Below are positions 1 to 64,000 of a DNA stretch of 64,000 bases, in pieces. The stretch covers positions 1 to 64,000 of the forward strand of contig NZ_ARQE01000010.1 in the NCBI RefSeq assembly GCF_000382705.1. The letters run 5' to 3'. The notes beneath the pieces were generated by a model. That model was not told the DNA's origin and did no database searches. It was given only the letters and a program-made list of their open reading frames with translations. The position numbers and the translations under genes are program-made. Origin of the DNA: Aureimonas ureilytica DSM 18598 = NBRC 106430. Its GTDB lineage: Bacteria; Pseudomonadota; Alphaproteobacteria; Rhizobiales; Rhizobiaceae. Numbering within the stretch: position 1 is the stretch's first letter; every line of letters begins with the position of its first letter.

Positions 1-192
1 CAGAGCACCCGCCACGCGGCCAAGCTCGCGCTCGCCGTGGACCGGCTGTTGAACGACGGGGTGCGGAACCTCGACGCCAACCGCAACGCCGTCCCAACCG
101 CCGCCGCCGACCTCGCGAACTTCGCGATGATGGTGGCCGATGTGGTCACGGCGGGCGGCCTCGCCGGCAAGGCGGAGGGAGAGGCCGCATGA
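1..192 (+). CDS. Hypothetical protein, 3' part only
   Basis: Open from base 1 in frame 1 to a TGA at 190-192, giving the last 63 residues of a protein whose start lies outside the window. The visible part is Ala-rich and probably helical, with no motif I recognise. The stop overlaps the ATG of the next gene by four bases (ATGA), the arrangement seen through most of this gene set, so it is probably the upstream member of the same polycistronic unit on an integrated element. Function unknown. Confidence 0.6.
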   Translation, partial: QSTRHAAKLALAVDRLLNDGVRNLDANRNAVPTAAADLANFAMMVADVVTAGGLAGKAEGEAA

Positions 193-461
193 ACCGCGAC
201 CAGCTCACCCTTGCCCGTCAGGCCCTCGGCCTGCCCAACCCGCGCCGGCAGTCCTATGCGAACCACTTCGTCGCGCCCCCGCGCGGCGAGGCGCTGGAGG
301 CCTGGGGCGAGATGATCCGTGCCGGCCTCGCGATCTGCCGCACCGGCTCGGCCGAGACCGGCCCCGCTATCTTCGCCCTCACCCGTGCTGGCGCCGATCG
401 CGCGCTCGCGCCGGGCGAACGGCTGAACCCCACCGACTTCCCGCCGATCGGAGCGCACTGA
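189..461 (+). CDS. Small hypothetical protein of the integrated element
   Basis: A 90-residue protein beginning at the ATG inside the ATGA overlap with the preceding gene. It starts MNRDQLTLARQALGLPNP and contains a stretch resembling the 'W..M..AGLA' patterns of short phage proteins of unknown function; no catalytic motif or membrane segment is visible. Its stop TGA shares one base with the ATG of the next gene (TGATG), indicating coupled translation. I do not recognise a function. The reading frame is supported mainly by the overlaps with neighbours on both sides. Confidence 0.6.
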   Translation: MNRDQLTLARQALGLPNPRRQSYANHFVAPPRGEALEAWGEMIRAGLAICRTGSAETGPAIFALTRAGADRALAPGERLNPTDFPPIGAH

Positions 462-646
462 TGGAGACCGAGAACGAACGCAGGTCGCGCCAGTGGAACG
501 AGCTGGCCGACACCATCGCGGAGGGGCGGCCTGTCGAAGCTTTGAACCTTTTGCACGAGTTGCGCCCTCAAGACGTTCCTCAACCAGGCCACGTCATCCG
601 CCGCATCGCGGATCGCACCGCTCAAACGCTGAGCCATTCCCGATGA
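461..646 (+). CDS. Small hypothetical protein
   Basis: A 61-residue, charged, probably helical protein starting METENERRSRQ. The ATG at 461 overlaps the upstream TGA by one base, and its own TGA at 644-646 overlaps the ATG of the sliding-clamp gene (ATGA). A longer reading frame exists upstream in the same frame, but it runs antiparallel to the coupled start and would cover the whole previous gene, so the short version is preferred. No domain recognised. It sits directly before the clamp gene and may be co-translated with it. Confidence 0.55.
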   Translation: METENERRSRQWNELADTIAEGRPVEALNLLHELRPQDVPQPGHVIRRIADRTAQTLSHSR

Positions 647-1755
647 GCGCGTCCATCCTCGCTTTCGCCTGCCAGCGCGACACGCTCTCGGCCGGGCTGG
701 ATCGCGCCCGCAAGATCGTCGCCGGACGCAACACGATCCCGATCCTCAGCAACCTTCTCCTAGAGCTGAACGCGGACGGGACGCTGATGATCAAGGGCAC
801 CGATCTGGATATTGAGACATCAGTCCAGGTTGAGAACGTGGACGTGGTGACGCCTGGCGCCACGACGGTTTCCGCCGCCGCCTTCGCGGCCACCGTCGCC
901 AAGATGGCGGCCGGGCGCGTGATCATCGATGCGACCGACACGGCCCTGACGGTTCGGGCCGGGCGCGCCCGCACCACATTCCAGACCTTCCCGGCGGAGG
1001 ACTTCCCCGACATCTCGGCGAAGGTGGCAACGCACAGCTTCACGATCCCGCATCTCGACCTGCGCAGGATCTACGAGAAGTGCGACTTCGCGATCTCCAA
1101 CGAGGAAACCCGCTACTACCTGTGCGGCGTCTACCTGCGCACCATCGACGGCCAGCTGGTGGCGACGGCAACGGATGGACACCGCCTGTCGCGGCTCGTG
1201 CTCGACATGCCCGATGGCGCCAAGGACATGCCCGGCATCATCATCCCCGACCGGACGGTGAGCATGTTCCGCGAGCTGGCGGACAAGGAAGACGTGCCGA
1301 TCCAAGTCGAGCTGTCCGAGAACTTCATCCGCCTGCGCAGCCCGAAGATGACGATCTATTCCAAGCTCGTCGATGGCACCTATCCCGACAGCGAGCGCAT
1401 CATTCCGCGCGGCAACAATCAGGTCGCGATCGTAGAGCTGGCCGACCTCGTGGCAGCGATCGACCGCTTGATCGTGCTGACCGACAAGGACAGCCGCCGT
1501 TACCGCATGGAGTTCACGGCCGGGCAGATCACGATGTTCTCGAAGGCCGATGCCGGCGAGGCGGAAGACACGATTGACGCCGCCTGCGACTTCGATCTGA
1601 CCGTGGGCTTCAACGGCAAGTACCTCCAGGACATGTGCAAGACCATGGTCGGCCCGAAGCTCCGCCTGGAGATGGGCGACGCCGGCTCCCCGCCGCTCAT
1701 TCGGGACGAGGGCGACCCCACCCGCGAACTCGTTCTTATGCCGATGAGGGTCTAG
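643..1755 (+). CDS. dnaN: DNA polymerase III beta sliding clamp-like protein (element-borne)
   Basis: A 370-residue protein with the full length of a bacterial beta clamp, the ring that tethers DNA polymerase III to DNA. Recognisable blocks are 'NTIPILSNLLLEL' near residue 35, 'TDLDIE' near 50, 'EDFPDIS' near 120, 'RYYLCGV' and 'ATDGHRLS' around 160-185, 'SKLVDGTYPDSERIIP' near 245, and the clamp-like C terminus 'LMPMRV'. The start at 643 lies in an ATGA overlap; a longer frame from 493 would bury the previous gene. The chromosomal dnaN normally sits near dnaA and recF, whereas this copy is three genes upstream of an integrase. I infer a private clamp of the integrated element, though a functional test is not visible here. 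Confidence 0.85.
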   Translation: MSASILAFACQRDTLSAGLDRARKIVAGRNTIPILSNLLLELNADGTLMIKGTDLDIETSVQVENVDVVTPGATTVSAAAFAATVAKMAAGRVIIDATDTALTVRAGRARTTFQTFPAEDFPDISAKVATHSFTIPHLDLRRIYEKCDFAISNEETRYYLCGVYLRTIDGQLVATATDGHRLSRLVLDMPDGAKDMPGIIIPDRTVSMFRELADKEDVPIQVELSENFIRLRSPKMTIYSKLVDGTYPDSERIIPRGNNQVAIVELADLVAAIDRLIVLTDKDSRRYRMEFTAGQITMFSKADAGEAEDTIDAACDFDLTVGFNGKYLQDMCKTMVGPKLRLEMGDAGSPPLIRDEGDPTRELVLMPMRV

Positions 1756-1757
1756 CG

Positions 1758-2057
1758 ATGGCCGAGCACTGGAAAGCCGAAGAGAACCGGCACTTTCGCA
1801 ACCGCGATCATATGTCCGGCCACATCATCAGGTTCGATCCGACGCCCGAGCCCCGCAAGAATGCGGATGGCACGACATCTCTCGGCCTGCGCATCCCCGC
1901 CTTGGTCATCACTCACTATGTCGATGATCCCGCCAAAGCCGCCCAGGACATCGCGGACGCGCTCAACTCGGCCGACGCGAAGGACAAGCGCATCGCCGAG
2001 CTGGAGGCGCAGCTTGCGGCCGCCTCAGTTCAGGGCAGGGGCGCGGGCAATGGCTGA
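1758..2057 (+). CDS. Hypothetical protein with coiled C terminus
   Basis: A 99-residue protein starting two bases after the clamp stop. The first part is polar and His/Arg-rich ('HMSGHIIRFDPTPEP'), the middle reads 'SLGLRIPALVITHYVDDPAKAAQDIADALN', and the last 25 residues (KRIAELEAQLAAA) look like a short coiled coil. It resembles small proteins of unknown function from alphaproteobacterial prophages; no enzymatic motif is visible. Its 3' end overlaps the following gene by eight bases. Position between clamp and excisionase-like gene suggests an accessory role in the element, which is inference only. Confidence 0.6.
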   Translation: MAEHWKAEENRHFRNRDHMSGHIIRFDPTPEPRKNADGTTSLGLRIPALVITHYVDDPAKAAQDIADALNSADAKDKRIAELEAQLAAASVQGRGAGNG

Positions 2058-2304
2058 GAGAGCGCAAGATAAGCTCTTTTTGGATGACAAGGAGATCGCA
2101 TCCCGCCTCGGCGTGAAGGCGAACCTGTTTCCCGCCATCGCCCAAACGCTGGAGAAGGACGGCTTCCCGCGCCGCGATCCTCTGTTCGAGGACAAGCGCT
2201 ATTGGCCGGCCTGCCGCTCCTATCTCGACCGCCGCCAGGGCGTCCGTCAGGATAACGACGGGGCCTTGCCCCTCAATCCTGATGGAAAGGAAAACTGGAC
2301 ATGA
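2050..2304 (+). CDS. Excisionase-like small DNA-binding protein
   Basis: An 84-residue protein starting at ATG 2050, overlapping the previous gene by eight bases and the integrase by four (ATGA). 'DDKEIASRLGV' near residue 13 followed by 'GFPRRDPLFEDKRYWPA' resembles the winged-helix layout of AlpA/MerR-like excisionases and phage regulators, which often end with a 'P.....G.RYW' strand. Placement directly upstream of, and coupled to, the integrase gene supports an excisionase or directionality-factor role. The similarity is by eye and the protein could instead be a transcriptional regulator of the element. Confidence 0.55.
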   Translation: MAERAQDKLFLDDKEIASRLGVKANLFPAIAQTLEKDGFPRRDPLFEDKRYWPACRSYLDRRQGVRQDNDGALPLNPDGKENWT

Positions 2305-3512
2305 CGAAAATACCCGGCTTGAGGCGCCGAAAACGCAAGGATGGGGAAGCTCTCTACTGGATCGCCGCCGATATCTCGCGGCAGGCGGAGGGCTATCCCA
2401 CCCCAACCATCCGCATTCACTCGTCAGACGCCGATGAGATCGCCTCGCTCTGCCAGCGTTACACAGCCGAACTGTTAGAATGGATCAGCAACGACAAGGG
2501 GACGCGGCCGAAACGGTTCGACGGCACGTTGCGCGGCCTGATCACGCTGTACCGCAAGAGCGCCGACAGTTCCTATCGCGATATCAAGCCCAACTCACGG
2601 GCCATGTATGACGAATCGTTGGATCTCTTGGAGAAAACGGTCGGCGATCGGCAGCTCGCCCGTCTCAGCGGTTCGGACTTCCGGCGCTGGTACAAGAAGC
2701 TACGCGAGCCCGCCCCTCCGAAGAAGGAAGGCGACTTGCCCGGCCCCGAGCGCATCCGCCGAGCCTTCAAGGCGATGCAGCTCCTGCGCATCACAATCAA
2801 GTTCGGCGTGACAGAGAACGTGCCGGAATGCGTCCGACTGGCGACGATCCTCGCGAACATGCGATTCGAAGCGCCGGGCGCGCGGGAAATCTTCGTCACC
2901 TTCGAACAGTCGGCCGCGATCATCGCCAAGGCGATCGAAATGAAGCGGCCGAGCATCGCGATCGCCCAAGCCCTCCAGTTCGAGTTGACGCTTCGACAGA
3001 TCGACGTCATTGGCGCCTGGACGATCGTGGAGGACGGCAGCAAGGCCGGCATCGTTCACCTTGGCCGTCGCTGGTCTGGCGGGTTGCTCTGGAGCGAGAT
3101 CGACGCGGACGGCATCCTGCGCAAGCGCACAACCAAGACCGGCCAGAAGGCGGTTCACGACACGAACGCCTATCCACTGGTCTCGCAGGTGCTCGCTCTC
3201 ATCGCACCCGAAAAACGCATTGGTCCCGTGATCGTCAACGAGACCACGGGCCTGCCCTATCGCTATCGGAACTTCATGCAGATGTGGCGCGCCATCGCCA
3301 CGAAGGCCGGCGTTCCGAAGTCCGTCTGGAACAGGGATAGCCGTGCTGGCGGGGTCACCGAAGGCACAGATGCCGGCGTCGATTTGGAGGCCATGCGCCA
3401 CCACGCGAATCATTCGCAGGTTTCTACAACGGCCCTCTACAGCCGGAAAACCCTGGAGAAAACACGCTCCGTCGCGGCGGCGCGCATCGCCGCCCGAAAG
3501 ACCAACAAGTAG
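2301..3512 (+). CDS. int: Tyrosine site-specific recombinase (integrase)
   Basis: A 403-residue phage-type integrase. Residues 65-180 fit an N-terminal SAM-like core-binding domain ('SSYRDIKPNSRAMYDESLDLL') and 200-400 the catalytic domain. Candidate catalytic residues are the Arg in 'TLRQIDVIG', R348 in 'NRDSRAGG', H371 in 'ANHSQVS' and the nucleophile Y380 in 'TALYSRK'. The usual H-x-x-R box reads R-D-S-R here, a known kind of variation but worth noting. The start ATG overlaps the excisionase-like gene. The gene points at the 3' end of tRNA-Arg 72 bases further on, the standard layout for tRNA-targeting elements. The enzyme would carry out integration and excision at that site. Confidence 0.9.
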   Translation: MTKIPGLRRRKRKDGEALYWIAADISRQAEGYPTPTIRIHSSDADEIASLCQRYTAELLEWISNDKGTRPKRFDGTLRGLITLYRKSADSSYRDIKPNSRAMYDESLDLLEKTVGDRQLARLSGSDFRRWYKKLREPAPPKKEGDLPGPERIRRAFKAMQLLRITIKFGVTENVPECVRLATILANMRFEAPGAREIFVTFEQSAAIIAKAIEMKRPSIAIAQALQFELTLRQIDVIGAWTIVEDGSKAGIVHLGRRWSGGLLWSEIDADGILRKRTTKTGQKAVHDTNAYPLVSQVLALIAPEKRIGPVIVNETTGLPYRYRNFMQMWRAIATKAGVPKSVWNRDSRAGGVTEGTDAGVDLEAMRHHANHSQVSTTALYSRKTLEKTRSVAAARIAARKTNK

Positions 3513-3515
3513 ACC

Positions 3516-3546
3516 GTCCGAACGCCTGTCCGAACACCGTCCGAAC
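3516..3546 (+). repeat. Three phased direct repeats GTCCGAAC
   Basis: The octamer GTCCGAAC occurs at 3516-3523, 3528-3535 and 3539-3546, that is at 12- and 11-base spacing, close to one helical turn. They fill the gap between the integrase stop and the tRNA attachment site. Short phased direct repeats in this position are typical of arm-type integrase or excisionase binding sites; that role is inferred. Confidence 0.7.
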
Positions 3547-3584
3547 GGATCGACAGGGCACGTAGGCTAGAGCACTGAATTCAT

Positions 3585-3630
3585 TGGTGATCCCAGTTGG
3601 ATTCGAACCAACGACCCCCAGATTAGGAAT
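3585..3630. other. Predicted attachment site (element/chromosome junction) in the tRNA-Arg 3' half
   Basis: The integrase gene ends 72 bases from the 3' end of a complete tRNA-Arg gene. Elements of this kind recombine within the 3' part of the tRNA and restore it, so the crossover core should lie within about the anticodon-to-CCA half. The boundary cannot be fixed without the matching repeat at the other end of the element, which is outside the window. Confidence 0.5.
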
Positions 3631-3661
3631 CTGGTGCTCTATCCTGCTGAGCTATGGGACC
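3585..3661 (-). tRNA. tRNA-Arg (anticodon CCT)
   Basis: A complete 77-base cloverleaf on the minus strand with encoded CCA. Acceptor arms GGTCCCA and TGGGATC pair (one G-T), the D stem is GCTC/GAGC, the anticodon stem CCAGA/TCTGG encloses loop TTCCTAA with anticodon CCT (plus-strand 3625-3627), and the T stem GTTGG/CCAAC carries TTCGAAT. It reads AGG codons. Its 3' end faces the integrase gene, making it the likely integration target. Confidence 0.95.
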
Positions 3662-3669
3662 CCGCGGAC

Positions 3670-3698
3670 TTTATAGCGGACGGGCCGGGTTTGGCCAA
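3670..3698 (-). promoter_or_regulatory. Promoter of tRNA-Arg
   Basis: On the minus strand, TTGGCC (plus 3693-3698) is followed by exactly 17 bases and TATAAA (plus 3670-3675), nine bases upstream of the tRNA 5' end at 3661. The match and placement fit a housekeeping sigma promoter that the element has not disturbed. Confidence 0.65.
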
Positions 3699-3716
3699 GG
3701 GCGAATGGGCGGCGCG

Positions 3717-4364
3717 TCAGCGGCGGGTCGGGTCGGCCTGGAGGAGGAGAAGGGCGCGGCCGGAGCGTAAGGAGAGGCGCAGGGGGCCGGTCGCTTCGTT
3801 GGACTGGGTGAGGATCGAGGCGAAGGGGACCGCGACACCCTCCAGCGGAAAGCGCGCGCCTTGGATGGTGAGGCCTTCGAGGTCGGAGAATTTCAGGAGC
3901 GAGAATTGCCTGCCGGGTTCGGCCTCGACCGCGAGTGGCCCACCCGGCAAAAGCGGCAGGACGCGCTCCATTCCGTCGAAGAGCTCGATCTGCAGGCCGG
4001 CTTCCGCCTCGCGCAGCGCGATCACCAGATGGGAAAAGGCGTGGTCGCTGCGCCCGCCGAGCGCGCCGACGAGAAGAAGATCGCTCGCGCCCCGCGCCCG
4101 CGCCGCCTGAATGGCGAGTTCCCCGTCGGTCCGGTCCTTGTCGCGCGGGAAACGCTCGCGCGGGACTTTGGCGACCCCGTCCGGGTCGACGAGATCGGGC
4201 GGCGAGGAATCGAAATCGCCGACCCAGAGCTCGGGCTGGACCTCGAGCGCGGCGGCGTGGCGGATGCCGCCATCGGCCGCGATCACGCGCCGGCCGGTGA
4301 GGGCGCGGCGAAGGGCGGGGGTCGGGTCGATCGATCCGGCGAGCAGGACGGCAAAACGGCTCAT
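3717..4364 (-). CDS. thiN: Thiamine pyrophosphokinase
   Basis: A 215-residue thiamine diphosphokinase, which converts thiamine plus ATP to thiamine pyrophosphate in the cytoplasm. Family landmarks are 'AADGG' (29-33), 'VGDFDS' (48-53), '[10 protein letters not shown]' (75-84) and 'GALGGRSDH' (100-108), together forming the nucleotide and metal site; the C-terminal region has the beta-rich thiamine-binding half. It lies back to back with the thiBPQ uptake genes, so imported thiamine would be activated by the neighbouring enzyme. No riboswitch is visible on its own side. The downstream gap of 18 bases leads into the tRNA promoter. Confidence 0.92.
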
Positions 4365-4450
4365 GCCCGCTCCATAGGGCTTCGCGATCCGGTTGGGAAC
4401 ATGCGGTCGCCGCTCGAAGCCGACGGGCTGGTGCGGCGCCCGCCCCGCCC

Positions 4451-4479
4451 TTGCCGCCCTTTCGGCGCGCGGCTAGAAT
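4451..4479 (+). promoter_or_regulatory. Promoter of the thiBPQ operon
   Basis: TTGCCG (4451-4456), a 17-base spacer and TAGAAT (4474-4479) lie about 65 bases upstream of the TPP aptamer. A short AAAGGG-AGA-CCCTTT hairpin (4481-4495) covers the expected start region. Assigned from spacing and hexamer similarity only. Confidence 0.55.
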
Positions 4480-4544
4480 GAAAGGGAGACCCTTTCGGGG
4501 GCACGGGCGCTTGTGCCCTGCCCGACCGACATCGGGGTCTCGAC

Positions 4545-4634
4545 GCTCACACGGGGTGCCCATCCGGGCTGAGAGGCGTTCGCGTCAACCCGCCGAACCT
4601 GATCCGGCTCGTACCGGCGGAGGGATGGGGAGCA
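4545..4634 (+). ncRNA. TPP riboswitch (THI element)
   Basis: The conserved THI-box blocks are present in order: ACGGGGTGCC (4551-4560), GGCTGAGAGG (4567-4576), ACCCGCCGAACCTGATCC (4588-4605), then the pairing GGCTCGTACC and GGCGGAGGGATGGGG (ending about 4631). These form the two arms of the TPP aptamer, which binds thiamine pyrophosphate and lowers expression of the downstream genes. It precedes a thiamine transporter operon, as expected, and is followed by a possible terminator, which suggests control by transcription attenuation. Confidence 0.93.
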
Positions 4635-4641
4635 TCGCGGC

Positions 4642-4664
4642 GCTGCGGCTTCGCGGTCGTTTTT
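4642..4664 (+). terminator. Possible riboswitch-controlled terminator
   Basis: Directly after the aptamer, GCTGCG (4642-4647), loop GCTT and CGCGGT (4652-4657) can pair with two G-U pairs, followed by CG and a run of five T (4660-4664). This is a short but plausible intrinsic terminator, so TPP binding would stop transcription before thiB. An alternative is control of the ribosome site. Confidence 0.5.
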
Positions 4665-4693
4665 CCGTTCATCCGGTGAATGGGAGACCCACC

Positions 4694-5704
4694 ATGCTCC
4701 GCCCCACGCTCGCGGGCCTCACGCTCGCGCTGGCGCTTCTCGCGCCGGCCTCGGCGCAGGAACCGGCCAAGCCCGTTCTCACCGTCTATACCTATGAGAG
4801 CTTCGTGCCGGACTGGGGTCCGGGGCCGAAGGTGAAGGCCGCCTTCGAGGCCGAATGCGCTTGCGAGCTGCGCTTCGTCGGGCTGGAGGACGGCGTCGCC
4901 ATCCTGAACCGGCTGAAGCTCGAAGGCGAGACGACGCAGGCCGACATCGCGCTCGGCCTGACGGCGGAACTCGTGCCGGAATTCAAGAAGACCGGCCTTT
5001 TCGCGCCGTCTGGCGTCGATCTCGCGCCGCTCGCCATTCCCGGCGGCTTCTCCGACGACGTCTTCGTGCCCTTCGACTATTCCTATCTCGCCTTCGTCTA
5101 CGACACGGAAAGCGTGAAGACCCCGCCCGCCAGCCTCGAGGATCTGGTGAACGGCGATCCTGACCAGAAGATCGCGATCGAGGACCCGCGCACCTCGACG
5201 CCGGGCCTCGGCTTCCTGCTGTGGATGAAGTCGGTCTATGGCGACCGGGCGGAGGAGAAATGGCGCACGCTGTCGCGCCGCATCCTCACCGTGACGCCCG
5301 GCTGGAGCGAGGCCTATGGTCTCTTCACCAAGGGCGAGGTGCCGATCGTCCTGTCCTACACGACCTCCCCCGCCTATCATCAGATCGAGGAAGGGACGGA
5401 CCGCTACAAGGCCGCCGCCTTCTCGGAAGGGCATTATCTCCAGGTGGAACTCGCCGGTCGGTTGCGCACGTCCAAGCAGCCGGAGCTTGCCCAGCGGTTC
5501 CTCGCCTTCATGCTGACGCCGGCCTTCCAGAATGTGATCCCGACCGGCAATTGGGCGCTGCCGGCGACGAAGCCCGCCGAGCCGCTGCCGCCCGCCTTCG
5601 ACACGCTGGTGCAGCCGGCAAAGCCGCTCGCGATCGACGCCGAGACCGTGGCCGCGCACCGTCAGGCCTGGACCGAGGAATGGCTGCGCGCCATGGGCCG
5701 CTGA
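4694..5704 (+). CDS. thiB: Thiamine ABC transporter, periplasmic binding protein
   Basis: A 336-residue solute-binding protein with a signal peptide at 1-21 (hydrophobic stretch ending 'PASA' before Gln22) and the ThiB/TbpA pattern: '[10 protein letters not shown]' after the signal, '[16 protein letters not shown]', '[12 protein letters not shown]', '[17 protein letters not shown]' and '[11 protein letters not shown]'. It captures thiamine or its phosphates in the periplasm for ThiPQ. The start at 4694 is preferred over upstream in-frame starts because those lie in the riboswitch leader and the signal peptide begins here. First gene of thiBPQ. Confidence 0.93.
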
Positions 5705-5786
5705 GATCGGCCTTTGCGCAGATGATGAAGATGACGATCGAGCGCGCGGCGATGGCCTTGCCGCGTCCGGCGCGCAGGACCTTCCG

Positions 5787-7409
5787 TTGAGGGCGCAGCG
5801 GCAGGCGGACGCCCTGTTCCTGTCCGCCGCCGACCGGCGCTGGCGGCGCGCTGCGGCGCTCGGCGCCTTGGCGCTCGTGCTCCTGTTTCTGTTCGCGCCC
5901 TTCGTTTTTCTCGGCGCGCGGTCGGAAGGGTTGGTGCCGGCGCTCGCCGGTCTCGCCGATCCCTATCTTCAAGGTGTCATCGGTTTCACGCTGGGGCAGG
6001 CGCTTCTTTCCACGCTCCTGTCGCTGTGTTTCGGCGTGCCCTTCGCGCTGGCGCTGCATCGCAGCCGCCTGCCCGGCCGGGCGCTGCTTCTGCGGCTTCT
6101 GCTTCTGCCGCAGGCCTTGCCGGTGCTGGTCGGCGCGCTCGGCATCGTCACGATCTTCGGGCGAAATGGGGCGCTGGCCGATCTTCTGGTCTGGCTCGGC
6201 CTGCCGCGCCCCTCGATCTACGGCCTGCCGGGCATTCTTCTGGCCCATGTCTTCTTCAACATGCCGCTCGTCACGCGCATGGCGCTCGGCGGGTTGCAGA
6301 GCGTGCCGGCGGAAAGCTGGAAGCTCGCCGGGCAATTGTCGCTCTCGCCGCTCGCCACCTTCCGTCTCGTGGAAGCGCGGGCGCTGCGCGCCGTCCTGCC
6401 GGGCGCGGCGGCGCTCGTCTTCATGCTCTGCTTCACGAGCTTCACGCTGGTGCTCGTGCTCGGCGGCGGCCCGGCCGCGACGACGCTGCAGGTCGCGATC
6501 TATCAGGCGCTGCGATACGATTTCGCGCCCGACCGCGCCCTGGCGCTGGCTTTGGCGCAGGTGGGTCTCGTGACGCTGTTCCTGCTGCCGACGGTTCTGG
6601 CACGCCCCGAGGCGGCGCTCGGCGGCTTCGGCCTCGGCGCGCCGCAGCGGCGCTTCGATCCCCCCTCCCCCTTGCGCGGCGGTTTCGACGCTTTCGTTCT
6701 TTCTGTCGGCCTCGTTCTTCTCCTCGCGCCCTTCGCGGCCATTCTCTGGAGCGGCCTGCAGGCCGATCTCGGCAAGCTTCTCGCCGATCCGCAGGTCCGG
6801 CGCGCGGCGCTGACGAGCCTTGGCATCGCGGCCGGCGCGACGCTCATCGGCCTTGCGCTCTCGCTCGCCCTCGTTCTCTCGGCGGGCCTTTCCGGCATGC
6901 TGCGCCTCGTCTTGCGCCTCGTTCCGGCGCTCGGCCTCGTGGTGCCGCCGATCGTGATCGGCGCCGGCTGGTTTCTCGTGCTGCGAATGACCGGCGATGT
7001 CGCGCGCCTCGCGCCCCTCGTCGCCATTCTTGCCAATGCGATGGCGATCCTGCCCTATGCGACGCGCATCCTCGCCCCGGAAGCGGAAGCGGCGGCGCTG
7101 CGCGCCGGGCGGCTCGCCTCCAGTCTCGGCCTGTCGGGCTGGGCGCGGCTGCGCCATGTGGAACTCGCCTCGCTCGGCCGCCCGCTGGCGCTCTCGGCCT
7201 CGCTCGGGCTTGCCACCGCGATCGGCGATCTCGGCTCGGTCGCCCTGTTCGGCAGCCAGGATTTCGTGACCCTGCCGACACTCCTTCTCCAGCGCATGGG
7301 GTCCTATCGCTCGACCGACGCGGAAGGGCTGGCCCTTCTTCTGGGCGCGCTATGCCTCGGTCTCATTCTTCTGGCCGAGCGCGGCCTTCTGGAAAGGCGC
7401 GCCCGATGA
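5787..7409 (+). CDS. thiP: Thiamine ABC transporter, permease
   Basis: A 540-residue inner-membrane permease with about twelve hydrophobic segments in two homologous halves, as in ThiP. Each half carries an EAA-type cytoplasmic loop contacting the ATPase, near residues 175-205 ('ESWKLAGQLSLSPLATFRLVEA') and 433-465. The call uses TTG 5787, the most upstream start, preceded by AGGA eight bases away; no ATG occurs before the first membrane segment. The 3' end overlaps thiQ by four bases. With ThiB and ThiQ it forms the thiamine importer. Confidence 0.9.
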   Translation: MRAQRQADALFLSAADRRWRRAAALGALALVLLFLFAPFVFLGARSEGLVPALAGLADPYLQGVIGFTLGQALLSTLLSLCFGVPFALALHRSRLPGRALLLRLLLLPQALPVLVGALGIVTIFGRNGALADLLVWLGLPRPSIYGLPGILLAHVFFNMPLVTRMALGGLQSVPAESWKLAGQLSLSPLATFRLVEARALRAVLPGAAALVFMLCFTSFTLVLVLGGGPAATTLQVAIYQALRYDFAPDRALALALAQVGLVTLFLLPTVLARPEAALGGFGLGAPQRRFDPPSPLRGGFDAFVLSVGLVLLLAPFAAILWSGLQADLGKLLADPQVRRAALTSLGIAAGATLIGLALSLALVLSAGLSGMLRLVLRLVPALGLVVPPIVIGAGWFLVLRMTGDVARLAPLVAILANAMAILPYATRILAPEAEAAALRAGRLASSLGLSGWARLRHVELASLGRPLALSASLGLATAIGDLGSVALFGSQDFVTLPTLLLQRMGSYRSTDAEGLALLLGALCLGLILLAERGLLERRAR

Positions 7410-8137
7410 CGGCGATCGAACTGAACGGCGTGACGCATCGTTACGAAGGCGCCGAGATGCGCTTCGATCTCACGGTGGAGGCCGGCGAATGGCTGGCGCT
7501 GATCGGCCCGTCCGGCGCGGGAAAGTCCACGCTGCTCGATCTCGTGGCGGGGTTTCTCGCGCCCGAATCCGGCACGATCCATCTGATGGGCGCGGATCGG
7601 ACGCGCGACGAGCCGGCCACGCGCCCGATCAGCATGATGTTTCAGGACAACAATCTCTTTGCCCATCTGACGGCCGAGGAGAATGTCGCGATCGGCCTCG
7701 AGCCCCGCGCCCGGCTCGGCCGGGCCGCGCGCGAGCGGGCCCGCAAGGGCCTCGCCGAAGTGGGCCTCGAAGGGTTCGGGCCGCGCCGACCGGCGGAGAT
7801 GTCGGGCGGCGAGCGCCAGCGCGTGGCGCTGGCCCGCGCCTTTCTGCGCGAACGGCCGATCCTGCTTCTGGACGAACCCTTCGCCGCTCTCGGGCCGGCG
7901 CTGCGCGCGGAGATGCTGGCGCTCGTCGCCCGGCTGCGCGCCCGCGCGTCCATGCCGCCGACCGTCGTCATGGTGACGCATCACCCGGACGACGCGCGCG
8001 GCTTTGCCGACCGGCTGGCGTTTCTCGAAAACGGACGCATCGCGCTGACCGGCCCGGTGGCCGAACTCCTGGACGAAAGGCCCGATCCGAGGCTCCGCGC
8101 CTATCTCGGCGGCGCCAGGGATTCGGGTGAACCCTAA
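7406..8137 (+). CDS. thiQ: Thiamine ABC transporter, ATP-binding protein
   Basis: A 243-residue ABC ATPase: Walker A 'GPSGAGKS' (34-41), Q-loop Gln80, signature 'MSGGERQ' (132-138), Walker B 'ILLLDEP' (152-158) and H-loop His192. It starts in the ATGA overlap with thiP; a longer frame extends far upstream antisense-like through thiP but is not a gene. It powers thiamine import through ThiP. The signature motif has Met in place of the usual Leu, common in ThiQ. Confidence 0.92.
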   Translation: MTAIELNGVTHRYEGAEMRFDLTVEAGEWLALIGPSGAGKSTLLDLVAGFLAPESGTIHLMGADRTRDEPATRPISMMFQDNNLFAHLTAEENVAIGLEPRARLGRAARERARKGLAEVGLEGFGPRRPAEMSGGERQRVALARAFLRERPILLLDEPFAALGPALRAEMLALVARLRARASMPPTVVMVTHHPDDARGFADRLAFLENGRIALTGPVAELLDERPDPRLRAYLGGARDSGEP

Positions 8138-8285
8138 TTTGGTCCTTTTCCCCGGGCATCGCGAAAAGCGCCGAACGGATGTCGTTTTGAAATTTTGTGT
8201 GACGCCTCAACCCTTTCGCGAGGCGGTCGGTTTCGGATAGATCATTTCGGACTCGCATGAATGTTACCGCAGGGAATCGTCGGAC

Positions 8286-9830
8286 ATGGTGCATGAGGTT
8301 TCGCCGCTCGGCGTCGCACGAACCAGCTCGCTGGTTCGTCGCGCGCTCAAGGGGGCGATGGTCGCATGGCCGCTCTGGTTTCTCGCCGGCTGCACCACTC
8401 TGGGCGCCGGGCTGGAGGAAGCCGCGGTCAGTCCCGACGTTCAGACCGGCTATCTTCCAGGCCAGAGCCGGCAGCCCGTGTCCTTCGACGCGGTGCAGTC
8501 CTCCGACCCGCAGTCGACCATCGGCAAGTCGCAGCATCCCAAGATTCTCGCGGCCTATGGCGGCGCCTATTCCGACCCGAAGCTCGAGCTGATGCTGGCC
8601 GGCATCGTCGGCAAGCTTGCCGCCGTGTCGGAGGACCCCAACCGCGCCTATCGCATCACCGTCCTCAACTCGCCCAATATCAACGCCTTCGCCCTGCCCG
8701 GCGGCTTTCTCTACGTAACGCGCGGTCTCCTCGCGCTCGCCAACGATTCGGCCGAGGTCGCCGCCGTGCTCGCCCATGAGATGGGCCATGTGCGCGCCAA
8801 TCACGGCATCGAGCGCCAGCAGCGCGAGGAAGCGGCGGAACTCGCGGGCCGCGTCGTGTCCGAAGTCCTGTCCAGCGACACCGCGGCGCGCGCGGCGCTG
8901 GCGCGCGGGCGGCTGAATCTCGCCAGCTTCTCGCGCAATCAGGAGCTTCAGGCCGACGCGATGGGCATCAAGCAGACGGGGGATGCGGGCTACGACCCCT
9001 ATGCCGCCGCGCGCTTCCTCAAGGCGATGGACAGTTTCTCCAACTTCCGCAACGCCTTCCAGGCGACCAATCCGCAGCTCGACTTCCTGGCCTCGCATCC
9101 CGCCGCGCCGCAGCGCATGGAGCTGGCGCGCCGCCATGCCGCCGCCTTCGGGCCGGAGGGCGTCGGCGTGACGGAGCGCAACCGCTATCTCGACGGCATC
9201 AACGGCATGCTGTTCGGCGACACGGCGTCGGAAGGCTATGTGCGGGCGCGCACCTTCTTCCATCCGGGCCTCGGCATCACCTTCTCGGTGCCCGAGGGCT
9301 TCGTGATCGACAACACGGCGGAAGCGGTGCTCGCCACCGGGCCGGGCGACACGGCCGTGCGCTTCGACGGCATCGCCGTGCCCGAAACCACGAGCCTCAC
9401 GGACTATATCCAGAGCGGCTGGGTCGGCGGGCTCGACAAGAACTCGATCCGTCAGGTGCAGATCAACGGCCTTCCCGCCGCGACGGCGCAGGCCGCCGGC
9501 GGGTCCTACGTGTTCAACGTCACGGTGATCCGTATCGGCGGGCAGGTCTATCGCTTCCTGACCGCCCTGCCCGCCGACTCGGCCGGGCGCCTCGCCAGCA
9601 TTTCGGGCAGCATCGCGCAGTCCTTCCGGCTCCTGTCGCCGGCCGAGCGCAACAATCTGAAGCCGCTGCGCATCCGCGTCGTCACGGCGAAGGCGGGCGA
9701 CACGCAGGAGTCGATCGCCGCCCGCATCCAGGGCGTCGACCGCAAGCTCGACATGTTCCGCCTTCTCAACGACATGACCGACGAGAGCGAGGTCGAGGCC
9801 GGCGAGCGTTACAAGATCGTCGCGGAATAG
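8286..9830 (+). CDS. M48-family zinc metalloprotease, lipoprotein
   Basis: A 514-residue predicted lipoprotein: a hydrophobic segment ends in the lipobox 'LAGC' with Cys36 as lipidation site. The M48 protease domain carries the zinc motif 'HEMGH' (164-168) and third ligand E220 in 'NQELQAD'. Residues 250-450 form a second region of unknown role, and the last 50 residues ('VVTAKAGDTQESIAARI...LNDM') resemble a LysM-type repeat, suggesting peptidoglycan binding. It resembles the BepA-like outer-membrane quality-control proteases but lacks visible TPR repeats. ATG 25 codons in is an alternative start. Single gene, followed by a bidirectional terminator. Confidence 0.85.
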   Translation: MVHEVSPLGVARTSSLVRRALKGAMVAWPLWFLAGCTTLGAGLEEAAVSPDVQTGYLPGQSRQPVSFDAVQSSDPQSTIGKSQHPKILAAYGGAYSDPKLELMLAGIVGKLAAVSEDPNRAYRITVLNSPNINAFALPGGFLYVTRGLLALANDSAEVAAVLAHEMGHVRANHGIERQQREEAAELAGRVVSEVLSSDTAARAALARGRLNLASFSRNQELQADAMGIKQTGDAGYDPYAAARFLKAMDSFSNFRNAFQATNPQLDFLASHPAAPQRMELARRHAAAFGPEGVGVTERNRYLDGINGMLFGDTASEGYVRARTFFHPGLGITFSVPEGFVIDNTAEAVLATGPGDTAVRFDGIAVPETTSLTDYIQSGWVGGLDKNSIRQVQINGLPAATAQAAGGSYVFNVTVIRIGGQVYRFLTALPADSAGRLASISGSIAQSFRLLSPAERNNLKPLRIRVVTAKAGDTQESIAARIQGVDRKLDMFRLLNDMTDESEVEAGERYKIVAE

Positions 9831-9861
9831 ACGGCTTTCCGATTTCCATCACCGACCAACA

Positions 9862-9888
9862 AAAAGGCCGCCTCGAGGGCGGCCTTTT
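9862..9888. terminator. Bidirectional intrinsic terminator
   Basis: AAAAGGCCGCC, loop TCGAG, GGCGGCCTTTT: a seven-base GC stem flanked by A and T runs, lying between the convergent M48 protease gene and rpoH. It can end transcription from either side. Confidence 0.85.
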
Positions 9889-9908
9889 CGGTTTCGGAGA
9901 GAAAGCCT

Positions 9909-10775
9909 TCAGCTGATGAAGGCGGCTTCGTCCGGGTTGGCCTTCAGAAGCGCGGCGCGCAGCTTTTCCAGCGCGCGGGTCTCGATCTGGCGCACGCGCT
10001 CCTTGGAGATGCCGAGCTTGGAGCCGAGCGCTTCCAGCGTCGCGCCCTCGTCCTGCAGGCGGCGCTCGCTGATGATCTTCAGTTCGCGCTCGCTGAGCAC
10101 GTCCAGCGCCGAACGGAGCCAGATCACGCGGCGCTCGTCGTCGATCGAGGCGGAGACCATCTCGTCGGGCAGCGGATCGTTGGAGACGAGGAAGTCCTGA
10201 CGGTCGGCCGAGCCGGACTCGTCTTCCATCAAGGGCGCGTTCAGCGAGGAATCGGGGCCGGACAGGCGCGAGTCCATCAGCGCCACGTCGCCTTCCGACA
10301 CTTTCAGCGCGGTCGCGATTTCCTTGTACATCTCGGTGCCCGACAGGCTCTCGCTGCCCTGGCTGAGACGGGCGCGCAGACGACGCAGGTTGAAGAACAG
10401 CGCCTTCTGCGCCGACGACGTGCCGCCGCGCACGATCGACCAGTTGCGCAGGATATAGTCCTGGATCGAAGCGCGGATCCACCACGTCGCGTAGGTCGAG
10501 AAGCGCACTTCGCGCTCGGGCTCGAACCGCGCCGCCGCTTCCAGAAGGCCGACATGGCCTTCCTGGATCAGGTCGTTCATGGCGAGGCCGAAATGCCGGA
10601 ACTTCGAGGCCATGGAGATCACCAGGCGCATATGCGCCGAGGTGATCTTGTGAAGGGCTTCCTGGTCCTGGTTCTCCTTCCAGCGCACGGCCAGCTCGTA
10701 TTCCTCCTCCCGCGCCAGATAGGGAGCGGCCATGGCGGCCTGGATGAGATGGCGACGCGTGGATTGGGACTTCAT
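9909..10775 (-). CDS. rpoH: RNA polymerase sigma-32 factor, RpoH2-like
   Basis: A 288-residue heat-shock type sigma factor. Region 2 reads 'DLIQEGHVGLLEAAARFEP' and 'FSTYATWWIRASIQDYILRNWSIVR' (about 68-116), the RpoH box is 'QKALFFNLRR' (123-132), and the region 4 helix-turn-helix is 'LGSKLGISKERVRQIETRALEKL' near the C terminus. Start at ATG 10775 ('MKSQSTRRHLIQAAM') matches the usual N terminus; the longer frame adds 44 unrelated residues. Length and the N terminus fit the second rhizobial copy (RpoH2), linked to oxidative and stationary-phase stress, rather than the 300-residue RpoH1. It directs RNA polymerase to stress promoters. Confidence 0.9.
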   Translation of the reverse strand: MKSQSTRRHLIQAAMAAPYLAREEEYELAVRWKENQDQEALHKITSAHMRLVISMASKFRHFGLAMNDLIQEGHVGLLEAAARFEPEREVRFSTYATWWIRASIQDYILRNWSIVRGGTSSAQKALFFNLRRLRARLSQGSESLSGTEMYKEIATALKVSEGDVALMDSRLSGPDSSLNAPLMEDESGSADRQDFLVSNDPLPDEMVSASIDDERRVIWLRSALDVLSERELKIISERRLQDEGATLEALGSKLGISKERVRQIETRALEKLRAALLKANPDEAAFIS

Positions 10776-11004
10776 GGCACGAACCTTCCGAGGACGTCGA
10801 TAACACCGATCACAGGGGCTCTTTGCGGCCGTGCGACCGAAGAACCGTTGCGAGGAAAATGCGTGTCTCGAAGGAAGGTTCCGGCAACCGGAATCTTTTT
10901 TGCGCAATGTAGCGCTTTTTTTCAGACGTCAAGATCGAGGGGGAAAAGCGACGGGGAGTCCGACTCGACCCGTCTTTTCGTCGTATCAGGTCTTGACCCA
11001 TAAG

Positions 11005-11035
11005 AAAAGCCGGCCAAGGAACTGGCCGGCTTTTT
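11005..11035 (-). terminator. Intrinsic terminator of carD
   Basis: AAAAGCCGGCCA (11005-11016), loop AGGAAC, TGGCCGGCTTTTT. The eleven-base stem with flanking A/T runs works in both directions; it lies 26 bases past the carD stop and upstream of rpoH, insulating the two genes. Confidence 0.85.
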
Positions 11036-11060
11036 CAAGGGTGACGGATGGGCGAAGCGC

Positions 11061-11663
11061 TTACGCGGCTTCTTCCTGCTCCGCCTCGGCGGTGAGGTCG
11101 TCATCGCCCTCGGTCTCGTCCTCGTCCAGAACCTTGGCGTTGCGCTTGGGATTCTTGTTGAGGTTGGTCTCGATCAGGCGAACCGCTTCGGTCTCGCTCA
11201 CCTCGTTCACGGCGGCGAGCTCGCGCGCCATGCGGCCGAGGGCGGCTTCGTAAAGCTGACGCTCGGAATAGGACTGCTCAGGCTGGGAGTCGGCCCGGTA
11301 GAGATCGCGCACCACTTCGGCGATGGAGATGAGATCGCCCGAATTGATCTTCGCGTCGTATTCCTGCGCGCGGCGGCTCCACATGGTGCGCTTCACGCGG
11401 GCACGGCCCTGCACGACCTTGAGGGCGCGCTCCACGAAGTCGGTTTCGGACAGCTTGCGCATCCCGACCTGCTCGGCCTTGGCGACCGGCACCTTGAGGC
11501 GCATCTTGTCCTTCTCGAAGTCGATCACGAAGAGTTCGAGCTTCATGCCCGCGACCACCTGCTCTTCGATCGCGACGATCTGACCCACGCCATGAGCGGG
11601 ATAGACGATGCTCTCGCCGGTCTTGAAACCCTGACGCTGGGAGGTCTTCTTCTGAGTGCTCAT
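11061..11663 (-). CDS. carD: CarD/CdnL-family transcription regulator
   Basis: A 200-residue RNA-polymerase-binding protein. The N-terminal CarD/TRCF RNA polymerase interaction domain starts 'GESIVYPAHGVGQIVAIEEQ' (about 13-32), followed by 'MRLKVPVAKAEQVGMRKLSE', and the helical DNA-binding part includes 'RVKRTMWSRRAQEYDAKINSGDLI'. The last 25 residues are strongly acidic. CarD proteins stabilise open promoter complexes, notably at rRNA promoters. Start at ATG 11663 gives the standard N terminus; an in-frame TTG upstream would add 30 atypical residues. It has its own promoter about 260 bases upstream and a strong terminator. Confidence 0.92.
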   Translation of the reverse strand: MSTQKKTSQRQGFKTGESIVYPAHGVGQIVAIEEQVVAGMKLELFVIDFEKDKMRLKVPVAKAEQVGMRKLSETDFVERALKVVQGRARVKRTMWSRRAQEYDAKINSGDLISIAEVVRDLYRADSQPEQSYSERQLYEAALGRMARELAAVNEVSETEAVRLIETNLNKNPKRNAKVLDEDETEGDDDLTAEAEQEEAA

Positions 11664-11897
11664 ACGCTTGGTAAACTCCCTGTTGTGCAGAGCGACGAAG
11701 GCCGCTATGCACGGCACGACCGAGCGGTCGCGGACTGAGCGTTCCGACCCCAATGAGCCGGACCAGCCTGGAACCCCGGGGGCCGGCCTTCACGACGCTC
11801 GCACGACAGCCCACCGGAAAGAGGCGGTCTGGAAGAGCGGACGTTCGGGAAGACCTTTCGGAAGCGCCGTGAGCGCTGGTCGGACACGAGGATCCGA

Positions 11898-11919
11898 CTG
11901 CAACGTTCGACTGTTGCAG
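11898..11919. promoter_or_regulatory. Inverted repeat at the carD start site
   Basis: CTGCAAC (11898-11904), an eight-base centre GTTCGACT, and GTTGCAG (11913-11919) form a perfect seven-base dyad. It begins three bases downstream of the -10 hexamer, so it covers the expected transcription start. It could be a repressor operator or the first hairpin of the leader RNA. Confidence 0.5.
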
Positions 11920-11921
11920 AA

Positions 11922-11950
11922 ATAATACCCTGTCCGGATCAAAAATTCAA
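11922..11950 (-). promoter_or_regulatory. Promoter of carD
   Basis: Minus-strand TTGAAT (plus 11945-11950), 17-base spacer, TATTAT (plus 11922-11927). This is the best housekeeping-type promoter in the window, sitting in an unusually AT-rich patch. The start would be near 11915, leaving a leader of about 250 bases before carD. Confidence 0.7.
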
Positions 11951-12196
11951 CCAAAATGCGCAGGGAACCGCACGTGTCCACGCTCGTTTTTCGCGGTTGC
12001 GAAAACGAGGTCGTCGCCGGTCGGCAACGGAAAGCGCGGGCGAAGCCAGGGAGCCGGTTGGAACGGCCGTCCTTCCCGCTGGAGCCCGCCGGGATCGTCC
12101 GGCATGAGGTCCGCCCGAAGCGGGGATTTCAGGAGACGTTAGAAGGAGGGTGCGCCGCGATCAAGCGGGAAATTCCCCTCCCCCTTCTTCGATGTC

Positions 12197-12222
12197 AGCT
12201 TCGGGACAGTCGCCCCGAAGCT
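12197..12222 (-). terminator. 3' hairpin downstream of fdxA
   Basis: AGCTTCGGG (12197-12205) and CCCGAAGCT (12214-12222) form a perfect nine-base stem with an eight-base loop, starting 17 bases after the fdxA stop. There is no T run, so it may be a weak or Rho-assisted terminator or an RNA-stabilising hairpin. Confidence 0.5.
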
Positions 12223-12238
12223 TCGCTTGTCCTAAAGG

Positions 12239-12577
12239 TCAGTCGCCTTGGCCGGGCGCGGTGGAGAAGAACTTCTCCAGCTTGCCCTCGACGCCGTCCA
12301 TGTCCTTGGCGTCCGCCGGCGGATCGCGCTTGACCGTGATGTTGGGCCATTGCGTCGCATAGTCGGCGTTCAGCTTCAGCCACTTGTCGAGCTGGGGCTC
12401 GGTGTCCGGCTTGATCGCCTCGGCCGGGCATTCCGGCTCGCAGACGCCGCAATCGATGCACTCGTCGGGATGGATGACCAGCATGTTCTCGCCTTCGTAG
12501 AAGCAGTCCACCGGACAGACTTCCACGCAGTCCATGTACTTGCAGCGAATGCAGTTGTCGGTGACGACATAGGTCAT
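12239..12577 (-). CDS. fdxA: Seven-iron ferredoxin
   Basis: A 112-residue [3Fe-4S][4Fe-4S] ferredoxin of the Azotobacter FdI type, a small cytoplasmic electron carrier. Cluster ligands by alignment are C9, C17 and C50 for the 3Fe cluster and C21, C40, C43 and C46 for the 4Fe cluster, with extra C12 and C25 also conserved. The long C-terminal tail after residue 55 ('[16 protein letters not shown]') is typical of FdxA. It lies downstream of the S4 protein and helicase genes in the same direction, an order common in Hyphomicrobiales, with a 273-base gap that shows no other gene. Confidence 0.95.
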
Positions 12578-12850
12578 GGCATGTTCCCGAACTGGAAGCG
12601 CCCGAGCCGCGCCGGCGGGCGCGAGCCCCGGGCGGAACGCTTTCTTGAGAAGTGAGCGAGGCCGCCGCGCCTGATGGTGGACGCTTCGCCAGGGCGCAAG
12701 AGTGCCTGCGCCCGGTCAGAGCGGGAGGTAGCCGCTCATGCCCTGTCTGGCAAGGGAATCCTTGTTCTTATTCGAACGGATCGGGAGAAGGATCATCCGC
12801 GTCGCCCGAGGCCACGCCGGCGCTTGCGCCTTCGACGACACCCGCGCCCC

Positions 12851-13198
12851 TCACCCCTGTTCCGGCTCGGCGCTCTCGTCCTCGCCCAGGAGATCGCTGA
12901 AATCCTCGCCCTCCGGCCGCCGTTGGGCGGGCGGCGTCAGGTCCTCGAACAAGCGCGCCGCTTCGCTGGCCGGACCCCGGCGCAAGCCGGGGTCGAGAAC
13001 GCGAAGCACCCGAACGCGCTCGTGCACGGAGATGGTGAGCACGTCGCCCGGCCGCACGATTCGCGCGGCATGGCCGACCTTTTCGCGGTTCACCCGCACC
13101 GCGCCCGACACGGCGAGCTTCTGGGCAAGCGATCGGGATTTAACGACACGCGCGAAGAACAGCCACTTGTCGATGCGCTGTTCTCCGCCTGCCACCAT
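12851..13198 (-). CDS. S4-domain RNA-binding protein (Hsp15/HslR-like)
   Basis: A 115-residue protein with an S4 RNA-binding domain at about 8-60 ('QRIDKWLFFARVVKSRSLAQKLAVSGAVRVN'), as in HslR/Hsp15, which binds stalled 50S ribosomal subunits. The C terminus is acidic and proline-rich. It starts 32 bases after the helicase stop and is likely cotranscribed with it. A role in ribosome rescue or RNA metabolism follows from family knowledge; the specific target is unknown. HslR of E. coli is slightly longer and basic at the end, unlike this one. Confidence 0.85.
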   Translation of the reverse strand: MVAGGEQRIDKWLFFARVVKSRSLAQKLAVSGAVRVNREKVGHAARIVRPGDVLTISVHERVRVLRVLDPGLRRGPASEAARLFEDLTPPAQRRPEGEDFSDLLGEDESAEPEQG

Positions 13199-13230
13199 GC
13201 GCCTTCCGGCCTCCCTCGGTTCCGCTCGGC

Positions 13231-16200
13231 CTATTTCAGCTTGTCCTTCAGCGCCGCGAGCTTGGCGAACGGGCTGTCCGGGTCCACCGGCTTCTGCCGG
13301 TCGTTGCGGCGCGGCTCGGTGCTCATCGTGCGCTGAGCATCGCGCTCGGGCTTGGCGTGAGGCTTGCCGCCGCCGCGATGGCCGCCGCCGAAGCGCTCCT
13401 CGCGGGAGCCCTCGCCGCCGCGACCCTGTTCGCGACCACCTTCGCGCCGCTCGCCGCCGCCCTTGCCGCCGAAGCGCTGGCCGCGCCCTTCGCCGCCATT
13501 CTGCTCGGTCCGGCCCCCGCCGCCGCCGCGCCCGAAGCGCTGGCGGTTGTCGGGACGGGCTTCGCCTGCGGTCGCCTCGGCCTCGCCGGCACGCGGTCCG
13601 GCCGAGCGGCCAGCGCCGCCATGACGGCCCGGTCCGCGCGCGCCCGGCGCGCCGCGCCCCTGGCCACGGTTGCGGTTCTCGCCGCGATAGGGGCGCCAGA
13701 GCTGGACGATCTTGGCGGGCTCGGCGCCCTCCGCTTCGGCCACGGTTCCGGCATCCTCGGGCGAGGCTTCGGACAGGGCCGTCTCGACAGGCGTTTCCTC
13801 GGCCACGGGATCGCTCACCGCGCCGGCGTGACGCACTTCCACTTCGTCGGCGTTCGACACCGGCTCGTCGCTGAGGATCGAATCGACCGGGCGCGGATCG
13901 TCGCCCGTCACGGCCGTCAGCTCGTCGTCCTGCAGCGCGGCGCCCGGATGCATGGCGGGCTGAAGGTCGGCCGTGGACAGGCTGTCGGCGGAGGCCAGCG
14001 GCTCGGCGACGTCGCTCTCGGTGGCGATGCCGTCCTGCGCCGGGGCATCGCCTGTGAGCGCGAGCGTGGCGCCTTCCTCGAGGATCTTGGCGTCCTCGGC
14101 GCTCACCTGCGCCGCCTGACGGCTGGCGGCGAGCGCGGCGGCGGCCGCCTGGTCCTGCGTGGCGATGGTCGTGTCCACCTCGCGCTGATCGACGCCCTGC
14201 GAGCGGTAGCCGAGGCCCTTCAGGATTTCGTCCATGTCGTCGGCCGTGGCGCCGAGGATCGACATCATGGCGGGGGTCACGAGGAACTCGCGCCCGTTAT
14301 AGGCGCCGTCCGGGCGCTTGCCAGCGCCCGGCGTCCAGCTCAGAGCCGGGCGGATGAGGTCGGCGAGACGCTCCAGGATGTCGACGCGCACCGCGCGCCG
14401 GCCGAGCAGGCGATAGCCCGCCAGCGAATAGAAGATCGGGTCGAACGTGGCGTCCGGCTGCACCGAGGTGCGGCCCGTCGCCAGAAGCTGCGTGACCTCG
14501 CCGAAGCCCGGACGCTCGCGCCCGTCCTTGGCGACGGCCCAGAGCAGCGTCATCAGCGCGGCCGGGGCCGGCTTCACGAGGGCCGGCAGGAAGATATGGT
14601 AGGCGCCGAAGCGCACGCCGAGGCGACGCAGCGCGGCGCGCGCGTCCTGGTCGAGGCCGCGCACGTCTTCCGAAATCTCGCGGCGTTGGATCAGGCCGAA
14701 ATTCTCGTAAAGACGGAAGGCGATGCCGCGTGCCGTGCCTTCGACGCCCTCGGGCTCGCGCAGGTCCGCGAGCGGCTTGAGGATCGTCGAGATCTGGTAG
14801 GTGACGAAGCGCTCGACCCGCTGGGCGACCTTGTCGCGCGCGGGGCCGGTCAGCCCGTCGTCCGCCAGGAGCACGGTGCGCGGGCGCAGCGGGTCCTCGC
14901 CCGCCGTCAACGTCGCGACGGGGGCTCCGAGCCAGCGCACGAGCGCATCCGAGCCGAGCGCCAAGTCGCCGTTCGGCGCGTTGAAGAACCGCTCGGCCCG
15001 CTTGTCGTACTCACCCGCCAGCGCCTTCTGCGCGGCGGCTCGAACGGCTTTGGCGTCGGGCCCGTCGGACTTCACGTCCGGCGTGAACCTGAACCCTTGC
15101 AGCTCGCCCACAAGGTGGCCCTCCACGAGCACCGTGCCGTCGCTGCCGATTTCAGCTTCCATGAATGCGTTCTCTCTCAGCCGCTTCATCAGGACGCTTG
15201 TCCTGCGATCTACGAAGCGTTTCGTCAACCGCTCGTGGAGCGCGTCCGACAATCGATCTTCGATTGCCCGTGTGTTTTCCTGCCAGTGTGTCGGATCAGA
15301 CAGCCAGCCGGGTCGGTGCGAAATATAGGTCCACGTACGGATTTCGGCGATCCGCTGCGAAAGCGTGTCGATGTCGCCCTCGGTGGAATCGGCGCGCCGC
15401 ACCTGCGACGCCATATAGTCTTCGGCCACCGCGCCGCGTTTGACAAGGTCGCCATAGATCGAGGCGATGATCTCGGCATGCTGGGCGGGCGCGATGCGCC
15501 GGTAATCCGGCAGCTTGCAGGCTTCCCAAAGCAGCTCGACATTCCTGGCGCCCTTGGCGGCGGCCATCACCCCCTCGTCGCGGGTGAGGAAGTCGAGCGC
15601 GCGCTGGTCCACCGCCGGGAGCGCCCGCACCAGCGCCTCGTCCGGCGGCAGCGCGTCGAGGCTGCGCTTCAAGCTTTCGACCGAGGCGAAGTCGAGATGG
15701 CGCGAGCGCCATTGCAGCACCTTCACCGAATCGAAGTGATGGGACTCCAGCGCTTCCACCAGTTCCTGCGGCAGCGGATCGACCCGGCCCGTGACGCCGA
15801 ACGTTCCGTCGCGCACATGCCGGCCGGCGCGCCCGGCGATCTGGCCGTATTCGGACGGGTTCAGCTGGCGATACTGGAACCCGTCATATTTCCAGTCCTG
15901 CGCGAAGGCGACGTGGTCGACATCGAGATTGAGGCCCATGCCGATCGCGTCGGTCGCGACCAGAAACTCCACCTCGCCGTTCTGATAGAGCTCGACCTGC
16001 TTGTTGCGCGTGCGAGGGCTGAGCGCGCCGAGCACCACGGCCGCGCCGCCGCGCTGGCGCCGAATCAGCTCGGCGATCGCATAGACCTCCTCGGCCGAAA
16101 AGGCGACGATGGCCGAGCGGCGCGGCAGGCGGGTGATCTTCTTGGAGCCGGCATAAAGAAGCTGCGACATGCGCGGGCGCGTGACGCATTGAATGCCCGG

Positions 16201-16668
16201 CAGGAGGCGCTCCAGGACGCCGCGCATCGTGGCCGAACCCAGAAGCAGCGTCTCCGAGCGGCCCCGCGTGTGCAGGATGCGGTCGGTGAAGATATGGCCG
16301 CGCTCCAGATCGCCGGCGAGCTGAACCTCGTCGATCGCGACGAACTCCGCCGGCGTTTCGCGCGGCATGGCTTCCACGGTGCAGACCTGATAGCGCGCGT
16401 TGGGCGGCTTGATCTTCTCCTCGCCCGTGATCAGCGACACCGCGCCGATCCCCACGCGCTCCACGACGCGCTGGTAGACCTCGCGCGCCAGAAGCCGCAG
16501 CGGCAGGCCGATGACCCCGGACGAATGCGCCACCATCCGCTCGATCGCCAGAAAGGTCTTGCCGGTGTTGGTCGGCCCGAGCACGGCGGTGACGCCGCGC
16601 CCGTCGAAACGGGAGGCGGGCCGCTTGGCGTTGGCGGGCGTCGAGGGAGGAAGGCGGATGTCCATCAT
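13231..16668 (-). CDS. mgpS: SUV3-like DExH RNA helicase, MgpS type
   Basis: An 1145-residue helicase. Walker A 'GPTNTGKT' (31-38), DExH-like box 'DEVQ' (113-116), 'GSATM' (144-148) and motif VI 'QIAGRAGR' (276-283) identify the SUV3 branch of superfamily 2, known from mitochondrial RNA degradosomes and from rhizobial MgpS. Residues 300-850 hold the SUV3 helical region and a long alphaproteobacterial extension; 870-1010 are acidic, and roughly 1010-1115 are Gly/Arg-rich and disordered, a likely RNA-binding tail. Two adjacent ATGs at 16668 and 16665 can serve as start. It heads the operon with the S4 protein gene. RNA unwinding is expected, but substrates in bacteria are poorly known. Confidence 0.88.
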   Translation of the reverse strand: MMDIRLPPSTPANAKRPASRFDGRGVTAVLGPTNTGKTFLAIERMVAHSSGVIGLPLRLLAREVYQRVVERVGIGAVSLITGEEKIKPPNARYQVCTVEAMPRETPAEFVAIDEVQLAGDLERGHIFTDRILHTRGRSETLLLGSATMRGVLERLLPGIQCVTRPRMSQLLYAGSKKITRLPRRSAIVAFSAEEVYAIAELIRRQRGGAAVVLGALSPRTRNKQVELYQNGEVEFLVATDAIGMGLNLDVDHVAFAQDWKYDGFQYRQLNPSEYGQIAGRAGRHVRDGTFGVTGRVDPLPQELVEALESHHFDSVKVLQWRSRHLDFASVESLKRSLDALPPDEALVRALPAVDQRALDFLTRDEGVMAAAKGARNVELLWEACKLPDYRRIAPAQHAEIIASIYGDLVKRGAVAEDYMASQVRRADSTEGDIDTLSQRIAEIRTWTYISHRPGWLSDPTHWQENTRAIEDRLSDALHERLTKRFVDRRTSVLMKRLRENAFMEAEIGSDGTVLVEGHLVGELQGFRFTPDVKSDGPDAKAVRAAAQKALAGEYDKRAERFFNAPNGDLALGSDALVRWLGAPVATLTAGEDPLRPRTVLLADDGLTGPARDKVAQRVERFVTYQISTILKPLADLREPEGVEGTARGIAFRLYENFGLIQRREISEDVRGLDQDARAALRRLGVRFGAYHIFLPALVKPAPAALMTLLWAVAKDGRERPGFGEVTQLLATGRTSVQPDATFDPIFYSLAGYRLLGRRAVRVDILERLADLIRPALSWTPGAGKRPDGAYNGREFLVTPAMMSILGATADDMDEILKGLGYRSQGVDQREVDTTIATQDQAAAAALAASRQAAQVSAEDAKILEEGATLALTGDAPAQDGIATESDVAEPLASADSLSTADLQPAMHPGAALQDDELTAVTGDDPRPVDSILSDEPVSNADEVEVRHAGAVSDPVAEETPVETALSEASPEDAGTVAEAEGAEPAKIVQLWRPYRGENRNRGQGRGAPGARGPGRHGGAGRSAGPRAGEAEATAGEARPDNRQRFGRGGGGGRTEQNGGEGRGQRFGGKGGGERREGGREQGRGGEGSREERFGGGHRGGGKPHAKPERDAQRTMSTEPRRNDRQKPVDPDSPFAKLAALKDKLK

Positions 16669-16782
16669 GGTCGGACCATAGGTGGGTTCGCGTCCGGGAA
16701 ACGCAAACGATTCTCTGCGGCAAACTGCCCACCCGGGCGCAGGTCCCGGCCTTGCAGGGTCCCGGCCATCCGCCCAACGGCA

Positions 16783-16817
16783 AAGGCCGCCCCCGCCCTT
16801 CGGCGGAAGCGGCCTTC
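16783..16817 (-). terminator. Terminator-like hairpin after the first PepSY-like gene
   Basis: AAGGCCGC and GCGGCCTT pair across an inner CCGCC/GGCGG stem, 26 bases beyond the stop at 16843. The hairpin is stable, with only a short T run on the minus strand. Confidence 0.65.
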
Positions 16818-16842
16818 GATCTCGGATCGGAATCGGGCGCGC

Positions 16843-17226
16843 TCAGCGCACGTCGATGACATCACCCGTGCGGGCGTCGATAATGACGGTGATGTCGTCG
16901 CCTCGGCGGTCGCCACCGTCGACGCGGATCGTGCGGCCCCGGCGCGACACGTCGTCCAGCTCGCGCAGCCCCTCTCGGCGCGCGATGCGGATCGCCTCGC
17001 GATCGCTGATCGAACGGCGCATGCCCGGCGGGGGCGGCGGCGGGCCGTCGCGCCAGCCCGGAGGCGGGCCGCGATCATAGGGCGGCGGCGGAGGGCCGCG
17101 GCGGTCGTCGTCGGGAACGACGCGCAGTCCGCCCGGACCGATCTCCAGCGACTGCGCCATCGCCGGCAGCGTCGTGGCCAAGGTCAGGACGGCCAGACCT
17201 CCCACGCGCAGGAAGCGTCTCATCAT
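16843..17226 (-). CDS. Secreted PepSY-like protein with proline-rich linker
   Basis: A 127-residue exported protein. Signal peptide 1-24 ends 'LPAMA' before Gln25. After a short 'LEIGPGGLRVVP' strand comes a Pro/Gly/Arg-rich linker (about 40-70), then a PepSY-like C-terminal domain: 'DREAIRIARREGLRELDDVSRRGRTIRV' and 'DDITVIIDARTGDVIDVR'. PepSY domains usually act as periplasmic inhibitors or interaction modules; the exact role is unknown. It is clearly paralogous to the next gene upstream, which lacks the Pro-rich linker. It has its own downstream hairpin. Confidence 0.75.
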   Translation of the reverse strand: MMRRFLRVGGLAVLTLATTLPAMAQSLEIGPGGLRVVPDDDRRGPPPPPYDRGPPPGWRDGPPPPPPGMRRSISDREAIRIARREGLRELDDVSRRGRTIRVDGGDRRGDDITVIIDARTGDVIDVR

Positions 17227-17376
17227 GTCTCAACTCCCCTTGAAGCCCCAGCAGGGGCGCTCAACGATTCGGCGTCCCGAAAGCCTTCGGTCCACGAAAA
17301 GGTTCCCGGCCAACGAATCGCGCGGAACTCGATCCCGCAATCGCACTCCGATGCGCAAGGCTGGCGGCACGAAAAA

Positions 17377-17396
17377 GGCGGCGCCAAGGCGCCGCC
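17377..17396 (-). terminator. Intrinsic terminator
   Basis: GGCGGCGCC-AA-GGCGCCGCC is a perfect nine-base stem, followed on the minus strand by five T. It lies 27 bases after the stop at 17424 and separates the two paralogous secreted proteins. Confidence 0.8.
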
Positions 17397-17423
17397 CGAT
17401 GCGAGGAGAAGGAATTTTCGAGC

Positions 17424-17753
17424 TTAGCGGACGGACAGGACTTCGCCGCTGCGACGGTCGATATCGACCTGAATGTCGTCGCCGCGACGATCGGTTCCCA
17501 TGACGCGGAAGCTGTTGCGCATGCGGGTCACGTCGTCCACCTCGCGCACGCCTTCCGAGCGGGCGATCCGCACGGCGTCGCGCTCGCCGATCTCGCGGCC
17601 ACGGCGATCATCGCGGCGCATGTCGCGCTGCTGGTTGGGATCGACGAGGCGCACGCCGTCGCGACCGATCTCGATGCCCTGCGCGAGCGTCGGAGCGGCG
17701 GTGCCGAGCAGCGCGACGGCGGCGAGGGCGAGGGTCAGGTTCTTGCGGATCAT
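17424..17753 (-). CDS. Secreted PepSY-like protein
   Basis: A 109-residue protein with signal peptide 1-25 (hydrophobic core 'LALAAVALLGTAAPTLA', then Gln) and a mature part of 'GIEIGRDGVRLVDP', a charged linker of about 20 residues, then 'ERDAVRIARSEGVREVDDVTR' and 'DDIQVDIDRRSGEVLSVR', the PepSY-like end. It matches the downstream neighbour over most of its length, so the two arose by tandem duplication. ATG 17753 is chosen because the signal peptide begins there; the longer frame runs antisense-free into the phaB region. Function unknown, periplasmic. Confidence 0.78.
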   Translation of the reverse strand: MIRKNLTLALAAVALLGTAAPTLAQGIEIGRDGVRLVDPNQQRDMRRDDRRGREIGERDAVRIARSEGVREVDDVTRMRNSFRVMGTDRRGDDIQVDIDRRSGEVLSVR

Positions 17754-17941
17754 ATCATGAATCCTCGAAAAGGGCGCAACCTCTTCCGGTTGCTTGTCGG
17801 CCGGGAAATGATCCCGCTCCGCTTCGGTTCCCTTTTCTGTCGCTCGCCAAGTCGTTTTGCCTCTTGGGCCCGCGAAACTTGGCCATCGCGCCCGCCGGGA
17901 CCGACCCGCCGGGCGCGCGATTGCTGCATCGCAAGAAAACT

Positions 17942-18667
17942 CTAGGCGAAATACTGCCCGCCATTGACGGTCATCGTCGCGCCCGTGATGAAACCGGCGT
18001 CGTCGGAGGCCAGGAACAGGACGGTGCGGGCGATCTCCTCGGGCTCGCCCAGGCGGCCGACCGGGATTTGCGGCAGGATGCGCTCGTTCAGCACCTTCTC
18101 GTCGATCGCGCGCACCATGTCCGTGCCGATATAGCCGGGGCAGATGGCGTTGACGGTGATGCCGACGCGCGCGCCTTCCTGCGCCAGCGCCTTGGTGAAG
18201 CCGATGTCGCCAGCCTTGGCGGCGGAATAGTTCACCTGCCCCGCCTGCCCCTTCTGGCCGTTGATCGAGGAAATGTTGATGACGCGGCCGAACCTGCGCT
18301 CGCGCATCCCCTCCCAGGCCGGGCGCGTCATGTTGAACAGCCCGTTGAGATTGGTGTTGATGACGGCGGTCCACTGCTCGGCCGTCATCTTGTGGAACAT
18401 GGCGTCGCGCGTGATGCCGGCATTGTTGACAAGGACGGCGAGCGGGCCGAGCTCGGCCTCGACCCTGGCGATGCCCTCGGCACAGGCCTCATAGGAGCTG
18501 ACGTCCCATTTGAAGACCGGGATGCCGGTTTCCGCGCGGAAGGCTTCGGCCGCCGCGTCGTTGCCGGCGTAGTTGGCGGCCACGCTGTAGCCCGCCTCCT
18601 TCAGCGCCTTCGACACGGCGCCGCCGATGCCCCGCGTTCCACCCGTCACGATCGCCACTTTGCTCAT
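17942..18667 (-). CDS. phaB: Acetoacetyl-CoA reductase
   Basis: A 241-residue short-chain dehydrogenase that reduces acetoacetyl-CoA to (R)-3-hydroxybutyryl-CoA with NADPH, the second step of polyhydroxybutyrate synthesis. Cofactor motif 'TGGTRGIG' (8-15), 'NNAG' (81-84), catalytic S134, Y147 and K151 ('YSAAK'), and the PhbB-typical 'ISSINGQKGQAGQVNY' are present. ATG 18667 is preceded by a strong GGAGG site, deciding against the 14-residue longer form. It follows phaA in the same direction with a 153-base gap. Confidence 0.95.
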   Translation of the reverse strand: MSKVAIVTGGTRGIGGAVSKALKEAGYSVAANYAGNDAAAEAFRAETGIPVFKWDVSSYEACAEGIARVEAELGPLAVLVNNAGITRDAMFHKMTAEQWTAVINTNLNGLFNMTRPAWEGMRERRFGRVINISSINGQKGQAGQVNYSAAKAGDIGFTKALAQEGARVGITVNAICPGYIGTDMVRAIDEKVLNERILPQIPVGRLGEPEEIARTVLFLASDDAGFITGATMTVNGGQYFA

Positions 18668-18820
18668 GCGTTTCCTCCGAAGTCTTCTGGGCTGCTTTAG
18701 GGATGACACGAAGCGGGCCGCGACCGGGACGGCCGCGCACCGAAGCGTGATCGGAAAGGGAGAAGAGAGAACGGGAAGGGAGAGCGGCGCCCGTGCGCCC
18801 GCTCGCCCTCCCCTATCGCG

Positions 18821-20005
18821 TCAGAAACGCTCGATGCACATGGCGACACCCATGCCGCCGCCGACGCAGAGCGTGGTTAGGCCGCGCTTGGCCTCGCGGC
18901 GGCGCATCTCGTAGAGGAGCGTGTTGAGGACGCGCGCGCCCGAAGCGCCGATCGGATGGCCGATCGCGATGGCGCCGCCATTGACGTTGACGATGTCGGG
19001 GTTCCAGCCGAGATCCTTGTTCACCGCGCAGGCCTGCGCGGCGAAGGCCTCGTTGGCCTCCACGAGTTCGAGGTCTTCCAGGCGCCAGCCGGCCTTTTCG
19101 AGCGCGCGGCGCGAGGCCGGGATCGGGCCCGAGCCCATGACGGCGGGATCGACGCCGACGGTCGCGAAGGAGGCGATGCGCGCCAGCGGCGTCAGGCCGC
19201 GCCGCGTGGCTTCCTCTTCGCTCATCAAGACCACGGCGGCCGCGCCGTCGTTGATGCCCGAGGCGTTGCCGGCCGTGACCGTGCCTTCCTTGTCGAAGGC
19301 GGGCTTCAGCTTCTGCACCTTATCGAGCGTCGTGCCCGGCTTGATGTATTCGTCGTCCGCGACCACCACGTCGCCCTTGCGGCTCGACACGGTGAAGGGA
19401 ACGATCTCGTCCTTGAAGCGGCCGGCCTTCTGGGCCTCCTCGGCCTTGTTCTGCGAGCGGACGGCGAACTCGTCCTGCTCGTCGCGCGTGATCTGCCACT
19501 GGCGCGCGACGTTCTCGGCCGTGTTGCCCATGTGGTAGCCCTGGAAGGCGTCGATCAGGCCGTCCTTCAGCATCGTGTCGATGAACTTGAGATCGCCCAT
19601 CTTCTGGCCGGCGCGCAGATGCGCGGCATGGGGCGCCATGGACATGGATTCCTGCCCGCCCGCGACCACGACGCGCGCGTCGCCGGTGGCGATCTGCTGC
19701 GCGCCGAGCGCCACGGCGCGAAGGCCCGAACCGCAGAGCTGGTTGAGCCCCCAGGCCGAGGCTTCCTTCGGCACGCCCGCCTTCATGGCCGCCTGACGCG
19801 CCGGGTTCTGCCCTTCGGCCGCCTGCAGGACCTGGCCGAGGATCACCTCGTCCACCTCGCCCGGCGCAACGCCCGCGCGTACGAGCGCTTCGGTGATCGC
19901 GGCGGCGCCCAGGTGATGGGCGGGAACATTGGCGAAGGCGCCGTTGAAGGCGCCGACCGGCGTGCGCGCCGCTCCCACGATGACGATTCGCTGCGCTGCG
20001 CTCAT
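18821..20005 (-). CDS. phaA: Acetyl-CoA C-acetyltransferase (beta-ketothiolase)
   Basis: A 394-residue thiolase joining two acetyl-CoA into acetoacetyl-CoA, the first step of PHB synthesis. The nucleophile C91 sits in 'NQLCGSGLR', H350 in 'GHPIGASGAR', and the acid-base C380 in 'LCVGGGMG'. Length and motifs are those of biosynthetic PhaA. It lies upstream of phaB and divergent from phaR, forming the usual PHB locus; the PHB synthase phaC is not in the window. Confidence 0.95.
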   Translation of the reverse strand: MSAAQRIVIVGAARTPVGAFNGAFANVPAHHLGAAAITEALVRAGVAPGEVDEVILGQVLQAAEGQNPARQAAMKAGVPKEASAWGLNQLCGSGLRAVALGAQQIATGDARVVVAGGQESMSMAPHAAHLRAGQKMGDLKFIDTMLKDGLIDAFQGYHMGNTAENVARQWQITRDEQDEFAVRSQNKAEEAQKAGRFKDEIVPFTVSSRKGDVVVADDEYIKPGTTLDKVQKLKPAFDKEGTVTAGNASGINDGAAAVVLMSEEEATRRGLTPLARIASFATVGVDPAVMGSGPIPASRRALEKAGWRLEDLELVEANEAFAAQACAVNKDLGWNPDIVNVNGGAIAIGHPIGASGARVLNTLLYEMRRREAKRGLTTLCVGGGMGVAMCIERF

Positions 20006-20058
20006 GCCTTGCCCCTTCCCTGCCCGTTCCGCCGTTCCGCGTCGGCGGTGTCCGGGCG

Positions 20059-20087
20059 ACCTTCGCAGAGTGATCGGGAGCCGTCAA
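20059..20087 (-). promoter_or_regulatory. Possible phaAB promoter
   Basis: Minus-strand TTGACG (plus 20082-20087), 17 bases, GAAGGT (plus 20059-20064), about 55 bases upstream of phaA. The -35 is good but the -10 is poor, so this is tentative. Confidence 0.35.
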
Positions 20088-20180
20088 ACACAAGCGCAGA
20101 TTTCACCGGAGGCTTTTCGCGCCTGCGGCGAAGTTGGGCGGGTCGAGGGGAGATTTCCCAAGAATTTCAGGCGGAACCGT

Positions 20181-20210
20181 TTGGAAACAGCGCAAAAACA
20201 TGCCTATCAT
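20181..20210 (+). promoter_or_regulatory. Promoter of phaR
   Basis: TTGGAA (20181-20186), 18 bases, TATCAT (20205-20210), with start expected near 20217, about 50 bases before the phaR ATG. The hexamers and spacing fit a housekeeping promoter. Confidence 0.55.
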
Positions 20211-20265
20211 TTCGCAAGGGCAGCGTAGAATGACGCCCGAACGGAATCGCCTTGGGAGAGAGCGG

Positions 20266-20865
20266 ATGGCACGCAGCAACGAACCGACCGTCATCAAGAA
20301 ATACGCCAACCGCCGCCTCTACAACACCGGCACCAGCATGTATGTCACGCTCGAGAATCTCGCGGCCATGGTGAAGGGCAACGAGGACTTCGTGGTGCAG
20401 GACGCCAAGACCGGCGAGGACATCACGCATTCCGTCCTGACGCAGATCATTTTCGAGCAGGAGAACAAGGGCGGGCAGAATCTCATGCCGATCGCCTTCC
20501 TGCGCCAGCTCATCCGCTTCTATGGCGACCAGATGCAGATGGTGATTCCCGCCTATCTCGAGCAGTCCATGGCCGCCTTCTCGCGCGAGCAGGAATCCTA
20601 TCGCGGCGCGGCGGGCAGCAATCCGCTTCAGATGATGGAAACCCAGGTGCGCCGGAACACGGAAATGTTCCGCGAGGCGATGGGCATGTTCAACCCGTTC
20701 CTCGCCAGCGCCATGGGGATGCCCGACAAGGCGACCGGCCGCCCCGCGGAGCGCGCCCCCGAGCCCGCGCCCGCCGGCCCGACGGCGGACGATTTCAGCG
20801 CCATGCGCGAGCAGCTCGCCGCCATGCAGCGCCGGCTGGAAGAAATGGACAAGAAGGGCAACTGA
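20266..20865 (+). CDS. phaR: Polyhydroxyalkanoate synthesis repressor
   Basis: A 199-residue PhaR/AniA protein. The N-terminal PHB-accumulation regulator domain is 'IKKYANRRLYNTGTSMYVTLENLA' onward (8-70), followed by the second domain with 'QLIRFYGDQMQMVIPAYLEQSM' (about 80-115). The end is an Ala/Pro linker and a short coiled coil ('MREQLAAMQRRLEEMD'). PhaR binds DNA and PHB granules and represses phasin and related genes. The ATG at 20266 has GGGAGAG upstream; longer in-frame forms have no family likeness. Divergent from phaA. Confidence 0.93.
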   Translation: MARSNEPTVIKKYANRRLYNTGTSMYVTLENLAAMVKGNEDFVVQDAKTGEDITHSVLTQIIFEQENKGGQNLMPIAFLRQLIRFYGDQMQMVIPAYLEQSMAAFSREQESYRGAAGSNPLQMMETQVRRNTEMFREAMGMFNPFLASAMGMPDKATGRPAERAPEPAPAGPTADDFSAMREQLAAMQRRLEEMDKKGN

Positions 20866-21028
20866 GCCCGGCGGGGGACAAGGGGGCAGGCGCGCCCTGC
20901 CCCATTCCGCCGCAACCGCTGGCGAAGCCCGCGCGGTCTAGGCTCGATCGTTCCGGATCTCGAATTCCTTCGAACCCTCCGGACAAGTGGCCTCCAGCGC
21001 CAGCGAGAGATCACGACGAACGGACAAG

Positions 21029-21064
21029 AAAAAAGGCCGGACGCTCGCGCATCCGGCCTTTTTT
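21029..21064. terminator. Bidirectional terminator between phaR and rpmF
   Basis: AAAAAAGGCCGGA and TCCGGCCTTTTTT pair around a ten-base loop. A seven-base GC stem with A and T runs on both sides serves the convergent genes phaR and rpmF. Confidence 0.9.
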
Positions 21065-21096
21065 GATTCACGAGGGGCTCGACGCCCCGGCATGGA

Positions 21097-21282
21097 TCAG
21101 GCGTCCTGCTTGACCGCAAGGATCTGACGGCCACGGTACATGCCGGACTTCAGATCGATGTGGTGCGGGCGGCGCAGCTCGCCCGAGTTCTTGTCCTCGA
21201 CATAGGTCGGGGCCTTGAGCGCGTCGGCCGAGCGGCGCATGCCACGCTTGGAGGGGGAGGTTTTGCGTTTGGGGACGGCCAT
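21097..21282 (-). CDS. rpmF: 50S ribosomal protein L32
   Basis: A 61-residue basic protein beginning '[21 protein letters not shown]' after Met, the invariant start of L32, and ending '[16 protein letters not shown]'. This is the alphaproteobacterial form without the zinc-binding Cys pairs. It is a component of the large ribosomal subunit. Located downstream of mtgA, a conserved order in Hyphomicrobiales, with a 254-base gap that probably holds its own promoter. Confidence 0.97.
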
Positions 21283-21536
21283 CGGTTTCTCCGTTCACAT
21301 CGGCGGCGCTGAGTTCCGTCGAGGACGAACCGCGTCGAAGGGTTGTTGTTCTTGGTTTGGCGGACGCGGAACGCCCGCGAAAGCCGATCCCGATCAAACG
21401 ACCGGCCGTCGAAGCCCAGAGGGTTCGAATTCGGCCCTATCGAATTGACGGGAATTCGGCTTTGCCCTTAGCAAAGATGCCCCCGCTTGGAAAGGGGCGG
21501 GCCGGTTTTTCTCCGCTCCTGCCTCTCGCCGCCGCG

Positions 21537-22250
21537 TCAGCGCGCGCCGAGAACGCAGCCCGTATAGTCGCCGGAGGCGCGCGCCCGCGCCTCCACGACC
21601 TGCGCCAGACGCCGCAATCCGGCCGATGGGCGGGCGGGATCGCGCGTCAGCGGCGAGGGCAGCGTCACCGCCAGAAGCGCCGCCTGCCGGGCGGTGAGCT
21701 GCGAGGGCGGCTTGTTGAAATAGAAGCGCGAGGCGGCGCCGATTCCATAGATGCCGTCGCCCCATTCGGCGATATTGAGATAGATTTCCATGGTGCGGCG
21801 CTTCGTCCAGACGAAGTCCGCATAGGTGGCGAGCGGCAGTTCCAGCGCCTTGCGCAGGAAGGAGCGCCCGTTCCACAGGAAGAGATTCTTGGCGGTCTGC
21901 ATGGGGATGGTGGACGCGCCGCGCCCGGCCTCCCCCTCGTTCACGGCCTGATCCACGACGGTGCCGAGCGCCGCCCAGTCCACCCCGCCATGGAAACAGA
22001 ACTGCCCGTCCTCCGACATCATGACGGAGGCGACCATGACCGGGGCGATGGCCTCGATCGGCGTCCATTCGCGGTCATAGGGTTGAAACGAGAAATGCTC
22101 CGCCAGCATCAGGGTCGAGACCGGATGCACGGCGGGAATGGCGTAGATCGGCACGAGCGCGGCGGGGATCGCGGCAAGCCCGACCAGAACGAAGAGAAGC
22201 GCGAAGACCAGCCGGCGCATCAGCGGCGCGCCCGCGCGACGGCGCGCCAT
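21537..22250 (-). CDS. mtgA: Monofunctional peptidoglycan glycosyltransferase
   Basis: A 237-residue family 51 glycosyltransferase that polymerises lipid II in the periplasm. One N-terminal membrane anchor (about 11-35) is followed by the family motifs 'EDGQFCFHGGVDW', 'GASTIPMQTAKNLFLW', 'RKALELPLA', 'KRRTMEIYLN' and 'EWGDGIYGI'. ATG 22250 places the anchor right after a short basic tail and has GGAG nine bases upstream; in-frame starts further up would add up to 180 residues without likeness to the family. No transpeptidase domain. Confidence 0.92.
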   Translation of the reverse strand: MARRRAGAPLMRRLVFALLFVLVGLAAIPAALVPIYAIPAVHPVSTLMLAEHFSFQPYDREWTPIEAIAPVMVASVMMSEDGQFCFHGGVDWAALGTVVDQAVNEGEAGRGASTIPMQTAKNLFLWNGRSFLRKALELPLATYADFVWTKRRTMEIYLNIAEWGDGIYGIGAASRFYFNKPPSQLTARQAALLAVTLPSPLTRDPARPSAGLRRLAQVVEARARASGDYTGCVLGAR

Positions 22251-22530
22251 CGGAGGCTCCTCGCCCGTCTCCTGGTCAAGCCAGTCCCGCGCGCCATCGC
22301 CTGCGTCGGCGGGAGGCCCGTCGAAACGGCCGTGGTCGGCCTCCGTCTCAAGCCGCTCGGCCACGCATTTCGTCCATGATCTCAGCGAACCCCAAGGCGC
22401 CTGTCCCCGCTCCGTCATAGCAAGCTCGGGGAAAGCGGGGCAATCGTCCCGCCGAACACGACTTGCGGCAGGGCGCGGCGGAAGGCACAGAAGGCCCTGA
22501 CCGTCATTGCCCCCCTCTTTGCGAGCTTCC

Positions 22531-23445
22531 ATGTCCGACAGCGCCGCGCGGCCCGCCTTCGAAACGCAACTCGGCCAGTCCGCCGCCCGCATGGAAGAGG
22601 TGCTCGGCCAGGCCCTCGCCAGCGACACGACTTTGCTCAAGGGCGCGCCCGAGCGCCTGTTGGAGGCCATGCGACACGGCGCGCTCGGCGGGGGAAAGCG
22701 CCTGCGCCCGTTCCTCGTGGAAGCCTCGGCCGCGCTGTTCGGCGCGTCAGTGGAGGCCGCCGCGCCCGTTGCCGCCGCGCTCGAATGCATCCACTGCTAT
22801 TCCCTGGTTCATGACGATCTGCCGGCCATGGACGACGACGATCTGCGCCGGGGCCGCCCGACGGTTCACCGCGCCTTCGACGAGGCGACGGCGATTCTCG
22901 CCGGCGACGCGCTTCTGACGCTCGCCTTCGGGCTGGTCGCCGAGGCAGACGCCCTGCCCGCCCCGGCGCGCCTGTCGCTCGTCGCGCTTCTGTCGCGCGA
23001 AGCCGGGGCCGCCGGCATGGCGGGGGGGCAGGCGCTGGATCTGGCCGCTGAAACGCAGACGCTCTCGGAAGCCGAGATCGCGCGGATGCAGGCGATGAAG
23101 ACCGGCGCGCTTCTGGCCTTCGCGGCGGAAGCCGGGCCGATCCTCGCCGGCGCGCCGGAGGCCGATCGCAAGGTCCTGCGTCGCTATGGCGAGATCATCG
23201 GCCTCGCCTTCCAGCTCGCGGACGATCTCCTGGACGAGACGGCCGATGCCGCGACGCTCGGCAAGGCGGTCGGCAAGGATCAGGCGCGCGGCAAGAAGAC
23301 CCTGCCCGCCCTGCGCGGCCAGGACTGGACGCGCGGCGAACTCGCTCGTCTGGTGGCGGAGGCCGAAGCCCTCCTCGCGCCCTATGGCGAGCGGGCCGAG
23401 ACGCTGCGCGAGACCGCCCGTTTCGTCGCCTTCCGAGACCGATAG
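22531..23445 (+). CDS. ispA: Polyprenyl (farnesyl) diphosphate synthase
   Basis: A 304-residue trans-isoprenyl diphosphate synthase. The first Asp-rich motif is 'DDLPAMDDDD' (95-104), the second 'DDLLDE' (231-236), and 'GGGKRLRP' (53-60) binds isopentenyl diphosphate. Length and the 'CIHCYSLVHDD' region are those of IspA-type farnesyl diphosphate synthases, feeding quinone, hopanoid and bactoprenol synthesis. ATG 22531 is preferred to a start eight codons earlier. The geranylgeranyl specificity cannot be excluded. It is divergent from mtgA and 21 bases before a WYL regulator. Confidence 0.9.
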   Translation: MSDSAARPAFETQLGQSAARMEEVLGQALASDTTLLKGAPERLLEAMRHGALGGGKRLRPFLVEASAALFGASVEAAAPVAAALECIHCYSLVHDDLPAMDDDDLRRGRPTVHRAFDEATAILAGDALLTLAFGLVAEADALPAPARLSLVALLSREAGAAGMAGGQALDLAAETQTLSEAEIARMQAMKTGALLAFAAEAGPILAGAPEADRKVLRRYGEIIGLAFQLADDLLDETADAATLGKAVGKDQARGKKTLPALRGQDWTRGELARLVAEAEALLAPYGERAETLRETARFVAFRDR

Positions 23446-23466
23446 GCCGCGCCCCTCGCCCCGGCC

Positions 23467-24168
23467 ATGTCGCGCTCGGAACGCCTCCTCGATCTTCTTC
23501 AGCTCCTGCGCCGTCACCGCCAGCCGGTGAGCGGGCGGGCGCTGGCGGAAGAACTCGGCGTCAGCCTGCGCACGCTCTATCGCGACGTCGCCAGCCTTCA
23601 GGCCATGGGCGCGGAAATCGAAGGCGAGGCCGGGCTCGGCTATGTCCTGAAGCCCGGCTTCCATCTGCCGCCCCTCATGTTCCGGCCGGACGAGTTGCAG
23701 GCCCTCGCGCTCGGCGCGCGCTGGGTGGCGGACCGGGCGGATGCGGCGTTGAGCGAAGCGGCGCTGAGCGCCCTGTCGCGCATCTCGGCCGTCCTGCCGC
23801 CCGATCTCAAAGCCGATCTCGACGCCTCCGCGCTTCTTCTCGGCCCGGCCAAGGGATTCGTGAGCGATAGCGTGGACACGGCGCTGCTGCGACAAGCGAT
23901 CCGAGGCGGGCGCAAGCTGCGCCTGTCCTATCGCGATGCGTCGGATGCGGCGTCCGAAAGGGTCATCTGGCCCTTCGCGCTGGCCTTCTTCGAGGGCGTG
24001 CGGCTGCTGCTCGGCTGGTGCGAGTTGAGAGAGAGCTTCCGCAATTTCCGCACCGATCGTATCGTCTCGGCCGAGCTTCTGGCTGAGCGAAGCCCCAAGC
24101 GACCGCCGGTCCTTCTCAAGGAGTGGCGGATTGCGGAAGGCATCAAGGCCGATTGCAAGGTCGGCTGA
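23467..24168 (+). CDS. HTH-WYL family transcriptional regulator (YafY-like)
   Basis: A 233-residue regulator with an N-terminal winged helix-turn-helix ('RPVSGRALAEELGVSLRTLYRDVASLQAMG', about 20-50) and a WYL domain (about 135-230; 'GRKLRLSYRDASDAASERVIWPFAL'), thought to bind small ligands or nucleic acid. It ends in a short basic tail. It follows ispA by 21 bases and precedes the amidohydrolase by 14 bases, so it may be cotranscribed and regulate that gene; this is inference from position. Confidence 0.85.
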   Translation: MSRSERLLDLLQLLRRHRQPVSGRALAEELGVSLRTLYRDVASLQAMGAEIEGEAGLGYVLKPGFHLPPLMFRPDELQALALGARWVADRADAALSEAALSALSRISAVLPPDLKADLDASALLLGPAKGFVSDSVDTALLRQAIRGGRKLRLSYRDASDAASERVIWPFALAFFEGVRLLLGWCELRESFRNFRTDRIVSAELLAERSPKRPPVLLKEWRIAEGIKADCKVG

Positions 24169-24182
24169 AGGAGGACGTATCG

Positions 24183-25328
24183 ATGGAGTTCGACCCGCAG
24201 GCCCTGAGCGAGTCCATCGCCTTTCGCCGCGCGCTGCATCAGGCACCCGAACTCTCCGGCGAGGAAGCGCGCACCGCCGAGACGGTGGCAAGGCGGCTGC
24301 AAACCCTCGCGCCTGACAAGCTCCTCACAGGCCTCGGCGGCCACGGTGTCGCCTGCACCTTCGACGGCGCGGAGCCGGGGCCGAGCCTTCTTCTTCGCTG
24401 CGAACTCGACGCGCTGCCGATCCACGAGATCAGCGATGCGCCGCATCGCTCGCGCACGCTCGGCAAGGGCCATCTCTGCGGCCATGACGGGCATTCGGCC
24501 ATCCTGACGCTGGTCGCCTCGGCCCTCTCCCAACGTCGCCCGGCGCGCGGGCGCGTCATCCTCCTGTTCCAGCCGGCGGAGGAAACCGGCGCGGGGGCGG
24601 CCGCCGTTCTGGCCGATCCCCGCTTTGCCGCGATCCGGCCCGACATGGCGTTGTCGCTGCACAATCTCCCCGGCCTGCCCTTGGGCGACGTGGCCTTGCG
24701 CGAGGGGCCGGTCAACTGCGCCTCGCGCGGCCTTCGCATCACACTCTCGGGCAAGACCGCCCATGCCTCGATGCCGCAGGACGGGCTCTCGCCCATGCCG
24801 GCCATGACCCGCCTCATGCCCGCCCTCGCGGCGCTCGGGCCGGGCGGCGCGCTGAACGAGAGTTTTCGCTTGGTCACCATCACCCATGCGCGCCTCGGCG
24901 AGCCCGCCTTCGGCATCGCGCCCGGCGCCGGCGAAATCTGGGCGACCCTGCGCACGCTCCGCGACGAGGCCATGGCGGCGCTGGTGCAGGAGGCCGAACG
25001 GCTCGTCGTCAGCGATGCCGCAGCCTCCGGCCTCGGCCACGAACTTCGATACGAGGACGTCTTCACCCATTGCGAGAACCATCCCGCAGCCGTCGCGCTT
25101 CTGGCTCGCGCGCTGGACGCGGAAGGCATCGCGCATCGGCCGGGCGAGCCCATGTACCCTTCCGAGGATTTCGGCCGCTTCGCCGCCGTCTCTCCCTCGG
25201 CCATGTTCTTTCTGGGTGCCGGCCTCGACCACCCGCGCCTGCACAATCCCGACTACGACTTCCCCGACGACCTCATCGCCATCGGCGCGCGGGTGTTCCT
25301 GCGGGCGGTGCGCGAGGCCTTGGGATAG
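24183..25328 (+). CDS. M20D-family amidohydrolase (hippurate hydrolase-like)
   Basis: A 381-residue cytoplasmic metallopeptidase/amidohydrolase. Metal ligands of the family are visible: C99 and H101 in 'LCGHDGHSA', E133-E134 in 'QPAEETGAG', H160 in 'SLHNLPG' and a C-terminal 'HNPDY'. The dimerisation domain occupies about 175-290. These enzymes cleave N-acyl amino acids or indole-amino-acid conjugates; the substrate here is unknown. ATG 24183 has a near-perfect AGGAGG site. It ends six bases from a convergent gene, with no terminator between them. Confidence 0.87.
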   Translation: MEFDPQALSESIAFRRALHQAPELSGEEARTAETVARRLQTLAPDKLLTGLGGHGVACTFDGAEPGPSLLLRCELDALPIHEISDAPHRSRTLGKGHLCGHDGHSAILTLVASALSQRRPARGRVILLFQPAEETGAGAAAVLADPRFAAIRPDMALSLHNLPGLPLGDVALREGPVNCASRGLRITLSGKTAHASMPQDGLSPMPAMTRLMPALAALGPGGALNESFRLVTITHARLGEPAFGIAPGAGEIWATLRTLRDEAMAALVQEAERLVVSDAAASGLGHELRYEDVFTHCENHPAAVALLARALDAEGIAHRPGEPMYPSEDFGRFAAVSPSAMFFLGAGLDHPRLHNPDYDFPDDLIAIGARVFLRAVREALG

Positions 25329-25334
25329 CGGGTC

Positions 25335-25913
25335 TCACGCCCTCGGCGCGATGGGCTCCCAGCCGTGGCGGATCGTGAGGTCCGGCAGATCGGCGCTCCA
25401 GACATGGCCCTGAAAGGGCTGGTCCTCGGCGCGCGAGATGGCGCGTCCCGCCAGCGCGCAGAAGAGAAGCGTGCCGACCGCGCCATGGGCGACGATGGCG
25501 AGATCGCCCGTGCCGTCATGCTGCTGGACGATGCCGCGCACCGCGCCGAGGATGCGGCTCTGCGCATCCACCGCACGCTCCCAGCCGCGCACGCTTGTCT
25601 GCGGCTCGGCAAAGAAGGCGTCGGCCACCCTCTCGAACTCCGCCGGCGGCAGGAAGCCCGTCGCGCTGCGGTCGTTCTCGCCGAGTTCCGCCAGGACCCG
25701 GACGCCGAGACCCCAACGAGCGGCGAGGATGCCGGCGGCCTCGATCGCCTTGGTTTCCGTGCTCGCCCAGACTTGGCGGAGGCCGCTCAGTGTCTCCCGC
25801 CCGGCGAAATGGCGCATCCGCTCGATGCCGGAGGGCTGAAGATGCCAGCGCTCGATCGGCACGCTCGGGTCCACGACCACCTCGGGATGGCTGACGAAGA
25901 AGAGCGTGGCCAT
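25335..25913 (-). CDS. Histidine phosphatase-like protein with variant active site
   Basis: A 192-residue member of the histidine phosphatase (phosphoglycerate-mutase-like) fold. The usual 'RHG' motif at the N terminus is replaced by 'VSHPEV' (S8-H9-P10), and the second motif reads 'ASTETKAIEAA' where an Arg is normally found before 'A..TA'. The later catalytic His is retained in 'IVAHGAVG' (H143) and a Glu in 'ELGEND' (E79). So the phospho-accepting His is kept but the phosphate-binding arginines seem changed. Activity may be altered. It lies six bases from the lytic transglycosylase stop and reads in the same direction. Confidence 0.75.
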   Translation of the reverse strand: MATLFFVSHPEVVVDPSVPIERWHLQPSGIERMRHFAGRETLSGLRQVWASTETKAIEAAGILAARWGLGVRVLAELGENDRSATGFLPPAEFERVADAFFAEPQTSVRGWERAVDAQSRILGAVRGIVQQHDGTGDLAIVAHGAVGTLLFCALAGRAISRAEDQPFQGHVWSADLPDLTIRHGWEPIAPRA

Positions 25914-25918
25914 TGGGG

Positions 25919-26782
25919 TCAGCGGTTCTTGATGACGACGCAGGAGCCGCCGGCGCTGCGATACTTGTTGCAGAAGGCGTCGGCCGCGCCGCGCGAGTTG
26001 GCGCCGATGCGGATGGCGGTGATGCGGCGCGGGCCAGACATCGGCCGGGTGCGCATGACGATCGGCTCGACGCCGCCGAGAAGGCCGGGATAGCGGTCCT
26101 GCAGCTTGCGATAGAGACGAACGGCGATGGCCTCGTTGGGATGGCCGGCGACCTGCGCGCCCCAGGGGCGCATGGGCGCGCTTTCGACCGCCGCGAAGAC
26201 GGCGCGCGTCGGCAGGATCGGCAGTCGGCGGCACGCGACGGCGAAGTCCAGATCCTTCACCAGCGGCGTGACGGCGGCCTCGCGCTTTTCCTCGCGAAAC
26301 CAGGCCGCCGGCTGCGCGGTGATGGAGAGGACGTAGTCTTCGGTCTCGTAGGGCAGCCGCCCGCCGCTCTGCATCCAGCGCTTCACGCGGTTGATGCCGC
26401 CATTATAGGCCGCCGCCGCCAAGCCCCAGGAACCGAGTTCGGAGCGCAGGTCACGCAGATAGGTCGCGGAATGACGCAGCGCCTCGCGCTTGTCGAACGG
26501 GTCCGACAGGCCGCGCTCCTTGGCCGTGTAGGGCATGAATTGGGCGATGCCCTGCGCGCCGACGGGCGACTGCGCGGATTCGTCGAAGCGCGATTCCTTC
26601 CAGATCAGGCGCGCGAAGAATTCCGGCGCCATGCCGACGGATTTGGCGTTCTCGGCGATGAGATCGCAGATTTCGGCGACGCGCGGATTGTTCTTCTCGC
26701 CCGTCTTGTCCTCGGCCCTGGCGCTTGGCGTCAGAGCAAGCGCCAAGGCGATGGCGGCCAGCGAAAATCGAGGCGAGTTCAT
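25919..26782 (-). CDS. Soluble lytic murein transglycosylase
   Basis: A 287-residue exported protein: signal peptide 1-23 ('ARA' before Glu), then an SLT/goose-lysozyme-like domain. Catalytic E63 is in 'LIWKESRFD', followed by '[16 protein letters not shown]', 'DPFDKREAL', 'AAAYNGG' and 'ETEDYV', the hallmark series. The C-terminal 90 residues contain two Cys pairs and may bind the cell wall. It cleaves peptidoglycan to anhydro-muropeptides. The start overlaps the ispG stop by four bases (ATGA), so it is coupled to ispG, although the two functions are unrelated. Confidence 0.9.
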
Positions 26783-28047
26783 TCGGCGGCGGCGCGCCCG
26801 CCCCCGAAGCGGCGCTCGATATAGGCGAGCACCATCTCGTGGAATTCCTGCGCGATGCCTGCGCCGCGCAAGGTCGCGACCTTCACCCCGTCCATATAGA
26901 CGGGCGCCGAGGGCACCTCGGCGGTGCCGGGCAGCGAGATGCCGATATCGGCATGCTTGGATTCGCCCGGCCCGTTGACGATGCAGCCCATGACGGCGAC
27001 CGACAGCGCCTCGACGCCGGGATAGCGCTCGCGCCATACGGGCATGTTGCGGCGGATGTCGTTCTGGATCGTCTCGGCGAGTTCCTGGAACAGGGTCGAG
27101 GTCGTGCGCCCGCAGCCGGGGCAGGCCGCGACGATCGGAATGAACTGCCGGAAGCCCATGGTCTGGAGGATTTCCTGCGCGACCTGCACTTCCTTGGTCC
27201 GGTCGCCGCCGGGCTCGGGCGTCAGCGAGACGCGGATCGTGTCGCCGATGCCTTCCTGGAGGAGGATGCCCATGGCGGCCGAGGAGGCGACGATGCCCTT
27301 CGAGCCCATGCCCGCTTCCGTCAGGCCGAGATGGATCGCATGGTCGGTGCGCCGCGACAGGTCGCGATAAACGGCGATGAGGTCCTGAACGTTGGAGACC
27401 TTGGCGGAGAGAATGATCTTCTCGCGCGCCAGACCCGTCTCCTCCGCCAGCGCGGCGGAATGGAGCGCGGACTGGATGATCGATTCCCGCATCACCGCGC
27501 GCGCCGAAAGCGGCTGCGCGAGGGCCGAGTTCTCGTCCATCAGCCGGGTCAAGAGTTCCTGATCGAGCGAGCCCCAGTTGACGCCGATGCGCACCGGCTT
27601 GTCGTGCCGGATGGCCATTTCGATGATGTCGACGAACTGCCGGTCCTTCTTGTCCTTGAAGCCGACATTGCCGGGATTGATGCGGTACTTGGCGAGCGCA
27701 GCGGCGCAATCGGGATAATCGGCCAGCAGCTTGTGGCCGATATAATGAAAGTCGCCGACGAGCGGCACGGAGAGACCCAGCCGGTCCAGCCGCTCGCGAA
27801 TGCGGGGCACGGCGGCGGCCGATTCCGGCCGGTCCACGGTGATGCGCACGATCTCCGAGCCGGCGCGCGCAAGCTGCGCCACCTGCGCGACGGTGGAATC
27901 CACATCCGCCGTGTCCGTGTTGGTCATGGACTGGACGACCACCGGGGCCGGTCCGCCGACGAGAACGCCGCCGACATTCACGCCCACCGTGCGGCGGCGG
28001 GGCAGCGGATCGGCGAGAACGGGTTCGATCGGCAAGGCTGCGGTCAT
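26779..28047 (-). CDS. ispG: 4-hydroxy-3-methylbut-2-enyl diphosphate synthase
   Basis: A 422-residue GcpE/IspG enzyme of the MEP isoprenoid pathway. It has a TIM-barrel half starting '[17 protein letters not shown]' and a [4Fe-4S] half with C309 and C312 in 'ACPGCGR', C355 in '[10 protein letters not shown]' and E362 as the fourth ligand type. Start at ATG 28047 is favoured since the 15-residue longer form has no likeness. It precedes the lytic transglycosylase in one transcript. Together with ispA in the same window it supplies isoprenoids. Confidence 0.95.
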
Positions 28048-28294
28048 CGGGTGGCTTCCCAGCGAAAAGGCGGTGGCGGCTCCGGGTGGCACCCGTGCGA
28101 GCGCGAGGTCCAGACCCGGGGTCTATATCGCCTCGCGCGCGTGTCAAATGAAGAGGCTTCGTGTCGCGAGCATGACGCAAGCCTCGTTAACAGACGCGTC
28201 ACGACTTGCGGCCGGCGCTTGGGCCTGTCACCTCCCTGCCCGACCGGTCCCGCGCGCCCCTTCGCCGCGCGGCTCGTTTCTGGAAGGAGTGTCC

Positions 28295-28453
28295 ATGCCC
28301 CTCGGCGCCGCCCTTTGCCTGTTCTGCCTTCTGATGCTGGCGGGCTTCCTGCCGATCTGGCCGTGGTCGCGCGGCTGGTCCTACCGCCCCGCCATCCTGC
28401 TCGGCGTCGTCTTCACCGTCGCGGTCATGATCTGGGTGACGATCCTCGTCTAG
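28295..28453 (+). CDS. DUF3309 small membrane protein
   Basis: A 52-residue protein with two hydrophobic helices separated by a Trp/Tyr-rich turn ('LPIWPWSRGWSYRP'), the signature of the DUF3309 family common in Hyphomicrobiales. ATG 28295 has GGAAGGAG seven bases upstream. Likely an inner-membrane protein of unknown role, often reported near stress-response genes. It is paralogous to the gene at 28562. Confidence 0.75.
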   Translation: MPLGAALCLFCLLMLAGFLPIWPWSRGWSYRPAILLGVVFTVAVMIWVTILV

Positions 28454-28502
28454 GGGCCCTGTCTGCGGGCCGGCCCCCTGCGGCGAAATGTGTCAGCAAT
28501 GT

Positions 28503-28528
28503 GGAACCCGAACACGTTGGCGTGAGTT
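28503..28528 (+). promoter_or_regulatory. Possible general-stress (EcfG-type) promoter
   Basis: GGAAC (28503-28507), 17 bases and AGTT (28525-28528) approximate the GGAAC-N16/17-CGTT pattern of the alphaproteobacterial general stress sigma factor. The expected start is about 27 bases before the second DUF3309 gene. One base of the -10 differs from consensus. Confidence 0.4.
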
Positions 28529-28561
28529 GTTTGCCTGTCTTAGTTCTCGCGGAGTTCCCCA

Positions 28562-28720
28562 ATGTCTCTCGGCACCATTCTTCTGATCGTCTTGATCCTG
28601 CTCCTGATCGGCGCGTTTCCGGGCTGGGGCTACTCGCGCAGCTGGGGCTATGGCCCGAGCGGCATTCTCGGCTTTCTTCTCGTCGTGGTTCTGGTCCTGC
28701 TGCTACTCGGCCGCATCTGA
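28562..28720 (+). CDS. DUF3309 small membrane protein, second copy
   Basis: A 52-residue protein, 'MSLGTILLIVLILLLIGAFP' followed by 'GWGYSRSWGYGPSG' and a second hydrophobic helix ending 'LLLLGRI'. This is the classical DUF3309 layout of two membrane helices and an aromatic turn. It is the same length as the neighbour 108 bases upstream, and the pair probably arose by duplication. GGAG lies upstream of the ATG. Function unknown. Confidence 0.8.
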   Translation: MSLGTILLIVLILLLIGAFPGWGYSRSWGYGPSGILGFLLVVVLVLLLLGRI

Positions 28721-28753
28721 CGTAGAACCCGATCGAATCGAACGCTGGTCGCC

Positions 28754-30046
28754 TCAGGCGGCCAGCGTTTCGCGTTCGGGCGCGGCCCTGGCCGGCTGGG
28801 GCCGGTCGGCCCCGCGCATGAGGCCCGACAGGGCGAAGACCACGAGAAGACACAGGCTGAGGCCGAGGAAGACCGGCGAGAAGCCGAAATGCTCGGCGAA
28901 GACGCCGATGGCCGAGGGCGCGATCAGGATGCCGCTATAGCCGATCGAGGTCGCGATGGAGATCGCGACGCCGGGCTTCACGCCCTCGATATTGCCCGCC
29001 GCCGAGAAGGCGATCGGCACGAGATTGGCAAGGCCCACCCCGAGCACGGCAAAGCCCACAAGCGCCGCGCCGAAGCTGCCGGCAAAGCCGATCAGAACCA
29101 GCCCCACCATCGCGAAGACGAGCGACAGGCGGATGGTGCGCACCGCGCCCAGCCGATCGCGAATGCCGTCGCCCAGGAACCGGAACAGCGCCATGGTCGC
29201 CGAGAAGGCCGCGAAGGCGAGGCCCGAGGTCGCGATATCCGCGCCGAGATCCTGCCGGACATAGATGGCGCTCCAGTCGATCGTCGCCCCTTCCGGCACC
29301 ATGGAGAACAGGGCGCAGACGCCAAGCGCCATGGCGACGAGCCTGGCCGAGCCGGCGCGCGCCGCGGGCGTCGCCGCATCCCCCTCCCCGTCGCTCGCCG
29401 CCGGGGCGGTGAGGCCGACATGCTTGTCCTCCATCAGGTGAAGGCCGATCGGCCAGAGGGCGAGAAGCGTGACGAGCGCGACGACGCTCGCTTGGCCCAC
29501 CGAGCCGAGCCCGGCGATCAGCGGACCGCCGACCGTCGCGCCGAGAACGCCGCCGATCGACCAGAAGCCGTGACAGGAGGACATCATCGCCGAGGGCAGG
29601 GTCCGCTCGGCCTGGACGGCATTGGCGTTCATCGCGACATCCATGCCGCCCATGGTCATGCCGAAGAAGAGGATCGCGGCCGCCGCGCTCCAGGGCGTGG
29701 GCGCCAGAACCAGAAGCGGCAGGGCGAAGGCGAGCAGCGCCTGAAGCACCAGCGTCGGCAGGCGCGAGCCGAAGCGCGCCGTCGCCGCGCCGACGAGCGG
29801 CATGGCCGCGACGGCGCCGATGCCGAAGACGAGGATCAGGAGGCCGAGCCGCCCTTCGCTGAGGCCGAGCCGATCGGCCAGAAGCGGCACCTGCGGCGTC
29901 CAGTTGCCGAGAATGAAGCCGTTCACCAGAAAGGCGAGCGAGACCGCGATCCGGCGGGCCGGCCAGCGCGCCGGGCGATGGGAGGGGGACGTGGTCACGG
30001 CGGGGAAATCCTTTGCGGGAAGCTGGGCGCGGCTCGATGCGCCCAT
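28754..30046 (-). CDS. Major facilitator superfamily transporter
   Basis: A 430-residue membrane protein with about twelve hydrophobic helices in two halves. The first half begins 'SLAFLVNGFILGNWTPQVPLLADRLGLSEGRLGLLILVFGIGAVAAMP', resembling the YbjJ/fucose-permease-like branch. The loop after helix 6 is hydrophilic and holds many small residues. ATG 30046 has no clear ribosome site; a GTG at 29998 with AAAGGA upstream (414 residues) is a good alternative. It follows the DeoR regulator in the same direction, so a sugar or related solute may be the substrate, by inference. Confidence 0.82.
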   Translation of the reverse strand: MGASSRAQLPAKDFPAVTTSPSHRPARWPARRIAVSLAFLVNGFILGNWTPQVPLLADRLGLSEGRLGLLILVFGIGAVAAMPLVGAATARFGSRLPTLVLQALLAFALPLLVLAPTPWSAAAAILFFGMTMGGMDVAMNANAVQAERTLPSAMMSSCHGFWSIGGVLGATVGGPLIAGLGSVGQASVVALVTLLALWPIGLHLMEDKHVGLTAPAASDGEGDAATPAARAGSARLVAMALGVCALFSMVPEGATIDWSAIYVRQDLGADIATSGLAFAAFSATMALFRFLGDGIRDRLGAVRTIRLSLVFAMVGLVLIGFAGSFGAALVGFAVLGVGLANLVPIAFSAAGNIEGVKPGVAISIATSIGYSGILIAPSAIGVFAEHFGFSPVFLGLSLCLLVVFALSGLMRGADRPQPARAAPERETLAA

Positions 30047-30078
30047 GGCGCGCGAGACGCGCGGCGATCGATCATGTT

Positions 30079-30912
30079 TCAGGAGGCCTTGCGGGCGGAC
30101 TTGGCGCCGGCGGGCCGCTCGGTAAGGGGCGGCCGGGCGCGCAGGATGCGGATGCCCGCTGCCTCGAACTCGGCGAGCGCCTGCGGCGGCGCGTCGTGCT
30201 CCACGACGAGCGTGTCGATGCGGCCGGGCTCCAGAACGGGAAAGGGGGTGACGCTCGCCAGCTTCTCGTTGAGGGCGGCGGCGACCACGGCGCCGGCCCG
30301 CGCGCCGATCTCGCGCTTGAAAGCGGCGTCCTCGTAATCCTGCGCGGTGATGCCGATTTCGGCATCGACGCCGCAGATACCGAGCACGAGGAGGTCGGGG
30401 CGCATGGCCTCCGCCTCGCGCTGGCTGACAGCGCCGAGGCAGGCGCCCGTGTGCCGGTTCACCCGGCCACCGAACAGGACGACGTCGAGCGCGGGCTTGT
30501 CGGCCAGCGCGCAGGCGATCGCCGGCGCATGGGTGACGACGGTCGCCGCGAGACTTTGGTCGAGCGCTTCGGCCACGTGAATATTGGTGGAGCCCGCGTC
30601 GATGAAGATCGTCGCGTTCGGGCGGGTCATCTCGGCGATGCGCTCGGCCAACGCCACGGCCAGCGCCCGCTTTCGCTCCTCGGCCTCCTCGCGGCGCTTG
30701 CGCAGCGGCACGAGGCCGGGCGCGGGCGGCAGCGCGCCGCCATAGACGCGGCGGCACAGGCCCGCCGAGGCGAGTTCGCGCAGGTCCCGGCGGATCGTGT
30801 CCTCCGACACGGCGAATTCGCGCGCGAGTTCGGACGCGAGCACCCGGCCCTCGCGGGAAAGGCGGTCGCGGATCAGGGTCTGGCGTTCGGGGGTCAGCGA
30901 CATCAGGCTCAT
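30079..30912 (-). CDS. DeoR/GlpR-family transcriptional regulator
   Basis: A 277-residue repressor: N-terminal DeoR helix-turn-helix 'ERQTLIRDRLSREGRVLASELAREFAVSEDTIRRDLREL' (8-46) and a C-terminal sugar-phosphate sensing domain (about 80-250) with 'FIDAGSTNIHVAEAL', 'VVLFGGRVNRHTGACLG' and 'GICGVDAEIGIT'. Such proteins respond to phosphorylated sugars. Two ATGs (30912 and 30903) are possible; the first follows AAAGGA. It sits directly upstream of the MFS transporter gene and probably controls it. Confidence 0.9.
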   Translation of the reverse strand: MSLMSLTPERQTLIRDRLSREGRVLASELAREFAVSEDTIRRDLRELASAGLCRRVYGGALPPAPGLVPLRKRREEAEERKRALAVALAERIAEMTRPNATIFIDAGSTNIHVAEALDQSLAATVVTHAPAIACALADKPALDVVLFGGRVNRHTGACLGAVSQREAEAMRPDLLVLGICGVDAEIGITAQDYEDAAFKREIGARAGAVVAAALNEKLASVTPFPVLEPGRIDTLVVEHDAPPQALAEFEAAGIRILRARPPLTERPAGAKSARKAS

Positions 30913-31065
30913 CGGCGGGCGTCCTTTTCTCCGTCGCCCTATGCACGATCATGCACGATTCGTCAATTTCACTTCCGATTGATGCCTGACTTCGAGCCAA
31001 ATCGCGCCAAACGAAAAACCCGCCACGAGGGCGGGTCGATCGTTCGGTGGGGAGATGCAGAAGGC

Positions 31066-31953
31066 TCAGAGCGCGCCGGCCGCCGGCTTGGGAAGGGCGG
31101 GCACCGCGCGGCGATCCTCGCCGCCGCCAAGCGTCATCACCCCGCAGAAGCCGACCAGCGCCATGCCGGCCACCGCCAGCGGATCGGGAAACTCGCCGAA
31201 CAGGAGCGCGCCGAGAAGCGCGGCCCAGACGATCTGGCTGTATTGCGTCGGCGCAAGGCGGCTGGCGGGCGTGAGACGGGCGGCGACCACCATGGCGATG
31301 TTGCCGATGCCGGCGCACAGGCCGCCGATCACCAGAACCGGCCAATGCTGCGTGGACGGCATGACGAAGCTCGGGATCATCAGAAGGCCGTTGGTGGCCG
31401 TGGCGGCCAGAAGCACGCCGCCGACCAGCGTCAGCCGCTTTTCGGTCTGCCCGAGCGAGCGCAGGAGAATGGCGCCGAGCGCGCCGCAGAAGGCGCAGGT
31501 GATGGCGGCGAGATGGCCGAGCGTCAGGGCGTTGAAGCCGGGTCGCACGACGAGCATGACGCCGGCGAGACCGCCGAGCAGCGCCACCCAGCGCGCCGGG
31601 CCGACCGACTCCTTCAGGAGCAGCATGGAGAGGACGGCGACGAAGACCGGCAGAAGGAAGATCAGCGAATAGGCCTGCGCCATCGGTAGATGCGTGAAGG
31701 CGTAGATCGCCGACATGCCGCCGATCGTGCCCGTCGTCATGCGGGCGAGCACCATCCAGGGGCGGTGCGGGCGCAGGATCGAGCGCCAGCTGTCGGCCGG
31801 GCGCTTGGACAGGAGGGCCGGCCCGAGCGCGATCAGCGAGACGAAGAAGCCGATTTCGAAGGTGGGAAGCTCGGAGCCGAGGATCTTCCCGGCGGCGTCG
31901 GAGCAGGAATAGGACAGGTAGGCCAGGAACGCGAGAAGAATGCCGGACTGCAT
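31066..31953 (-). CDS. EamA-family (DMT) transporter
   Basis: A 295-residue inner-membrane protein with ten predicted helices arranged as two EamA repeats; the first repeat ends near residue 140 and each contains the family-like 'GPARWVALLGGLAGVMLVVRPG' pattern. DMT transporters export metabolites such as amino acids, but the substrate is not evident. It lies between a DeoR gene and the trehalose cluster, in the same direction as both. A possible regulatory hairpin lies upstream. Confidence 0.85.
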   Translation of the reverse strand: MQSGILLAFLAYLSYSCSDAAGKILGSELPTFEIGFFVSLIALGPALLSKRPADSWRSILRPHRPWMVLARMTTGTIGGMSAIYAFTHLPMAQAYSLIFLLPVFVAVLSMLLLKESVGPARWVALLGGLAGVMLVVRPGFNALTLGHLAAITCAFCGALGAILLRSLGQTEKRLTLVGGVLLAATATNGLLMIPSFVMPSTQHWPVLVIGGLCAGIGNIAMVVAARLTPASRLAPTQYSQIVWAALLGALLFGEFPDPLAVAGMALVGFCGVMTLGGGEDRRAVPALPKPAAGAL

Positions 31954-32329
31954 CGGAGGCGACTTTGCGAAAACAGGAAAAGCCGGCGTCGCGATCTGGC
32001 GATCGTTTGCCCTTGCGGGCGCGTATTCGGGACGGGGAAGCAGGCAAGCGCACTATCGCGCTTCCCCGTTGATAATTCCTTTCCAGAGCCCCTCGCAACG
32101 GCTCCAAGCCGCTGATTCCGATCATATAATCTTACGTGGTCGGCCGCGGCGTGATCGCACTGCAACACAAGGGCAAGTGCGGCAAAACCAAGGAGAACGA
32201 GGCGGCGAAAATAAGAATTTCCCGGTGATGCGAATGGGGCGCAGACGCTTGGCCGGGACCCGTTCCGGAAACGAGAACGGCCCGGCCGCGTCGCGCAGCC
32301 GAGCCGTCGTCGAGCTGGAAAAAGCGGCG
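31954..32329. other. Intergenic region between the EamA gene and thuB
   Basis: No gene is seen. The stretch includes overlapping inverted repeats: CGGGGAAG (32033-32040) with CTTCCCCG (32061-32068), and AAGCGC (32046-32051) with GCGCTT (32058-32063), which compete for the CTT at 32061-32063. An AT-rich patch near 32124-32133 may hold the EamA promoter. CCGTTC/GAACGG (32260-32280) near the thuB end may help end that transcript. Confidence 0.5.
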
Positions 32330-33388
32330 TCAGTCGACCCGCAGCATCCGCCCCGCCTCGTCGGACACGAAGCACAGGTCGAGCAGTTTCTGGATGCCGG
32401 CGGCGTGCCGGAAGTTCGGCTGGCCGTTTTCGCCGGACATCAGCGCGAGGGCGAAGCGATGCTCGTTGCGCGGCGTCACCGGGCATTCGACCCTGACCCA
32501 GGTCTGCGTTTCCATGTCGGCCCCGAGGCAGGCCTCCAGACGCGAGTCCTGATGGTTGGCCCAGATGCGCAAGGCGCCGTTCTCGCCATAGATGGCGAGA
32601 TTCAGATCGTTCAGATTGCCCGTCGCATAGCGCGACATGTGGACGACACCGAGCGCGCCGTTCGACATCTCGACCGTCATGGCGACGCTGTCGTTGACAT
32701 CCAGCTTGTAGGCGCCGATCGCCCCGCCCTCGGCCTTGTCATAGGTCTTCATGCGCGCCTGGAGCGCGGCGAAGTCGAGCCCCGTGCCGAAGGTGACGAA
32801 GTCGAGAATGTGGATGCCGATATCGCCGAGCACGCCCTTGGAGCCATGCGCGGCCGACAGACGCCAGAGCCATCGCTCGTCCGTGCGCCAGTCGCCCCAA
32901 TGCTTGGCGGTGAGCCAGCTCTGGAGATAGCTCGCCTCCAGATGCCGGATCGTGCCGATGCGCCCATCGTCCACCATGCGCCGCGCCATCTGGATCGCAT
33001 GGGCGTTGCGATAGGTGAGGTTCACCATGTTGACGAGCCCGGCGCTCTCGGCCGCCTCGGTCATGGCGAGCGCGTCGGGATAGTTCACCGCCAGCGGCTT
33101 TTCGCAAAAGACCGGCTTGCCGGCCGCGATCAGCTCCAGCGTCGTCGCCTTGTGGACGCCGTCCGGCGTCGAGTTCACCGCCGCGTCGAACTCCCCCCAA
33201 GCGATGGCGTCGGGGAGCGAGCCGAAGGTCTGCGGGATGGAATGCTCCAGCGCGAAGAGCCGGGCGCGGTCGAGATTGGTGTCGACGGCGGCGACGACCT
33301 TGACGTTCGGGATGGCGGAGAAATGCTCGGCATGGCGCGCGGCGATGCCGCCCGTGCCGAGGATCAGGATGCGCTTTTCCTCGCTCAT
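32330..33388 (-). CDS. thuB: Gfo/Idh/MocA dehydrogenase, ThuB-like
   Basis: A 352-residue NAD(P)-dependent oxidoreductase: Rossmann motif '[10 protein letters not shown]' (11-20), 'EKPLA' (96-100), and '[10 protein letters not shown]' of the C-terminal substrate domain. In Sinorhizobium the similar ThuB acts with ThuA on trehalose and related disaccharides, giving 3-keto sugars. The start overlaps the thuA stop by four bases, as in the known pair. The gene name rests on this adjacency and general likeness, so another disaccharide could be the substrate. Confidence 0.8.
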
Positions 33389-34170
33389 CGATAGCCCGCC
33401 TCGCCGGCCTTGTGCAGCGAGCCGCCCTTCTTCTCGATCTTTTCGCGCGCCTGATCGATCGGCACGTTCGGCGCCTCGGCCACCTCGCGCCAGGGCTTGG
33501 CGGGGTTGTAGGCCCAGCGCACGGCGTTGCGCAGAACGCGGCGGATGTCGGGGTCGTGATAGATCGGATAGGTCTCGTGGCCGGGCTCGAAATAGAAGAT
33601 GCGCCCCGCCCCGCGCTGGTAGGTAAGCCCCGAGCGGAACACCTCGCCGCCCTCGAACCAGGAAACGAAGACCGTCTCCAGCGGCTCGGGAACGAGGAAG
33701 GGCTCGCCATACATTTCCGAGTTCGGCAGCTCGATCGCCTTGTCGATCCCTTGCGTGATCGGGTGGCTCGGATTGATCACCCAAAGCCGCTCGCGCTCGC
33801 CCGCCTCGCGCCAGCGCAGCGAGCAGGGCGTGCCCATCAGGCGCTTGAAGATCTTGGAGAAATGGCCCGAATGGAGAACGAGCAGCCCCATGCCCTCGTG
33901 GACGCGCTGGGCCACCCGCTCGACGATCGCGTCGTCCACCCGGGCATGGGCCTTGTGGCCCCACCAGACGAGAACGTCGGTCTCGTCCAGCCGCGCCTGG
34001 GAGAGGCCGTGCTCGGGCTCCTCCAGCGTCGCGGTGGACACCTCGACATCCGCGTCCTCGCCGATCCCTTGCGCGATCGCGTTGTGAAGGCCGTCGGGAT
34101 AGACCTCGCGAACGACGGCGTTCTCCTTCTCGTGCAGGAACTCGTTCCAGACGACGACACGGATCGACAT
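33385..34170 (-). CDS. thuA: ThuA-like trehalose utilization protein
   Basis: A 261-residue ThuA-domain protein (class I glutamine-amidotransferase-like fold without the amidotransferase Cys). Typical blocks are '[13 protein letters not shown]', '[12 protein letters not shown]', '[19 protein letters not shown]', '[10 protein letters not shown]' and '[14 protein letters not shown]'. GGAGG lies six bases before ATG 34170. ThuA and ThuB of rhizobia are needed for trehalose use. Here the pair follows treY by 78 bases in the same direction, an arrangement worth noting since treYZ make trehalose. No ThuEFGK transporter is seen in the window. Confidence 0.85.
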
Positions 34171-34248
34171 GGGCTGCCTCCCTCGGCATGATCGCGCGGA
34201 GCCCACCCGCCCCGCGCCTGCAAGACCTCCCCCGAGGGGCAGGTCGGT

Positions 34249-36972
34249 TCAGTCGGCCAGAAGAAGCGCCACGGGAAGCCGAGCCAGAACCTCGCTCAAC
34301 TTCAGGCTGGCGCCGGCGGCGACCGGCTCCCCGGTCAAGATGCACTCGAAGCGAGCCCCCGCAAGGTGCGAGGGAAGGCGAACCGCCGTGTCCCCCCAAG
34401 TTTTCGCCTCGGGCAGGGGCTGCTCGGCACTTTCGCCCAGAAGTTGCAGCGCCATGCGCGGCGCGATCGTGACCGCGACGCGCCCTTCCTCGTCGGTCCG
34501 GGCGAAGGCGACCACATGCTCGGCCTTCTCGCCGGTGACCTCGAGCGGGATGTAGCGCCCCTTGGTGAAGAGCGTCGGCGCCTTGATGCGGGCCTTCAAC
34601 GCGGCGGCCGTGAGCTTGGCCTTCACCCGCCCGTCGCGCCATTGCGGCAGGACGTCGGCGGGCGTGCCCCCCTCCTCCATCGCGCGCTTGCGGGCGGCGA
34701 AATCCACCTTGCGGCGGTTGTCGGGGTCGACGAGGCTCAGATCGTAGAACTCGGTGCCCTGGTAGATGTCGGGAACGCCCGGCGCGGTCAGCTTGATCAG
34801 CGTCTGCGACAGCGTGTTGAGCGCGCCGGCCACGACGAAGGGTTGCGCCTGCCGCCAGAAGCGCTCCAGAAGATCGCCCGTCTCGCCTTCGCGCAGGACC
34901 GCCGAGACGAAGCCCTTCAGCGCGCTTTCATAGGCTTCGTTCGGCGCGGTCCAGCTGGTGAAGCGCTTGGCCTCGCGCACCGCCTTTTCGGCGAAGGCGA
35001 GAAGGCGCTTTTCCGGCTCCTCGCGGGCCTTGGCGTCGGCCGGATCGAAATCGGCCGGCAGAACGCCGAGCAGCGACTGGTAGAAGCCCCATTCGGTGGC
35101 CGGGTCCGGCGAGACATGGGTCTCGCCCATCGCCGCCTCGCCCATCGCCTTGCGCCAGGGCTTCATGGCGTCGGCCATCTCACGCACCAGCTCGGCCCAG
35201 CGCTCGGGCGCCTCGCTTAAAGTATAGAGCCGGGCGCGCGCGTCCTCGCCGCGCTTGGTGTCGTGGGTGGAGGAGGCCATGAGCCCGTCCGGCTGGTCAT
35301 CCAGGCGAATACCCATCTCCTCGTGGAAGCGCGCCGGCGAGGTGCCGTAATGGTCCGGCTCGCCGCCCACTTCGTTGAGCGCGATCAGGCGGTTGTAGCG
35401 ATAGAAGACCGTGTCCTCCACGGCCTTGGCCATGACGGCGCCGGTGGTCTGCTGGAACCGTCGGGTGAAGTTGAGCGCGCCCGTCACGTCGCGCCCGTCC
35501 TCGAAGGCGAGCTTCAGGAGCTTGCCGACAAAGGCGATCGGCTCGTCGGCCTCGACCTTGCGGGTGCCTTTCGCGCGCTCCACCGTCTCGTCGATGACCT
35601 CGACATCCTTGTAAGGCACGCCGGCGACGCCGCAATAGGTGCGATAGACCGGCAGCGCGGTCGCGACTTCCACGATCGAACGGCTCATGTCGTCGCGGCC
35701 GAAATCGCGGGTTTCCAGATCGTTGGCCGCGACCTGCATGGCGGTCTCGGTCAGGACCTGCAATTCGCCCGCCAGATTGTGCGTGAAGATGGCGCGCTTC
35801 TGATCGGCGATCATGGCGCGCAGGTCTTCCTCCGTGCCGACGAAATCGGCATAGGCGCGCGTCATCGCCTCCTCTTTCGAGCCATCGACATAAAGGCCCG
35901 CGACGGCGGTGATGAACTCGTAGCCCGTCGTGCCCGCGATGTTCCAGCTCCGGCGCAGGCGCTCCGGTCCGGTCAGGATCTTCTCGACATGGATCGCGAC
36001 GTCGCGGCGCAGCGCCTCGAATCCGCTGGCGAGCTCGGCCAGATAGCCCTTGGGGTCGGCGACGCCGTCCACATGGTCGATGCGGATGCCGTCCAGCCGG
36101 CGCTCGCGCGCGAGCTGGTAGATCGTGCGGTGCGAATCCCGGAAGACGCGGCGCATTTCCTGGCGCACGCCGATGAGGTCGGCGATCTCGAAGAAGCGGC
36201 GGTAGGAGAGCTTCTCGCGCGCCAGACGCCACCAGGCGAGGCGCCAGGCCTGCGCCTCGTGGAAGGCGTGAAGCGCATCGCGGTCGGCGTTCAGCGCCTC
36301 GATGCCGCTCTTCAGCGCGGCGAGGAAGGCGGGGTCGGCGACATGCTCGGCGAAGCGCTCGCCCAGTTCCTCGCCATCGGCCGGCACGGCGGCCGAGAAG
36401 CGGCGCACCAGACTGTCGCGCTCGGGATGATCCACGAAGGAGAAGACGTGGCTGAGCGTGCGCGGATCGACCGGCAGGCCGTAGCCATTGGCGGTGAAGC
36501 GCACCTCGCCGCGCTTTTCGTCATAGACCACTTCCAAGGCGCCGCTGCGCAGCGCCTCGCCATAGGGCGAGCCGAGCGTCGGGATGAGGATCTTCTCCTC
36601 GTCCCAGGAAATGTCGAAGGTCTGCGCGTAGCGGCTTTCGCGGCCCCAGCGCAGGACGTCCTCCCACCAGGCGTTCTCCTGCGAGACGCCCATATGGTTC
36701 GGCACGAAGTCGAGGATGAGGCCGAGATCGGCCGCCATCAGCGCGTCGCTCATCGCGGTGAAGCCCGCGTCGCCGCCGAGATCGGCTTCGAAGCGATTGT
36801 AGTCCACGACATCGTAGCCATGGGTCGAGCCCGGCGAGGCCGAGAAGACGGGCGAGGCGTAGAGATGGCTCGCCCCCAGTTCCTTCAGATAGGGAACGAG
36901 GTCCTTGGCCTCTGAAAACCCGGTCCCCTCGCGGAACTGGAGCCGATAGGTCGCGATCAGGGGACGGCTCAT
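34249..36972 (-). CDS. treY: Malto-oligosyltrehalose synthase
   Basis: A 907-residue GH13 enzyme that rearranges the reducing-end bond of malto-oligosaccharides to a trehalose end. It begins 'MSRPLIATYRLQFREGTGFSEAKDLVPYLKELGASHLY', typical of TreY, and the catalytic Asp lies in 'GIRIDHVDG' (about D299). 'SSTHDTKRGEDARARL' and 'LNEVGG' are further TreY landmarks. The start overlaps the malQ stop by four bases. With TreZ it forms trehalose from glycogen or starch-like glucans, in the cytoplasm. Confidence 0.95.
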   Translation of the reverse strand: MSRPLIATYRLQFREGTGFSEAKDLVPYLKELGASHLYASPVFSASPGSTHGYDVVDYNRFEADLGGDAGFTAMSDALMAADLGLILDFVPNHMGVSQENAWWEDVLRWGRESRYAQTFDISWDEEKILIPTLGSPYGEALRSGALEVVYDEKRGEVRFTANGYGLPVDPRTLSHVFSFVDHPERDSLVRRFSAAVPADGEELGERFAEHVADPAFLAALKSGIEALNADRDALHAFHEAQAWRLAWWRLAREKLSYRRFFEIADLIGVRQEMRRVFRDSHRTIYQLARERRLDGIRIDHVDGVADPKGYLAELASGFEALRRDVAIHVEKILTGPERLRRSWNIAGTTGYEFITAVAGLYVDGSKEEAMTRAYADFVGTEEDLRAMIADQKRAIFTHNLAGELQVLTETAMQVAANDLETRDFGRDDMSRSIVEVATALPVYRTYCGVAGVPYKDVEVIDETVERAKGTRKVEADEPIAFVGKLLKLAFEDGRDVTGALNFTRRFQQTTGAVMAKAVEDTVFYRYNRLIALNEVGGEPDHYGTSPARFHEEMGIRLDDQPDGLMASSTHDTKRGEDARARLYTLSEAPERWAELVREMADAMKPWRKAMGEAAMGETHVSPDPATEWGFYQSLLGVLPADFDPADAKAREEPEKRLLAFAEKAVREAKRFTSWTAPNEAYESALKGFVSAVLREGETGDLLERFWRQAQPFVVAGALNTLSQTLIKLTAPGVPDIYQGTEFYDLSLVDPDNRRKVDFAARKRAMEEGGTPADVLPQWRDGRVKAKLTAAALKARIKAPTLFTKGRYIPLEVTGEKAEHVVAFARTDEEGRVAVTIAPRMALQLLGESAEQPLPEAKTWGDTAVRLPSHLAGARFECILTGEPVAAGASLKLSEVLARLPVALLLAD

Positions 36973-38820
36973 GGGGTCTCCGGTCTTTCGTCTCGCATCG
37001 CGCGAGCCATGGCTTGGAAGCGCTCGTCACCCGCCAGATCCTCCAGACGGATGTCGGAGCGGATGCGCCAGTTGGGATATTCGTCGGTCGTGCCGGGCAG
37101 GTTCGGCTGCTTTTCGGAGCCGATCATGTCCTCCACCTGCACGGCGAAGAGCATGGAATGCGTGCGCGCGCCGAAGCGGTGGATGGCGACCGCGAGATCG
37201 AAGGGCAGGCGCGCGGGAAGCTCGGCCTCCCCATGCGTCGCCGCGCCGTAGTCGGGCGGCAGAAGGTTCTCGTGGCGAAGCGCGGCGAGAAGCGTGCGCC
37301 GGTCGCGGTCGCGCTCGTTGAGATCGCGCTCGGTGGCGGCCGCGTTCTGCCGGCCGGTTTCGGAGCGAAGCCGAACGTCGGAGCCGTGCCACCAGCCCGA
37401 CAGCGTCGCGAGGTCGTGGGTGGAGATGCAGGCGAGCGAGGTCGTGGGATACTCGCTCGTCGCCTTGAACAGCCCGTCCTTCCAGCGCTCGAAATAGAGG
37501 ACCTTGTAGGACAGGATATGACTGTCGGCCATGGCCTCGCGAAAGCCCTCCGGCACGGTGCCGAGGTCCTCGCCGACGACGAGGCAGTTCGTGTCCTGCG
37601 ACACGCGGGCCAGCGCGTCCACCATGGCGCCGAGCGGATAGCGCACATAGCCCCCGCCCGCCGAGCGCTCGCCCTCGGGAATCCACCAGAGCCGAGCGAG
37701 ACCCATCGCATGGTCGATGCGGATCGCGCCGGCATGTTCCATGAGGCCGGCATAGGCGGCCGACAGCGGCGCGTATTGCCGCTCGGCCAGCGCCTTGGGC
37801 GAGAGCGGGGCGAGGCCCCAGTCCTGCCCGTCGGAATTGAACATGTCGGGCGGCGAGCCGACGCGCGCCTCGCGCACGGTCAGCGCCGGGTCGGCCCAGG
37901 TTTCCGCGCCGTCCGGCGACACGCCGACCGCGAAGTCGAGATAAAGGCCGATCCGCATTCCCGCCGCCTTGGCACGGCGCTGCGCTTCGGCGAGCTGGCG
38001 GTCGCAGAGATATTGCAGCCAGACATGGAAGCGGATCGCGTCCTCGTGCCCGGCCTCGAAGGTGCGCGCGCCCTCGCCGTTGCGGTCGCGCAGGTCTTCC
38101 GGCCAATTGTGCCAGCCGGCGCTGCCGCCCTCCGATCGCACGCTTTCCGAGATCGCCTCGAACAGGGCGAAGCCGCGCAGCGCGTCGCCGCCCCGCTCCA
38201 GAAAGGCGCGGAAGCTCTCATCGCGGCCGAGCCCGTCCTTGGCCTGCGCATAAAGCGTGCGCAGAAGCGGAACCTTCACCGCGCCGACCGCCTCGTAGTT
38301 CACGAGTTCGTCGCCGAGCCCCTCGAACAGGGCCGGATTCGTCTCGCGCAGGGCCGCGATCGCCGCCTCGCCCCCTTCGATCGTGTCGATCGCCAGATAG
38401 AACGGGTTGATGAAGCGGCGCGTGGAGGGCGAATAGGGGCTGTAGCGCCCCGCATCGCTCAGAAACAGCGCGTGCATCGGGTTGACGCCGACGAAGGCGG
38501 CTCCGGTTGGCGCCGCGGTTTCGGCGAGCCGCGCCAGATCCTCGAAATCGCCGATGCCGAGATTGCGGTCCGAGCGCAGGCTGTAGAGCTGGCAGGTGAC
38601 GCCCCAGGCGCGGCTGGAGGTCAAGGCCTCGGGCAGCGCGCAGGCAAGGCTCGGCTTCTGCTCCTCGGCCGCGAAGCGCCCCGCCTCGCCGCCGTCCGGG
38701 TCGACATGCAGCGCGCGGAGAAGCGCGGCCTGCGCCGCCTCGTCGATGCGTTTCGGCTCGCCCATTTCGGACGTGTAACGGATTTGGATGCCGTGGCTGT
38801 CGGCCAGCGTTTCGAGGCTC

Positions 38821-38828
<8 letters not shown>
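36969..38828 (-). CDS. malQ: 4-alpha-glucanotransferase
   Basis: A 619-residue GH77 enzyme (amylomaltase), transferring glucan segments between chains. The catalytic Asp is in 'RIDHAMGLARLWWIPEG' (D372), with 'VGEDLGTVPEGF' and 'STHDLATLSGWW' as further signatures, and the family's 'CQLYSLRSDRNLGIGDFEDL' start region. It begins eight bases inside the treZ 3' end and overlaps treY, so the three are translationally coupled. It probably supplies or trims the oligosaccharides used by TreY. Confidence 0.93.
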
Positions 38829-40707
<1,879 letters not shown>

Positions 40708-40919
40708 CAAAGGCTCCGCCGGTTCGCCGATGTCATGCTGGGCGAGCCCCCGTCCCTTCGCGCCGACAAGGGCCTCGTGGGGCGCGGGAGGGGGCTCGCA
40801 ACTCTTGCCTTGCGCTTAAGTGGAGCGGGAAGCGGCGGTGCCAGTGAGCGGGGAGGCGAAATTTTCTGGTCGCCCCCGCTGCTTGCCCGCCGTTCGAACC
40901 CGCTTCCGGCCCGCTCCGG

Positions 40920-42083
40920 TCAGCCGAGCGCCGGCTCCGCCTGGGGCTCGTTGGCGGCGTTGGACTGGCGGCCCATGTCCTCGGCTTCCTTCGAAAGCCC
41001 CTCGTCCGCCGACGCGCGCTGCCCGACGCGGCCATGCACGAGATCGTGGATGAAGCCGAGCTTGCCGATGACGGTCGGCGACAGGACGAAGGGATAAAGG
41101 TCCTGCAGGCCCATGGCGCGGTTCAAGGAGTTAAGCGCCTGGCTGAGCGCCAGCCAGGCGTCGGCGATCTCCTCCATCGTCGTGTTCGGGTCGTAGACCT
41201 TCACGTTGAGGTCGGTGGTGAGGATGCCGTCGCGATCGAGGCGCGGCTGGATGGCGATGCCGAAGGAGCCGCCCACTTCCAAAGTGTCGATGATGTGGAG
41301 ATAGTGCGCCCAGGTCTCGGCGAAATCCTCCCAGGCATGGGAGCCGGCATAGGAGGAAACGTAGTCCTCCTGCCAGTTGGGCTTGGGGCCGTTGTTGTAG
41401 TGGTTCTGGAGCGCCTGCCCGTAATCCTCGCGATCGTCGCCGAACACGGCGCGGCATTCGTCCAGGAGGTTGCCGTCGCGCACCAGGATGTCCCAGTACC
41501 AATGGCCGACCTCGTGGCGGAAATGGCCGAGCAGCGTGCGATAGGGCTCGCCCATCGCGGTGCGTCGGGATTCGCGCTCGGCATCGTCGGCCTCGGCGAG
41601 CGCCACGGTGATGATGCCCTCGTCATGGCCGGTCATGACCTTCTCGCCCGTCGCCGGGTCGTCGGCCAGGAACTTGAAGCCGAGCCCTTCGGGATGCTCG
41701 TCGCGCGTGTAGAGCGGGAGGTTGAGGCGCAGCAGCGTATAGAAGAGCCGGTGCTTGGCCGCTTCCATCTTCGCCCAGAGCGCCTGATTGTCGGGGTTCG
41801 ACAGGTCGGGCACCATGAGATTGTGCCGATCGGCGAGGCACAGGCGCTCGTCGGAGCCGGCGGGCACCAGCCAGTTGCAGACGCCGTACTGGTAATTGTC
41901 GCAATAGCGCCAGTGCGAACCGTCGCTGCCGCGACCGACCGAGACCCAGCCGTCGTCGGCCGCTTCCAGCGCCAGGACGCGGTTGGAACGCGGCTCGTAG
42001 CCGAGCGCGTGGCCGCAGCGCTCGCAGACCACATTGTTGAAGAAGACGACCTGATCGCAGGACGGGCAGGAAAAGAGCTTCAT
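40920..42083 (-). CDS. Zinc-ribbon putative zinc metallopeptidase
   Basis: A 387-residue cytoplasmic protein. The N terminus has a zinc ribbon (C6, C9, C20, C23: 'CPSC...CERCG'), the centre carries 'FRHEVGHWYW' with H190, E191 and H194 as the zinc and catalytic residues, and 'EDFAETWAHYLH' gives likely further ligands. This is the family often called putative zinc-binding metallopeptidase. The start MKLFSCPSC has the standard form. It is divergent from the transglutaminase/ATP-grasp operon with a shared 188-base intergenic region, suggesting joint regulation, and may process the product or targets of that operon. Substrate unknown. Confidence 0.82.
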   Translation of the reverse strand: MKLFSCPSCDQVVFFNNVVCERCGHALGYEPRSNRVLALEAADDGWVSVGRGSDGSHWRYCDNYQYGVCNWLVPAGSDERLCLADRHNLMVPDLSNPDNQALWAKMEAAKHRLFYTLLRLNLPLYTRDEHPEGLGFKFLADDPATGEKVMTGHDEGIITVALAEADDAERESRRTAMGEPYRTLLGHFRHEVGHWYWDILVRDGNLLDECRAVFGDDREDYGQALQNHYNNGPKPNWQEDYVSSYAGSHAWEDFAETWAHYLHIIDTLEVGGSFGIAIQPRLDRDGILTTDLNVKVYDPNTTMEEIADAWLALSQALNSLNRAMGLQDLYPFVLSPTVIGKLGFIHDLVHGRVGQRASADEGLSKEAEDMGRQSNAANEPQAEPALG

Positions 42084-42125
42084 GGGAGAAGTTCCAAGGC
42101 AAGAGGCGGGCGGAGTTGCGCGGCT

Positions 42126-42150
42126 AACTCGGCCCCGTCACGCTTGTTCC
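42126..42150 (-). promoter_or_regulatory. Possible EcfG-type promoter of the metallopeptidase
   Basis: On the minus strand GGAAC (plus 42146-42150), 16 bases, AGTT (plus 42126-42129), about 43 bases upstream of the start codon. It approximates the general-stress promoter with the same AGTT variant as at 28525. Tentative. Confidence 0.3.
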
Positions 42151-42271
42151 GCACTGCAACCGATTCCGTTAATAATTCCAGAGAATCGCACGCTCCCTGT
42201 GGCGCGGCGGTTTCGGCGTCCCTTGCGAGCGCCTATGCTGCCCTTTCGACCGGTCATGCCCAAGGGACCCG

Positions 42272-45200
42272 ATGCCGATCCTCGCCGCGCTCCGCCACCT
42301 GACCCATTACCGCTACGACCGCCCCGTCACGCTCGGGGCCCAGACGATCCGGCTGCGGCCGGCGCCCCATTCGCGCACCCGCACCCCGGCCTATGCGCTG
42401 CGGATCGAACCGGCCGGCCATTTCGTCAACTGGCAGCAGGACCCGTTCGGCAACTGGCTGGCGCGCGTCGTCTTTCCCGAGAAGGTGCGCGAGCTGCGCA
42501 TCGAGGTCGACCTTCTGGCCGACATGACGGTCTATAATCCGTTCGACTTCTTCATCGAGCCCGGGGCGGAGGAGTTTCCCTTTGCCTACAGCGCCGATCT
42601 CACGGTCGATCTGAAGCCCTATCTCGCCCATGACCCGGCCGGGCCGAAGCTCCAGAGCTTTCTCGAAACGGTGGACCGCACGCCCCGCCGCACGGTGGAT
42701 TTCCTGGTCGATCTGAACCGGCTGGTCGAGCAGCGCATCGACTATCTGATCCGCATGGAGCCGGGCGTGCAGACGCCCGAGGAGACGCTGGAAAAGGCCT
42801 CGGGCTCCTGCCGCGATTCCTCCTGGCTCCTCGTCAACGCGCTGCGCCATCTCGGCCTCGCGGCGCGCTTCGTGTCGGGCTACCTGATCCAGCTGAAGCC
42901 CGATCGCGTCGCCATCGACGGGCCGGCCGGCACATCCGTGGATTTCTGCGATCTCCATGCCTGGGTCGAGGTCTATGTGCCGGGCGCGGGCTGGATCGGG
43001 TTCGACCCGACCTCGGGCCTCATGACCGGCGAGAGCCATGTGCCGCTGGCGGCGACACCCCATTACCGCTCCGCCGCGCCGATCTCGGGCGGCGTCGATT
43101 TCGCCGAGACCGAGTTCGACTTCGCCATGGAGGTGACGCGCGTCTCCGAAGCGCCGCGCGTCTCCAAGCCCTTCTCGGACGAGAGCTGGGAGGCGCTCGA
43201 CGCGCTCGGCCACAAGGTCGATACCGATCTTCAGGCGATGGACGTGCGCCTCACCATGGGCGGCGAGCCGACCTTCGTCTCGATCGACGATTTCGAGGGC
43301 GCCGAATGGAACGCCGACGCGACGGGTCCGCGCAAGCGGGGCCTCGCCGACGGGCTCCTGCGCCGGCTCCAGACGCGCTTTGCGCAAGGCGGCTTCCTGC
43401 ACCATGGGCAGGGCAAGTGGTATCCCGGCGAATCCCTGCCGCGCTGGACCTATTCTCTTTATTGGCGCAAGGACGGGCAGCCGATCTGGCGCAACCCCGC
43501 TCTGTTCGCGCCCGAAGACGGCGCGCCGCCGGCCGTGGCCGACGATGCCCGCTCGCTTCTGGAAGGCGTCGCGGCCCGGCTCGGCGTCGAGCCCGGCAAC
43601 GCCCTGCCGGCCTATGAGGACCCGTCCTACTGGCTGGTGCGCGAGGCGCAGCTGCCCGAAAACGTCTCGCCGGGCAATTCCAAGCTCGAGAACCCGGAAG
43701 AGCGCGCGCGCCTCGCCCGCGTCTTCGACCGTGGGCTGAACAACCCGGTCGGCTACGTCATGCCGGTCCAGGCATGGCAGGCGCTGCCCGCGCGCTGGAT
43801 GTCCGAGCGCTGGTCGACCCGGCGCGGCAAGCTCTTCCTCGTGCCGGGCGATTCCGCGCTCGGCTATCGCCTGCCGCTCGCCTCCCTCCCCTATCTCTCA
43901 CCTGCGCGCTATCCCTACACGCATCCGGCCGACCCGATGCAGCGCCTGCCGGAATTGCCCGAGCGCGAGATCCTGGGGCAGGTGCAGCGGCGCATCTCGC
44001 AGGCCGACCCCGCCCCCGCCTGGTCGCCCCCCGAGCCCGGCCCCGAGGCCGAGATCGGCGGCTATGTGCGCACCGCGCTCGCCATCGAGCCGCGCGACGG
44101 CATCCTGCATGTCTTCATGCCGCCGCTGGAAACGGCCGAGGCCTATCTCGATCTTCTGGCCGCCGTGGAAGACGAGGCGGAGGCGCTCGGTCTCTTCGTG
44201 CGCATCGAGGGCTACGCCCCGCCCTTCGACCCGCGCCTCAACGTCATGCGCGTCGCGCCGGACCCCGGCGTGATCGAGGTGAACGTCCATCCCGCCGCGT
44301 CCTGGGACGAGGCCGTCGCCATTACTGAGGGCGTCTACGAGGACGCCCGCCAGTCGCGGCTCGGCACCGACAAGTTCATGGTGGACGGGCGGCATGCCGG
44401 CACGGGCGGCGGCAATCATGTGGTGATCGGCGGCGCGACGCCGCTCGACAGCCCGTTCCTGCGCCGGCCCGACCTTCTGAAGTCGCTGGTGCTCTACTGG
44501 CAGCGCCATCCCTCGCTGTCCTACCTCTTCTCCGGCCTCTTCGTGGGGCCGACGAGCCAGGCCCCGCGCATCGATGAAGCGCGCCATGACGGGCTCTACG
44601 AGCTGGAAATCGCGATGGCTGAGGTGCCTTCGCCGGGCGAAGGGCTGGCCCCGCCGCCCTGGCTGGTGGATCGCCTGTTCCGCAACCTCCTCGTGGACGT
44701 GACGGGCAACACGCATCGCTCGGAAATCTGCATCGACAAGCTCTATTCGCCCGATGGCCCGACGGGCCGGCTCGGCCTCGTCGAGTTCCGCGGCTTCGAG
44801 ATGCCGCCAGACGCGCGCATGAGTCTGGCCCAGCAGCTCCTCATCCGCGCGCTGATCGCCAAGTTCTGGCGCGAGCCGCAGTCAGGCCGCTTTGCCCGCT
44901 GGGGCACGCAGCTTCACGACCGCTTCATGCTGCCGGCGCTGATCTGGGAGGACTTCCTCGCGGTTCTCGCCGATCTCGACCGCTCGGGCTATCCGGTCCG
45001 GCCGGAATGGTTCGAGGCGCAGTGGGAATTCCGCTTCCCCTTCTGCGGCGAGGTCCGCCACGAGGGCGTGCGGCTGGAATTGCGTCAGGCGCTGGAGCCC
45101 TGGCATGTCATGGGCGAAACGGGCGCCATCGGCGGCACGGTGCGCTTCGTGGATTCCTCGGTGGAGCGGCTTCAGGTCATGGTCGAGGGCTACGACCCCG

Positions 45201-45589
45201 CCCGCCATATCGTGACCTGCAACGGACGGCCGGTGCCCTTGAACCCAACCCAGACGGTCGGCCAGTTCGTCGGCGGCGTGCGCTTCAAGGCGTGGCAGCC
45301 GGCGTCCGGCCTCCATCCGACCATTCCCGTCCATGCGCCGCTGACCTTCGACATCTACGATCGCTGGTCGGGCCGCTCGCTCGGCGGCTGCGTCTATCAC
45401 GTCGCCCATCCCGGCGGGCGCTCCTACGACACGTTCCCCGTCAACGCCAACGAGGCGGAGGCGCGCCGCCTCGCCCGGTTCGAGGCGATCGGCCACACGC
45501 CGGGCGCCTTCCAGCCGCCGCAGGAAATCCCCGACCCGAGCTTCCCGCACACGCTCGACCTCAGACGGCCGGCCTTCCTTGCTGTCTAG
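42272..45589 (+). CDS. Transglutaminase-like/DUF2126 protein
   Basis: An 1105-residue cytoplasmic protein. Residues 1-85 are the bacterial transglutaminase N-terminal beta-domain ('[24 protein letters not shown]'). The transglutaminase-like core holds a complete triad C180 ('GSCRDSSW'), H229 ('DLHAWVEV') and D245 ('GFDPTSG'). Residues from about 320 to the end are DUF2126, beginning '[15 protein letters not shown]'. Such proteins are co-encoded with circularly permuted ATP-grasp and alpha-E proteins in a predicted peptide or amide-bond modification system of unknown product. The start is supported by the family N terminus; the stop overlaps the next gene by 11 bases. Confidence 0.88.
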
Positions 45590-47951
45590 GAGCGAGCAGA
45601 CAGGGAGCACCGAGCCGGGGCGCTATGACGAGATGCGGCGCGCCGACGGCACGGTGCGCCCGCATTATCGCCCGCTCATGGACGCCCTTTCGGGCTGGAG
45701 CGAAGCGGAGCGCGACATGCGCTTTCGCGCCGCGCGGCAATACTTAAGCGAAGCCGGCGTCTTCTACCGCGCCGGCACGGAGGGCGGCGCGCGGCTTTGG
45801 CCGATCGCCTTCCCGCCCGTGGTCATCGAGGCGGAGGAATGGCGCCGGCTGGAAGCGGGCCTGCGCCAGCGCGCGCACTATCTCGAACGGCTGCTGGGCG
45901 ATCTCTACGGCGAGCGGCGCATGATCCGCGAGGGGCATCTGCCGGGCCTTCTCCTCGCCGGCAATCCGGAGTTCCTGCGCCCGCTCGCCGACCAGGGCCG
46001 CTCCGGCCGCCCGCTCCTGCGCTTCATCGCGATCGATCTCGGCCGGGGGCCGGACGGGCGCTGGCACGTGATCGGCGACCGGACGCAGGCGCCGTCCGGC
46101 TCCGGCTTCGCGCTGGAAAACCGCGTCGCGACCTCGCGCGCCTTTCCCGATCTCGTGCGCTCGCTCCATGTGCGCCGCCTCGCCGGTTTCTTCGGCCGCT
46201 TTCGCGAAACGCTGAACGCCCTGAACGGGACGGAGGGCGCGCGGGTCGGGCTTCTGACCCCTGGCCCGCTCAACGAGACCTATTTCGAGCATTCCTACCT
46301 CGCCCGCTATCTCGGCTTCCATCTTCTGGAAGGCGGCGATCTCGTGGTGCGCGGCGACGAGGCCAAGATCCGCACGGTGGACGGCCTGCGCCCGATGCGC
46401 GTTCTCTGGCGCCGTCTCGACGCCGATTACGCCGATCCGCTCGAACTCTATTCCCGCTCGCGCATCGGCACGCCGGGCCTCGTGCGCGCCATCCGCGCCG
46501 GCAAGCTCGAACTCGTCAACGCGCTCGGCTCGGCGCTTCTGGAAACGCCGGCCTTCGCCGCCTTCGAGGATGCCATGGCCCGCGCCCTGATCGGCGAGCC
46601 CTTGCAGCTTCCCGTCGTGGAAACGCGCTGGCTCGGCGCGCCGGGCGAACAGGGGCTGGCCGAGCATCTGCCCGAGGGCTGGCGCCTCGTCCCAGCGCTT
46701 CCCACGCCCTCCGGCCCGCGTCAGGCCGCCGGCCCCGACCACCTTCTGGAGCGCGCGCGCCGCAGCGGCGGCGCCGAGATCGTGGCCGCGCGGCAGCTTC
46801 CCCTCTCCACCGTGCCCGTCTTCGGCGACGGCGAGCTGGAAAGCCGGCCCGTCACCCTCCGCGTGTTTCTGGCGCGCGGCGAGGATGGCTGGGACGTCAT
46901 GCCCGGCGGCTTTGCCCGCGCCGCCCACGACGAGGGCGGCGACGCGCTCGGCATCACCGCCGGCGGGCGCTCGCTCGACGTCTGGATCGCCGGCGATCCC
47001 GACGAGCGGCCCGTCACGCTGCTCGCCCGCCCGAACGAGACCTATCAGCGCCGCCTGCCCGGCTCGCTGCCGGCGCGCGCGGCCGACAATCTCTTCTGGC
47101 TCGGTCGCTATGTGGAGCGGCTGGAAGTCGCCTTCCGCCATTGGCGCGCCGCGATCGACCGGGCGGAAGCGGGCGAGGACCCCGCGCCCGTGGACGAGGC
47201 GCGCATCGGCCTCCTGCGCATGGCTGGCGTCGGGCTCGGCGGAGCGGACCCGATCCACGGCTTGCGGGAGCTGGCCGACAGCGCCTTTCATCTGGCCTCG
47301 CGCATCCGCGACCGCTTCTCGCCCGACGCCTGGCGAGTTCTGGCCGAGATCGCCGAGGTGACGGCGGAGGCGGTGCGCCTGTCCCCGCGCGAGCGCGACG
47401 ACGCGCTTCTGGCCGGCCGCGTGCTGACGCGCCTCGCCGGCTTCGCGGGGCTCGTGCAGGAGAACATGTACCGCTTCACCGGCTGGCGCTTCCTCGAATG
47501 CGGCCGCCGGCTGGAGCGCCTGTCGGCCACGGCCGAGACGGCGGCGGCCTTCGTGGCGGCGGGGGGCGACGGCGTCTACGAGGCGTTGCTGGAGTTCACC
47601 GACAGCCGCATGACCTATCGCCGGCGCTTCTCGGTGGAACTGGGAGCGGCGACCGTGATCGACCTGACGCTTCTCGACCCACTGAACCCGCGCTCCCTCG
47701 CCTTCCAGGCGCGCACGCTGGAGGCGACGCTCGCCGACCTGCCGGGCAACCTGCCGGGCGAAAGCCTCGACGCCGCCTCGCGCCGCGCGGCCCGGCTCCG
47801 CGTCCGGCTCCAGACCGCCGAGGCCAGCGAGGTCACGCCCGCCTTCCTGCGCCGCGTGGCGCGCGACGGGTTCGACATGTCCGATCTTCTTTCGCAGCGC
47901 TATTTCGCCCTCGCGCCCGCCGGCGAGATCGACCGCGCGGACACGGAATAG
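45579..47951 (+). CDS. Circularly permuted ATP-grasp / alpha-E fusion protein
   Basis: A 790-residue fusion. Residues 1-480 are a type 2 circularly permuted ATP-grasp (DUF404/DUF407; '[18 protein letters not shown]', '[29 protein letters not shown]'), expected to form an ATP-dependent amide bond. Residues 495-790 are the helical alpha-E domain (DUF403; '[18 protein letters not shown]'). In many genomes these are two separate genes. The TTG at 45579 is chosen because '[11 protein letters not shown]' is conserved and no ATG precedes it; ATG 45633 would remove it. It overlaps the preceding gene by 11 bases, so translation is coupled. Partner and substrate unknown. Confidence 0.85.
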
Positions 47952-47955
47952 CGCC

Positions 47956-48885
47956 ATGAGCCGCTACGATATCCGCCTGGAGATCGGCTACAGCTATCCC
48001 GGCTTCGTTCGCGACGCCCGGCACATCCTGCGCATCGCGCCGCGCGCCGGGGCCGGGCAGAGCGTCGAGCGCTTCCGCCTCGCGATCCTGCCGGAGCCCT
48101 CCGAACATGTCATCGAGGGCGACTTCTTCGGCAACCGCAGCGACCATGTCCTGATCGACCATCCGCACGAGGCGCTGCGCGTCGAGATGCGCGCGCGCGT
48201 CGATGTCCGCCGCCCCCTGCCCGAGCTCGGCGGCACCTTGAGCGTCGGCGCGGTGGTGGCCGAGGCGGCGCGCTCGCGCGACAGCGAGGGCGAAGGGCCG
48301 CTGCAGTTTCTAGGCTCCGGCCGGCTCGTCGCGCCTTCCGACGCGGTCGCGGCCTATCTCGGCGAGAGGCTGACCCCGGACATGCCGATCGGCGAGGCGG
48401 CGCTCGCCCTGTCGCGCCGCATCCAAGCCGAGTTCCGCTTCCAGGCGGGCGTCACCACGATCTCGACCCGCGTGGAGGAGACCTTCAGCGCGCGCCGGGG
48501 CGTGTGCCAGGATTTCTCGCATCTGATGATCGCGGGCCTGCGGGGCCTCGGCCTGCCCGCCGCCTATGCCAGCGGCTTCCTGCGCACCGAGCCGCCGCCC
48601 GGCCAGCCGCGCCTCGAAGGGGCGGACGCCATGCATGCCTGGGTGGAGGTCTGGACCGGGGCGGCAGGCGGCTGGCTCGGCTTCGACCCGACCAATGGCT
48701 GCTTTGCCGGCGAGGATCACGTTCTCGTGGCGCGCGGTCGCGATTATGCCGATGTCGCGCCGATCGACGGCGTGCTCATGACCTCCGGTCCGCAGCGCCA
48801 CCATCATGCGGTGGACATGGTGCCGATCGGGGACGAGGCGCCGGTTCCCGCGCGGCCCGACAGGCCGGCGGTCGCATCTCCTTAA
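47956..48885 (+). CDS. Transglutaminase-like cysteine peptidase family protein
   Basis: A 309-residue protein with the bacterial transglutaminase N-terminal domain (1-80, 'MSRYDIRLEIGYSY') and a catalytic core with C184 ('RRGVCQDFSHLM'), H227 ('DAMHAWVEVW') and D244 ('GFDPTNGC'). These proteins act as peptidases or acyl transferases; here it starts four bases after the ATP-grasp/alpha-E stop and completes the operon. It is distinct from the 1105-residue protein upstream, so the operon encodes two transglutaminase-like active sites. No signal peptide, so cytoplasmic. Confidence 0.9.
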   Translation: MSRYDIRLEIGYSYPGFVRDARHILRIAPRAGAGQSVERFRLAILPEPSEHVIEGDFFGNRSDHVLIDHPHEALRVEMRARVDVRRPLPELGGTLSVGAVVAEAARSRDSEGEGPLQFLGSGRLVAPSDAVAAYLGERLTPDMPIGEAALALSRRIQAEFRFQAGVTTISTRVEETFSARRGVCQDFSHLMIAGLRGLGLPAAYASGFLRTEPPPGQPRLEGADAMHAWVEVWTGAAGGWLGFDPTNGCFAGEDHVLVARGRDYADVAPIDGVLMTSGPQRHHHAVDMVPIGDEAPVPARPDRPAVASP

Positions 48886-48969
48886 CTTCATTCAAAAGCA
48901 ATCTCGATCCATAAGGGATCTTTCCGGCGAGTGGGTTAGAAAGGGGTACGAGGGAGCGACGCGAGTCCC

Positions 48970-50136
48970 ATGTCTATCGACCTGACCACCGTCTATGCGC
49001 TTTTGTTCGGAACGCTCGGCGTTTCGACGGCGCTGACCTTTTGGGAGCGTCGCTTCCATCCGCGGCGCAGCGACGTCCTGAACATGCTGACGCTGGGCTA
49101 TCTCGCCTTCATCTTCGGCTCCGCCTTCATGGCCTTCCCGATCCTGCCGAGCCCCTACCAGCGCGCGCCGGCCTTTCTCCTGACGATCGCCGGCTACGGC
49201 ACGATGCTCCACGCCGTCCTGCGCCTGAACGGGCAGGTCCTGCCGCGGTTCACGCCGATCGCGGCCCTGCCGCTCGCCTTGTTCTGCTTCGTGGTCTTTC
49301 CGCGTATCAGCTATGAGACCTGGAGCCTGTTCTGCTCCTTTTCCATCACGCTCGTCTCCGCCGGCGCGGCGCTGACGCTGATCCGCGGCGCGGCCTTCAG
49401 GACCTTGCGCTCGCGCATTCCCGCCTTCGGCGTCTTCGCCTTCCACACGCTGTTCTACGGTGCGCGCGTCGCGATCTTCGCGGTCGACGACTCGAAGAAC
49501 TCGCCGCTCTTCTTCGCCACGCTGGCGAGGGTCACCATGTTCGAGGGCGTGCTCTTCGCCATCGCCGCGCCCATGCTGCTTCTGTCGCTGGTGCGCGAGG
49601 AAGGCGAGGCCCGCATCCTCACCGCCTCGCAGACCGACCATCTCACGGGCCTCGCCAACCGCCGCGCCCTGTTCGAGCACTCGGCCAAGCGCCTGCAGGA
49701 AGCGGAGGCCGCCGGCGAGGCCGTGTCGGTGCTGATGTTCGATCTCGACCATTTCAAGCGCATCAACGACACGCATGGCCATCAGGTCGGCGACGAGGTC
49801 CTGCGACTGTTCGGCTCCGTTCTGAAAGGCGAATTGCGCGGACAGGACCTGTCGGCCCGTTTCGGCGGCGAGGAATTCGTCGCGGTCGTCGTCGGCCGAA
49901 GCCTGGAGGACGCGCGGGAGGACGCGCAGCGCATCGCCCGTCGTTTCACGCGCGAGGTCTCCGGCCTCAACGGGCGCGCCATCCAGGCGACCGTCAGCAT
50001 CGGGCTGGCGCATGGCAAGCCCCGTGCCGATGCGCTGGAGCGGCTCCTGCGCGAGGCGGACGGCGCGCTCTACCGCGCCAAGGCGCTCGGCCGAAACCGC
50101 ATCGAGCAGGCCCCCGTCCTCGCCGCCGTGGCCTGA
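48970..50136 (+). CDS. Membrane diguanylate cyclase (GGDEF)
   Basis: A 388-residue protein with six or seven hydrophobic segments in the first 215 residues and a C-terminal GGDEF domain. The active site is 'GGEEF' (299-303), preceded by an RxxD inhibitory site 'RGQD' exactly five residues before it, so product feedback is expected. 'DLTGLANRRALFEHS' and 'LMFDLDHFKRINDTHGHQVGDEVL' are standard. It makes cyclic di-GMP from GTP. It lies 84 bases after the transglutaminase operon and converges with glgB. Confidence 0.93.
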   Translation: MSIDLTTVYALLFGTLGVSTALTFWERRFHPRRSDVLNMLTLGYLAFIFGSAFMAFPILPSPYQRAPAFLLTIAGYGTMLHAVLRLNGQVLPRFTPIAALPLALFCFVVFPRISYETWSLFCSFSITLVSAGAALTLIRGAAFRTLRSRIPAFGVFAFHTLFYGARVAIFAVDDSKNSPLFFATLARVTMFEGVLFAIAAPMLLLSLVREEGEARILTASQTDHLTGLANRRALFEHSAKRLQEAEAAGEAVSVLMFDLDHFKRINDTHGHQVGDEVLRLFGSVLKGELRGQDLSARFGGEEFVAVVVGRSLEDAREDAQRIARRFTREVSGLNGRAIQATVSIGLAHGKPRADALERLLREADGALYRAKALGRNRIEQAPVLAAVA

Positions 50137-50225
50137 GAGCCTGCCACGCCTTCACGAGCCGGTGAGGCTCTGACGGAAACGCGACAGGCAAAGCCTCCCG
50201 CGTCCCCAATTCGCAAGCCCGACCC

Positions 50226-52508
50226 TCAGGCCTTCACGAGATCCTGCTCGTCGAGGAGTGCGGCGTCCAGCGCCGGCTCGGCCGCTTCTCCCGCCTCGCG
50301 GCGCGGCGCGAAGACCACGGTCGAGAGCGGCGGGAGGCTCAGCGACAGCGAGAAGGGCCGGCCGTTGCAATGGACCTCCTCGGCCTCGCGCCCGCCCATA
50401 TTGCCGACATTCGAGCCGCCATAGATCTCGGCGTCGGTGTTCATCACCTCTTCCCAGAAGCCGCCATGGGGCACGCCGACGCGGTAGCCATGGTGGACAT
50501 TGGGCGTGAAGTTGCAGACCACCAGCGCCGGGCGGCCTTCGCGGTCCTTGCGCAGGTAGGCCAGAACCGACTGCTCGACATTCGACGTGTCCACCCACTC
50601 GAAACCGTGCGGGTCGCAGTCGTTTTCATGCAGCGCCGGCAGGCCGCGATAGAGCGTGTTGAGATCGCGCACGAGGCGCTGCACACCGCGATGCTCGGCA
50701 TGGTCGAGCAGGTGCCAGTCGAGCGACTGGTCGTGGTTCCATTCCGCCGACTGGCCGAACTCACCGCCCATGAAGAGCAGCTTCTTGCCGGGATGGGTCC
50801 ACATGAACCCGTAATAGGCGCGCAGGTTTGCGAATTTCTGCCACCAGTCGCCCGGCATCTTCCCGAGAATGGAGCCCTTTCCATAGACCACTTCGTCATG
50901 GCTGAGCGGCAGGACGAAGTTCTCGGAATAGGCATAGACCATTCCGAAGGTCATGTGGTGCATGTGGTATTTGCGGTTGATCGGGTCTTCCTGCATGAAA
51001 TGCAGCGTGTCGTGCATCCAGCCCATGTTCCACTTGAAGTGGAAGCCGAGGCCGCCGGCATAAGTCGGGCGCGACACGTTGGGGAAGGAGGTCGATTCCT
51101 CCGCATGGGTCGTGGCGTTCGGGAATTGCCCGCCGACCTGCTCGTTCGTCTCCTTCAGGAAGGCCATGGCCTCCAGGTTCTCGCGCCCGCCATAGATATT
51201 GGGCTCCCATTCGCCATGGCTGCGCGAATAGTCGAGATAAAGCATGGAAGCGACGGCATCGACGCGAAGTCCGTCGATATGGAAGCGGTCGAGCCAGTAG
51301 AGCCCGTTGGAGACGAGGTAGTTCTTCACCTCCGTCCGGCCGTAGTCGTAGATCAGCGTGTTCCAGTCCTTGTGGAAGCCCCGGCGCGGATCGGCATGTT
51401 CATAGAGCGCCGTGCCGTCGAAGCGGCCGAGCCCGTGAATGTCGGTTGGGAAATGGCCGGGCACCCAGTCGAGGAGGACGCCGATATCGGCCTGGTGGAA
51501 CGCGTCCACGAGCCGTGCGAAGCCGGCCGGGTCGCCATACCTCGCGGTCGGCGCGTAGAGGCCGATCGGCTGATAGCCCCAGGAGCCGTAGAACGGATGC
51601 TCCGACACCGGCAGGAACTCGACATGGGTGAAGCCCATCTCCTTCACATAGGCGACGAGCTCGCGCGCCAGCGCGTCGTAGTCGAGGAAGGAATTGTAAT
51701 CGCCGCGCTTCCAGGAGCCGAGATGCACCTCGTAGATCGAGACGGGCTTGTCGGCCGACTGCCAGTCGCTCCATTTGGAGCGGAAGGCGTCGTCCTTCCA
51801 TTCGTGCTCCACCAGCCCGTCCACGACGGAGGCGGTGGAGGGCGCGAGTTCCTGGCGGAAGCCGACCGGATCGGCTTTCAGCGGCAGAACCTCGCCATGC
51901 CCGCCGATCAGCTCATATTTGTAGACCTCGCCGCGCCCGAGGCCGGGCACGAAAATCTCGAACACGCCGGCATCGACGCGCTTGCGCATGATATGGCGCC
52001 GCCCGTCCCAAGCGTTGAAATTGCCGACCACCGAGACGCGGCGGGCATCGGGCGCCCAGACCGCGAAGGCGACGCCCTTCACCCCGTCCATCTCGGTCGG
52101 GTGCGCGCCGAGCTTCTCGTACAGGCGGTAATGCCGCCCCTCGCGCATGAGATAGGTGTCGAGATCGCCTAAGATCGGGCCGAAGCGATAGGTGTCCTCC
52201 TCCTCCCACGAACTGTCGCCGTGCCAGAAGCGGAAGAGATGGTCGTCGAACCCCTCGGCGACGACGCCGGAGAAGAGGCCGTCCACCTCGCCGCGCTCGA
52301 GATCGGCCAGAACCTGACCCTTGCGGTCGATCACCTCGGCGCGCTCGGCGCCCGGGCGGAAGACACGCACCACGGCGCTGCCGTCGCCCGTGCGATGAGG
52401 GCCGAGAACGGCGAAGGGGTTTTCGTGACGGCCCTGCGCCAGGGCGCGCGCCTCGTCCCCATGCAGGCCGTGATCGATGCCGGAACCGGCGGAAAGAGTC
52501 TGGCTCAT
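50226..52508 (-). CDS. glgB: 1,4-alpha-glucan branching enzyme
   Basis: A 760-residue GH13 branching enzyme with N-terminal CBM48-type domains ('[14 protein letters not shown]', '[27 protein letters not shown]') and the barrel from about 250. The nucleophile is D417 in '[17 protein letters not shown]', with 'HAEESTSFP' holding the acid/base Glu and '[14 protein letters not shown]' conserved. It adds alpha-1,6 branches to glucan. ATG 52508 shares a base with the mak stop (TGATG). In the GlgE pathway it branches the polymer made by GlgE; no glgA or glgC is seen in the window. Confidence 0.96.
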
Positions 52509-54067
52509 CAAAGGACCTGTCGTGTCTGGAGAAGGGAGACGATCCCGCGCAGCGGAATCGACAGCCAGGCGGGACGCATCGCCGCCTCGTAGCGCAGTTC
52601 GTAGAAGGCTTTCTGCAAAAGGAAGAGATCGAGAAGCCGGGCGTTCCCCTCGTCCGTGAGATCGACGCCGCTCGCCTCTTCCCAGGCGCGCAGGAACGCC
52701 GCCGAGGTTTCGTCGCGCCAGCGCTCGGCCTCGGCCCTTGCGCGCTCGGCCAGCGCCGGATCGTCGGTGCGGATCGCATCCAGCGCGGCGAAGGCGGCAT
52801 AGTCGTAGGAGCGCAGCATCCCCGCGACATCGCGCAGCGGCGAGGTCTTGGCGCGGCGCTCGGGCAGGGAGCGGCCCGGCTCGCCCTCGAAATCGAGGAT
52901 CACGATATCGTCGCCGCGCACCAGAAGCTGGCCGAGGTGATAATCGCCATGGATGCGCGTGCGCCGCCCGGCCGGCTCCAGCTGCTTGAAGCTTTCGAAC
53001 CAGGCGGAAATGGCCTCCTCGCGCTCGCTCAGCGCCGCGATGTCGGCGCTCACATCCGCGCCGCCCCGAACGCCGCGCAGAACGGCGATCGCGCCAGAGG
53101 CCTCGTGCTTGGCCTCGTCCACGATGCGGGCGAGCGAGACGCGGTCCAGCGGCTCGGGGTCGAAGGCGGCATCGCCCGTCTGCGTGCCCAGCGCCGCATG
53201 CATCTCGCCCGTGCGCCGGCCGATCGTGCGGCCGGGATCGAAGGTGAAGGACGCGGATTGGCCCCCCTCGCCGGCGCGCAGGCTCGCGGCGAGAGCGCCG
53301 GTGACGGCGGCCCAGGCATCCTCGGCCCCCGTGATGCGCTCGAACAGGGCCGCGACGGCGGCGTGGCTGCCATCGGGCCGCGCCAGTTCCAGCGAGCCGA
53401 GGAGCGCCGGCGCGGCGGGAAAGCCGGTGTTCTCGGTCAGGAACTCCGTCACCTCCAGCTCGGGCTGCTCGCCATCGCGCAGGAGACGGTAGAATTTCAG
53501 GATCGCGACGCGGCCGATGCCGATCGACGTGTTGGACTGCTCGCCCGACAGCGGCGCGATCTCGCCGGTCTCGACGGCCGCCGCCGCCTCCAGCCGGTCG
53601 GCCTTGGCGCTGGAGGCCTTGGCGAGAAGCGCCGCGCCGCCCGCCTCCATCCGTCCGCCCTCCGCGATCAACCCGACGATGGCGCGGCAGAAGGCGGGGT
53701 CGCGCGTCGCGTCGATCAATTGCCGGTCACCCGTGAGCGTTCCGACCATCGAGGGCTTGATCCCCTCGCCGCGCGCGCGGACGGCGAGCGGCAGGAAATA
53801 GTGCTGCTCGCCCTCGCCCGTCGCGATCACCGCTTCGCCGGCCAGCGCCTCGTTCGCGCCCTCCACCATGCCGACCGGCACGAAGCGGACGCCGCTCAGG
53901 CGCTCGGACTTCGCCGCGAACCAGCGCTGCCCCTTCAGAAAGCGCGCCAGCGCCTCGCTCACCGCCGGGCCGGCGGCAAGACCGGGCAGCGCGGCCTCGG
54001 CGAAGGCGGGAAGAGCGTCGGACGACGTGTCGCCGGCCTTGGGGGAGACGGTTTCGGTCATGCGCAT
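52508..54067 (-). CDS. mak: Maltokinase-like protein
   Basis: A 519-residue aminoglycoside-phosphotransferase-like kinase. The N-terminal cap contains '[16 protein letters not shown]', typical of Mak/Pep2, and the catalytic loop is '[12 protein letters not shown]' (D375) with the metal-binding 'ILDFEGEP' (D392). Mak phosphorylates maltose to maltose 1-phosphate, the donor for GlgE. In many bacteria it is fused to trehalose synthase TreS, but this form is free-standing. A second ATG at 54061 is possible. Located between glgE and glgB. Confidence 0.88.
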
Positions 54068-54159
54068 CCATCGTCAACAGCGGTCGGCGGAGGCCGGACC
54101 TTCGAGTGAGGAAGAGGGAAGAACGGGAGGCGGGTCCGTATAGCCGCCTCCCTCTCCCG

Positions 54160-56208
54160 TCAGACGGATAGACGGAAAATGGCGTAGGGAAGTTCCGCCG
54201 GCTCGAACCACCAATGCTGAACCTTGCCGGACCAGACGAACTGGCGGTCGTTCACGAGGTCCTCGACCTTCACCGTGCCATTGTCGGGCAGGCCGAATTC
54301 CCAGAGCGGCACTTCGAAATGGCCGCCCTGCGCCTGATGCGGGTCGAGCGTCACCATGACGAGGAGGAAGGACGAGAGATCGGCCGTCCGCTTGCCGTAG
54401 TAGAGGATGTTGTCGTTCCAGAACTGGTAGAATTCCAGATTGCGGAAATCGCGCAACGCCGGCTCGGACTGGCGCAGGCGGTTGAGGAGCGCGAAGTCGT
54501 CCCGAATGTTGCCCTCGCGCTTCCAGTCGAAGGCGCGGATCTCGTATTTCTCGGAGTCCTTGTACTCTTCCTTGCCGGTGACGAGCGGCTCGTATTCGCA
54601 GAGCTCGAAGCCGGAATAGACGCCGTAATTGCCCGCCAGCGTCGCGGCCAGCGCGGCGCGGATGCGGAAGCCCGGCCGCCCGCTCGTATGGAGGAAGAGC
54701 GGGTTGATATCCGGCGTGTTCACGAAGAAGTTCGGCCGCATGTATTCGGCGCATTCTTCCTTCGTCAGCTCGGTCAGATACTCGCGCAGCTCCCATTTCA
54801 GGTTGCGCCAGGTGAAATAGGAATAGCTCTGGTTATAGCCGACCTTGGCGAGGCGCTTCATGAGCTTGGGCCGGGTGAAGGCCTCCGCCAGGAAGATGAC
54901 ACCGGGGTCCACCGCGCGCACTTCCGCGATCATCCATTCCCAGAACGGGAAGGGCTTGGTGTGCGGGTTGTCGACGCGGAAGATGCGAACGCCCTTGTCC
55001 AGCCAGAACAGGACGATGTCGCGCAGCTCGACCCAGAGCGAGGGGATCGCGTCCGGCCCGTAGAAGTCGACATTGACGATGTCCTGATACTTCTTCGGCG
55101 GGTTCTCGGCATATTTGATCGAGCCGTCCGGCCGCCAGTCGAACCAGCCCTTGTGCTCCTTGATCCAGGGATGGTCGGGCGAGCACTGGATGGCGAAGTC
55201 GAGCGCGATCTCCAGCCCATGATCGGCCGCGCGCGTCACGAGACGCTGGAAATCGGCGAAGGAGCCGAGCTGCGGGTGAAGGTCCTTGTGGCCGCCCTCG
55301 TGCGAGCCGATCGCATAGGGGCTGCCCGGCTCGCCCTCTTTGGCCGTGACGCTGTTGTTCTTGCCCTTGCGGTTCGACTTGCCGATCGGGTGGATCGGCG
55401 GAAAATACAGGACGTCGAAGCCCATTTCCTGGATATCGGGCAGGCGCGCGATCACGTCGTCGAACGTCCCGTGGCGCGCGGGATCGCCGGATTGCGAGCG
55501 CGGCATCAACTCGTACCACGCCGAGAAGCCCGCCGCCTCGCGGTCCACCCAGACCGGCACTTCGAGAGGATAATGGGTGAGGTTGGCCCGCACGCCCGCG
55601 CGGCGCAGAAGCTCGATCGTGTCGGCCTCGGTGAGAACAGCGTAGAGCGCCGCCTCGTCTTTCAGCTTGCGCAGCTTCTCGACCCGGCCGCGCAGGTCCT
55701 TCAGGGCCTTGGCGTCCTCGCGCGAGCCACGGCCGGACTCGGCCGCCTGTTCCAGAAGCCCCTCGCCTTCGCGCAGTTCGAGCGCGATGTCGACGCCCGC
55801 GTCGCGCTTCTTCTTCGTGTCGCTCGCCCAGGTGCCGAACACGTCGCGCCAGGCGATGATGGAATAGCGATAGGGGCCGGGCGTGGCGAAACGCACGGTG
55901 GCGCCCCAGCGGTCGTTGCCGATGAAGACGAAGGGCGTTTCCTGGCCCTCCATCTCGCCGCCATGGGTGATGAGCGCGGCGGCGATGATCTCGTGCCCGT
56001 CGGAGAAGATGTCGGCCGTGACCGTCAGCGGCTCGTTCTCGACGCGCTTGACCGCAAAGCGGCCGCCGTCGATCAGCGGCTCGACGCCTTCGATCACGAC
56101 GCGGGCGCCGGCCAGATCCTTCAAAAGGGCGATGGACTGTTCCTGAGCGGCGGCCTGAGCGGCCGCGCGCTTCTTGGGCTTGACCGCGACGGGTTCGGGG
56201 AGAGCCAT
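54160..56208 (-). CDS. glgE: Alpha-1,4-glucan:maltose-1-phosphate maltosyltransferase
   Basis: A 682-residue GH13 enzyme that extends alpha-1,4-glucan using maltose 1-phosphate. The N-terminal domain 'RVVIEGVEPLIDGGRFAVKRVENEPLTVTADIFSDGH' and the insert domain with 'ELMPRSQSG' are typical. The nucleophile is D413 in 'IFRVDNPHTKP', the acid/base E442 in 'FLAEAFTRP', and 'TPDINPLFLHTSGRPGF' is conserved. ATG 56208 gives the standard N terminus. First gene of glgE-mak-glgB; 92 bases separate it from mak. Confidence 0.95.
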   Translation of the reverse strand: MALPEPVAVKPKKRAAAQAAAQEQSIALLKDLAGARVVIEGVEPLIDGGRFAVKRVENEPLTVTADIFSDGHEIIAAALITHGGEMEGQETPFVFIGNDRWGATVRFATPGPYRYSIIAWRDVFGTWASDTKKKRDAGVDIALELREGEGLLEQAAESGRGSREDAKALKDLRGRVEKLRKLKDEAALYAVLTEADTIELLRRAGVRANLTHYPLEVPVWVDREAAGFSAWYELMPRSQSGDPARHGTFDDVIARLPDIQEMGFDVLYFPPIHPIGKSNRKGKNNSVTAKEGEPGSPYAIGSHEGGHKDLHPQLGSFADFQRLVTRAADHGLEIALDFAIQCSPDHPWIKEHKGWFDWRPDGSIKYAENPPKKYQDIVNVDFYGPDAIPSLWVELRDIVLFWLDKGVRIFRVDNPHTKPFPFWEWMIAEVRAVDPGVIFLAEAFTRPKLMKRLAKVGYNQSYSYFTWRNLKWELREYLTELTKEECAEYMRPNFFVNTPDINPLFLHTSGRPGFRIRAALAATLAGNYGVYSGFELCEYEPLVTGKEEYKDSEKYEIRAFDWKREGNIRDDFALLNRLRQSEPALRDFRNLEFYQFWNDNILYYGKRTADLSSFLLVMVTLDPHQAQGGHFEVPLWEFGLPDNGTVKVEDLVNDRQFVWSGKVQHWWFEPAELPYAIFRLSV

Positions 56209-56331
56209 GGACGAACCTTCTTTGCCGTTGCGACGAGGCGGGAGCCGCGCCCCTGTTCTTGGCAAAGGAATAGGGGGCGGCGTCGATTCATCCAGTCACG
56301 CGGCGCGCTTTCTCCCGCGCCGGCCCCGGCT

Positions 56332-57177
56332 TTATTCTTGGGCGGACACGACCTGCCGCTGTTCGCCGAGGTGCGGATTGCCGAGCGTCACGATATCGCC
56401 GGCCTTCAGGAAGACCGGCGGCTTCATGCCCGCGCCGACGCCCGCCGGCGTGCCCGTGGTGATCACGTCGCCCGGCTCCAGCGCCAGGAATTCCGACGTG
56501 TAGGAAACGATGGTGGCGAAGTCGAAGATCATGTCGGCCGTCGTGCCGGTCTGCATCCGCTGGCCGTTGACGTCGAGCCAAAGCTCCAGCGCGGCCGGGT
56601 TCTCGATCTCGTCCCGCGTCACCAGCCAGGGGCCGAGCGGGCCGAAGCCGGGGGCGCTCTTGCCCTTCAGCCATTGCCCGCCGCGCTCCTTCTGCCAGGC
56701 GCGCTCGGACACGTCGTTGCACAGGCAGAAGCCGGCGACGTAATCCAGCGCCTCGTCCTTCGAGACCTGATAGCAGCGCTCGCCGATGACGATGGCGACC
56801 TCGACCTCCCAATCGACCTTGGTGGCGCCGTTCGGAATGGCGAAGCCGTCGCGCGGGCCAGCGATGGAGGACACCGCCTTGTTGAACAGAAGCGGCTCGC
56901 TCGGCGTCTCGGACCCCGTCTCGGCGGCGTGTTCGGCATAGTTGCGACCGACCGCGACGAAGTTCCTCGTGCCGCCGACCGGGGGGCCGAGCCGGTGGCT
57001 CGGATCGGCCTTGGGCAGGCTTTTCGGGTCGAGCGCGCGCAGCTTCTCCAGCCCGTGGCGCGAGAGCACCGCGCCGGCGATGTCGTCGATCTCGCCCGAC
57101 AGGTCGCGGATGCGGTTTTCCTCGTCGATCAGCCCCGGCTTCTCGGCTCCCGGCTCTCCGAAACGCACCAACCTCAT
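56332..57177 (-). CDS. Fumarylacetoacetate hydrolase-family protein
   Basis: A 281-residue FAH-family protein with a C-terminal hydrolase core (about 65-270): 'GRNYAEHAAETGSE', 'EVEVAIVIGERC' with acidic metal ligands, and 'ALEPGDVITTGTPAGVG'. The family includes acylpyruvate hydrolases, oxaloacetate decarboxylases and ureidoglycolate-lyase-like enzymes. ATG 57177 has GGAGG upstream. It follows guanine deaminase in the same direction in a purine-degradation cluster, so a role on a purine breakdown product is possible but unproven. Confidence 0.85.
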   Translation of the reverse strand: MRLVRFGEPGAEKPGLIDEENRIRDLSGEIDDIAGAVLSRHGLEKLRALDPKSLPKADPSHRLGPPVGGTRNFVAVGRNYAEHAAETGSETPSEPLLFNKAVSSIAGPRDGFAIPNGATKVDWEVEVAIVIGERCYQVSKDEALDYVAGFCLCNDVSERAWQKERGGQWLKGKSAPGFGPLGPWLVTRDEIENPAALELWLDVNGQRMQTGTTADMIFDFATIVSYTSEFLALEPGDVITTGTPAGVGAGMKPPVFLKAGDIVTLGNPHLGEQRQVVSAQE

Positions 57178-57288
57178 GCCTGTCCCTCCTGCTTCTCGCC
57201 GGATCGCCCGGCGGATTCCTGTCGCCCCTTCGACGCCGCGCGTTCAAGCGCGTCATCGCTCCGCCATCTAGCGCGGCGGGAGCCGGTT

Positions 57289-58665
57289 TTAACCGGCCAT
57301 CGCGGCCAAGCCTCCGTGAGCGGGCGGCGGCAGCTCGCTCGCGCCGCGCGAATGAAGTCGGCGGCCGGCGGCATAGGTCGCGACCACCGCGCGCTCGTCG
57401 CCGAGGACGGTCAGCGCGAAGAGTTCCTCTTCCAGCGTCTCCACCCGCTCCATGCGCTGGCGCAGCGCCGGCGTGGCGCGCGCGTCGAGAATCGTGAGGT
57501 CCGCCTCGAAGCCGGGCGCGACCTGTCCGATGCGGTCGCCATGGCCGATCGCGTCGGCATTGCCCGCCGTCATCATGTAGAAGGCCGCATGGCCGGGCAG
57601 GCGCTGGCCGCGCAGCGCCAGAACCTTGTAGCCCTCGCCCGCCGTCTGGAGCATGGAATAGGACGTGCCGCCGCCGATATCGGTGGCGAGCCCCATGCGC
57701 AGGTTTGCAGCCAGCGCGCCGTCCCGGTCGAACAGGCCGGAGCCAAGGAACAGGTTCGAGGTCGGGCAGAACACCGCCGTCGCCTGATGCTCGGCCAGCG
57801 CCGCGCGTTCGCGCTCCGACAGGTGGATGCAATGGCCGAACAGGGCGCGGCGGCGCACGAGGCCGTAGCGCTCGTAGACGTCCGTATAGTCTTTCGCCCA
57901 AGGGAAGAGTTCACGCACGAAGGCGATCTCGCCGAGATTCTCGGAGAGATGCGTCTGGATGGCGAGATCGGGATGGTCCTTGGCGAGCGCGCCCGCCACC
58001 TCCAGCTGCGCCTCGGTGGAGGTCGGCGCGAAGCGCGGCGTGATCGCGACCTCCAGCCGCCCCGCCCCGTGCCAGCGCTGGACGAGCGCCAGCGTTTCGT
58101 CATGGGCGCGCTCGGGCGTGTCGGTGAGCTCGGGCGGCGCGTTGCGGTCCATCATGACCTTGCCGCCGATCATGCGCAGGCCGAGCCGCGCGCTTTCGGA
58201 AAAGAAACTCTCCGCCGATTGCGGATGCGAGGTGCAGAAGGCGACAGCCGTGGTCGTGCCGTTGCGCAGAAGCTCGCGCAGGAGGAACTGCGCGGCAGCG
58301 TCCGCCACCACGGGGTCGCCATAGCGCGACTCCTCGGGGAACGTGTATTTGGCGAGCCATTCCATCAGCTCCGTGCCGTAGGAGGCGATCACCTGCGTCT
58401 GCGGCATGTGGAGATGCGGGTCGATGAAGCCGGCCGTCAGCAGAAACGGGCGATAATCCGTCACCGGCTGATCGGGGCCGAGCCCGTCGAGAAGCTCGCT
58501 CGCCTCGCCCACGGCCTGGATGAGGCCGTCGCGGATGACGACGAGCCCGTCCTCGATGAAGCGCGCAGCCGGGGTCTCGCCCGGCTGGAGAGGCTGCACG
58601 TCGTAGGAGAGAACGCGCGCGCGAAGGGCGAGCGTGCCGCCCGCTGGAATCGTGATGTCGGTCAT
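57289..58665 (-). CDS. guaD: Guanine deaminase
   Basis: A 458-residue amidohydrolase converting guanine to xanthine and ammonia. Metal ligands H84 and H86 in 'DPHLHMPQ', 'TFPEE' and 'CTSHPQS' typical of guanine deaminases, 'QTHLSENLGEI', 'FGHCIHLSE' and 'LATDIGGG' are all present. ATG 58665 gives the normal start; the 32-residue longer form has no likeness. It is downstream of puuD in the same direction and beside a BMP-type transporter, fitting purine salvage and breakdown. Confidence 0.93.
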   Translation of the reverse strand: MTDITIPAGGTLALRARVLSYDVQPLQPGETPAARFIEDGLVVIRDGLIQAVGEASELLDGLGPDQPVTDYRPFLLTAGFIDPHLHMPQTQVIASYGTELMEWLAKYTFPEESRYGDPVVADAAAQFLLRELLRNGTTTAVAFCTSHPQSAESFFSESARLGLRMIGGKVMMDRNAPPELTDTPERAHDETLALVQRWHGAGRLEVAITPRFAPTSTEAQLEVAGALAKDHPDLAIQTHLSENLGEIAFVRELFPWAKDYTDVYERYGLVRRRALFGHCIHLSERERAALAEHQATAVFCPTSNLFLGSGLFDRDGALAANLRMGLATDIGGGTSYSMLQTAGEGYKVLALRGQRLPGHAAFYMMTAGNADAIGHGDRIGQVAPGFEADLTILDARATPALRQRMERVETLEEELFALTVLGDERAVVATYAAGRRLHSRGASELPPPAHGGLAAMAG

Positions 58666-58843
58666 GGCGGGGAGTCTAAACCCTGTGGGTGCGCGGAGAT
58701 AGGGCGAGACGAAACCTTTGGGCGGAGAGCCGGGCGCGTTGTCGTTTCCGCGAGGCGCCAAGCGCCGTCCATGCGGCGCATGGGCGGGGAGCGGCGAGGG
58801 AAAGGACTTGGCGGATCGGCCCTGAGAGGTGTCGTTCCCGCTT

Positions 58844-60103
58844 TTAGGGACGGTAACGGCCGCTGCCGGTTTCCAGCCAGCGGGCGAGCGCCAGGCGCTC
58901 GGAGGGCTCCATGCCCGTGATGTTGCCGGGCGGCATGGCGTGGGAGCGCACAGCCTGACGCTCGATCAGCGAAGCGTTCAGGACGATGTCGCGGCCGTTT
59001 TCGAGAAGCACGCCCTTGGGCGCATGGCCCATGCCCGGCCAGAGCGGCTTGCGCGCATGGCACATGGAGCAGCGCGACTGGATGATGCCTTCGGCCTCCT
59101 GAAACTGAGGCGAGCGGGCGAGCGCGAGCTGCGGATCGGCAGGAAAGTCGAGGCTCTCGTTGGTGGAGGACGCCTCGCTCAAGGGTGAGGCGCGCCAGCC
59201 CGGCGCGCCCGACAGGGTGATGACGAGGGCGAACAGGACGCCCGCCACGGCCCAGCACCACCAGAGATGCTGGCCGGTCTTGTGCTTGGTGTTGAAGAAA
59301 TGGCGCACGACCGCGCCGATCAGCAGCACCAGCCCCGCGATGGCCCAGTTCCATTCCGTGGCGAAGGCCAGCGGATAATGGTTGGACAGCATCAGGAAGA
59401 TGACCGGCAGGGTCAGGTAGTTGTTGTGCAGCGAGCGCTGCTTGGCCGCCGCGCCGAGGCGCGGGTCGGGCGAGCGCCCGGCCTTGAGGTCCGCCACCAC
59501 GATCTTCTGGTTGGGGATGATGAGCATGGCGACATTGGCGGTCATGATCGTCGCGATCATGGCGCCCGTGTGCAGCATGGCCCCGCGCCCCGAGAAGAGC
59601 TGGCTGAAGACGAAGCTCGCCGCCACGACATAGACGAAGACGATGCCGAGCAGAACCGAGTCGTTCTTGCCGAGCGGCGACTTGCAGATCCGGTCATAGA
59701 CGACCCAGCCGAGCGCCAGCCCGGCGACGCCGATGAGGACGGCGGCCCAGGCCGGAAGATCGGCCCTGGCGGGGTCGATCAGATAAAGATCGGCGCCGAG
59801 ATAATAAACGAGGAACAGAAGCGCCGCGCCCGACAGCCAGGTCGCGTAGCTCTCCCATTTGAACCAGGTCAGGTCCTCCGGCATGTGCGGCGGCGCGACC
59901 ATGTATTTCTGGATATGGTAGAAGCCGCCGCCATGGACCTGCCAGGCTTCGCCGCCGACGCCCACCATGGGCGCGCCATGCGGCTTTCGGAGGCCGAGAT
60001 CGAGCGCGATGAAATAGAAGGATGATCCGATCCAGGCGATGGCCGTGACGACATGCACCCAGCGCACGCCGAACTGCAGCCATTCGGAAAGATAAGTCCA
60101 CAT
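58844..60103 (-). CDS. puuD: Membrane urate hydroxylase with cytochrome c domain
   Basis: A 419-residue PuuD-type protein. About eight membrane helices (25-320) start 'WVHVVTAIAWIGSSFYFIALD' and include several conserved His ('VGGEAWQVHGGGFYHIQKY'); a C-terminal cytochrome c domain has the heme site 'CSMCH' (345-349) and Met ligand candidates in 'HAMPPGNITGM'. It oxidises urate to 5-hydroxyisourate, passing electrons to the respiratory chain through the heme. ATG 60103 is the usual N terminus. It links the purine ABC transporter to guaD. Confidence 0.92.
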   Translation of the reverse strand: MWTYLSEWLQFGVRWVHVVTAIAWIGSSFYFIALDLGLRKPHGAPMVGVGGEAWQVHGGGFYHIQKYMVAPPHMPEDLTWFKWESYATWLSGAALLFLVYYLGADLYLIDPARADLPAWAAVLIGVAGLALGWVVYDRICKSPLGKNDSVLLGIVFVYVVAASFVFSQLFSGRGAMLHTGAMIATIMTANVAMLIIPNQKIVVADLKAGRSPDPRLGAAAKQRSLHNNYLTLPVIFLMLSNHYPLAFATEWNWAIAGLVLLIGAVVRHFFNTKHKTGQHLWWCWAVAGVLFALVITLSGAPGWRASPLSEASSTNESLDFPADPQLALARSPQFQEAEGIIQSRCSMCHARKPLWPGMGHAPKGVLLENGRDIVLNASLIERQAVRSHAMPPGNITGMEPSERLALARWLETGSGRYRP

Positions 60104-60407
60104 GGGATGACCCCCGAGACGCCGCCCCCTTGTCGCGGAACGCCTCAAAATGAATCCGATGTGCCTTTGCGGGCCCCTCGCCGTTCAGGAGACGGTGGGA
60201 GGAGCCAGGCGTTGGGGAAAGGGCGCGGGGCGCCCTTTCGGAACTCGTCGGCCGCCCGGTCAGCATCCCTCATAGAACGCCGACCGGAGGGTCGTGATGG
60301 CGAGTCAGCCAGCGTGGAGTCGCGAGACCCGAAGCGGAGCGGACTTTGTGTCCGTGAGCATCGGAAGCGCAGCGAACCGCGCTGGATGACCGCCAGCGCG
60401 AGCCGTC
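60104..60407. other. Intergenic region upstream of puuD
   Basis: This 304-base stretch has no gene-like frame. Near the BMP-protein end it holds the hairpin at 60378-60400 and a small stem CGGAC/GTCCG at 60339-60353. The puuD promoter should lie here but no clear hexamer pair was found. Confidence 0.5.
60378..60400 (-). terminator. Hairpin downstream of the BMP binding-protein gene
   Basis: CGCGCTGG (60378-60385), loop ATGACCG, CCAGCGCG (60393-60400): an eight-base perfect stem, starting eight bases after the stop at 60408 on the minus strand. No T run follows, so it may be an RNA-stabilising hairpin or a weak terminator. Confidence 0.45.
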
Positions 60408-61493
60408 TTAGTTACGCACGCCTTGGACGTACCAGTCCATCTTGAGCAAGTCCGCATCCGGAATGACCTGGCCCGCCGCCACCTTGTCGGCGCCGGACTG
60501 GTCCTTGATCGGGCCGGTGAAGACTTCGTAGGTACCGGCCTTGGTCTCGTCCACGACCTTCTGCGCGGCGGCCTTCACATCGGCCGGCATCTTGTCGTTG
60601 AACGGGGCCATCTCGACCTCGCCTTCCTTCATGCCGAGCCAGACGTCCTGCGTCTTCCAGGAGCCGTCGATCACCGCGTTGACGCGGTCGACATAGTAGG
60701 GACCCCACTGGTCGACGATCGCGGTCATGTGCGCGTTCGGCGCGAACTTGGTCATGTCCCAGGCCTGACCGAAGGCGATGGCGCCGCGCTTCTCGGCTTC
60801 CTGCAAGGGGCCGGGGCTGTCGGTGTGCTGCGTGATGACGTCCGCGCCCTGGTCGAGCAGCGCGCCGGCGGCCTGCGCTTCTTTGGCGGGGTCGTACCAG
60901 GAGTTCACCCAGACGACCTGCGTCTCGAAATTCGGGTTCACCTTGCGGGCGGCGAGCGTGAAGGCGTTGATGCCCATCACGACTTCCGGGATCGGGAAGG
61001 AGGCGACATAGCCGGCCTTGCCGGTCTTCGACATCATGCCGGCGATGGTGCCGAGCACGGCGCGGCCCTGGTAGAACTTCGAATTGTAGGCGGCCATGTT
61101 CGGCGCGGTCTGGTAGCCCGTCGCGTGCTCGAACTTCACCTTCGGGAACTGCTTGGCGACCTTCAGCGTCGGGTTCATGAAGCCGAACGAGGTCGCGAAG
61201 ATGATGTCGTTGCCGTCCTGCGCGAGCTGGCGGATGACGCGCTCGGCATCCGGCCCCTCGGCGACGTTCTCGACGAAGGTGGTCGTGACCTTGTCGCCGA
61301 GCTTCTCGGCCAGATACTTGCGGCCCTGGTCATGGGCGAAGGAATAGCCGAAGTCGCCGACCGGGCCGACATAGACGAAGGCGGCCTTCACCGGACGGTC
61401 CGTGACCTGCGCGAAGGCGGGCGCGCCGATCGCGAGCGTGGCGGCGAGAGCGACGCCTCCCAGAAGGACCTGACGGCGGTTGATGAGGGTCAT
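60408..61493 (-). CDS. BMP-family ABC transporter substrate-binding protein
   Basis: A 361-residue periplasmic binding protein of the PnrA/BMP family, which captures nucleosides or purines. The N terminus has a twin-arginine-like signal ('NRRQVLLGG', cleavage after 'AFA' near residue 28). The mature part contains 'AAFVYVGPVGDFGYSFAHDQGRKYL', 'DIIFATSFGFM' and 'VKFEHATGY'. There is no lipobox, unlike many BMP proteins. It is encoded after the two permeases and the ATPase in the same direction; the substrate is probably a purine given puuD and guaD next door. Confidence 0.88.
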   Translation of the reverse strand: MTLINRRQVLLGGVALAATLAIGAPAFAQVTDRPVKAAFVYVGPVGDFGYSFAHDQGRKYLAEKLGDKVTTTFVENVAEGPDAERVIRQLAQDGNDIIFATSFGFMNPTLKVAKQFPKVKFEHATGYQTAPNMAAYNSKFYQGRAVLGTIAGMMSKTGKAGYVASFPIPEVVMGINAFTLAARKVNPNFETQVVWVNSWYDPAKEAQAAGALLDQGADVITQHTDSPGPLQEAEKRGAIAFGQAWDMTKFAPNAHMTAIVDQWGPYYVDRVNAVIDGSWKTQDVWLGMKEGEVEMAPFNDKMPADVKAAAQKVVDETKAGTYEVFTGPIKDQSGADKVAAGQVIPDADLLKMDWYVQGVRN

Positions 61494-61519
61494 CGAGAAC
61501 TCCTTGAGATGAGCTGATA

Positions 61520-62443
61520 TCAGGCCGAAGCCCGGAAGGGTTTGCCGAGGCAGGCCGGCGCCGCGCTGCGCGTGCGCGACCGCCCCGAAATGACGGCGAG
61601 GACGAGGATCGTCGCGAGATAGGGAAGGCTGGTCAGGAACTCGGGCGCCAGAAGCGACCAGCCGGCGGCCTTGGCCTGAAGCTCCAGCGTGATGACCGCG
61701 CCAAAGAGATAGGCGCCGAGGAGAAGCCGCCCCGGCCGCCAGGAGGCGAAGACGACGAGCGCGATGGCGATCCAGCCGCGCCCGGCCGTCAGCCGCTCGG
61801 CCCACATGGGCGTCAGCACCAGCGAATAGTAAGCGCCCGCCAGACCCGCCATGGCCCCACCGAACAGCACCGCGCAATAGCGGACCTTCAGAACGGGGTA
61901 GCCGATCGAATGGGCCGAGGAATCGCTTTCGCCGACCGCCCGCAGCACGAGGCCTGCGCGTGAGTGCTTGAGGAACCACCAGACCGCGAAGGTCAGCGCG
62001 AAGGAGGCGTAGACGATCGGCGAATAGCCGAAGAGGACGCGCCAGATCGGATCGTCGCTGAGGCTCGAGGGAAAGACCGAGCCGAAGACGGGCGTGGTGA
62101 TGCCCACGAACGATGCGCCAGCCAGCGCCGACACACCCGTGCCGAAGATCGTCAACGCCAGTCCCGTCGCCACCTGATTGGCTGTCAGCGTCAGCGTCAG
62201 ATAGGCGAAGATCAGCGAGGCGGCGGCCGCCGCCGCCATGCCGCCGAGCGCGCCCAGCGCCGGCACGCCCGTCGTCACCGAGACGATGAAGCCGGTGACG
62301 GCGCCGATCAGCATCATGCCTTCGACGCCGAGATTGAGGACGCCCGACTTTTCCACCACGAGCTCGCCGAGCGCGGCGATGAGAATGGGCGTCGCCGAGG
62401 TCACGACCGCGACGATGATGGCGACGATCAGGGCCTCGTTCAT
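61520..62443 (-). CDS. ABC transporter permease (BMP type, second subunit)
   Basis: A 307-residue inner-membrane permease with about nine hydrophobic helices, of the branched-chain-like (BPD_transp_2) family: 'ALGELVVEKSGVLNLGVEGMMLIGA' near residue 25, 'ANQVATGLALTIFGTG' and 'GAYLFG'. These are the features of NupQ/YufQ-like permeases that pair with BMP binding proteins. The start overlaps the other permease by four bases (ATGA) and the gene lies 26 bases before the binding-protein gene. Confidence 0.9.
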   Translation of the reverse strand: MNEALIVAIIVAVVTSATPILIAALGELVVEKSGVLNLGVEGMMLIGAVTGFIVSVTTGVPALGALGGMAAAAAASLIFAYLTLTLTANQVATGLALTIFGTGVSALAGASFVGITTPVFGSVFPSSLSDDPIWRVLFGYSPIVYASFALTFAVWWFLKHSRAGLVLRAVGESDSSAHSIGYPVLKVRYCAVLFGGAMAGLAGAYYSLVLTPMWAERLTAGRGWIAIALVVFASWRPGRLLLGAYLFGAVITLELQAKAAGWSLLAPEFLTSLPYLATILVLAVISGRSRTRSAAPACLGKPFRASA

Positions 62444-63591
62444 GCCGGCACCCCGGTTTCGGTCTTGGCCTGCGCTGCGGGCGCGGTGGCCGGGCCGCCC
62501 TTGGCCGGCAGGCCGACGGGCGCGCCGCTGCCGCCGCCCGACGCGGTCAGCCGGTAGCGCACGAGAATGTCCACCGCCAGCAGGAAGAAGAGCATCATGG
62601 CCTGGAACACGCCGATCGCGGCGGCCGGCAGGCCGATGGCCGTCTGCGCGCTTTCGCCGCCGACATAGGTCAGCGCCAGAACCAGCGCGGCGAGCACGAT
62701 GCCGAGCGGATGGAGGCGGCCGAGAAAGGCGACGATGATGGCGGTGAAGCCGTAGCCCACCGGAAAGCTCGGCACCATCTGCCCGAACGGGCCGGCGGCC
62801 TCGAAAATGCCGGCGAGCCCGGCGAGCGCGCCGCCGAGCGCCATGGTCATCCAGACGACGCGCGTTTCGCGAAAGCCGCCATAGCGGGCGGCCTGCGGGC
62901 TGAGGCCGACGACGCGCACCTGAAAGCCCGCGACCGTGCGCGACACCGCGAACCAGAGCGTCAGCGCCAGCGCGAGCGCCACCGGAATGCCCAGATGGAT
63001 CAACGTGCCCGGCACCACGAAGGGCAGCGTCTGGTCGGCCGAGAACATGGCCGTCTGCGGGAAGTTGAACCCCATCGGGTCCTTCCAGGGGCCGCGCATC
63101 AGATAATAGAGGATCTGAATGGCGACATAGTTCAGCATCAGGCTGGAGAGGATTTCCGAGACGCCCAGCGCCGTGCGCAGAAAGGCCGGAACGGCCGCCC
63201 AGACCATGCCGCCGACCATGCCCGCGACAACCATGAGCGGGAGGATCCACGGCCCCGTGGCGTCCATCGTCAGCAGCGCGATGCCGGTGCCGGCGAGGCC
63301 GCCCATGACGTATTGCCCCTCCGCGCCGATGTTCCAGACATTGGCGCGGAAGCCGACCGACAGGCCGACCGCGATCATGGCGAGCGGCGCGGCCTTCACC
63401 AGAAGGTCCTGCCAGCGATAGGGATTGAAGAGCGGCGTGACGAAAATCTCGCGCACCGCGCCGAGCCCGTCATAGCCGAGCAGGGTGAAGACGATGGCGC
63501 CGACGACGAGCGTCAGGGCGACGGCCAGAACCGGCGTCGCGAACAGCATGGCGCGGCTCGGCTCACGCCGGGGAACGAAGCGAAGAGGCAT
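62440..63591 (-). CDS. ABC transporter permease (BMP type, first subunit)
   Basis: A 383-residue inner-membrane permease with about ten helices, typical of NupP/YufP-like partners: 'GFRANVWNIGAEGQYVMGGLAGTGIAL', 'GVSEILSSLMLNYVA' and 'GYGFTAIIVAFLGRLHPLGIV'. The start codon shares a base with the ATPase stop (TGATG), and the stop overlaps the next permease. It and the 307-residue partner form the membrane channel of the purine or nucleoside importer. Confidence 0.9.
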   Translation of the reverse strand: MPLRFVPRREPSRAMLFATPVLAVALTLVVGAIVFTLLGYDGLGAVREIFVTPLFNPYRWQDLLVKAAPLAMIAVGLSVGFRANVWNIGAEGQYVMGGLAGTGIALLTMDATGPWILPLMVVAGMVGGMVWAAVPAFLRTALGVSEILSSLMLNYVAIQILYYLMRGPWKDPMGFNFPQTAMFSADQTLPFVVPGTLIHLGIPVALALALTLWFAVSRTVAGFQVRVVGLSPQAARYGGFRETRVVWMTMALGGALAGLAGIFEAAGPFGQMVPSFPVGYGFTAIIVAFLGRLHPLGIVLAALVLALTYVGGESAQTAIGLPAAAIGVFQAMMLFFLLAVDILVRYRLTASGGGSGAPVGLPAKGGPATAPAAQAKTETGVPA

Positions 63592-64000
63592 CAGGCCGCC
63601 ACCTCCGCATGGGTCTCGCCATGGATGCCGCCCATCAGAAGGCCGACGCGCTCGATCGAAATGCCCTTCACCTCCATGGCCGGGGACAGACGCCCCTCGT
63701 TGATGACGGCGAGCCGGTCGCAGAGTTCGAGAAGCTCGTCCAGATCCTGGCTGACGACGACGATGGCCGTGCCCTTGGCGGCCAGATCCAGCATGGCCTG
63801 CCGGATGAAGCCGGCCGCGCCCGCATCGACGCCCCAGGTCGGCTGCGAGACGACGAGAACCGTCGGCTCCTGCCCGATCTCGCGGCCCATGATGAATTTC
63901 TGCAAGTTTCCGCCCGAGAGCGAGCGCGCGGCCGCGCGCGGCCCCGTCGCCTTGACGCCGAAACCCTTGATGACGCTTTCGGCAAAGCTCCTGGCCGCGC
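63591..64000 (-). CDS. ABC transporter ATP-binding protein, C-terminal part
   Basis: The last 136 residues of an ATPase cut by the window end. The signature 'LSGGN' is seen, followed by 'QKFIMGREI', a modified Walker B 'VLVVSQPTWGVDAGA' and the H-loop-equivalent region 'IVVVSQDLDELLELCDRL'. This is the second nucleotide-binding half of a tandem ATPase, as in sugar and BMP-type importers (NupO-like). The usual 'DEPT' is replaced by 'SQPTWG', the normal degenerate form in this half. It overlaps the downstream permease by one base. Confidence 0.9.
   Translation of the reverse strand, partial: AARSFAESVIKGFGVKATGPRAAARSLSGGNLQKFIMGREIGQEPTVLVVSQPTWGVDAGAAGFIRQAMLDLAAKGTAIVVVSQDLDELLELCDRLAVINEGRLSPAMEVKGISIERVGLLMGGIHGETHAEVAA

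Follow-up and report, generated by a model that had tools for sequence, protein, structure and literature searches.

Does an operon that joins a CP-ATP-grasp/Alpha-E fusion to two transglutaminases and DUF2126, and that faces a zinc metallopeptidase, encode a complete peptide-ligation system or only a part of one? The question was raised by a locus in a 64,000-nucleotide stretch of the Aureimonas ureilytica DSM 18598 genome (hereafter the window), for which the nearest relatives with a name that were found are Aureimonas. To the initial annotation this locus looked like a tag-and-cleave system in which the zinc protease may take the place of Anbu, a proteasome-like protease.

Iyer et al. in 2009 reportedly predicted that CP-ATP-grasp, Alpha-E, transglutaminase and Anbu proteins form a peptide-tagging or peptide-synthesis system. 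The Anbu operon is also described as a predicted peptide-synthesis or tagging system in the accessible text of two papers of 2017, which contains no confirmed role for the system and reports elevated Anbu in nitrogen-limited P. putida (PMC5666114, PMC6376114). The latter reports that the ATP-grasp protein of the Y. bercovieri Anbu operon frees phosphate from ATP, that none of the substrates tried revealed a peptidase activity of the Anbu protein, and that pull-downs of the operon proteins gave no specific interaction (PMC6376114). Excerpts of three other sources describe a B. cenocepacia cluster of DUF404/407, DUF403 and two transglutaminases under NtrC/sigma-54 control (PMC5491218), the clustering of these domains with urea-metabolism domains in marine metagenomes (PMC3597751), and a heterologous Ulva metagenomic clone with ATP-grasp, Alpha-E, transglutaminase and protease genes, tabulated as antinematode with a thesis as the source (PMC7764037).

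Layout and domain composition of the locus

The four open reading frames of the locus, their coordinates and their domain identities agreed with the initial annotation when checked against the ORF list and Pfam (Table 1). The Pfam scores were well over the cut-offs for all four proteins: 342.7 bits for Peptidase_Mx and 98.7 bits for Zn_ribbon_DZR_6 in the metallopeptidase, 1322.7 bits for DUF2126 in addition to a transglutaminase match in the first operon protein, 361.4 bits for CP_ATPgrasp_2 and 172.8 bits for Alpha-E in the fusion, and 65.5 bits for the second transglutaminase. The NCBIfam search gave zero matches for each of them. The divergent region shared by the operon and the metallopeptidase gene had the annotated length, and its alignment among nine Aureimonas sequences, including that of the window, contained conserved columns that were scattered; neither a sigma-70 nor a sigma-54 consensus was matched in it. 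No transporter was found among the open reading frames of the operon itself by the ORF list and Pfam. A GGDEF gene lies downstream of the operon.

Table 1. Features of the locus in window coordinates.
Feature	Position	Strand	Basis
Zinc-ribbon metallopeptidase (Zn_ribbon_DZR_6 + Peptidase_Mx), 387 aa	40920..42083	-	Pfam
HEVGH zinc-binding motif of the metallopeptidase	41502..41516	-	HExxH = residues 190-194
Divergent intergenic region, 188 bases	42084..42271	.	Measured
Transglutaminase-DUF2126 (putative amidoligase) fusion, 1105 aa	42272..45589	+	ORF + Pfam
Transglutaminase core domain of the DUF2126 fusion	42674..43009	+	Pfam
DUF2126 domain, complete (profile 2-826 of 826)	43100..45565	+	Pfam
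CP-ATP-grasp/Alpha-E fusion, 790 aa, interpreted as pseudo-ATP-grasp	45579..47951	+	Pfam + alignments
Gly-Asp-Arg replacing Glu-Asp-Asn of solo CP-ATP-grasps	46074..46082	+	Alignment
Alpha-E domain, both ER motifs retained	47067..47906	+	Pfam + alignment
Second transglutaminase (Bact_transglu_N + Transglut_core), 309 aa	47956..48885	+	Pfam

The transglutaminase triads were complete, as had been annotated. Both window proteins carried the Cys-His-Asp triad of transglutaminase-like cysteine enzymes, C180/H229/D245 in the DUF2126 fusion and C184/H227/D244 in the second transglutaminase, with each residue present in at least n-1 of the 47 and 58 aligned rows, respectively. In the metallopeptidase, H190, E191 and H194 of the HExxH motif were conserved in 72/72 aligned homologues, as were the acidic residues E252 and E256 that are expected downstream of it in a zincin, and a weak profile match to the solved zinc metallohydrolase 9urd was detected (E 8e-4). 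DUF2126 gave no match below E 0.4 against PDB profiles. Its comparison by hhalign with GCS2, whose profile was also doubled to allow for permutation, scored 19.8 against 19.2 for an unrelated control; the putative assignment of DUF2126 as a GS-like ligase is that of Pfam and the literature only.

Residues lost from the fused ATP-grasp domain

Homology of the fusion to CP-ATP-grasp proteins was clear. Residues 10-472 aligned with 3n6x, a solved, putatively glutathionylspermidine synthase-like CP-ATP-grasp (E 1.5e-51), which the solo CP-ATP-grasp encoded elsewhere in the same genome also matched (E 1.2e-190). Motifs resembling LEDN and VVKEVxGSGGYGM were present in 3n6x and in the solo proteins, but not in the window fusion. 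When the latter was aligned with the solo protein of its own genome, Gly-Asp-Arg was found in place of Glu-Asp-Asn, while the solo protein (locus L005) retained all the ATP-site residues compared.

The same difference held across the family. Glu156 and Asn158 occurred in 0/52 fused proteins and in 45/45 solo proteins, Lys364 in 14/52 and 45/45, and the glycines 370, 371 and 373 in 3, 4 and 4 of the 52 fused proteins as against 45/45 solo ones; the six residues together were thus kept by every solo protein and by no fused one. The set of 52 left out the Aureimonas fusions from L009-L018 and L033. In six additional actinobacterial fusions the full set of six was again absent (0/6), with Glu156 and Asn158 missing, Lys364 present in two and G371 in three. 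As reported for E. coli glutathionylspermidine synthetase, Glu and Asn in the ExN motif are presumably magnesium ligands, and by homology the sites lost in the fusion are those expected to bind metal and ATP. The ATP-grasp domain of the fusion, recognizable by homology, is degenerate. The initial annotation, which had counted a ligase among the activities of the locus, was right about the domain homology, but its ligase reading fails at these residues.

The replacement residues were themselves largely conserved, mostly as D-R-T-Q-A-P-S-G. Position 160 was Q in 45/52 fused proteins and R in 45/45 solo ones. Position 158 was R in 36/52 fused proteins and neither Asn nor acidic in any of the 52, and position 156, never Glu in the 52, was Asp once and Asn once. 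D157 was retained in 50/52 and R172, D279 and R426 in 52/52 fused proteins, which indicates that the fusion is not simply decaying. One fused protein (P0081) lacked the entire glycine-loop stretch. The ER motifs of Alpha-E were retained in both fused and solo forms (residues 513-514 and 646-647 in the window protein).

In a tree of 61 rows, made from every second row of the fused and solo groups plus some actinobacterial rows, 32/32 fused and 29/29 solo sequences fell on opposite sides of one branch with a support of 100/100. This split of the sequences fits one old loss; the tree is unrooted and gives neither the direction nor the number of losses. The branch of the window fusion was long (1.27), and the residue composition of this protein was unusual.

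An Anbu operon with a solo ATP-grasp in the same genome

The search of this genome with PF00227 detected two proteins, one on contig C1, which we take to be HslV, and one on contig C4. The PF04168 search placed a second Alpha-E gene directly before the latter, which matched solved Anbu chains (5nyj, E 1.4e-77). The Anbu gene (C4:56727-57275) lies behind the solo CP-ATP-grasp and Alpha-E genes; in the coordinates of locus L005, these are at 5106-6518 and 6543-7556, and Anbu ends at 8462. No Anbu gene was found within the window operon. The annotated absence of Anbu was thus correct for the window but not for the genome, where Anbu is present with a paralogous operon.

The window operon resembles the Anbu operon in its Alpha-E domain with ER motifs, its CP-ATP-grasp homology and its transglutaminases, and differs from it in having DUF2126, a fused and degenerate ATP-grasp lacking the metal- and ATP-site residues, a second transglutaminase and the metallopeptidase, and in having no Anbu gene.

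The interval between Alpha-E and Anbu in L005, about 165 bases, is too short for a transglutaminase gene. The same trio of solo ATP-grasp, Alpha-E and Anbu was found in three further Aureimonas loci (L149-L151), and a transglutaminase was absent from all four Aureimonas Anbu operons checked. In 16 operons elsewhere with ATP-grasp, Alpha-E and Anbu (L120-L124, L126-L136), a transglutaminase-type match lay between Alpha-E and Anbu or overlapped that interval, the match in L129 being weak (48 bits). As the only two Bact_transglu_N matches in the A. ureilytica genome are both in the window, the window and Anbu loci may share these enzymes. The Anbu operon of L109 also had no transglutaminase between Alpha-E and Anbu, and the matches to these two were only about 100 bases apart in G031 and G077, judged from match positions, so that a missing transglutaminase is no special trait of Aureimonas and argues only weakly for such sharing.

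Co-occurrence of the components across genomes

Among 150 Pseudomonadota genomes, 147 of which had a completeness of at least 90% and a contamination of at most 5%, the metallopeptidase was found in 24, DUF2126 in 46, Anbu in 54 and Alpha-E in 84. Solo Alpha-E was present in 46/46 genomes with DUF2126 and in 38/104 without it (p=1.2e-15). This dependency was scored on Alpha-E, and not on the solo ATP-grasp, which was itself present in 28 of the 46 DUF2126 genomes, that is, in all those with loci inspected. Fused and solo Alpha-E were told apart by an open frame of 800 aa, a rule by which long overlapping frames could be misjudged, and which left five DUF2126 genomes without a fusion and three genomes with a fusion but without DUF2126.

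Co-occurrence of the metallopeptidase with Alpha-E systems, the lack of which would have told against the initial annotation, was borne out. Genomes with the metallopeptidase had Alpha-E in 23/24 cases (61/126 without it), DUF2126 in 17/24 (29/126) and Anbu in 18/24 (36/126; OR 7.5, p=3.3e-5). Among the DUF2126 genomes, the metallopeptidase occurred in 4/18 without Anbu and in 13/28 with Anbu. The sampled species are related, and kinship was handled at the genus level only: with the counts collapsed to 92 genera, the metallopeptidase associations became weaker but stood (p=0.003, 0.009 and 0.019), and that of DUF2126 with Alpha-E was 26/26 versus 27/66 (p 3e-8). In 119 Actinomycetota genomes, Alpha-E was present in 7/7 genomes with a full-length metallopeptidase and in 14/112 others, and the two genes were at most 15 kb apart in 6/7. 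Two genomes had been sampled because they were gene-positive, the present one (G000) and the Actinomycetota centre (G163), and their removal left p values of 1.4e-5 and 1.2e-5 for the metallopeptidase-Alpha-E association in the two phyla. The Bacteroidota survey was uninformative: a metallopeptidase of full length turned up in just 2/118 genomes, and the chosen centre accounted for one of the two.

Several matches were dropped before counting: from Pseudomonadota, three incomplete matches to the metallopeptidase (G111:C84, G149:C1, G035:C1), a DUF2126 fragment below the cut-off (G002:C95), a 47-position Alpha-E fragment (G107:C89) and Actinomycetota matches below the cut-off (G284, G391:C1:1397845). 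Split DUF2126 pieces were counted once.

Gene neighbourhoods of the metallopeptidase and DUF2126

A gene of the module was found near the metallopeptidase in 29/48 loci. These included 10/11 Aureimonas loci, the exception (L014) being an orphan copy in the same strain as L033, and 10/10 Mycobacterium loci, with the second transglutaminase in 10, the fusion in 7 and DUF2126 in 4, several of the contigs being short. In Hymenobacter, 4/4 loci had the solo ATP-grasp, Alpha-E and a transglutaminase nearby, and a module gene was near in 5/8 loci of other Bacteroidetes, Opitutales and Verrucomicrobia, with Niastella among the cases of adjacency. None was found near the 14 Bradyrhizobium loci or the single Novosphingobium locus. 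In Pseudomonadota, the metallopeptidase adjoined the module in only 7 of the 24 genomes carrying it, and 19/26 full-length genes had no module gene within 15 kb. The 20 metallopeptidase loci L100-L119 had no general common neighbour; a GGDEF-type family recurred in seven of them, and the remaining neighbour families did so mostly inside a single genus. Trehalose and glycogen genes were also considered as partners and rejected: they flanked the module only in Aureimonas among the 48 loci, apart from a 29% glgB-like match in L038 (Opitutales), and phmmer against L057-L136 gave nothing above 25 bits.

The same four protein types as in the window were clustered in Mycobacterium (L049, L052, L053, L055) and in other Actinomycetota (L138, L141, L142). 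L138 had the three module genes ordered as in the window, with the metallopeptidase after the second transglutaminase; in the other six, the metallopeptidase lay beside the second transglutaminase in strand arrangements other than that of the window. The identity of the Mycobacterium proteins to those of the window was about 42% for the metallopeptidase and 32-34% for the fusion. In two actinobacterial loci (L144 and L146), the metallopeptidase, TG-DUF2126, second transglutaminase, fusion, Alpha-E and solo ATP-grasp formed one same-strand block without Anbu. In G102, metallopeptidase and Anbu were convergent neighbours with profile matches 50 bases apart. Anbu lay within 15 kb of 11/46 DUF2126 genes, eight of which were also near solo and fused Alpha-E. 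The single protein query used in the Anbu survey (E 0.001), which may miss divergent forms, was positive in 0/4 Hymenobacter genomes and in 0/5 Mycobacterium genomes, the latter including the sources of L049, L052, L053 and L055.

Discussion

With moderate confidence, we lean toward the window operon being the accessory module in a system of two modules for peptide ligation and processing, with the working ATP-grasp encoded elsewhere in the genome. As sequence comparison shows, module A on the other contig consists of the solo CP-ATP-grasp with its ATP-site residues, Alpha-E and Anbu, and module B in the window of TG-DUF2126, the ATP-grasp/Alpha-E fusion and the transglutaminase, with the metallopeptidase adjoining. 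The solo ATP-grasp and its Alpha-E partner would create an amide linkage on an acceptor, either a peptide or an amino acid. The fusion, as a partner without catalysis or as a holder of the substrate, may pass the product to the DUF2126 amidoligase, a putative second ligase; the transglutaminase-fold cysteine enzymes might transfer or hydrolyse amides, and Anbu and/or the zinc metallopeptidase might trim or recycle peptides. A more specific version, in which the fusion, as an old and conserved pseudo-ligase, would serve only the working solo pair, forming a heteromeric ligase with it and controlling or channelling the product to DUF2126, is put forward tentatively and seems to us somewhat unlikely.

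The tag-and-cleave system of the initial annotation, with a tag ligated by the fused ATP-grasp, transferred by the transglutaminases and removed by the zinc protease in place of Anbu, would agree with the metallopeptidase adjoining the module in Aureimonas, Mycobacterium, Hymenobacter, Niastella and others, and with the failure of the one Anbu query in the Hymenobacter and Mycobacterium genomes, where the metallopeptidase lies beside the operon and might replace Anbu. Such a stand-alone system is nevertheless very improbable, and largely refuted for this genome, which encodes Anbu and whose fusion lacks the ATP-site residues; moreover, replacement is contradicted in the Pseudomonadota sample too, where metallopeptidase and Anbu are positively associated and even convergent neighbours in G102, and the metallopeptidase is not commoner in DUF2126 genomes without Anbu than in those with it. 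The initial annotation had itself named three findings that would count against it, and two of these, an Anbu gene elsewhere and degenerate residues, were found, while the third, a missing co-occurrence with the metallopeptidase, was not. Could the metallopeptidase instead be an independent housekeeping peptidase, one that is just placed beside the operon in some lineages? The many orphaned genes of Pseudomonadota, the Bradyrhizobium and Novosphingobium loci and the orphan Aureimonas copy are in line with this, but the nearly constant company of Alpha-E in Pseudomonadota and Actinomycetota and the adjacency in loci of Pseudomonadota, Actinomycetota, Bacteroidota and Opitutales make it quite unlikely.

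An enzyme that still depends on ATP, with a remodelled metal site, is suggested by the conserved replacements (Q160, R158) and by the retention of D157, R172, D279 and R426. We hold this to be unlikely, given that Glu156 and an Asn or acidic residue at 158 are missing from every one of the 52 fused proteins, that the glycine loop is mostly gone, and in P0081 wholly so, and that the window protein is a long-branch sequence of unusual composition. A small peptide metabolite that is secreted, in place of a protein tag, is a possibility for the product that we take seriously, albeit with some doubt: the antinematode Ulva clone and the nitrogen control of the related cluster point to it, in the excerpts cited (PMC7764037, PMC5491218), but the table in the former assigns no causal gene, compound or chemistry, and the operon has no transporter among its own open reading frames.

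Returning to the two-module system, its kind is already known, and what is added here is the pseudo-ATP-grasp and the dependency between the two modules. The literature search, outside which Iyer et al. 2009 lay, returned no mention of an inactive, degenerate or pseudo ATP-grasp, and no priority is claimed. In other bacteria such genes are expressed when nitrogen is limiting, which suggests a role in nitrogen storage, nitrogen scavenging or a peptide metabolite, and less a protein tag of the constitutive kind. This kind of system is common, Alpha-E being present in 84/150 sampled Pseudomonadota genomes, and for experimenters the two-module reading would mean assaying the solo ATP-grasp, treating the fusion as its partner and choosing double deletions accordingly.

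Absence of the transglutaminase from four Aureimonas Anbu operons

The transglutaminase was absent from the Anbu operon in four Aureimonas loci, namely L005 (5106-8462), located on another contig of the window's genome, and L149, L150 and L151, in contrast to its presence in the 16 complete operons that had been fetched as Anbu operons. The gene was also missing between Alpha-E and Anbu in the locus L109, and match positions indicated likewise an interval without transglutaminase in two surveyed genomes, G031 and G077. As for the fused ATP-grasp, P0081 of Aureimonas altamirensis was missing most of the stretch that bears the lysine and the glycine loop in the solo proteins; this ATP-grasp is at an advanced stage of decay.

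Genomic context

The window operon was flanked on both sides by trehalose/glycogen genes (34249-40710 and 50226-56265), with treY-, malQ- and treZ-like genes on one side and a glgB-like gene with others on the other. These flanks were kept in Aureimonas, but not in the other sampled genomes.

Anbu was not found within either of the Actinobacterial blocks listed below. In Opitutales, the transglutaminase-DUF2126-like match was split over two ORFs adjoining the metallopeptidase (L038:11284-14549, L044:10247-13368). The Aureimonas phyllosphaerae records (L014:10001-11071; L033) contained an additional metallopeptidase copy distant from the operon.

Features of the window and of the Actinobacterial loci
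Feature	Location	Strand	Remark
TPP riboswitch	window 4542-4642	+	
tRNA-Arg gene (CCT)	window 3585-3661	-	
403-aa ORF	window 2301-3512		adjoins tRNA-Arg gene (CCT)
Actinobacterial block	L144:5467-15526	one strand	both modules and metallopeptidase
Actinobacterial block	L146:4207-14543	one strand	both modules and metallopeptidase

A lead to function

A table in PMC7764037 lists as antinematode a metagenomic clone bearing ATP-grasp, Alpha-E, transglutaminase and protease genes, and this entry offers a lead to the function of the gene set.
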